From positions 64,001 to 89,804 of the IMG/VR virus record IMGVR_UViG_3300033143_004594: a stretch of DNA of 25,804 nucleotides. The stretch is one strand, 5' to 3'. Of the stretch, positions 1-25,804 are shown in pieces. The stretch is from a virus. A model generated the notes under the pieces. It had not been told where the DNA came from. It did not search any database and was given only the letters and a program-made list of their open reading frames with translations. Position numbers and translations under genes: made by a program. Position 1 is the first letter of the stretch, and each line of letters opens with the position of its first letter.

Positions 1-152
1 CCGTTGATAGCTTGGGGAAGCCTGATAGGAAGGGCAAAGAACGGTTTTAAGCCCAACCGCACATGATCATTAGTCCCGTTAGCCGAATATTCTACGTTCG
101 GTGTATTTGCTGACTTGGCCGTCCTTTTCTTTTTGTTGCAACCACAACCCAT
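1..152 (-). CDS. Small phage protein starting MGCGC (3' end outside window)
   Basis: Open frame of 50 codons that runs off the left edge. It starts at ATG 152-150, with a GAGG ribosome site about 7 nt upstream. The N-terminus reads MGCGCNKKKRTAKS: two cysteines, then a basic stretch. Short proteins opening with MGCGC and a basic run are common just downstream of capsid genes in tailed phages, and their role is unknown. Here it follows the major capsid gene after a hairpin. The rest of the visible part has no recognisable domain. The reading frame is well supported; the function is not known. Confidence 0.6.
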   Translation of the reverse strand, partial: MGCGCNKKKRTAKSANTPNVEYSANGTNDHVRLGLKPFFALPIRLPQAIN

Positions 153-164
153 ATTAACCTCAAC

Positions 165-190
165 TAAAGGGGGTCGGAAAACCGACCCCC
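165..190 (-). terminator. Terminator-like hairpin after the capsid gene
   Basis: Perfect 9-bp GC-rich stem: arms 169-177 and 182-190 with an AAAA loop (TTTT in the transcript). On the minus strand it is followed only by TTTAGTT, so the U-tract is weak. It lies just after the capsid stop and just before the ribosome site of the next gene. It probably lowers or partly ends transcription after the highly expressed capsid gene, or protects that mRNA's 3' end. Confidence 0.6.
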
Positions 191-205
191 TTACCAATTA
201 ATGGT

Positions 206-1789
206 CTAGTTTTCGGCTAACTTAACCACCGTCGCACCGACCATGCCACCGCCAGTATCACAATCCACGGCGACAGCAAAGTCAAGGGTAAGTACATCAG
301 TGCCGGTGTTATAACCAACCACCGTACCGATGAGGACAGTCACCCCATCTGAACCATAGACAGCGTAGGTATCATCAGCGGCAACCGCGCCATAATCTTC
401 CAGCGCGGCCACGGTCAGGTCCAGCGTATCCGCATCAACAACGCCGCAAACAGTAACCGCAACACCCTCATCATGATAGACACGCTCGGGGACAAGCCCG
501 TTACAGTCAACATAAGTGATGTCGAGCCACAGATGCCACGCGGAGAGGACTATTACACTCTCAGAGTTGATCCAGTAGTCGATACAGTTGCCGTTCTTCT
601 GAACATTGATCGAGAAGGCCCGGACCGGGAAGGGATACTCATCATCAACCTCATCGGTTGGATAAAGAGTGTTCTCATCCGGTAACGCGCCACCCTCAGC
701 GCCGTAGTACGGCATTTCACCGTTCAGAATCGCAACTTGCTCAGCCTGATCGCGGAAAACCCAAGCGATTGAAGGAGCGCCACCGATCAGTTTGGGGACC
801 AAAATCATTCGGTCGCCTAGCTCGGGGCTAGTCCGTATCACAATGGGAATTTCGTCATAGGGGTAAAGCCAGATGACTTTGTTCTTGCGGAAGCTGGCCG
901 AACGATCCCGGATAAGGGGGTCACTCATCGGATTCACACAACCATCACAGGGCTGCATACAAGCGGCCAACTCTGCGATACAAGTTGTTTGGCCTCGGCC
1001 AACCCACAACTCAAACATGATGTCGGCATTGGAATATCCAGCCAAGTCATGCTCCATCAGACGTTCCATCCAAAGAACCAGGAAGTCAACCAAGTTCTTG
1101 CCTTCCAAGCCATCGAAATCCTCACCACGGATGGTAAGAATATCGTGCGCGGCATCAATGACCGCTTCTGGTGCGGTCGGGGTTGTGGCCCCTGCACCAG
1201 TCTGAACACCCCAATCCAACCGGACTGGCTCGTACAGTTCACAGCCATCGCCAGATGAAACAGGACCGGCGTCAAACTGAGTCAGGATACCGGCAAACGA
1301 ATTTGCCCCTGCCTGAGTACCGTTCCATGCTTCGCTCCGAAGTTTCTGCATGTAACGTTTCCGCAGGTCCGCAAAGATATATTCCAGGAACTGATCGGAA
1401 AGCATTTCGCCTTCCCGGAATGACCCGTCTGAATTGAACAGAGTCGGGAACTTGAAAATTCGTTTGGCCTTGCAGAACTTGGTCAAGAACTGCATGTAAT
1501 CAACATTGTCAACGCCAGCGGCGATCCGGTCCTGGTTGGGAATAACGATGGTGCATTCCAGGGTTTCACTGGAGAAAACAACGAAATCGCAAGCGCCTTC
1601 GGCAGCGGTCTCGCCATAGTTGTCTTCCAATAGAAGTTCCTGGGTATTGCCATCTTCCCAACGACCGAAGTACCGGGGAATGTTACCGAGAACATCATCC
1701 CCAACATACGGCCGCAAGTCCATGATTGCCAACTCACAAGCGTCTGACCACTTGCCTGCGGGTAGCATGGTTTCAAATTCGAGTGTCAT
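206..1789 (-). CDS. Major capsid protein (HK97-fold type, probable)
   Basis: A 527-residue protein preceded by AAGGAG and ATAAGTT before the ATG. It is called as the major capsid protein from position (directly after the prohead protease/scaffold gene), size and capsid-like features: an acidic N-terminal half, an RSEAWNGT segment followed by a GIL motif around residues 150-170, and beta-rich C-terminal segments. Two things are odd. Residues about 441-527 form an extra beta-rich tail with DGVTVLIGTVVGYN and VDCDTGGGMVGATV, beyond a normal capsid core. The protein is also cysteine-rich, including a CIAELAACMQPCDGC cluster that could bind metal or form disulfides. No long N-terminal delta domain is visible, which fits a separate scaffold. 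The capsid role is inferred mainly from context. Confidence 0.75.
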   Translation of the reverse strand: MTLEFETMLPAGKWSDACELAIMDLRPYVGDDVLGNIPRYFGRWEDGNTQELLLEDNYGETAAEGACDFVVFSSETLECTIVIPNQDRIAAGVDNVDYMQFLTKFCKAKRIFKFPTLFNSDGSFREGEMLSDQFLEYIFADLRKRYMQKLRSEAWNGTQAGANSFAGILTQFDAGPVSSGDGCELYEPVRLDWGVQTGAGATTPTAPEAVIDAAHDILTIRGEDFDGLEGKNLVDFLVLWMERLMEHDLAGYSNADIMFELWVGRGQTTCIAELAACMQPCDGCVNPMSDPLIRDRSASFRKNKVIWLYPYDEIPIVIRTSPELGDRMILVPKLIGGAPSIAWVFRDQAEQVAILNGEMPYYGAEGGALPDENTLYPTDEVDDEYPFPVRAFSINVQKNGNCIDYWINSESVIVLSAWHLWLDITYVDCNGLVPERVYHDEGVAVTVCGVVDADTLDLTVAALEDYGAVAADDTYAVYGSDGVTVLIGTVVGYNTGTDVLTLDFAVAVDCDTGGGMVGATVVKLAEN

Positions 1790-1838
1790 AACTTATCTCC
1801 TTAAAAAAGTAAGGTCTATTGACCGATAATCTGAACCG

Positions 1839-2321
1839 TTAGCTTTTGTTCTTACGATACATAGTCAAAAAAGGTGACTTCTTTTTTGGCTTAGCATTTG
1901 GCAAAGCTACGGGCGCGGCCTGCGCTACGGTCGGCCGATATGCCGATTTGACAGCCGGTCGAGCGGCCTGCGCTGGCTGGCTGACCTGTGATCGACCGCT
2001 ACTCACGAATTTAATCGCGACGGGCAAAGCGGGCGCGGAAAGCAATTCGGCTGCCGGCGGAACCGACTGACCATATGCCTCGGCCAATGCTTGCCCAAAT
2101 CCCGAATGATTGATGAGGGCCATCGCCATGATGTGCATGGCTTCCTCATCCTCAGCCAGTGCAGAGGCAAGTTCGACAGCTGGGATCTCGATCACCTGCT
2201 CGATTTCTTCCTCAATTACTAGCTCATCCTGGACTTCCAATTCTACCGTCACATCAGCAACTTCTTCGGCTGCTTCAGCGGCAGTTGTTTCGACCTCTTC
2301 GGCCGGTGTGCTCTTGCTCAT
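1839..2321 (-). CDS. Nested in-frame scaffolding protein (internal start in protease gene)
   Basis: Within the protease frame, ATG 2321-2319 (MSKSTPAEEVE) is preceded by AAGGAAGG and a 5-nt spacer, as good a ribosome site as any in the window. The product would be 160 residues: an acidic segment rich in Glu, Ala and Val, an Ala-rich middle, an Ala/Pro linker and a basic tail. That is how phage scaffolds look. In lambda, the scaffold Nu3 is made from an internal start in the protease gene C, so the arrangement has precedent. The ribosome site and composition are seen directly; separate expression is inferred. Confidence 0.6.
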   Translation of the reverse strand: MSKSTPAEEVETTAAEAAEEVADVTVELEVQDELVIEEEIEQVIEIPAVELASALAEDEEAMHIMAMALINHSGFGQALAEAYGQSVPPAAELLSAPALPVAIKFVSSGRSQVSQPAQAARPAVKSAYRPTVAQAAPVALPNAKPKKKSPFLTMYRKNKS

Positions 2322-3035
2322 AACTACCTTCCTTTTCTTCTGAACTGGTACGGATACAGAACTACCGCTGTTGGCAGTTTTTAACATATGAGAGGGGACA
2401 TAGAGAGCAGATCCAGAAACCGCAAAAGTTCCCGGCCCGCTGGCGATAGCTTCAGCCACATCGCGCCTCATGCCCTTATGGACCATCCGGTCTACCATTT
2501 CTTCGCGGCCGGATTCAGGATCTCCGGGCATGGTTACGATAGACCATTCCAGAACCTCAGAGGTCCCGGCTACAATTTCATCTTCTTCCTCGATGATGTT
2601 TTCTTCATCCTCGGGGCGGAACATAACATGGACTGAAACCGCATTGTAAAAACCTTCTTGCCACATATCGGCCACAACAGAGGTGTCAAACTCTCCTACG
2701 GCCGCGCCACCGCCAAAAAGTCCACCACTCATAGCAACAATGGGGATTGTCCTACGGTGGAACTCCAGGTCATCCGTTGCCCACAACATGCCATCACGAA
2801 TGTAGGTGTCGTTGCTTTTGGCAAGCGGAATATTGAAATCGTGCATCCACAGAACCAGGGGGTTTTTATAAAAATATTTCAGCCGCATTCCATCGGGTAC
2901 TAACCGGTATGGCTTTCCTGTCCACCAGTCCCGGTTTCTAGTTGTCTTTCCGCTGTTGATGAGTATCCGGCCATCTTCCCGGACGGCCTCATCCATTTGG
3001 AAAGTCAGGTTAGGGCGAAAAGTTGGTTTAGGCAT
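1839..3035 (-). CDS. HK97-family prohead protease with C-terminal scaffold-like region
   Basis: A 398-residue protein. I start it at ATG 3035 (MPKPTFRP), behind GGCGAGATAAT; a start further upstream would run into the preceding gene. Residues 1-200 look like an S78-type prohead protease. A His sits in LVLWMHDFNIPLAK (H65), a Ser in NAVSVHVMF (S134) and a Glu in EVLEWSIVTMPGDP (E163). These match the His/Ser/Glu pattern of HK97 gp4, so the triad is inferred. It would cleave scaffold and capsid precursors during head maturation. Residues 238-398 are very acidic, then Ala/Pro-rich, and end in a basic tail (KPKKKSPFLTMYRKNKS). This is typical of a scaffold and is probably also made separately from an internal start. 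Confidence 0.83.
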   Translation of the reverse strand: MPKPTFRPNLTFQMDEAVREDGRILINSGKTTRNRDWWTGKPYRLVPDGMRLKYFYKNPLVLWMHDFNIPLAKSNDTYIRDGMLWATDDLEFHRRTIPIVAMSGGLFGGGAAVGEFDTSVVADMWQEGFYNAVSVHVMFRPEDEENIIEEEDEIVAGTSEVLEWSIVTMPGDPESGREEMVDRMVHKGMRRDVAEAIASGPGTFAVSGSALYVPSHMLKTANSGSSVSVPVQKKRKVVMSKSTPAEEVETTAAEAAEEVADVTVELEVQDELVIEEEIEQVIEIPAVELASALAEDEEAMHIMAMALINHSGFGQALAEAYGQSVPPAAELLSAPALPVAIKFVSSGRSQVSQPAQAARPAVKSAYRPTVAQAAPVALPNAKPKKKSPFLTMYRKNKS

Positions 3036-3046
3036 ATTATCTCGCC

Positions 3047-3517
3047 TTATGCGAAGGTGATGGCTGGCGAAATGTAAACGCTGCCATCGCTCTGAACCAC
3101 GTTCAAATACCAAGTGCCGGCACCGGCCTCACCAATATCGAAGTCGAGTTCCCCGTTTACATCTGTTAGCAACTCGAAATAGATGTCGGCCGTATGCTCA
3201 ATCAGGATGGTGCCTTTGGCGCTAATCGCCACATCACCGTCCGGGGCGGTTGTTGTTGGGGGATTCGGACCGCCGTTTCCATCAGCCAGCCACGCCACAA
3301 GATGTTTGACTTCCTCTAGCGGATTGCCCTCAGCGTCGAATACCTCTAATTCAACCAAGATTGAATCACCGCCCTCAGCGCCAACCGTGATGTCAATGGT
3401 CCAGCCAATTCCCAGCCCTTGCTGAATCTGGGCCAAATTTAACTCGAAAAGAGCATCAATGATGCCCTCTCCGCCACAATTTCTGATTTCATACTCAGTT
3501 GTACTTTGACAGGCCAT
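3047..3517 (-). CDS. Beta-rich probable virion protein (decoration candidate)
   Basis: A 156-residue acidic protein starting behind AAGGAGTAGCAC. It is rich in Gly, Asp, Thr and Val, with alternating hydrophobic beta-strand patterns (WTIDITVGAEGGDSILVELE, then TILIEHTADIYFELLT and AGTWYLNVVQSDGSVYI). A low-complexity linker, NGGPNPPTTTAPDGD, separates two halves of similar composition. It sits between a helix-hairpin-helix protein and the prohead protease in the head block. This suggests an Ig-like or other beta-sandwich head protein, perhaps a capsid decoration protein. No family is recognised, so the role is inferred from context. Confidence 0.65.
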   Translation of the reverse strand: MACQSTTEYEIRNCGGEGIIDALFELNLAQIQQGLGIGWTIDITVGAEGGDSILVELEVFDAEGNPLEEVKHLVAWLADGNGGPNPPTTTAPDGDVAISAKGTILIEHTADIYFELLTDVNGELDFDIGEAGAGTWYLNVVQSDGSVYISPAITFA

Positions 3518-3520
3518 GTG

Positions 3521-3799
3521 CTACTCCTTATCTTCAGATATATATTTTGTATGGATACTTTTCAATCTGGCCGGGCCAATGCCAGAAACTGCTAACAGTT
3601 CCTCATCGGTCGCTTCTGAAACCTGTTGTGGTGTTTTGAAACCACCTTCGGCCAGGACTTGGGCCACATCTTCACCATAAACATCTTGGAGCGTCAGGGC
3701 CTGCTCGATGGTCGTGACTTCATTCAGCCCCAACCGCGTTTCAAGTTTTTCCACCCGTTTTACTAACTGTGCATACTCTTTCGTGGTTACAAACGCCAT
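3521..3799 (-). CDS. Coiled-coil plus helix-hairpin-helix protein
   Basis: A 92-residue protein starting behind AAGGAGAAGTCT. Residues about 5-25 (TKEYAQLVKRVEKLETRLGL) suit a short coiled coil that could drive oligomerisation. Residues about 50-85 (FKTPQQVSEATDEELLAVSG, then IGPARLKSIH) match the helix-hairpin-helix pattern with a GIGPARL turn, as in the DNA-binding tails of RNA polymerase alpha or RuvA-type proteins. It is the first gene after the promoter at 3878-3907. It could bind DNA inside the head or act as a head-joining protein; its actual role is unknown. Confidence 0.7.
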   Translation of the reverse strand: MAFVTTKEYAQLVKRVEKLETRLGLNEVTTIEQALTLQDVYGEDVAQVLAEGGFKTPQQVSEATDEELLAVSGIGPARLKSIHTKYISEDKE

Positions 3800-3810
3800 A
3801 GACTTCTCCT

Positions 3811-3840
3811 TAAAACAAAAAACGCCACCTAATGGTGGCG
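3811..3840 (-). terminator. Intrinsic terminator / attenuator in a leader
   Basis: Perfect 7-bp stem (CGCCACC with GGTGGCG, arms 3823-3829 and 3834-3840) with a 4-nt loop. In the minus-strand transcript it is followed directly by TTTTTTGTTTT, the classic rho-independent layout. It lies downstream of the promoter at 3878-3907 but upstream of the ATG at 3799, so it can end both the incoming operon and the new transcript. The U-tract runs straight into the ribosome site AAGGAGA. Confidence 0.8.
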
Positions 3841-3843
3841 CTC

Positions 3844-3907
3844 CAATTGACGCTCAAACTCTAATTCAATTGTGTCCAGTATAAACCGGCTATATTGCCT
3901 CTGTCAA
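3844..3907 (-). promoter_or_regulatory. Sigma70-type promoter for the capsid block, with 5'-end stem
   Basis: On the minus strand a perfect -35 (TTGACA, 3907-3902) is followed by an 18-nt spacer and TATACT (3883-3878). Transcription should start near 3871. The first transcribed bases contain CAATTG (3872-3867), which can pair with a second CAATTG (3849-3844) and close a 17-nt loop at the 5' end. This is the best -35 match I found between genes. It would make the head genes (3799 to the left edge) a separately started unit. Confidence 0.7.
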
Positions 3908-3909
3908 AT

Positions 3910-4122
3910 CTATCCAATAAGTGAGGGGGGATCAACAGACATTATTCCCCGAGATGCTGGCCCGACAGACGCTTGCCGGGTCACTTGAAACCTTCCGTCA
4001 ATGACTTTGCCCTGAACCAGCTTTTTACATTGGCGACATTGTAACTGGACCTCGCTACCTTCCGTTGCCTGACCTCGGATGTGCTTGCAACCAGGACATC
4101 GACAATCAATATATATAGGCAT
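3910..4122 (-). CDS. Zinc-ribbon microprotein, Com-like
   Basis: A 70-residue protein with CRCPGC near residues 7-12 and CRQC near 29-32. Two cysteine pairs about 17 residues apart form a zinc ribbon. The layout resembles the Mu Com family, whose founding member is an RNA-binding translational activator, but similarity outside the cysteines is slight. The C-terminal 25 residues are unstructured and Pro/Ser/Gly-rich. It is the last gene before the promoter and terminator at 3811-3907. RNA or protein binding is likely; the target is unknown. Confidence 0.7.
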   Translation of the reverse strand: MPIYIDCRCPGCKHIRGQATEGSEVQLQCRQCKKLVQGKVIDGRFQVTRQASVGPASRGIMSVDPPSLIG

Positions 4123-4130
4123 GGCAATCC

Positions 4131-4466
4131 CTATTTCTTTGTCCGTTTTACCGGTCCTGGCTTGGCTTCCATCAGACTTGCCGGGATCGGGGGACGATGA
4201 CGCTGGAGTTCAACATCACCATCGCTACGAGCGACATAGGTAACGGTTTCGCTAATCTCTGGTTCGCCACTAAGGGCCTGAAGGCGACGATCCATCAGGT
4301 TCATGTAGACCAACCACTCCCCAACTGAATTTTGGAGCGTTGCTACAGTTCGTTTGAGTTCATCGATCTCGGCCTCAAGCTCGGGAATGCCCAACTCATC
4401 TCGCATCTCATCAACATCAAACGGGATCTCAATTTCCTGGGTCTGTTTAGAGTTCTTGGAAGTCAT
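4131..4466 (-). CDS. Coiled-coil protein, function unknown
   Basis: A 111-residue protein. I start it at ATG 4466 (MTSKNSKQTQEIEIPFDVDE), which has GAGG six nt upstream; earlier ATGs overlap the preceding gene further and are badly spaced. Residues about 25-60 (DELGIPELEAEIDELKRTVA) form a heptad-patterned coiled coil. The C-terminus is basic and Pro-rich (KPGPVKRTKK). It overlaps the upstream gene by 20 bp. Its place between the MuF-like protein and the capsid block suggests a small head or scaffold-related protein, but nothing identifies a family. Confidence 0.7.
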   Translation of the reverse strand: MTSKNSKQTQEIEIPFDVDEMRDELGIPELEAEIDELKRTVATLQNSVGEWLVYMNLMDRRLQALSGEPEISETVTYVARSDGDVELQRHRPPIPASLMEAKPGPVKRTKK

Positions 4467-4707
4467 TTTCATCCTCAACATTAACTCCCCCGATACTGAC
4501 AATAGCGAAGGAGTTCTTGAGCCGTCTCACCGGCTTGGGTTTATGGACACGTTTCTTTGCAATCTTCCGGGCAACACTTCTCATGATGCGCCCTTCTCTT
4601 TCAACCCTCTTTTTGTCAGCCATCATTTGACTAATACGGTGTACCCGAACAAGCCGATCTATGCGCTCTTGTTCCTTCTCGGCCTTAGATGGCGTCTGCT
4701 TGTTCAT
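4447..4707 (-). CDS. Very basic small protein, function unknown
   Basis: An 86-residue protein starting behind GGAGTGCT. Lys and Arg dominate residues 6-70 (KKRVEREGRIMRSVARKIAK and further KR-rich helix), followed by a short neutral and acidic tail ending in DENDFQEL. The charge pattern suits binding nucleic acid or an acidic partner such as the scaffold. It overlaps the MuF-like gene by 23 bp and the next gene by 20 bp, so the three are probably translated together. No family is recognised. Confidence 0.65.
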   Translation of the reverse strand: MNKQTPSKAEKEQERIDRLVRVHRISQMMADKKRVEREGRIMRSVARKIAKKRVHKPKPVRRLKNSFAIVSIGGVNVEDENDFQEL

Positions 4708-5545
4708 AGCACTCCATGTTAATATGATCGCCAGTGTCTTTCTCGAAGATTACCCGTGGACAGGACGCCCGTTCGATGCAAGTAGGGCAAGACTCCATAG
4801 CGGTCCTTATCCATTTGCATTCTATAGTATCCTCAGTCCGCATATATGACCAGTAACACCGGCATTTCATCAAGCACTCACTGGTAAAGTCCCCTGGATG
4901 CCGGGTTAAATTCAAGTTCTCATGTTGGGCCTTCATACGGCCCTGCTCGAAGTTGCTTAGGGCCGTATCAAAGTATAAGCCGGTCTCCCATGCGATCCAC
5001 GCCTCTGAGAGGTCGCCTGTCGCAATATTGTCTGCAAAGTCTGAGAGAAAACCGTATTGCCCCAAAAGATAGCCGTTCAAAAAGTTCCAATCAGCACTAG
5101 CCATCCTGTCGAACCCGCCCCGGCCGAAGGTGTATTGAATCACGGCCGAGTCCTGGATAGCCGACCTCATCCGAGTCTCAAAGATGGTTAGGGTAATGAA
5201 TCCAAGAAGAAGCAGCGCCAGGATATTAGTCCCCTCATCTTCTTTGGGTTTTTCTTCTTCTTCCAACGGCCACGCGGCAAAGTAATCGACCTGCCAATCT
5301 GAAATCTGATCCCGCAGCGCGATCATTTCTTCCTCATTCATTTCTTCGCCGGTCTCATCGCGCCGGTAAACCTTGTCCTCATCGTCCCACCACCAGCCCA
5401 TAAGGAGATGGCGGATCCCGAGTCGGTCTATGAGATTTTCATACTCTGGTCGTGTTGGCAAAGGGTTTTCAAAGGGCGGAGAAACCAGTTCCGGGGAAAC
5501 CGCACCCCCAATCCGGTATTTTCTCGGATCTCGGCCGTGGCTCAT
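4685..5545 (-). CDS. Minor head protein, MuF/SPP1 gp7-like (probable)
   Basis: A 286-residue protein. It is called from position (shortly after portal, before protease and capsid) and from the C-terminal half: a helical region with RMKAQHENLNLTRHPGDFTS, then ECLMKCRCYWSYM. Mu F-like head proteins commonly end in a short Cys-x-Cys-Trp element of this kind. A more C-terminal cysteine group (C in ECKW, CPTC, SCPR) may bind metal. A hydrophobic stretch at about residues 107-121 (NILALLLLGFITLTIF) could be membrane-like, which is unusual in this family. A few such proteins enter the head and are injected with DNA. The family call is inferred. Confidence 0.6.
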   Translation of the reverse strand: MSHGRDPRKYRIGGAVSPELVSPPFENPLPTRPEYENLIDRLGIRHLLMGWWWDDEDKVYRRDETGEEMNEEEMIALRDQISDWQVDYFAAWPLEEEEKPKEDEGTNILALLLLGFITLTIFETRMRSAIQDSAVIQYTFGRGGFDRMASADWNFLNGYLLGQYGFLSDFADNIATGDLSEAWIAWETGLYFDTALSNFEQGRMKAQHENLNLTRHPGDFTSECLMKCRCYWSYMRTEDTIECKWIRTAMESCPTCIERASCPRVIFEKDTGDHINMECYEQADAI

Positions 5546-5830
5546 TTATTCCACCGGGTAATCATCAGGCAATCTTTCGACAGACTCCCAGGTAAGACCG
5601 TCCCAAGATTGCATACGAAATACAGCAACAATGGTGTCATCGTGTTTCCGAAAATGTACTATTTTTTCTTGTGGACCACAAGAAGAATGAAAGTGAAGGC
5701 GTACATTAATTGGACAATCTAAACTGCCAAGACGCTCCATGTCCACCGGCTCGAAATCCTGCTCAGGAGTCGGCCGGTAAAATATTTTTGCGTTTTCCCT
5801 CTTAATCGTCACCCGGTTCGTCTTCGGCAT
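5546..5830 (-). CDS. Small protein between portal and MuF-like gene, unknown
   Basis: A 94-residue protein whose ATG lies 29 bp inside the portal 3' end, behind AAGGATCTGCTCG. It has mixed beta-type sequence (INVRLHFHSS, KIVHFRKHDDTIVAVFRMQS) and a Trp-rich C-terminal part (SWDGLTWESVERLPDD). The MQSWDGLTWESV stretch resembles small beta-barrel proteins that report on a bound polymer, but I do not recognise a family. It is translationally coupled to the portal and probably has a head or head-tail junction role. Confidence 0.6.
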   Translation of the reverse strand: MPKTNRVTIKRENAKIFYRPTPEQDFEPVDMERLGSLDCPINVRLHFHSSCGPQEKIVHFRKHDDTIVAVFRMQSWDGLTWESVERLPDDYPVE

Positions 5831-7979
5831 CGAGCAGATCCTTTTTGTCCTCGGGCGCTATGTCCTGCCAAGTGTCACGGGCCTCAGACTCAGCGCCATC
5901 AGCATCTAAATCAACTTCTTCTACACGGGGGAGCGGGTCGCCATCCACCTCGACCCCAAACGGCCGAAGCGTATTAGCATCCATCTGTCTCGGGTCAATG
6001 TGCGGGCCATCCCAATCAAATTTTATAAGAGCCATGGTCCCGGCAAATCCCACGATAGTCACAGGCGTCCCCTCAGCGGTCTTAGCCCTGTCTCCAACCT
6101 TAAAAGTGCCATGCCAAACGATTGTGCTACCCTCAATATCATAGGCGTAATGAATCCCATCAATGGGGTCTCCGGCAAACACATCAGGATTAACAAGTTC
6201 GCCCGGATCTTGTTTTATCATCAAGCACAGGCGAGACCCAGGTACAAGCATGGTATATTTGTTCTCGGTATGCACCCATACCCAATCGTTGTTGCCGCTC
6301 CAATGAAGGATTGTGCCCATTTCACCAGAGTCAAGGAACATAACATAGTTGCCAACTTTGTATATGCTTTCAAGGTTAGCGTCTAGTTCAAGGTCTGTTA
6401 AGGCCCGCCCGTTATACATCGGCCAATAAGTTTCCTCGACATCTTCCCCGGTCTTGGAATCCGGTTCGATGTCGTCATATGTTTCAGTTTCGGGGATCTC
6501 GATCCCAATATACCCTTCAAGCAACGCCCGAATTTCCTCTCTGGAGAAAACGGGATTGCCGGGGACCATCTGATTAGGCGCTTGGTTCATTCCGTTAAGG
6601 CGGGCGATAGCCTGTGACAGCTTGTCGGCCGAGTCGATTTGGTAGCGCCGGGTTCGGTCAGTTTTCCATATAACTTGAACTAACACCCGTGGCGGGGCCA
6701 TGTAATTCCAAACCATTTCAATTTGTGACCGCATGGCAGCTACGGCCGTCTCCGCCTCGATGCTGCTGGCGATGTCGCTTTGAGTCATCGCGCCTTCACC
6801 GAGCCGAACCTCAAGGTGGGTGACATTAAGGTGGAAGGCCGCGGCCAGCGCGTCAACCCATTCTTTCCGCCAACCCTCGGCCGTATACCCGGCCGGCGGT
6901 TCGCCCCACGGAAGCATAGCGATCTTGCTGTTTTCCCCACGGGATCCGCCAAAGAAAACGCCAGGATAGAAATACATCTCCTGACCTTCACGTTCTTCCT
7001 CATAGGCTTCTAGCTGATCCCTGAACTGAGTCGGATAGTCCAAGCCAGAGATCCAGACAACGCCGCGCATGGGCTGATTGATCAAATGTTCCCAATCTTG
7101 GCGCTCGATAGCCATATACTTGATCATGTAGGGCGAAAAGCGCCATGCCCCTGATTGGCCGAAGCCAGGATACATATCGTTACGGCCACCGGCCTGATTC
7201 AGGACCTGGAAACCATAATCACGGTGGATGAGCACCCACACAGCTTCTTTAAGGTCGCTGCTATATTTGCTTATCCAGTAAGGATATTCGGAATTGCCGG
7301 TAGGATAGCAGGTAAGGCCGTCCAGCATCCACAGCCCCTGATTTTCCCGGAAAGCCTCTTGCTCGGTTCTTAGAACAAACATGCGCTTTCCAGACTTATC
7401 AAGACCTGGGATCTGCTCGGCTTCCATCCCATATTGATCCCAATTGTCGAAAGGGATCTCTCCAATCGGCAACTGAGCACCTATAGCACCTCGGTTGTCA
7501 ACCATCAGCGCACCCATATATAGCTGTACGAATTTAGACGCTCCGAATTGGCTGTCCTGAGCACGAGCCATGAGGTCCAAAGTCTTTTTCACCGGAGAGG
7601 TCCGGCCGCGTACAGTTGAAATCCAAGTGCCGACCATAGCTTGGACCTTGGTAACGATTGTACTTAGTAGGGTATTTACAATTGGGGATGTGCCGGAATT
7701 CGCCATGTAGCCCTCGACGAGGGCTCTTGATAGCATGTCATCCATGCCACAGGCATAGGCCGGCCAAAAAGCAATACCCGTTTCCTCATCATGAGCCAAT
7801 ACTGTGCCAACTCCTGGCACATGGCTAACGACGCCTTGGGCTTTAACAAACCCTTTATTCACAGCATCGAAAGGATGAGGCAACATCTTACCAGGACCAT
7901 AACTTGCTGTCGGTACGTAGATACCTAGTGAGGGATCTAGTACAAATCCAGGAACATTAGGGTCACTTGTTAGAGCCAT
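5802..7979 (-). CDS. Portal protein with C-terminal beta-barrel-like extension
   Basis: A 725-residue protein. I use ATG 7979 (MALTSDPNVPG); the TTG six codons earlier falls beside the terminator U-tract. It is called portal from its size, its position after large terminase, and features such as YPGVFFGG, LPWGEPPAGYTAEGWRKEW and a long central helix (AMTQSDIASSIEAETAVAAM), as seen in portal stems and wings. It would form the dodecameric DNA gate at the capsid vertex. Residues about 540-588 (YKVGNYVMFLDSGEMGTIL...) and 627-675 (FKVGDRAKTAEGTPVTIVGF...) look like two SH3/KOW-type small barrels beyond the normal portal length, followed by an acidic tail. No ribosome site precedes the ATG. Confidence 0.8.
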   Translation of the reverse strand: MALTSDPNVPGFVLDPSLGIYVPTASYGPGKMLPHPFDAVNKGFVKAQGVVSHVPGVGTVLAHDEETGIAFWPAYACGMDDMLSRALVEGYMANSGTSPIVNTLLSTIVTKVQAMVGTWISTVRGRTSPVKKTLDLMARAQDSQFGASKFVQLYMGALMVDNRGAIGAQLPIGEIPFDNWDQYGMEAEQIPGLDKSGKRMFVLRTEQEAFRENQGLWMLDGLTCYPTGNSEYPYWISKYSSDLKEAVWVLIHRDYGFQVLNQAGGRNDMYPGFGQSGAWRFSPYMIKYMAIERQDWEHLINQPMRGVVWISGLDYPTQFRDQLEAYEEEREGQEMYFYPGVFFGGSRGENSKIAMLPWGEPPAGYTAEGWRKEWVDALAAAFHLNVTHLEVRLGEGAMTQSDIASSIEAETAVAAMRSQIEMVWNYMAPPRVLVQVIWKTDRTRRYQIDSADKLSQAIARLNGMNQAPNQMVPGNPVFSREEIRALLEGYIGIEIPETETYDDIEPDSKTGEDVEETYWPMYNGRALTDLELDANLESIYKVGNYVMFLDSGEMGTILHWSGNNDWVWVHTENKYTMLVPGSRLCLMIKQDPGELVNPDVFAGDPIDGIHYAYDIEGSTIVWHGTFKVGDRAKTAEGTPVTIVGFAGTMALIKFDWDGPHIDPRQMDANTLRPFGVEVDGDPLPRVEEVDLDADGAESEARDTWQDIAPEDKKDLLDAEDEPGDD

Positions 7980-7985
7980 GCGGAC

Positions 7986-8015
7986 AGTGTACCACAAAAA
8001 AACCCGCGCCGTAAA
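7986..8015 (-). promoter_or_regulatory. Possible promoter for leaderless portal mRNA
   Basis: On the minus strand TTTACG (8015-8010), an 18-nt spacer and TACACT (7991-7986) end seven bases before the A of the portal ATG. Transcription would begin at the start codon itself. The -35 lies inside the terminator hairpin, so the match may be accidental. It is listed because the portal gene has no Shine-Dalgarno site to explain its translation. Confidence 0.3.
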
Positions 8016-8032
8016 GTGTTACGACGCGGGTT
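7996..8032 (-). terminator. Strong intrinsic terminator before the portal gene
   Basis: Arms 8001-8014 and 8019-8032 pair over 13 of 14 positions (one mismatch, 8009/8024) around a 4-nt loop. On the minus strand this is followed by an unbroken run of T (7 in all, two within the stem). It ends the unit containing terL, the PAPS-reductase-like gene and two small genes, only about 20 nt before the portal start. Confidence 0.85.
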
Positions 8033-8073
8033 GGAAAGAGAAGTAGGCATGAACTACCCACTATTTAATCATT

Positions 8074-8271
8074 TTACGGCGATTCCCGAATGACCGCAAC
8101 AACGAAATGGCGGCTGCAATAAGTGACTTCTCCAGTTTCCTTGGTCTTTGCCTTACACTCAGGACACAACACTATTTTGCCCCGCGGAAGACCCTGATAA
8201 CCCGGTGGCTGAGAACCACATATAGCGTACATCTTTTGAAGTTCCCCAAGTGCAATTGATTTACTTTCCAT
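8074..8271 (-). CDS. Zinc-ribbon-like microprotein
   Basis: A 65-residue protein that overlaps the upstream membrane-protein gene by 11 bp. It contains a Cys at about residue 18 (YAICGSQPPGYQG), a CPEC pair at 36-39 and CSRH at 52-55, enough for one zinc site. The ribosome site is weak (AGGGG further upstream), so translation probably depends on the preceding gene. It is the last gene before the terminator at 7996-8032. Its function is unknown. Confidence 0.6.
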   Translation of the reverse strand: MESKSIALGELQKMYAICGSQPPGYQGLPRGKIVLCPECKAKTKETGEVTYCSRHFVVAVIRESP

Positions 8272-8806
8272 TATTCCGCTTTCCCCTGGCCGCAGCCAGC
8301 ACCAGCACGATCACCATTATCGAAATGATACCGGCAAGAAGAAACCACACAGCCAGGGTTATATCATCACTCTCGGCCGTGAAGCTGGTCAAAGTAATCG
8401 CGGTTGGCACAAGCGGGGTACACCATGTAATGTGGGAGATACCTTTACCATCAGACTGTATGAGGATCGGCTCGGCCGGGGTCTGAGGTGTCTTGGGCGG
8501 CTCATAAATGAAAAGCTGGTCTCCTTCTATGCCCGCTTTCATGAACGCGGCCGAGATGGGCACATCGAAATTATCTAGTTGAACAAACCATGTCACCATC
8601 CAAACCTCTTGATCGTCATTCCAGTTCATACCGCCAATGTCAATGTACTCCGCTCCATACTCGAAACCAACCTCAAAATCCTGTCCATCGTAGGCCGCGG
8701 GATCGTACTTGGCTACCTCTCCCATGCCGTTCGGACAATCCATAGGTGCAAGCGGCTCCGGATCCTGCAAAAATAAAAAGGCTAACAAAATCAATAATAG
8801 TTTCAT
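8261..8806 (-). CDS. Secreted/membrane-anchored protein, function unknown
   Basis: A 181-residue protein starting behind AAAGGAGAAGTGAC. The N-terminus MKLLLILLAFLFLQDPEP is a signal-peptide-like segment. About residues 15-145 would lie outside the cytoplasm: acidic, with Trp and Tyr, and beta-like (DQEVWMVTWFVQLDNFDVPI). Residues about 150-172 (AVWFLLAGIISIMVIVLVLA) form a transmembrane helix followed by a short basic tail (RGKRNNGK). This topology suggests exposure on the host envelope. It lies between the PAPS-reductase-like gene and the terminator, as moron-type cargo. Superinfection exclusion or host-surface change is possible but unsupported by homology. Confidence 0.75.
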   Translation of the reverse strand: MKLLLILLAFLFLQDPEPLAPMDCPNGMGEVAKYDPAAYDGQDFEVGFEYGAEYIDIGGMNWNDDQEVWMVTWFVQLDNFDVPISAAFMKAGIEGDQLFIYEPPKTPQTPAEPILIQSDGKGISHITWCTPLVPTAITLTSFTAESDDITLAVWFLLAGIISIMVIVLVLAAARGKRNNGK

Positions 8807-8818
8807 GTCACTTCTCCT

Positions 8819-9802
8819 TTATTCGCACATTCCTCTCATATCACAAGATAGGGTATCGTCATCGTCTAACCGATGAAACAACTCATACTGTCGAGCACCC
8901 CAAGCGGTTTTGGACCATGCAACAATATCCCGGATTGTTGCTACATTCATCTTTTCGCCATCGGCCGTAGTTATTTCTTTAGTCCGCCATCGCTCGGGCA
9001 CTGTTTTCCTGGCAAACATAGACGAAAACATATTAGAATTATCGCTAAAATAGCCTTCCTTTGACTCAATGAAGTCAATACGCTCAGGCCGGTAATGAGC
9101 AATCGCCCTGATTTCCCGTTTGGATGAATTGATGCAAGGAAAACACCCAACTCTCCTAGCCCCCATATCATACAGCGGGTTTCTTGGCACACCGGTTGTC
9201 CTAACCCTTTGGATTAACTCTAAACGGGTCGTTAATGGGACACCCTCATCATCCTTTATTATTTCAACAACGTCCTCAACATCCAAGTATTTACGGTGCG
9301 CTTCCCAAATATCATCTAAGGACCATTCATAAATTGGCAAAAACTTGTCACACCCGTAGGTGTCATCATAATGAAATTGGTCCAAGTCTCCCCGGTCATT
9401 TGCACTATGCCCCTCTGCTTTACGAATACCGCTAAGAGCCAGGACTTTCCCTTTTTCTTTTAGTTCTTCAATATGTTTCATGGACGGAATAACTTTCAAT
9501 ATCTGAGTGCAAAACCGTGCTCTCCTTGAAGGAAACCGTTTTTTCTTTCGGGCCAGTTCATAAAAGCCAATACCTGGATCAATTGTCTGGATCGGGAATA
9601 CACGCTCTGAGAGCATCGCCAGATAATTGTATGTCAACACATCCTCATTATCGGTGTCACAGAAAGTGGCGACTATTCTTGAAGTAGGCCACCCACTTTC
9701 ATAAATGAGCCATAACAAGGTCGCTGTGCTATCTTTTCCCCCACTGATCCCGATATGATAGACATCGTAGTCTAGGGGATCAAATTCTTCGGGTCTAATC
9801 AT
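8819..9802 (-). CDS. PAPS reductase / DndC-like PP-loop enzyme
   Basis: A 327-residue protein. The start is ATG 9802, forming an ATGA overlap with the terL stop and preceded by AAGGA. The PP-loop SGGKDST at residues 20-26 binds ATP or a sulfonucleotide. RFCTQILKVIP and the late VGCFPCINSSKREI match phage members of the PAPS-reductase superfamily. Two Cys pairs (CFPC and the C-terminal CDMRGMC) could hold an Fe-S cluster as in DndC. Possible roles are sulfate reduction, DNA phosphorothioation or tRNA/nucleotide thiolation; the sequence does not choose between them. Tight coupling to terL means it is made together with the packaging motor. Confidence 0.85.
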   Translation of the reverse strand: MIRPEEFDPLDYDVYHIGISGGKDSTATLLWLIYESGWPTSRIVATFCDTDNEDVLTYNYLAMLSERVFPIQTIDPGIGFYELARKKKRFPSRRARFCTQILKVIPSMKHIEELKEKGKVLALSGIRKAEGHSANDRGDLDQFHYDDTYGCDKFLPIYEWSLDDIWEAHRKYLDVEDVVEIIKDDEGVPLTTRLELIQRVRTTGVPRNPLYDMGARRVGCFPCINSSKREIRAIAHYRPERIDFIESKEGYFSDNSNMFSSMFARKTVPERWRTKEITTADGEKMNVATIRDIVAWSKTAWGARQYELFHRLDDDDTLSCDMRGMCE

Positions 9803-11481
9803 GCCTTTTTCCTTATTCCGCCCATCCAAGTGTTTTCCAAGGCGTATGATAACATGAGGGCTTCCATCTCATCGGGCGAAAAGGTCAGGCGCTTTCTCAT
9901 GATCTGTTTGGTAGTAACCCGTATCAGATTTTTTCCCGTAATTTCATAATCAACCGCCTTCAATGAATCGTGTAGGCGTCTACAGGCTTCGTTGTAGGTT
10001 TCTGGCGGGATGGCTATTTCACCCTTCCTGAAAACAGTTCTTAACGTCCAATATGACTCATCTCGAAGCTGGAAGAACTCAGCATAATCCGCTTCAACGC
10101 CGGCGGTCCCGCGGGCTGACTCGGCCACCATCACCCGGACAGCAACGATCCGCTTCCGGGGCGTCTGTCTCCGTCCCCACTTGACCATATTGCCGGGGGT
10201 GCCGGCCCCAACGCCTGTTGCATCAACCTTACACATCTTGGCATCACGCCTAATATACATCCTAGCTGCTTTATCGGCCGCATCTGATGGGTCTGAGTCT
10301 TTCCAAAGTTCAGGAACATCAACCCACATGCCATACCGGAAGCAAGCAGAGTGATGGTCAGGACCGAAGTCGGCCACATCCAGCCCCATAGTTGGCTGAA
10401 TCCCGGCCGGCGGGGTGACAATACCATCATGGGCCGCTCTCATCAGTTCCCATTTAGACACGGCCATATCTATCCACTCATCCCATATCAGCCGATCCAC
10501 TCCGCCAGGGGGGTATTGGCCGAGGACCTTATACCAAAACTGGTTGTCAATAACGACTCGTATACCTGGGAGAAGCGGCGGGATTATTGTCCCATCATTC
10601 ATTTTCCCGGTGACACCATAAAGAAACTCGGGTATTTCCCAACAAGTGCTATTAACGTCCATGTCCAGGGGCTTCGGTTCGGTCCATAGATGGATACGTT
10701 CAACCGTTTTGGCCCTAGTGACCGCGCCGGGGATTATATCTTCCCCTGTCAGCACATTCGGATGGTCCAGGGCGCTCATTTCGATGACTAAGGCCCGCCC
10801 CTCTTTTTCCCGGCGATATATTTCACCGGATTTTTTCTTGGGGTTGTAGCAAATAATTTGTCTTGCCATCCCGCCCGACATGCACCCGTCCATACCTTTA
10901 TAAACTGGGTCCGGGATTCCGTCTCCTTCATCGGCTTCAAACACGATTACAGGAGCATGTTTACCTGACCATTTGGTTTCTATATCCTCATCACTACTGG
11001 AAACGGGTATCGTAACTCCAGTTATGAACTCTTTTGGATGCCGGGTAATGAACATCGAAGCCCGGATGTCATCATCGGCAAACAATTCGGGGAATTCTTT
11101 TGTTAGGGAATAAATCTCAGCCCATAACAGGCGTTTCAAGTTGGCTTCTGGCGGGGCTGTGGTTGTGTAAACCTGAGAGCCGGGGTAAGCCTTATATATC
11201 CATATAGCTAACTGAGCCAGCCCGAAAGTTTTGCCTACACCCGTAGCCGATCTTATATGCACGATCTCAGTATCCCGGACCGCTTCGAGCATTTCCACCT
11301 GCTTAGACCACAGGGTAGCGCCTAAAACCTCACTGACAAAGCCAACCGGGTCATCCTGGTAAATCTCATAGTTCCCGGCCGCATCAGGATCGAGCCCCTG
11401 GACAATCCCATCCCTGAAAAGATCGCCTATGGAAGGCTTCTTAGCTTCTTGTTTTAGCCTTTCTAGCTCATTCTGTTTCAT
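9799..11481 (-). CDS. Terminase large subunit
   Basis: A 560-residue motor and nuclease that pumps DNA into the prohead through the portal. The ATPase has Walker A RSATGVGKT at 77-85 and Walker B VIVFEADEG at 178-186. The RNase H-like nuclease has MGLDVADFG (D368), CKVDATGVGAG (D420) and a C-terminal acidic residue in SPDEMEAL (D537). The length is normal for the family. The start ATG 11481 lacks a clear Shine-Dalgarno site and no other Met is near, so the start is slightly uncertain. It follows the HGG-motif protein, the Lar-like gene and their small neighbours, and its stop overlaps the next gene by ATGA. Confidence 0.95.
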   Translation of the reverse strand: MKQNELERLKQEAKKPSIGDLFRDGIVQGLDPDAAGNYEIYQDDPVGFVSEVLGATLWSKQVEMLEAVRDTEIVHIRSATGVGKTFGLAQLAIWIYKAYPGSQVYTTTAPPEANLKRLLWAEIYSLTKEFPELFADDDIRASMFITRHPKEFITGVTIPVSSSDEDIETKWSGKHAPVIVFEADEGDGIPDPVYKGMDGCMSGGMARQIICYNPKKKSGEIYRREKEGRALVIEMSALDHPNVLTGEDIIPGAVTRAKTVERIHLWTEPKPLDMDVNSTCWEIPEFLYGVTGKMNDGTIIPPLLPGIRVVIDNQFWYKVLGQYPPGGVDRLIWDEWIDMAVSKWELMRAAHDGIVTPPAGIQPTMGLDVADFGPDHHSACFRYGMWVDVPELWKDSDPSDAADKAARMYIRRDAKMCKVDATGVGAGTPGNMVKWGRRQTPRKRIVAVRVMVAESARGTAGVEADYAEFFQLRDESYWTLRTVFRKGEIAIPPETYNEACRRLHDSLKAVDYEITGKNLIRVTTKQIMRKRLTFSPDEMEALMLSYALENTWMGGIRKKA

Positions 11482-11509
11482 GAAATAGTGTGTCCACTTC
11501 TATCCGCAA

Positions 11510-11707
11510 TCATAGTAATGCCCCTTCTGTCTTCGGCGCATCTGTAACATTGTTCCAGTTTTTAATCGCCCATGCCTTGCTTGGTGACAATATGCCCGAC
11601 TTACCACAGCGACACCTTACAAACCATTCTATCACGAAGAAATCTTCCTCAAGGGTTTTTATCTCTGGCATCTTGCCACAGGAGCAACATTTCATTTTAG
11701 GCATCAT
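11510..11707 (-). CDS. Lar-like restriction alleviation protein
   Basis: A 65-residue zinc-ribbon protein with CCSC at 7-10, then FVRCRCGKSG at 29-37 and a C-terminal AIKNWNN (47-53). This order matches the Lar family (Cys pair, WxV-x-C..CG, then AI..WN), which in the Rac prophage modulates type I restriction. The second pair is CxC rather than CxxC. It starts behind AGGGGGCGCTGCT and lies 28 bp upstream of terL. Anti-restriction is a family-based inference; many phage Lar-like proteins are untested. Confidence 0.75.
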   Translation of the reverse strand: MMPKMKCCSCGKMPEIKTLEEDFFVIEWFVRCRCGKSGILSPSKAWAIKNWNNVTDAPKTEGALL

Positions 11708-11764
11708 AGCAGCGCCCCCTGTTGGTAAAACCCGAGCGCAAGGGGCGACTGGGTATTCAGCATG

Positions 11765-11890
11765 TCATTCACAATCGCACGGATAGCACTCGCAACACGG
11801 GCAATAATAAACGACATAATACCGCGGGGGGTCATAGTATAAATAAAGATAAATCAGGACCGCGATCCAAAAACCCATGCAAAGAAACAT
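11765..11890 (-). CDS. Cysteine-tailed single-pass membrane microprotein
   Basis: A 41-residue protein starting at ATG 11890 behind AAGGGGGACTAAA; a start 66 nt earlier would overlap the preceding gene much more. Residues 1-19 (MFLCMGFWIAVLIYLYLYY) are a transmembrane helix. The C-terminal tail, YYCPCCECYPCDCE, has six cysteines in 14 residues and looks like a metal-binding or disulfide knot. A lipid-anchored or redox-active envelope peptide is possible. It belongs to no family I know. Confidence 0.65.
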   Translation of the reverse strand: MFLCMGFWIAVLIYLYLYYDPPRYYVVYYCPCCECYPCDCE

Positions 11891-11891
11891 T

Positions 11892-12140
11892 TTAGTCCCC
11901 CTTCTTACGCCCCTTCTCATATTCACGTAAATTCTTGGGCCACATACCCAACGCATACCACCGGCCGATAGCTTGGCTCATAGTCAACTCTGTATCTGGA
12001 CCATCACCCGGCCACTGTTCGGCCGTCACCTCATGCTGTACCCGTATCAACACGAAGTAAACCAAGTCACGAGGCATTAACCCTGCCGTGGCCCGAAGCA
12101 ACTTTACTACCATTTTCCTGTAAGCACTTTGATTACCCAT
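11892..12140 (-). CDS. Small basic protein, function unknown
   Basis: An 82-residue protein whose start overlaps the stop of the HGG-motif gene as TAATG, so it is translationally coupled. It is probably all-helical: basic N-terminal half (RKMVVKLLRATAGLMPRDLV), a central acidic part (QWPGDGPDTELT) and a basic C-terminal tail (REYEKGRKKGD). It lies between the HGG-motif protein and the Cys-tailed peptide upstream of terL, so a packaging accessory role is possible. No family is recognised. Confidence 0.65.
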   Translation of the reverse strand: MGNQSAYRKMVVKLLRATAGLMPRDLVYFVLIRVQHEVTAEQWPGDGPDTELTMSQAIGRWYALGMWPKNLREYEKGRKKGD

Positions 12141-13315
12141 TATTCTTCCTCATCCACAATATCGGCTTCAATCAACTTCGGACCTTTCTTACCTGCCATC
12201 TGGCCTTGCATCTCTCTAAGAAATTCATTCCTGATCCTGACAGGAGATGAGTTCTCTAGCTTGCCATTAAGAGCCAACGTCCAAATATAGTTAGCCGCGG
12301 CCGTGGCTGCATCCCGGATGCCAACCAACATCTCTTGCTGGAGCATATACATCTCCTGAACGGAGATGCTTTGCTGAGCATCAACAATGCGCTTACGCTC
12401 AGCGTCTGTCAGCCGTCCTATCCTGGTTGTTATCTTTCCAAACTCATCCCAACGCCGGTAATCGTCAATAGCTGAGCCCATGAGTTCTTTAATGTCTATG
12501 GTAGCCAAATGAATACGGGCGAAATTATCCTCAGCCAGGGCGCTTTCAATCTCTGCTACAGCCCGCCCCATTCCCGCGGCAATAACCATATAATCCGTAT
12601 CACCCATCTGGCTCATCAGCTGGGCATTTCGAGCAGCCAGAGCCGCGATCTCAGGCGCTACGGATAGATAATTCTCATCTGTCACCGCCTCAATATACAT
12701 TTCTCGAAGCTGACCGTTAAGCATCTCGCCGTATACTTTGAGCCGGCCGGAAGCCTTTTTCCCGTCTCGAAATGCGCCAACAATATGCTTTCCACCATGA
12801 ACCCCACATCGACCAGAGGCAATAGGAGTACGGTTGCAAAAGCGACGGGCAACGCCACATTTCGGACAATACATAATCCCCGGTCCTGCATAAGGCGTCC
12901 GGCAATTCTCGCCGTCTATCGTGGCTCGACACTGTTTTATGAGTGACCCACACACTTTCTTGCCAGCCGGAGCAAACATCCCTTCATAGAACCCCATGAT
13001 TTCCTGAGCAGCCAAATATTCATAATCCTTCAGGAAGCCGCGCATGTATTGAAAAAACCGTTTCATATCCGTCTTGAACGCTTGGGATTCTTCCAATAGG
13101 GGACGATGATACCGGGCCAGCGCCCGCTCCAGATTGTCTACCAATTCAAGGACATGCTCAGTGTCCAGGTCAAGTTCAAAAAGAGCCCATCTAAGCGCAT
13201 CGGCCGCAGCATCAGGATCGTATCTTTCAAGCAATACCACGGCCTTGTCGAGCAAGTCCCAATCTTCTTCTGGCAGCTTCGCAGCTAACTCCGCAATTTC
13301 TTGTGAGGTACTCAT
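12140..13315 (-). CDS. HGG-motif zinc protein in small-terminase position
   Basis: A 391-residue protein. I start it at ATG 13315, which forms ATGA with the upstream stop; an earlier in-frame start would lie inside that gene. Residues 1-110 are helical and acidic. Residues 120-175 hold many Cys (C122, C129, C138, C150, C153, C160, C170) and SGRCGVHGGKHIVG (168-180). The C...RCxxHGG element occurs in phage proteins next to large terminases that seem to act as small-terminase-like DNA recognisers. The rest is long helices with DAERKRIVDAQQSISVQEMY. A role in pac/cos recognition is inferred from motif and position. It is unusually large for a small terminase. Confidence 0.55.
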   Translation of the reverse strand: MSTSQEIAELAAKLPEEDWDLLDKAVVLLERYDPDAAADALRWALFELDLDTEHVLELVDNLERALARYHRPLLEESQAFKTDMKRFFQYMRGFLKDYEYLAAQEIMGFYEGMFAPAGKKVCGSLIKQCRATIDGENCRTPYAGPGIMYCPKCGVARRFCNRTPIASGRCGVHGGKHIVGAFRDGKKASGRLKVYGEMLNGQLREMYIEAVTDENYLSVAPEIAALAARNAQLMSQMGDTDYMVIAAGMGRAVAEIESALAEDNFARIHLATIDIKELMGSAIDDYRRWDEFGKITTRIGRLTDAERKRIVDAQQSISVQEMYMLQQEMLVGIRDAATAAANYIWTLALNGKLENSSPVRIRNEFLREMQGQMAGKKGPKLIEADIVDEEE

Positions 13316-13557
13316 AATAATTCCAATGCCATCTGCTTTTGCCGCGGCTGTAGTGGCCAGAGCCACCCATTTTTAGTAAATATATCGAACATATAGAGTA
13401 TCACGATTGGATGATCATTCTCCCAAATAGCATACATAGTATCCATATATTTGATGCCTTCATCCTCGGTATATTTGAGAGCCTGATAGAAATCAGAAAA
13501 TGTCGGATCGTCATCTTGGGGATAATCTACTGCACCTACTCGATACTTGTTTGCCAT
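13312..13557 (-). CDS. Small acidic protein, function unknown
   Basis: An 81-residue protein. The start is ATG 13557 (MANKYRVGAVDYPQDDD), with GGGAG about 9 nt upstream; starting earlier would overlap the preceding gene by 70 bp. It is acidic and aromatic (FSDFYQALKYTEDEGIKYMD, then IVILYMFDIFTKNGWLWPLQ), suggesting a small alpha/beta fold. It is ATGA-coupled to the HGG-motif protein downstream, so both are made in fixed ratio. No family is recognised. Confidence 0.65.
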   Translation of the reverse strand: MANKYRVGAVDYPQDDDPTFSDFYQALKYTEDEGIKYMDTMYAIWENDHPIVILYMFDIFTKNGWLWPLQPRQKQMALELL

Positions 13558-13561
13558 TTCG

Positions 13562-13837
13562 CTATACTCCCAATGCTTTGAATACTTCTTCTCGGGTTGG
13601 CACTTCCGGCCCATTGAACCGCTCATTAACAAAGTTAATTTGCGCCTCAGTTAGTTCCACTCGGCCGAGGTACACATGATCTTGCTTCCCGCCTCTGTTA
13701 GCCGCTAAGGGATTGCGACGGCGAAGCTGGCTATATGGACCGTGGGGCCGATCTTCCTTGCTTTTCCGGCAGGTCGGGCAATTCCCACAGTTTCGGTATG
13801 TTATTTGCTGAGTCCAATGTCCTAATCCTGCCATCAT
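13562..13837 (-). CDS. DUF6788-like Cys-rich protein
   Basis: A 91-residue protein; the start is ATG 13837, with AAGGA six nt upstream (a TTG two codons earlier has no support). YRNCGNCPTCRKSK (C17, C20, C23) is followed by PHGPYSQLRRR (H32-GPY), then a YLGRVELTEAQ segment and a helix. This order (CG..CxC, HGPY, R-rich, Y[LV]G[KR]) is that of DUF6788-type proteins, which are small, metal-binding and often phage- or transposon-linked. Their function is unknown. It sits in the packaging block, right after the HNH endonuclease. Confidence 0.65.
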   Translation of the reverse strand: MMAGLGHWTQQITYRNCGNCPTCRKSKEDRPHGPYSQLRRRNPLAANRGGKQDHVYLGRVELTEAQINFVNERFNGPEVPTREEVFKALGV

Positions 13838-13839
13838 GG

Positions 13840-14394
13840 TCAATCCTTTATAAAGTTTTGTTCTGGATCAATGTAGTCCGCTTTTTTCCAGGTTGGAAAA
13901 GTTAAAGGCCCTTCGAGGGCCAGTAATTCGCTCATCCGTTCTACTACTTCCTGCCGGCTGAGAGATTCGCCAAGGTAACGATGAGCGTAAAACCCGGCCG
14001 CATAGGGCTTAAACCACTCCGAGTGTTCAAACATCGCCCACGGCCGGAACATATTCACCTTCGCTTGAATAATGAGATGGCAAACCTGACACAAAGCCGT
14101 TAGATTCCACCATTGAAGATTCCACTTGTTACCGTCCAGGTGATGGACCGTAAGAACCCGCTGCTTTTGGCCGCTCACCCAATCTAGGCGAAGTTCCGCC
14201 GTCCCGTCCTCATTATCTATATGTTCTACACCCCGGATCTCAGGATGACGCACGAGGTCACATTTCATATCACACTTAATATGATGACCAGGGTTCTCAT
14301 GAGGATGCTTGCAACGAATACAACGCCATCCGGCATCTTCTTTTACCTGGGTAGCAACGTCCTTCCAGTTAGGCGGATATTCTGCTTTGGGCAT
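13840..14394 (-). CDS. HNH endonuclease, packaging-associated
   Basis: A 184-residue protein starting behind AAGGAGAAGTAG. N-terminal CIRCKH (C25, C28) and later CDMKC suggest a zinc site. The HNH core is TVHHLDGNKWNLQWWNLTAL with H84/H85, D87, N89 and N97, then CQVCH (C102, C105, H106). In HK97-like and other cos phages an HNH protein next to terminase is needed to cut concatemers before packaging. Its place just upstream of the HGG protein and terL supports that job here; a homing enzyme is the alternative, but nothing shows insertion. Confidence 0.85.
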   Translation of the reverse strand: MPKAEYPPNWKDVATQVKEDAGWRCIRCKHPHENPGHHIKCDMKCDLVRHPEIRGVEHIDNEDGTAELRLDWVSGQKQRVLTVHHLDGNKWNLQWWNLTALCQVCHLIIQAKVNMFRPWAMFEHSEWFKPYAAGFYAHRYLGESLSRQEVVERMSELLALEGPLTFPTWKKADYIDPEQNFIKD

Positions 14395-14700
14395 CTACTT
14401 CTCCTTCTGGCTGTTGACGGGACCTAAATAAGACCCGCCCAAATCCCATTTCTGTTGCTGATAGATACCGAACCTATGTTCTACATCGCCATTCGCCTTG
14501 ATCTTGCCTGATTGGGCCAGGAATTGAAGGATACCAAAAATAGGCATGAAGCTATGTGCGCTGATCGGTCCTACGAAATGAATAAAATTAACTTGATAAG
14601 TACCTTTTCCGCCGATCTGCTCTTGCTCTAAAAACCTGTATTCTGGTCTTTCATCCATAGGCTTAGCTGTTTTATCAAACCACTGTTTGCGATCTTTCAT
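14395..14700 (-). CDS. Small protein opening the packaging operon, unknown
   Basis: A 101-residue protein starting behind AAAGGAGATTT. It is the first gene after the extended -10 promoter and hairpin leader at 14719-14792. It is basic overall with aromatic, beta-like runs (GTYQVNFIHFVGPISAHSF, then FGIYQQQKWDLGGSYLGPV). Its stop abuts the HNH start codon. Being first in the unit suggests an early or regulatory role for the packaging genes, but no domain is recognised. Confidence 0.65.
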   Translation of the reverse strand: MKDRKQWFDKTAKPMDERPEYRFLEQEQIGGKGTYQVNFIHFVGPISAHSFMPIFGILQFLAQSGKIKANGDVEHRFGIYQQQKWDLGGSYLGPVNSQKEK

Positions 14701-14718
14701 AAATCTCCTTTAATAAAT

Positions 14719-14775
14719 GGCCCGGCCGGGGTCTCCTGTGTGCTACACATGGGGGATGGATAAACCAACCGGGCC
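14719..14775 (-). other. Stable 11-bp stem at the 5' end of the packaging transcript
   Basis: In the minus-strand RNA, GGCCCGGUUGG at the 5' side pairs with CCGGCCGGGCC at the 3' side (11 bp, two G.U). A ~35-nt loop holds a small UGUG-UAG-CACA hairpin. It begins about where transcription should start (near 14777) and ends before the ribosome site AAAGGAG. There is no U-tract, so it is not a terminator. It probably stabilises the mRNA or controls the first gene. Confidence 0.7.
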
Positions 14776-14783
14776 ACATAAAT

Positions 14784-14792
14784 ACTATATCA
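14784..14792 (-). promoter_or_regulatory. Extended -10 promoter
   Basis: TGATATAGT on the minus strand: TG one base before TATAGT (14789-14784), the extended -10 element of sigma70-type promoters. There is no good -35 at 17 nt, as is usual for this type. It lies in the only gene-free gap of this area, upstream of the hairpin leader and the packaging genes. Confidence 0.5.
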
Positions 14793-14800
14793 TACTATGG

Positions 14801-15415
14801 CTAGTCGCTGATATGAGGTAGCTCCTTGTCCGGCTGGATGAGGTCACTAATCTCTTCTTCCTCGGCCAGCTTCTCTTTCTCAATCCACGGGGGGGTATTC
14901 GCTAACGACATATCAAAAATCTCGCAGCCCTGTCTTAACACTGATGCCTTTTTTGCCAAGTCCCATGCAACCTGATACCGAACACCGGTATGCCGAAAAT
15001 CTGGTTGGAAAAAGTCATCTGGCATTTCATACTCGACAGGGGCGACGACAACAAGGTTATGGACATATGACTCTATGACTTTATATCTTATTCCCGCATA
15101 ATACTTTGGCGGTTGCCCGTGGGCTTCCAGGGCTAAATCGATCTCTGTCTGAACGGTCAGCTTTGCCCTGTCCAACAGATCATCCCGGACCGCATGAGGA
15201 TCATAGAATCTAGTGGAAGCAATTGACCCATCGGGGTTTTGGGTAATCGTTTCCTGAGCAACGTACTCGACATCCAATCGGACGTTACAATAATCCCCTA
15301 CGCTGACCGTTTCACCGTACTTGACGGTGATCCTCTCAACGAGATCGGGTAAAGGCACAGCCAAAGGATTGTTAGTCGGACCTTGAACGCCAGTATCACC
15401 TTGAGGACTACTCAT
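14801..15415 (-). CDS. Phage protein with N-terminal beta strand motif, unknown
   Basis: A 204-residue protein; ATG 15415 is preferred (AAAGGA eight nt upstream), with a GTG one codon earlier possible. After a disordered N-terminus, ERITVKYGETVSVGDYCNVR resembles phage proteins with an I.V.YG.T[VI]..G.[FY] opening, whose function is unknown. The C-terminal part is helical and acidic (EKEKLAEEEEISDLIQPDKE). It is the last gene before the packaging promoter and overlaps the small membrane-protein gene by 8 bp. Confidence 0.65.
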   Translation of the reverse strand: MSSPQGDTGVQGPTNNPLAVPLPDLVERITVKYGETVSVGDYCNVRLDVEYVAQETITQNPDGSIASTRFYDPHAVRDDLLDRAKLTVQTEIDLALEAHGQPPKYYAGIRYKVIESYVHNLVVVAPVEYEMPDDFFQPDFRHTGVRYQVAWDLAKKASVLRQGCEIFDMSLANTPPWIEKEKLAEEEEISDLIQPDKELPHISD

Positions 15416-15551
15416 CACACACGTCCTTTAGCCGCTTGACCACAATGGCTCGATGAGCCTGAGCGGTGCGAACTCGATGCACGATCTCAATGCCCAAGAT
15501 CGTGAACACGAGACAGCTAAACGCCACTGTCAATATTGTTGTTTGGTTCAT
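15408..15551 (-). CDS. 47-residue single-pass membrane protein
   Basis: A short gene with a strong AAAGGAG site 6-7 nt before ATG 15551. It overlaps the previous gene by 35 bp and the next by 8 bp. Residues 4-22 (TTILTVAFSCLVFTILGIE) form one transmembrane helix, followed by a basic, helical tail (HRVRTAQAHRAIVVKRLK) that would face the cytoplasm. Its size and topology would fit a holin-like or accessory membrane peptide, but no lysis gene lies beside it, so the role is open. Confidence 0.6.
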   Translation of the reverse strand: MNQTTILTVAFSCLVFTILGIEIVHRVRTAQAHRAIVVKRLKDVCDE

Positions 15552-15972
15552 GCCTTACTCCTTTGCCTCTTTCCGAGACCTCAAAAATTGGAAACAGTTT
15601 CCAATCAATATCACACTCAGCCGCTATATGAAAATAAATGGGTTCAATCTCAAATTCCAGTCGACTTATCTTGTTTACCCACGCCTCAGTTAGCCTTATA
15701 TTCTTAATGGTACAAACCAATTCACCAGCATAGGGGTTGTCTAACAAGCCTATCGGAACGTGCCGGATCTCAATATGGCCCTGGTCGATATTCTGCACCC
15801 ACTCGAAGGCCGCAGAACTGCATCTGAAAATGACGTAAGGGGATTTCCCGCCACGCCACATGAGCCGGTGAATGCCAAGCATATCCCACATGGGCTCTAT
15901 TCTCTCATCAGGACGATGCCAGAAAACACACATATGGTTAGCCATCATGGGCTGTTCAATCGGTTTCATCAT
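15517..15972 (-). CDS. Unknown protein, mixed alpha/beta
   Basis: A 151-residue protein starting behind AAGAGGTATTAG, overlapping the upstream gene by 17 bp. It has many Trp, His and Cys residues and beta patterns (YVIFRCSSAAFEWVQNIDQG, then RLEFEIEPIYFHIAAECDID). The end (HEPNNNIDSGV) is less ordered and lies over the ribosome site of the next gene. Nothing shows a catalytic motif and no family is recognised. Confidence 0.65.
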   Translation of the reverse strand: MMKPIEQPMMANHMCVFWHRPDERIEPMWDMLGIHRLMWRGGKSPYVIFRCSSAAFEWVQNIDQGHIEIRHVPIGLLDNPYAGELVCTIKNIRLTEAWVNKISRLEFEIEPIYFHIAAECDIDWKLFPIFEVSERGKGVRHEPNNNIDSGV

Positions 15973-16243
15973 CTAATACCTCTTGTTCTAATTTTTCCGC
16001 TTCCGGTAACGGAGTCTCCATCATCTCGATCAGGTCCACAACAACACCGGCCGGTGTCCCGTTCGCCAACAGTCGCTTAACCTTATCCAGGATGTGATAA
16101 GACCGAAGCAACGACTCATGAAGTTTCATGCTCTGTATTTTAGATAGCATGATAAGATCAATCTCAAATGGATTACACTTACCCATGTACTCAACCGGCC
16201 GTAATACAGTTTTCATACCCCGGATCTCATCAAAATCATTCAT
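15956..16243 (-). CDS. Small helical protein, unknown
   Basis: A 95-residue protein with AAGGA 8 nt before ATG 16243. It is helical throughout (NPFEIDLIMLSKIQSMKLHE, then SYHILDKVKRLLANG) with a very acidic C-terminus (LPEAEKLEQEVLDDETD). It overlaps its neighbours by 8 and 17 bp, so the run of three genes is probably translated as one. No family is recognised. Confidence 0.65.
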   Translation of the reverse strand: MNDFDEIRGMKTVLRPVEYMGKCNPFEIDLIMLSKIQSMKLHESLLRSYHILDKVKRLLANGTPAGVVVDLIEMMETPLPEAEKLEQEVLDDETD

Positions 16244-16433
16244 CGCACTTTTCCTTTAGGTGTTGCTCTATTTTCCTGGTTGTCGCAAAAAACGCTTTTG
16301 TGTCATTTGCTCTAGTGTAATAACCAAGATCGTGAATTAAATCGGAGAGATCAGGATCGCTAGTTGTAAACAACCTGGAAACATAAAAATATGCAAGTGC
16401 CTTAGCTTCTAAAATCTCTATGCTTTCCGACAT
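16236..16433 (-). CDS. Small helical protein, unknown
   Basis: A 65-residue protein behind AGGAGAAGGCT. It is helical, with an Ala/Leu-rich N-terminus (ESIEILEAKALAYFYVSRLF) and an amphipathic C-terminal helix (TKAFFATTRKIEQHLKEK). It could be a small helical bundle or an inhibitor-type peptide, as many early phage genes are. Nothing allows a firmer call. Confidence 0.6.
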   Translation of the reverse strand: MSESIEILEAKALAYFYVSRLFTTSDPDLSDLIHDLGYYTRANDTKAFFATTRKIEQHLKEKCDE

Positions 16434-16442
16434 AGCCTTCTC

Positions 16443-17141
16443 CTAGTATTCGCTGGAAGCCAAGAAACCCTTCCCGTTGACCTCGGTCCATTTCTTCGCC
16501 GTCAAATCTACAAGCCAGATGCCCGCAGACTCATCATGTTCGCCATTTTTAATGATTTCCTCGGGCAACTCTTTGAGACTTGGCGGCCAATCATCTTCAT
16601 ACCAGAAGATGGCGAACTTTTCATCACCGCCCATCCGAGACCACCCATCATATTTCTGACCCTCGTAGTAATCCTCACGCTTCTCTCCAAGGCGCTTTAC
16701 CCACAACTCGGTTGCTTCCTGCCAGGACTCAGCCACGTAATGGTCAGTCTCATCCTTCCACACATACAATTCGGCCGGCGCAAAAAACCCGATTGTGTCC
16801 CAAACCTCGTAATAATTGCGCCATATCTCGACCTGGGTAGGGGGACGGTAGCCGCGGCCGGTTATCTGAGCCATTGTCCTGACATGGGCGTCCGGGATCT
16901 CATCCTCTTTCTGAAACTGCAACAGGGTCTCTCTCTGAGCAGGCCCCAAGTACCGTCCCAAGATCCGTTCATCTGTCAAATTTTCATCTCGATCCATAAC
17001 TCTCTCCTTCGCGCTCCAAGACCATAAATTATTTTGTTTCTCAAACAACGCCGCTCTCCAAACAGCGATCTTAATAGACTCCATAATAATCGGAAAAGCC
17101 TTCGCCACGGCCGACAGGCCGTAAGCTGACCTATTTTTCAT
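16443..17141 (-). CDS. Trp-rich protein, unknown; two possible starts
   Basis: Read as 232 residues from ATG 17141, whose ATG overlaps the previous stop. Alternatively translation starts at ATG 16997 (MDRDENLTDERILGRYLGP), which has the much stronger site AAGGAGAGAGTT and gives 184 residues. The core is acidic and rich in Trp and Tyr (VEIWRNYYEVWDTIGFFAPA, KFAIFWYEDDWPPSLKELPE). The C-terminal half (GIWLVDLTAKKWTEVNGK) looks beta-rich. Gene density favours the long form, the ribosome site the short form. Its function is unknown. Confidence 0.7.
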   Translation of the reverse strand: MKNRSAYGLSAVAKAFPIIMESIKIAVWRAALFEKQNNLWSWSAKERVMDRDENLTDERILGRYLGPAQRETLLQFQKEDEIPDAHVRTMAQITGRGYRPPTQVEIWRNYYEVWDTIGFFAPAELYVWKDETDHYVAESWQEATELWVKRLGEKREDYYEGQKYDGWSRMGGDEKFAIFWYEDDWPPSLKELPEEIIKNGEHDESAGIWLVDLTAKKWTEVNGKGFLASSEY

Positions 17142-17574
17142 CGGCTCTCTTAGCTATTTCCTTTCGCAGGGCGACAGCATAATCCTTGGCATATTGGCCG
17201 ATGTCATTCATGGAAGACCGATGTTCATCATGCCACTCCAGCCAAAACACTGCAGCTTCTTTTCCGGTCTTTCCCTGAGCAGCCGCTAGATAGTCTTTCC
17301 GGCCCTGTGGTCCACCGATTACAATACTATCCAGACATACGGGCAATTCCCCCCGGCCGCTCTGGAAAAGTTCTTCCAGGGTGATGCCAAATGTATCCTT
17401 AACCCATTTGTCAACATAACCGTCTAATACAAAAATGGGAACATAGCCCTTTCCGCCTACTTCTTTCAAGGCATAATTACCCCGCCCGAGAAGCAAACAG
17501 GCACAAGCAGCAACCTGGAAATCATCGGCCTTGATGGTATATTGGTCACTCATAGTTGTTAGTTCATATAACAT
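17131..17574 (-). CDS. Unknown protein, mixed fold
   Basis: A 147-residue protein starting behind AAGGAGTAAAT. N-terminal SDQYTIKADDFQVAACACLL and a Gly-rich turn (GRGNYALKEVGGKGYVP) precede a helical domain (VFWLEWHDEHRSSMNDIGQY). The composition suggests a small globular cytoplasmic protein. It may be conserved in the early regions of such phages, but I do not recognise it. Its 3' end contains the possible start of the next gene. Confidence 0.7.
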   Translation of the reverse strand: MLYELTTMSDQYTIKADDFQVAACACLLLGRGNYALKEVGGKGYVPIFVLDGYVDKWVKDTFGITLEELFQSGRGELPVCLDSIVIGGPQGRKDYLAAAQGKTGKEAAVFWLEWHDEHRSSMNDIGQYAKDYAVALRKEIAKRADEK

Positions 17575-17576
17575 AT

Positions 17577-18041
17577 TTACTCCTTATCTTTCCAATCGTC
17601 GGCCAGGGTGTACCGGGTACTATTCCAGTGAACGTGTTCCCCTGGCGCTTCCACTAAAACGCCCTTTCTTCGCAACGCATGAAGTGTGGCGTTTGAAGGT
17701 CCGCGGCTGTGTGTTAGTAGCCATGCACCCCGATAGTTCCATGAAAAATCGGTATAAGCCTCAATCCCGTGCTGCATGAAGATATAACACCGGTTATGGT
17801 TCATGAAGCGGACCAACCCTTGTTGATGGTCGCTCAAAGTCTCAATATCAGCTTTCATATTATGCCCCTTGAAGTATCTACGCGGATTGCGCCCATATCC
17901 GTACACACTTCCGCGCTTTCTCATGCGCCGTAGGACGAAACTAGCCCAAGATTCTGATATACCGGACATAGCTGCCAACTCATTTGTGGTATGCCCTGGG
18001 TGTTTTTCAACTATACCCTTTAACTCCCTGTCGGTGTTCAT
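17577..18041 (-). CDS. Protein with two winged-helix-like segments
   Basis: A 154-residue protein. Residues 1-50 (RELKGIVEKHPGHTTNELAA, then SGISESWASFVLRRMRKRGS) form a classic winged helix-turn-helix with a basic recognition helix. Residues about 70-125 (DHQQGLVRFMNHNRCYIFMQ, then GPSNATLHALRRKGVLVEAP) look like a second wing-like unit. A two-winged-helix protein could bridge two sites or pair DNA and RNA. It is a likely phage transcription regulator of the small-gene block; no target site is identified. Confidence 0.7.
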   Translation of the reverse strand: MNTDRELKGIVEKHPGHTTNELAAMSGISESWASFVLRRMRKRGSVYGYGRNPRRYFKGHNMKADIETLSDHQQGLVRFMNHNRCYIFMQHGIEAYTDFSWNYRGAWLLTHSRGPSNATLHALRRKGVLVEAPGEHVHWNSTRYTLADDWKDKE

Positions 18042-18355
18042 TCTTCTTCCGAGCCATCTTCTAGTTCAAGGGCGCTTGGATCAATCCAAATGTCTTGAAC
18101 CACATCGCCCTCAACAACCATGATAACCGGGAAAGTCGCCGTACAACCTGTGCAAACTAACATGGGCTTATCGGTATCCTCATCGACCAGGAACATCTTT
18201 TTCATAGGATGACGACAGTCGCCCACAGGCTGACTCATCAACTCGGCCGTTTCCACAGTGACGGTAGCGGTTCGTATTTCCTTTTCGGCCGGCAGCTGGG
18301 GATCTGGCTGAGCCTCGGGCTGGGGTTTCTTTCTCTTGCCTTTTCTAAAAGCCAT
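18038..18355 (-). CDS. Small CxxC protein, unknown
   Basis: A 105-residue protein. A charged, Pro/Gln-rich N-terminal segment (RKGKRKKPQPEAQPDPQLP) is followed by a folded part with CRHPMKK and CTGC, a possible four-ligand metal site (C, H, C, C). The C-terminus is acidic (PSALELEDGSEEE). It overlaps the upstream stop as TAATG and the next gene by 4 bp, so it is coupled on both sides. Its function is unknown. Confidence 0.65.
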   Translation of the reverse strand: MAFRKGKRKKPQPEAQPDPQLPAEKEIRTATVTVETAELMSQPVGDCRHPMKKMFLVDEDTDKPMLVCTGCTATFPVIMVVEGDVVQDIWIDPSALELEDGSEEE

Positions 18356-18615
18356 TAGTACGGAGACTCCTTACCTAAAAGGTCTGTAAGATGACACTCT
18401 CCAATCGTATCCATAATCAGTTTTGGCATACTTCCAACGTGGATCCGGGGAATTAAGACCCACCAAACACTACCGTCTGATGTCGCTGGATAAAGAGCCA
18501 TCATTGGAACACCCAACGGCTCATACCAATACCAGCGGCCGGGCTCGATTTCGAGATCCCCATCCAGCCCAACCGGGCCAAAGGTCTTAACAATTTTAGT
18601 TTCTTCTTCTTCCAT
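18355..18615 (-). CDS. Small beta-rich protein, unknown
   Basis: An 86-residue protein behind AAAGGAGCGAT. It is rich in Trp, Tyr and Pro (EPGRWYWYEPLGVPMMALYP, then GSVWWVLIPRIHVGSMPKLI). The pattern suggests a small beta-barrel or a peptide that packs against a partner. No motif identifies it. It belongs to the dense run of coupled small genes between SSB and the two-winged-helix protein. Confidence 0.6.
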   Translation of the reverse strand: MEEEETKIVKTFGPVGLDGDLEIEPGRWYWYEPLGVPMMALYPATSDGSVWWVLIPRIHVGSMPKLIMDTIGECHLTDLLGKESPY

Positions 18616-18624
18616 ATCGCTCCT

Positions 18625-18924
18625 TTAGACAAACACCGAGAAAACCAAAATGATGAAAGCCACAATTATGAGGATGAGGATCGCACGGTTCATTGTGCGC
18701 TGCCTGTCATAGCGGTCCCTCAGCTTGTCATACTGCTCAGCATAAATGAGTTCTCGGAAGGTCTCACCGCCGTCCTCGCTGGCCGCAAACTGACCGTCCT
18801 CAGTACGGATCATGACAATGAGATTGTCATCCTCGATAAACATCTTCATATCGACAAGATCCTCACCCGCATCACCTACGGTTACTTCTGCCCATCCATC
18901 AGGCGGGTTAGAACGGGATTTCAT
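18625..18924 (-). CDS. Tail-anchored membrane protein, unknown
   Basis: A 99-residue protein whose start lies in the 3' end of ssb, behind GGAAGAAG. Residues 1-70 form an acidic cytoplasmic domain with beta runs (DLVDMKMFIEDDNLIVMIRT) and a basic helix (KLRDRYDRQRT). Residues 78-99 (NRAILILIIVAFIILVFSVF) are a C-terminal transmembrane helix, so the protein is tail-anchored. The DGGETFRELIYAEQYD segment resembles sensor-like domains. It may be an envelope-linked early protein; its function is unknown. Confidence 0.7.
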   Translation of the reverse strand: MKSRSNPPDGWAEVTVGDAGEDLVDMKMFIEDDNLIVMIRTEDGQFAASEDGGETFRELIYAEQYDKLRDRYDRQRTMNRAILILIIVAFIILVFSVFV

Positions 18925-19321
18925 CTTCTTCCTCTGGATGCTGCTGGCCCTGGCTTTGCGTCCTTTCGCCGGCGTCTCCGCCAGAAACGAATCGCCATTC
19001 AGTGACAGTGATCTCGTAAGAAGCTGCCATTACCCCGTCTTTCCGCTCGTAGACACGGGGATTACCAGTCTGTGGATCGGGTTTTAACCGTCCCTCGACA
19101 TAAATGGCCTGTCCCTTGATGAAGTGCTCATTGATCACTTCGGCCGACTTGTTCCATGCTGAGCACCGAACCCAAACGGTCTCTTTCATCTGTTCGCCCT
19201 CAGCATTTTTCCAGGTCCGGTTTGTCGCCACGCTGAAATTGGTGACGGCCGTACCGTCCGCCATGTAGCTCATGGTCGGATCTTGTCCTAGATTTCCTAA
19301 CAGAATTACTTTGTTGTGCAT
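18908..19321 (-). CDS. ssb: Single-stranded DNA-binding protein
   Basis: A 137-residue OB-fold SSB. The start MHNKVILLGNLGQDPTMSYM is the usual N-terminal strand region, followed by GTAVTNFSVATNRTWKNAEG, TVWVRCSAWNKSAEVINEHF and KGQAIYVEGRLKPDPQTGN. The disordered tail ends in EEEDEIPF, the acidic tip that recruits partner proteins (family knowledge). It coats ssDNA in replication and recombination. The length is near that of bacterial SSBs. AGGAG overlaps the stop of the 51-residue zinc gene before it. Confidence 0.95.
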   Translation of the reverse strand: MHNKVILLGNLGQDPTMSYMADGTAVTNFSVATNRTWKNAEGEQMKETVWVRCSAWNKSAEVINEHFIKGQAIYVEGRLKPDPQTGNPRVYERKDGVMAASYEITVTEWRFVSGGDAGERTQSQGQQHPEEEDEIPF

Positions 19322-19329
19322 GATTTCTC

Positions 19330-19485
19330 CTAACTTGTTCGATATGATTTTTTGTGGCGAGTCCCTACGTGCTTCCAGGTCTCGGTAAACCCCTTTCGCT
19401 TGTTGCCCTTGACCGTTATTTTAATCTCTGCCCGCTGATGGCAAATCGGGCATTGTCTGATAACCACTTCGCTTTTTGCGCCCAT
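19330..19485 (-). CDS. 51-residue CxxC...HxxxxH zinc-finger microprotein
   Basis: A short gene with AAGGAGTAGC before ATG 19485, its stop overlapping the ssb ribosome site. It reads MGAKSEVVIRQCPICHQRAE, then a basic, aromatic segment. Cys pair CPIC at 12-15, with H39 and H44 in KHVGTRHKK, gives a zinc-finger-like set. It is small, basic and paired with ssb, so nucleic-acid binding is likely. The ligands and ribosome site are seen; the fold is inferred. Confidence 0.6.
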   Translation of the reverse strand: MGAKSEVVIRQCPICHQRAEIKITVKGNKRKGFTETWKHVGTRHKKSYRTS

Positions 19486-19486
19486 G

Positions 19487-19729
19487 CTACTCCTTCGGCT
19501 CAATAACTAATAAGCCGGACCAAGCAACGAGACCCGCTTGTACTTCACCTTCCATATTGATAGTCCAGCACTGAGCCAGGTCATCACTATATTCATGGAC
19601 GAACACACACCGCCCGGCCGCCTTTTCCCAAAACCAACCGATGTCCTTATCTTCTTCCTGGACTTCCGGGACTTGCCGATTACCGCACCAAACACAATCT
19701 AACCGGCGAACTAAATTAAATTCATCCAT
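19487..19729 (-). CDS. Small Cys-rich protein, unknown
   Basis: An 80-residue protein with no Shine-Dalgarno site; its ATG overlaps the previous stop as TAATG, so it depends on coupling. CVWCGN (C12, C15) and later CVFVHEYSDD and QCW supply four cysteines and a His. It has aromatic beta stretches (GRCVFVHEYSDDLAQCWTIN, VQAGLVAWSGLLVIEP) and an acidic C-terminus. It may be a metal-binding or redox microprotein next to ssb. No family is recognised. Confidence 0.65.
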   Translation of the reverse strand: MDEFNLVRRLDCVWCGNRQVPEVQEEDKDIGWFWEKAAGRCVFVHEYSDDLAQCWTINMEGEVQAGLVAWSGLLVIEPKE

Positions 19730-20136
19730 TATTTGTTCAGAACGTTTCCGCCCTTCTCCTGAGACTTCCGATAACCCGATAGCTCCTGTGGGTCCATGGT
19801 CTCATCAATCGGTTGGGCTAACCCACGTCCCCCAAAAAGCCGCTTCCGATGAGCGGCCCGCTTCATAACTTCCTGGTAAACCCGTTCTCCCTTTTCCCGG
19901 TCCGCCCCGTTGGGGAAGAAAACACCCTCGGGATCGTCTCGATAATCAATGACGCCTATACCAGTGGCCTCACCGGTCGCATCATCGATCTCGACATACA
20001 TAGCAAGACCTACAAGGTGCAGAACTTGGCGGTTGACTTCTTGAAGATAACCAATGTCCCTGAATTCTTCCAGAGACAATTCCTTTAAGGTTTCTTCTGT
20101 TTTTTCACTCTTAATAACTAATTTTCTTTTTGCCAT
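19729..20136 (-). CDS. Conserved phage protein with DYRDDPEG motif, unknown
   Basis: A 135-residue protein behind AAGGAAGGAAAT. It has a Lys-rich N-terminus and then a conserved-looking core: LQEVNRQVLHLVGLAMYVEI followed by GIGVIDYRDDPEGVFFP. Phage proteins with EVNR..LHP.GLA and [WI]DYRDDPEG[IV] are common in early regions of phages and have no known function. The C-terminal part is helical and basic (RVYQEVMKRAAHRKRLFGGR) and ends in a disordered tail. Confidence 0.75.
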   Translation of the reverse strand: MAKRKLVIKSEKTEETLKELSLEEFRDIGYLQEVNRQVLHLVGLAMYVEIDDATGEATGIGVIDYRDDPEGVFFPNGADREKGERVYQEVMKRAAHRKRLFGGRGLAQPIDETMDPQELSGYRKSQEKGGNVLNK

Positions 20137-20494
20137 ATTTCCTTCCTTTTTCTACAGTAAGTTTTAGACGCCAGAGAGTCATGATTCGGCCGGATTTGGT
20201 TTCCTCGTTGCCCTCTGGCTGGAAGCCCATAGCCTTAAACCAAAGATTGGCTGGAAGATCCGCCGGCACCTTTGCAAAGATGCTCGTTGGCTGAGGCCCT
20301 GGATTTGCCCGAGCCCTAGCCTTAACAATATTCAGCATGGTCGTGGCCTTGCTTTGGCGCTGGTACTTGGGAAGCACGATTATCTCATGAATCGTGACCT
20401 GACCGTCCTTCCGTTTATGGAAATGGCACAGGCCGCCAAGCGTAAGGATTAATTCATCTTTTTGGGCGCTGGCCCACAGCGGTTCAAATATCAT
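20111..20494 (-). CDS. GNAT-fold acetyltransferase-like protein
   Basis: A 127-residue protein. HEIIVLPKYQRQSKATTMLN is a GNAT-type core: a beta strand, then the acyl-CoA-binding turn (QRQSKA in place of the usual Q/RxxGxG/A) and a helix. WFKAMGFQPEG before the C-terminus is the usual beta-bulge helix. The Gly residues of the turn are replaced, so the enzyme may be weak or lost. Its target is unknown. It sits among small early genes and is ATGA-coupled to the upstream gene. Confidence 0.6.
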   Translation of the reverse strand: MIFEPLWASAQKDELILTLGGLCHFHKRKDGQVTIHEIIVLPKYQRQSKATTMLNIVKARARANPGPQPTSIFAKVPADLPANLWFKAMGFQPEGNEETKSGRIMTLWRLKLTVEKGRKYGKKKISY

Positions 20495-20826
20495 TCTTTT
20501 TCTCCGTCATGTATTTCCCGTGTCCTGACCTCAGCATCAGGCCAGATGTCCTTAGCAATCTCCCCTGGGATAATCGGCGATTGGCCGACCCGAAAGAATT
20601 TTGGCTGGCCCGGCTGGTCTGTAGCCACTCGAAGGTGAAATGAGCTCGGCGGCTGGCTTTTTAGACCGATCTGCGGGGAATAATGTGTCAACATCACACC
20701 CCATGACAGAACCTTCGCCACAATAAAATAAACTCCATGATAACATGGGTCTAAATCAGAGAATGGGTTGATCTGAACAACATCCCCTAGTTTTACTTCT
20801 TCTGGATCTACTATTTCTTTATTCAC
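20491..20826 (-). CDS. Small beta-rich protein, GTG start, unknown
   Basis: A 111-residue protein that starts at GTG 20826 behind AAGGAGAAACAA. Beta patterns (VKLGDVVQINPFSDLDPCYH, then VYFIVAKVLSWGVMLTHYSP) suggest an SH3-like or similar barrel. The C-terminus is charged (DAEVRTREIHDGEKE). It is ATGA-coupled to the GNAT-like gene downstream. No family is recognised. Confidence 0.65.
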   Translation of the reverse strand: MNKEIVDPEEVKLGDVVQINPFSDLDPCYHGVYFIVAKVLSWGVMLTHYSPQIGLKSQPPSSFHLRVATDQPGQPKFFRVGQSPIIPGEIAKDIWPDAEVRTREIHDGEKE

Positions 20827-21244
20827 TTGTTTCTCCTTGAATTAACATCTTTTTATCAACAAATACCCCAACCTCAACCTCGGAAGTAACCCGGCCGTCA
20901 GGTAACATCAAATAGGCAAAGAACGCGGTCCGCGCCCCTAACACCTTGGACGAAACGCACCGGCTTTTTACATCGTGATACAACATAGTAGCCGCTTGCC
21001 TTCGAGCAGCTACGATGTCACCAGTCTTGGACTCCAGAACCGGCCACACAACCCGGAAGAAATCATCTCCGATCTTAAAGCCCAACATGCACCTAGCTTC
21101 GCCGGTCTCGGGGTGTTTCCCGACAGACTGGATGAGAACAGACCCGCCAACTTCCTCGATCAGCTTCTCAGACCGATCAAACCATGTGCTATGGCCTGAT
21201 TTGCTGGTTTTCCAATAATTTATGTCCTCAGCGTAAATGGTCAT
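20819..21244 (-). CDS. Conserved phage early protein, unknown
   Basis: A 141-residue protein; ATG 21244 (ATGA-coupled, with GGAAGG upstream) is preferred over a GTG five codons earlier. It has FDRSEKLIEEVGGSVLIQSV, GFKIGDDFFRVVWPVL and AARRQAATMLYHDVKSRCVS with VLGARTAFFAYLMLPDGRVT. These blocks are typical of a family of uncharacterised phage proteins with an arginine-rich helix and a GARTAFFAYL strand. It probably binds nucleic acid; no catalytic site is visible. Confidence 0.75.
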   Translation of the reverse strand: MTIYAEDINYWKTSKSGHSTWFDRSEKLIEEVGGSVLIQSVGKHPETGEARCMLGFKIGDDFFRVVWPVLESKTGDIVAARRQAATMLYHDVKSRCVSSKVLGARTAFFAYLMLPDGRVTSEVEVGVFVDKKMLIQGETSE

Positions 21245-21540
21245 TCTATACCCTTCCACTCGTAATGAGATCCTTTATGGTCAATCACTGTCTCATATCT
21301 AACAAGGCCGTAAGTAGCAAGTATGGACAGTAACGAGCTAGTGTTTCTCCGGCTAATATGCAACTTGGCCGCTACTTCCACACAGCGCATTGGCCCATTA
21401 GCATTAATTAAAGTTACGGCTTGTTTTTGCCTTTCACCGAGGCCGTGCAGAAGCAAGCCATAAAGCGCATCTGTTGTCTCAGGATGCCCGTTTTTTTTGG
21501 ACAATTTATACATATAAGCGATTTCAGCTACTTTTATCAT
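21241..21540 (-). CDS. MarR-like winged-helix DNA-binding protein
   Basis: A 99-residue protein, ATGA-coupled on both sides. Residues about 35-80 (QKQAVTLINANGPMRCVEVA, then AKLHISRRNTSSLLSILATY) form a winged helix-turn-helix, and GLVRYETVIDHKGSHYEW is the wing. The start is on ATG 21540. It looks like a small transcriptional regulator, perhaps of the leftward operon. No operator is recognised. Confidence 0.75.
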   Translation of the reverse strand: MIKVAEIAYMYKLSKKNGHPETTDALYGLLLHGLGERQKQAVTLINANGPMRCVEVAAKLHISRRNTSSLLSILATYGLVRYETVIDHKGSHYEWKGIE

Positions 21541-21860
21541 TCGGGCTCATCCTCATAGGGCGTATCTACGTATATCCCGTACACTATCGAACCCTTTGGC
21601 TTGGCCGGTTGCCGATGAATTGATAACCGAATCTTATCCTTCATCTCAAATGACATAAAATAATAATTCCAAGCAAGTCCCGGTAGCATCTTTAACAAGC
21701 CAAGACCTGGGTAATAATCCCGATGCTTACTTTGTTTCCCGGACGCATACCGCATCACCCGCGTCACTCGTACCCTGATTCCCATTTTGTCGAAAGCCTT
21801 CTCACGCCAGGGCTCATCATATAGCGCCACGGAGATCGAGTGAACCGGCCATTTAGTCAT
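21537..21860 (-). CDS. Small basic protein, unknown
   Basis: A 107-residue protein; the start is ATG 21860 (MTKWPVHSISVALYDE), with GGA five nt upstream, because an earlier start overlaps the preceding gene by 50 bp. It is basic, with beta patterns (RVTRVMRYASGKQSKHRDYY, then MKDKIRLSIHRQPAKPKGSI) and an acidic end. It overlaps the next gene by 4 bp. No family is recognised. Confidence 0.65.
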   Translation of the reverse strand: MTKWPVHSISVALYDEPWREKAFDKMGIRVRVTRVMRYASGKQSKHRDYYPGLGLLKMLPGLAWNYYFMSFEMKDKIRLSIHRQPAKPKGSIVYGIYVDTPYEDEPE

Positions 21861-22242
21861 CTTTTTCCGTAAATGCCTGAATGATGCGGCATATGGCCGA
21901 AGCATCTACCCCGTATTCGGCCGCTAATTCTGCCTGTGTGACATCTCCAACCGCATACCGCTTTGGTATCTCAAAAAGCTGTGCTGGAGTTAGCTTTTTT
22001 CTGGTGCGCCTGAGTTCCACAATGTAGCCGTCTGCATCCCTGAGTTCGCCTTCCTGTCCTTCTTGTAATTGTTCCAGGGCTAACTCGCTGGCCCGACCAA
22101 AGGGAAGTCGGCCGTCACCATCTGTGTGCCATACATAGGCATAGTCCTTGACAGCCCTTTGTAGGGCTACAGCCGGACTTTTTCCTGCCTTTAAGTGACT
22201 ATCTAGGGCCGTGAAGAAGTATTCTCGTTTTTGTTTATCCAT
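21853..22242 (-). CDS. Protein with C-terminal helix-turn-helix (paralog of 22471 gene)
   Basis: A 129-residue protein. The N-terminus is helical (KREYFFTALDSHLKAGKSPA). The C-terminal part has LFEIPKRYAVGDVTQAELAA then EYGVDASAICRIIQAFTEK, a helix-turn-helix of the Hin/transposase type. It aligns well with the end of the gene at 22471-22959 (Y..G[DN][VI]TQ..LA..YGV), so the two share an origin or repeat one binding unit. Binding partners are unknown. Confidence 0.7.
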   Translation of the reverse strand: MDKQKREYFFTALDSHLKAGKSPAVALQRAVKDYAYVWHTDGDGRLPFGRASELALEQLQEGQEGELRDADGYIVELRRTRKKLTPAQLFEIPKRYAVGDVTQAELAAEYGVDASAICRIIQAFTEKDD

Positions 22243-22474
22243 CTTCCCACTCTGCTACTGTTGTAACCGCTAAGAAAATCATTCCACCAAGGTTCAATGG
22301 CGTGATGGCTACTTGTTTTATAGTTACACTTGACGAATATTCGGCATACATCATTTTCATGGCATCTGAAACGGCCTTATCAATTCGAGCACATACCTCT
22401 TGGGCCGTACTAGACCAAGTTCCTTCCGGGGTAACAACCCCCTGAGTCATAACAGTTCTTGTGGCCGTGTTCAT
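22235..22474 (-). CDS. Small protein, unknown
   Basis: A 79-residue protein, ATGA-coupled to the upstream gene and overlapping the next by 8 bp. It is mixed alpha/beta (EVCARIDKAVSDAMKMMYAE, then ITPLNLGGMIFLAVTTVAEW). No motif or family is recognised. It lies between the two helix-turn-helix paralogs and may be part of the same functional unit. Confidence 0.6.
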   Translation of the reverse strand: MNTATRTVMTQGVVTPEGTWSSTAQEVCARIDKAVSDAMKMMYAEYSSSVTIKQVAITPLNLGGMIFLAVTTVAEWEDG

Positions 22475-22959
22475 CCCTGTCTCCGTTTTTTGCGAACAAT
22501 CATAGAGATCGCAGCCTGAGAAACCCCGTAATATTGAGCCAATCGAACCTGGGTGATATTGCCGGTCTCGTACTTTTCCACAATGGCCGCCACTTCCTCG
22601 GGATCTAGCTTGTGCATGTACCCAACCTTCCCTTTCTCCAGCCGGCCGAAATACTCCGTAGCCGCGTCAATCACATGCTCAGGGCCACCCATCATGTCAG
22701 TGAAGCGATGAGTCATAGCCCCGCCATCGAGCATCTTGTCTCGAAGCCGTACACAGGCATCCGACAGCCCCTGGTTTTCCTGCTCAGCAAGTTCCAGCTT
22801 TGCCAGGAGAGCAACGGCTTCGCCAACGATGCAATAACCATCATGTTCGATCTCATCTACCTCTGCTCCCCGACTTTCGCACATCGAACATTCATACCCG
22901 GCCGATGTATGAGGTCCGATCATTACTTCTTCAATGTAATCACCAATTATGGAAGCCAT
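22471..22959 (-). CDS. CxxC and helix-turn-helix protein
   Basis: A 162-residue protein behind AGGAGATAAATAGC. N-terminal CSMC with a nearby YC gives a possible zinc site; a coiled coil follows at about residues 45-75 (VALLAKLELAEQENQGLSDA). The C-terminus ITQVRLAQYYGVSQAAISMI plus VRKKRRQG is a helix-turn-helix with a basic tail. It is the longer paralog of the 21853 gene. It is a likely small DNA-binding regulator. Confidence 0.7.
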   Translation of the reverse strand: MASIIGDYIEEVMIGPHTSAGYECSMCESRGAEVDEIEHDGYCIVGEAVALLAKLELAEQENQGLSDACVRLRDKMLDGGAMTHRFTDMMGGPEHVIDAATEYFGRLEKGKVGYMHKLDPEEVAAIVEKYETGNITQVRLAQYYGVSQAAISMIVRKKRRQG

Positions 22960-22960
22960 G

Positions 22961-23212
22961 CTATTTATCTCCTGCTACAGGTGAGTTGAATATGTCAACT
23001 AGCTCATGCAAATCCCAGCTGGCACCGGAACTCTCCATAAGGTTCGCCTGTAGAATATGCTTTATACACGTTTCTTTTTGCCCGGTGAGGATTTCTTCGA
23101 CATCAACGCCCATCATTTCAAGCATGGTCGCCAATGCCAATGCCCGAAGATGCCAATGGTCTTTGTCATGAAAAACTTTATTGACTAATGAATCAGGAAC
23201 CACTATCCGCAT
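22961..23212 (-). CDS. Small acidic helical protein, unknown
   Basis: An 83-residue protein behind GGGGGAAACAAAT. It is all-helical (KDHWHLRALALATMLEMMGV, then DLHELVDIFNSPVAGDK) and acidic. One Cys and several His may bind metal, but the spacing is not that of a known site. It overlaps the ASCH gene by 10 bp. No family is recognised. Confidence 0.6.
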   Translation of the reverse strand: MRIVVPDSLVNKVFHDKDHWHLRALALATMLEMMGVDVEEILTGQKETCIKHILQANLMESSGASWDLHELVDIFNSPVAGDK

Positions 23213-23691
23213 ATTTGTTTCCCCCTTCGATGAAGCTGCCTGTTAATTTCTTTTTCAATCTCATCCGGGACCTGCCAAAGGCTTAAATGCCCGCGGGCCG
23301 GGATTGGTTCATCCAATTTAATCACATCCTCGAATACCCACCCATAAGGCCCAAAGAACCATTTGTCATGACTCTCAATGACAACCCTGGCTATAACGGC
23401 CGTGGCAACAATCTTGCCCAACGGCACAGGAACTACATGGACCTCACGCTTGCTTATTCGCAAGATGCTTTCGGCCGAGAAGTGATCCATCCCCAAGCTG
23501 GCATGTAGCGCGATCCGCTGGCCGAGTGCATCGAATCTAAGATTGTTGACTAGCATTTGCAAGGGCGTAGCATAGCCAGATAAATAATCATGATAATCCC
23601 CTCTTTGGGCATCCTTGATGATCCGCTCATTGATCCCGGCCGCTTTCAGGGCATCAACTAACTTCTTAATCGTCGGCCAGTCGTCTGACAT
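23203..23691 (-). CDS. ASCH/PUA-like domain protein
   Basis: A 162-residue protein behind AAGGGGGAATA. An N-terminal region (DALKAAGINERIIKDAQRGD with YHDYLSGYATPLQMLVNNL) precedes the fold: GKIVATAVIARVVIESHDKW, FFGPYGWVFEDVIKLDEPIP, then ARGHLSLW. These are marks of an ASCH (PUA-like) beta-barrel, which in other proteins binds RNA or modified bases. It would suit modified-nucleotide recognition or translation control. Its partner is unknown. Confidence 0.75.
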   Translation of the reverse strand: MSDDWPTIKKLVDALKAAGINERIIKDAQRGDYHDYLSGYATPLQMLVNNLRFDALGQRIALHASLGMDHFSAESILRISKREVHVVPVPLGKIVATAVIARVVIESHDKWFFGPYGWVFEDVIKLDEPIPARGHLSLWQVPDEIEKEINRQLHRRGKQICG

Positions 23692-24080
23692 TATTCCCCC
23701 TTGTCCGCTTGGTCAGGACTTACGTCCGGCCGATCAGGGCTCTTATCTGGCTTGTCCGGGCTTTCGCTCGGTGGCTCGGACCATATCGGGATGGTAAAGA
23801 CCGAATTGAATAACTCAGCCGACATGATGATGTTCTTGCTGAAAAACTCCTGTTGTTCCTTCAATTCCTTGCTCTGGTTGATGAGCAATAATAGTAGGGG
23901 TTCTGTGTCTACCGTAGTTTTTCCATAGTCCGGTATATCTATATCCGTGCCTTTCTCTCTGCCCCGACGAACAGCATTTATTATCTTGTCCAGGGCTTTC
24001 ACCCTGGTATCAATAGTTGCCAATTGTCCCAGTACAACATTCACCCTCGATATAGCCGTGTCCCTTTTTTGGTTATTCAT
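23691..24080 (-). CDS. Coiled-coil protein with SPDxPDx repeats
   Basis: A 129-residue protein starting at ATG 24080 with GGGA upstream; a TTG four codons earlier is less likely. It has a helical, coiled-coil-like region (RVNVVLGQLATIDTRVKALD, and KELKEQQEFFSKNIIMSAEL) and an unusual tail of three heptads: SPDKPDK, SPDRPDV and SPDQADK. Such acidic Pro-Asp tails are disordered and often bind partner proteins. Its function is unknown. Confidence 0.65.
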   Translation of the reverse strand: MNNQKRDTAISRVNVVLGQLATIDTRVKALDKIINAVRRGREKGTDIDIPDYGKTTVDTEPLLLLLINQSKELKEQQEFFSKNIIMSAELFNSVFTIPIWSEPPSESPDKPDKSPDRPDVSPDQADKGE

Positions 24081-24082
24081 GG

Positions 24083-24658
24083 TTAATCCCAATCCTGGTC
24101 ATGAAATTGACCGCCTTCCTGAATTTTGCGGAAGCGATCATAATCATGTAAATAAATGAAGTCCTGAACGTCCGCATCCTTAACCGTCGGCCGAGTTTGC
24201 CCAACCATATACTTGTCCAGGGCCTCGCACTCAGCTTCTGGACGATCTCCAACCCTCACCAGAAGAAGATCCCCCAACTGGTAAACATCGACATTGTTGA
24301 ACCCTTCAACCCATACCCTTTCAATAGTGTCCCGGCCGATCGTGGATGACATCATTGATTTGCAATAGGTGGGCTCTAACGCTCCATCAATATTGTGCCA
24401 GGAAGTCACCCCTTTATTATCGACTACCTGGACCTCGACTGTCCATGCTTTAGAAGCTATCGGGTACGAATGGTCAAAGAATGAGTCTACCTTTGCTGTT
24501 GCTTTCACGGCCGCTTCATCTCGGTTATCAGCGTAGACCTTCTCTATTACATAGAAGGTCTGGTCTACCTTTACCCTGGCCCTGAAAACCGGGGGACATT
24601 GATGACTGTCGGCCGGACCAAACTTCCCGCAAATTCCACATCTTTTATAATTGCTCAT
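24083..24658 (-). CDS. N-terminal zinc-finger protein, unknown
   Basis: A 191-residue protein behind AAGGGGGTTAGC. It opens with RCGICGKFGPADSHQCPP, a four-ligand zinc site (Cys pair, His, Cys). The rest is a mixed alpha/beta domain with VDQTFYVIEKVYADNRDEAA, VYQLGDLLLVRVGDRPE and a C-terminal DFIYLHDYDRFRKIQEGG. It may bind nucleic acid or a host protein. No family is recognised. Confidence 0.7.
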   Translation of the reverse strand: MSNYKRCGICGKFGPADSHQCPPVFRARVKVDQTFYVIEKVYADNRDEAAVKATAKVDSFFDHSYPIASKAWTVEVQVVDNKGVTSWHNIDGALEPTYCKSMMSSTIGRDTIERVWVEGFNNVDVYQLGDLLLVRVGDRPEAECEALDKYMVGQTRPTVKDADVQDFIYLHDYDRFRKIQEGGQFHDQDWD

Positions 24659-24903
24659 GCTAACCCCCTTATCTCCGCTTCGATCTCCTGGATTTGTCGT
24701 TTGAGACCGCGGGCCTCAAATTCGATTAATTCCAGTTCTTCTTTCATATCTGGTAGTTTTTTACGAAGTTCGGCCAGTTTTTCAGCATTTTCGGCCTTTT
24801 TTCGGTCGTTTTTCAGCACTTCCACAGCTTCATCAGAACCGAAATGAAGCCGCGTCATAGCGGAACAAAAATCAATTGTTTCGTCGGTCTGATGTTTAGC
24901 CAT
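24655..24903 (-). CDS. Coiled-coil protein, unknown
   Basis: An 82-residue protein behind GGGGGGATA. Residues about 30-80 (KNDRKKAENAEKLAELRKKL, then MKEELELIEFEARGLKRQIQ) are an almost unbroken coiled coil. Its place next to a winged-helix protein suggests a dimeric accessory protein. No family is recognised. Confidence 0.7.
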   Translation of the reverse strand: MAKHQTDETIDFCSAMTRLHFGSDEAVEVLKNDRKKAENAEKLAELRKKLPDMKEELELIEFEARGLKRQIQEIEAEIRGLA

Positions 24904-25201
24904 TATCCCCCCGCCGTTTTACCTCTCCATAGGTCTTTTGCTCCCACTCCTGGAAAGTGGCAATGGTTGTTGGGGTGACTTCCAGCGCACCGCCAGGAAG
25001 CCGATCCAGCACTCCGCGCCGGCCGAGTCTACGCAAACACCTTCGAGCGCCATTGTCAATGTTGTCCCGGTGCGGGAAGGCGGTCGTGGGCACTACCCGG
25101 TCCCCCACATAGTAAAACTTGTCGAAAAGCCTCTCTAAGGCTCTCCCCTGTGCGGCCGTGATCTCGATTTTTGTAAGCTGCTCCGCTTCATCTCTGTCCA
25201 T
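24896..25201 (-). CDS. Winged-helix-like protein, first gene of operon
   Basis: A 101-residue protein; the start is ATG 25201, behind GGAAGGAG. It is the first gene after the 490-nt leader. Residues about 15-70 (AAQGRALERLFDKFYYVGDR, then GARRCLRRLGRRGVLDRLPG) look like a winged-helix unit with an arginine-rich recognition helix. It probably regulates the leftward operon or binds its leader. A start nine codons earlier lies in the leader hairpin and has no ribosome site. Confidence 0.7.
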   Translation of the reverse strand: MDRDEAEQLTKIEITAAQGRALERLFDKFYYVGDRVVPTTAFPHRDNIDNGARRCLRRLGRRGVLDRLPGGALEVTPTTIATFQEWEQKTYGEVKRRGDNG

Positions 25202-25221
25202 TTCGCTACTCCTTCCTAATA

Positions 25222-25287
25222 CCCCCATATGTGGCCCTGGCTGAGCCTAAACCCGCGTTTTGGGCCGGCCGTGTCTACATATGGGGG
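25222..25287 (-). repeat. 11-bp inverted repeat next to the ribosome site
   Basis: Arms 25222-25232 (CCCCCATATGT) and 25277-25287 (ACATATGGGGG) pair perfectly around 44 nt. It ends about six nt before the SD of the first gene, so it can control access of the ribosome to it. Confidence 0.7.
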
Positions 25288-25301
25288 GTCTGGTGCGGCT
25301 T

Positions 25302-25342
25302 GTAGTAACTACAATAGCATCGTCCAACCTTCAAGTTACTAC
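25302..25342 (-). repeat. 9-bp inverted repeat with an alternative hairpin
   Basis: Arms 25302-25310 (GTAGTAACT) and 25334-25342 (AGTTACTAC) pair perfectly. The first arm also forms a local stem with its neighbour (TGTAG TAA CTACA at 25301-25313), so the two folds exclude each other, as in a riboswitch or attenuator. Confidence 0.6.
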
Positions 25343-25472
25343 CCGTTGCCCGGATTCCACAGGTCGTCCACCGTCACCTTGTACCGTGTCTTGCGGCTCA
25401 GCTATTAGCCGATTAAAAGCCGTGTCCTGCGGCCGGCCGGTGTTCCGCGTCTCCTTCTCCTACCTTGTTAAA

Positions 25473-25523
25473 GCAGGTCCGGCCGTTCCCCCGCGCCCTA
25501 AGCACAAGGACTACCGGACCTGC
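25473..25523 (-). repeat. 10-bp inverted repeat
   Basis: Arms 25473-25482 (GCAGGTCCGG) and 25514-25523 (CCGGACCTGC) pair perfectly around a 31-nt loop. The stem is GC-rich and stable. It has no terminator U-tract on either strand. Confidence 0.75.
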
Positions 25524-25596
25524 GAGGTTTAACCTACCGCACCGTAAAGGGCTGTTTTATATGGTCGTCACGCTTCGACCTATACTTTTGTTAAAG

Positions 25597-25687
25597 AATC
25601 GCCCTGGACAATAATTCTACTTATCCCTGATTGCTCATCAACGTGCGGGTCAATTCGCAATACCTTATATATGGTGCCAGGGCGATT
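25597..25687 (-). repeat. 11-bp inverted repeat at the transcript 5' end
   Basis: Arms 25597-25607 (AATCGCCCTGG) and 25677-25687 (CCAGGGCGATT) pair perfectly around 69 nt. The outer arm begins only a few bases after the predicted transcription start near 25690, so it seals the 5' end of the RNA. Confidence 0.75.
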
Positions 25688-25696
25688 ACGCTTTCT

Positions 25697-25725
25697 ATAA
25701 TATCAGATGTTATAGTGTTGGTCAA
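25697..25725 (-). promoter_or_regulatory. Strong sigma70-type promoter for the leftward operon
   Basis: On the minus strand, TTGACC (25725-25720), a 17-nt spacer and TATTAT (25702-25697), with TG one base before the -10 (extended -10). Each hexamer matches consensus at five of six positions and the spacing is ideal. Transcription should start near 25690. It is the only strong promoter in the 600-nt region before the early genes. Confidence 0.7.
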
Positions 25726-25746
25726 GGGCAAAGCTGCACAGGCTTG

Positions 25747-25804
25747 AGCTATATGGCTCAGCTGGGGGGGCTTGGGATCTCGTCACCCATTTTAGGCTAT
25801 CGAA
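25747..25804 (+). other. tRNA-like fold, cut by the window edge
   Basis: GCTCAGCTGG matches a D-arm, with stem GCTC/GGGC. A 4-of-5 bp anticodon-like stem (25773-25777 with 25785-25789) and a T-loop-like ATCGAA follow at tRNA spacing. Against a working tRNA: position 33 is C, not T, position 37 is a pyrimidine and one stem pair is missing. The 3' acceptor is outside the window. It may be a decayed tRNA or a tRNA-like part of the adjacent RNA. Confidence 0.25.

Follow-up and report, generated by a model that had tools for sequence, protein, structure and literature searches.

In phage HK022, putL is located just downstream of PL, and put RNA is ~70 nt long, consists of two stem-loops, and is present in both early transcripts (PMC9378689). 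The boxA element of gammaproteobacteria has the consensus GYTCTTTAANA (PMC5725501). GOLLD and ROOL RNAs are often encoded close to tRNA islands in phages, and RNAs of this type form a homo-oligomeric RNA-only complex (PMC12286853). Here, we describe a gene-free region of a phage genome that resembles each of these systems in some respects and that we read, with a probability of roughly 0.6, as being transcribed into a structured leader whose action, by whatever mechanism, is in cis.

Genome context and control region

The window analyzed (25,804 nt) comprises positions 64001 to 89804 of an 89,804-base virus record; coordinates refer to the window unless given as record positions. Since the last 41 bases of the record are the same as its first 41 (a 41-bp end repeat) and a second assembly, IMGVR_UViG_3300033153_008361, runs uninterrupted across the join, the genome is considered circular (~89.76 kb) and the end of the window an arbitrary cut. 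The two assemblies have two single-base differences in aligned sequence, neither within the leader region. Genes for SSB, an O-like initiator, DnaB, integrase, methyltransferase, and structural proteins, together with a terminase recognized by its relatives, indicate a temperate tailed phage. Relatives of the terminase are found in Salinibacter phages (36%) and in MAG contigs, mostly deltaproteobacterial (34 to 42%).

The region had been predicted to be gene-free, and it is: no coding signal was found at 25202 to 25763, and an independent gene call placed no gene in it. Open reading frames inside 25202 to 25763 scored -0.28 to +0.03 bits per codon versus +0.13 ± 0.09 for the small genes of this genome, and hidden small genes were rejected on the basis of these low scores. 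The gene-free stretch extends past the artificial cut to record position 692, forming a divergent control region of ~1.25 kb whose left half is the region described here, at the head of a co-directional array. The strong extended -10 promoter of the original prediction was confirmed on the minus strand at 25725 to 25697 (TTGACC-17-TATTAT, with TG at the extended -10). This PL-like promoter, with a predicted start at ~25690, is among only five sites scoring at least 11 in the ~89.8-kb genome, and the ~490 nt from it to the leading gene of the leftward array carry no coding signal. A dyad read from the sequence across the -10 region, CTATAA-N9-TTATAG (25695 to 25715), may be an operator. A second, divergent promoter is located at record 597 to 626, with the rightward array starting behind it at record 692. 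The rightward leader is only ~60 nt, with one 6-bp hairpin and without boxA-like sites or a domain similar to those described below. One of the only two base differences between the assemblies, at record 630, adjoins the -10 element (621 to 626) of the rightward promoter. On the transcribed strand, the GC skew of the leftward leader equals that of the genes (0.141 each), and its sign flips upstream of the leftward promoter.

Inverted repeats and folding of the region

Four perfect inverted repeats (11, 10, 9, and 11 bp) had been reported in the region, and exactly those four were recovered, at 25597-25607/25677-25687 (11 bp), 25473-25482/25514-25523 (10 bp), 25302-25310/25334-25342 (9 bp), and 25222-25232/25277-25287 (11 bp). 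Their summed length of 41 bp, compared with a shuffle mean of 1.2, was reached by 0 of 2000 shuffles, and elsewhere in the genome comparable repeat density was seen only in a low-vocabulary block at record 1 to 5 kb. In the transcribed sense, the leader plus the gene start folds at -189.6 kcal/mol versus -170.2 ± 6.1 for shuffled leaders (1 of 300 as low), and the ~490-nt RNA from the promoter has a folding z of about -3.2 to -3.8 versus shuffles. The composition-corrected fold energy is extreme versus dinucleotide shuffles but ordinary versus genic windows of the genome (z = -0.95), and the perfect repeats are a firmer signal than overall folding energy. The antisense strand folds about equally well (z of -3.8 and -4.2 for the two strands); strand asymmetry of folding was rejected as proof of an RNA because it is not significant (54 of 400 shuffles). 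The fold alone does not prove an RNA. An RNA is the better reading given the promoter, the position of the region, and the transcribed-strand skew.

It is unlikely that the region is a long control region with no special function, in which the repeats are remnants or chance occurrences, some of them perhaps operators. The ordinary composition-corrected energy would fit such an explanation, as would the block at record 1 to 5 kb, which demonstrates that inverted repeats can arise in this genome through an unrelated process. The shuffle result for repeat content argues against it, and the vocabulary of the neighboring block is not common to the region; spill-over from that block was rejected on an 8-mer sharing of 0.077 versus a background of 0.093. 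No more likely, in our view, is that the repeats act at the DNA level, as a replication origin or as a site of single-strand initiation, packaging, or recombination. Cumulative GC skew around the circular genome reaches its minimum inside the region, at 25642, and both the equal folding of the two strands and the stronger plus-strand fold of hairpin H4 (see below) would suit a DNA element. However, a change in skew also accompanies every divergence of gene direction, and a minimum is likewise expected at any divergent promoter pair. The repeat arms are 23 to 69 nt apart, which is closer to RNA stems than to the dyads of binding sites. The repeat search yielded no iteron-like direct repeats, and the O-like initiator and DnaB genes are located at record 23 to 25 kb.

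Predicted structure of the leader

Read as a transcribed leader, the region would form a series of minus-strand domains. The first repeat had been placed within a few bases of the predicted RNA 5′ end, in agreement with a first domain, P1, that begins ~3 nt after the predicted start. P1 (25597 to 25687) is predicted to be a single 91-nt multi-way junction closed by the 11-bp perfect stem AAUCGCCCUGG/CCAGGGCGAUU (pair probability, 0.96; z = -3.54, matched by 0 of 500 shuffles). A predicted long-range helix between the 5′ arm GGUGCGGU (25536 to 25543) and the 3′ arm GCCGCACC (25292 to 25299) would close domain II, with a pair probability of 0.99. Hairpin H2 (25473 to 25523) has the 10-bp perfect stem GCAGGUCCGG/CCGGACCUGC (pair probability of H2, 0.99; z = -6.2; 0 of 500 shuffles), prolonged by a 10-bp apical helix that contains G-U. 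The middle arm, CCGCAGG/CCUGUGG (25350 to 25436), is weaker (z = -1.85) and includes two of three RGACACGG repeats. Hairpin H3 (25302 to 25342) has the 9-bp perfect stem GUAGUAACU/AGUUACUAC (pair probability, 0.98; z = -2.5), and H4 (25222 to 25287) has the 11-bp perfect stem CCCCCAUAUGU/ACAUAUGGGGG (pair probability, 0.95). H4 is located just upstream of the Shine-Dalgarno sequence of the first gene and folds even better on the plus strand. The three RGACACGG copies in the leader, at ~25418 to 25425, 25382 to 25389, and 25268 to 25275, are borderline by chance. A long-range switch pairing of GCCCUGGC (25676 to 25683) with 25234 to 25241 was also considered and rejected, as 8 bp are expected by chance at this length.

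The Shine-Dalgarno core GAAGG (25211 to 25215) is predicted to pair with CCUUU at 25546 to 25550 (pair probability, 0.92), and this helix would stack on the long-range helix and on H4, which ends 6 nt upstream of the paired core. Such an arrangement, including the high probability of the GGUGCGGU/GCCGCACC helix, would be compatible with translational control, in which the fold hides the Shine-Dalgarno sequence of the first gene until a protein, a ligand, or temperature opens it. We consider this rather unlikely, since pairing this strong was equaled in 25 of 300 shuffled leaders, only the first 101-aa gene would be controlled unless coupling extended the effect, and a simple Shine-Dalgarno switch needs no 490 nt.

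Downstream boundary and leftward array

The leader is bounded downstream by the first gene of the array (24896 to 25201, minus strand), which encodes a 101-aa protein with no family match and an unreliable structure model (pLDDT, 45). Its start codon is at 25201 to 25199, behind a good Shine-Dalgarno sequence, GGAAGGAG. A search of the minus strand from the promoter to this gene revealed no intrinsic terminator; UAUUAGGAAGGAG, rather than a U-run, lies 3′ of the last leader stem, and the gene then follows. With no terminator ahead of the first gene, the RNA is best interpreted as a 5′ leader, most simply that of a very long transcription unit. The array is entirely on the minus strand from record 89.2 to 30.3 kb (~59 kb). 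Six terminator-like hairpins are located inside it, at record 72030, 67844, 63478, 55548, 51813, and 49709, the first strong one being that near record 72.0 kb.

Comparison with known RNA classes and search for homologs

The original prediction was of a large structured phage RNA, possibly of the GOLLD or ROOL class, beside a tRNA-like fold. That the region is transcribed into a structured RNA is the best interpretation, but membership in either class is unsupported. The Rfam search that had been proposed as a check gave no match to GOLLD, ROOL, OLE, introns, or tmRNA at the gathering or a relaxed threshold. The GOLLD, ROOL, and OLE covariance models were absent among hits up to E = 10 for 25100 to 25804 and among hits at the gathering threshold for the window, and group I/II introns, tmRNA, and riboswitches were likewise ruled out by the lack of an Rfam match. 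The tRNA-like fold does not correspond to a tRNA: ARAGORN detected neither tRNA nor tmRNA anywhere in the genome, and Rfam detected no tRNA up to E = 10. The leader resembles GOLLD and ROOL in being phage encoded, several hundred nucleotides long, and multi-stemmed (PMC12286853) and differs from them in lacking a covariance-model match, a nearby tRNA, homologs, and an independent 3′ end.

Homologs were sought through protein neighbors, terminase and capsid profiles, an RNA pattern, phage and plasmid BLAST, and 38 related records. Among viral contigs, phage and plasmid collections, and these 38 records, only the near-identical assembly of the same virus was found. Inverted repeats in the divergent gap of one distant relative were rejected as not equivalent (24% GC, partly palindromic, near-gene promoter). 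We regard as improbable a stand-alone, trans-acting large RNA of a new class that works like GOLLD or ROOL and is processed from the leader. Its size, multi-domain fold, predicted 5′ multi-way junction, and strong promoter would be in keeping with such an RNA, but it has no terminator or evident 3′ end and reads through into a gene with its own good Shine-Dalgarno sequence, and it has no Rfam match, no tRNA island, and no counterpart found in other viruses.

boxA- and boxB-like sites

The repeat finder detected a 9-mer, CUUUAACAA, twice in the leader in the RNA sense, at 25588 to 25596 and 25465 to 25473. These are the only two copies on that strand of the genome, one at the 3′ foot of P1 and the other at that of H2, both strong stems. 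The likeness to boxA was noticed post hoc, after this repeat had been seen. Putative site 1, AUUCUUUAACA (25588 to 25599, minus strand, 3′ foot of P1), matches GYTCTTTAANA at 10 of 11 positions, with A in place of the consensus G1, and putative site 2, CUGCUUUAACAA (25465 to 25476, minus strand, 3′ foot of H2), matches at 9 of 11. A site with at most one mismatch to this consensus was present in 91 of 5000 leader shuffles, and two copies of CTTTAACA in one leader were present in 0 of 5000. Five CTTTAACA sites occur in the genome, of which only site 1 is followed by a 5-bp hairpin; a perfect match to GYTCTTTAANA occurs nowhere in it. Comparison with the longer E. coli rrn boxA 12-mer was discarded, as 9 of 12 matches (3 mismatches) are at chance level, and the basis of the candidate boxA assignment is the shorter published consensus together with the two copies of CUUUAACAA. 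Among genomes with a related terminase, the only 16S leader that could be read, which need not reflect the host of the phage, has GCTCTTTGGAAA instead of CTTTAACA.

The order of site 1 followed by a 5-bp hairpin resembles a nut arrangement and provides a lead. As in lambda-type nut and rrn boxA, the candidate CUUUAACA core comes early in the transcript and is mostly single stranded in the predicted fold, and as in lambda nut, a small hairpin is predicted 8 nt downstream of the core. This boxB-like hairpin, GGUCG-(8)-CGACC (25563 to 25580, minus strand; pair probability, 1.0), has 5 bp and an 8-nt loop, whereas the loop of lambda boxB is a pentaloop. Unlike nut and rrn boxA, the leader is ~490 nt long and has two sites, each behind a large stem, with A at G1 of the first, and no N-like protein was identified in the phage. 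Like HK022 put, it is a structured RNA right after a left early promoter, heading a long operon, but here a predicted multi-way junction makes up the first domain, with nothing comparable in the ~60-nt right leader; the put combination of ~70 nt, two stem-loops, and presence in both early transcripts was not found here.

At less than even odds, boxA/nut-like processive antitermination is the leading candidate for how the leader works. RNA polymerase would start at ~25690 on the left transcript of the temperate phage, and the nascent RNA would fold at once into P1. The boxA-like CUUUAACAA and the small boxB-like hairpin would be exposed next, followed by H2 with the second CUUUAACAA and then the rest of the leader. 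Probably together with Nus-type factors of the host, and perhaps with a phage protein as well, the leader would modify the polymerase, which could then read through the terminators of the ~59-kb array. Speaking for this reading are the strong promoter directly ahead of the leader, the absence of a gene in it and of a terminator at its end, the excess of perfect stems and their high pair probabilities, the folding energy relative to shuffles, the one-strand array with terminator-like hairpins inside it, the two CUUUAACAA sites at stem feet, the hairpin after site 1, and the transcribed-strand skew. Arguing against antitermination are the lack of homologs, the post hoc recognition of boxA and the missing G1 of its match, the chance-level match to the rrn 12-mer, the GCTCTTTGGAAA of the readable 16S leader, the lack of an N-like protein, a right leader without such sites, a length far beyond that of put (~70 nt) or nut, folding that is not strand specific, and a composition-corrected energy that is ordinary for this genome. 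It is quite unlikely that the leader represents a new class, in which a ~490-nt multi-domain phage RNA, alone or with Nus factors, makes polymerase processive over ~59 kb; such an RNA would be built of repeated modules of a strong stem plus CUUUAACAA. Should antitermination prove correct, the leader would be related to nut and put elements but much larger and of different construction, governing tens of kilobases in a phage lineage that has no cultured member known here. Should it act otherwise, it would still be an orphan structured leader, invisible to current RNA libraries. The repeated occurrence of a stem with CUUUAACAA is an architecture that offers concrete, testable mutations.

Other features of the genome

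Across the join from window position 25804, record 42 to 16000 is extremely low-vocabulary DNA, both coding and noncoding, rich on both strands in words such as GCGGACCGCC, AGAAGCGG, GAGATC, and CTGTGTC. The distinct 6-mer fraction of this block is 0.45 versus 0.78 in shuffles (z = -24), with a smooth recovery over ~16 kb, and GATC declines along it from 22 to 27 per kb to about 5. Vocabulary is normal on the window side of the join, and the word bias is a one-sided gradient starting at the early control region. BLAST gave no match to the block in the phage collection. Very repetitive DNA is also found in a 1498-aa open reading frame at record 57331 to 61827 (distinct 6-mer fraction down to 0.22), within which the second assembly is cut open.

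A two-copy cassette (113 of 114 positions identical) is located on the minus strand at window 3797 to 3910 and record 51766 to 51879. Each copy has the order promoter (TTGACA-18-TATACT), terminator (GGAGCGCCACC-ATTA-GGTGGCGTTTTTTG), Shine-Dalgarno sequence, and gene. The cassettes look like promoter-attenuator units for late genes and are perhaps targets of a Q-like antiterminator. In the right array, a repeated leader, CTTTACAAGGAGTAAAGCGATAATG, occurs at gene starts at record 1190 to 2290, with the Shine-Dalgarno sequence AAGGA in the loop of a 6-bp hairpin, CTTTAC/GTAAAG.
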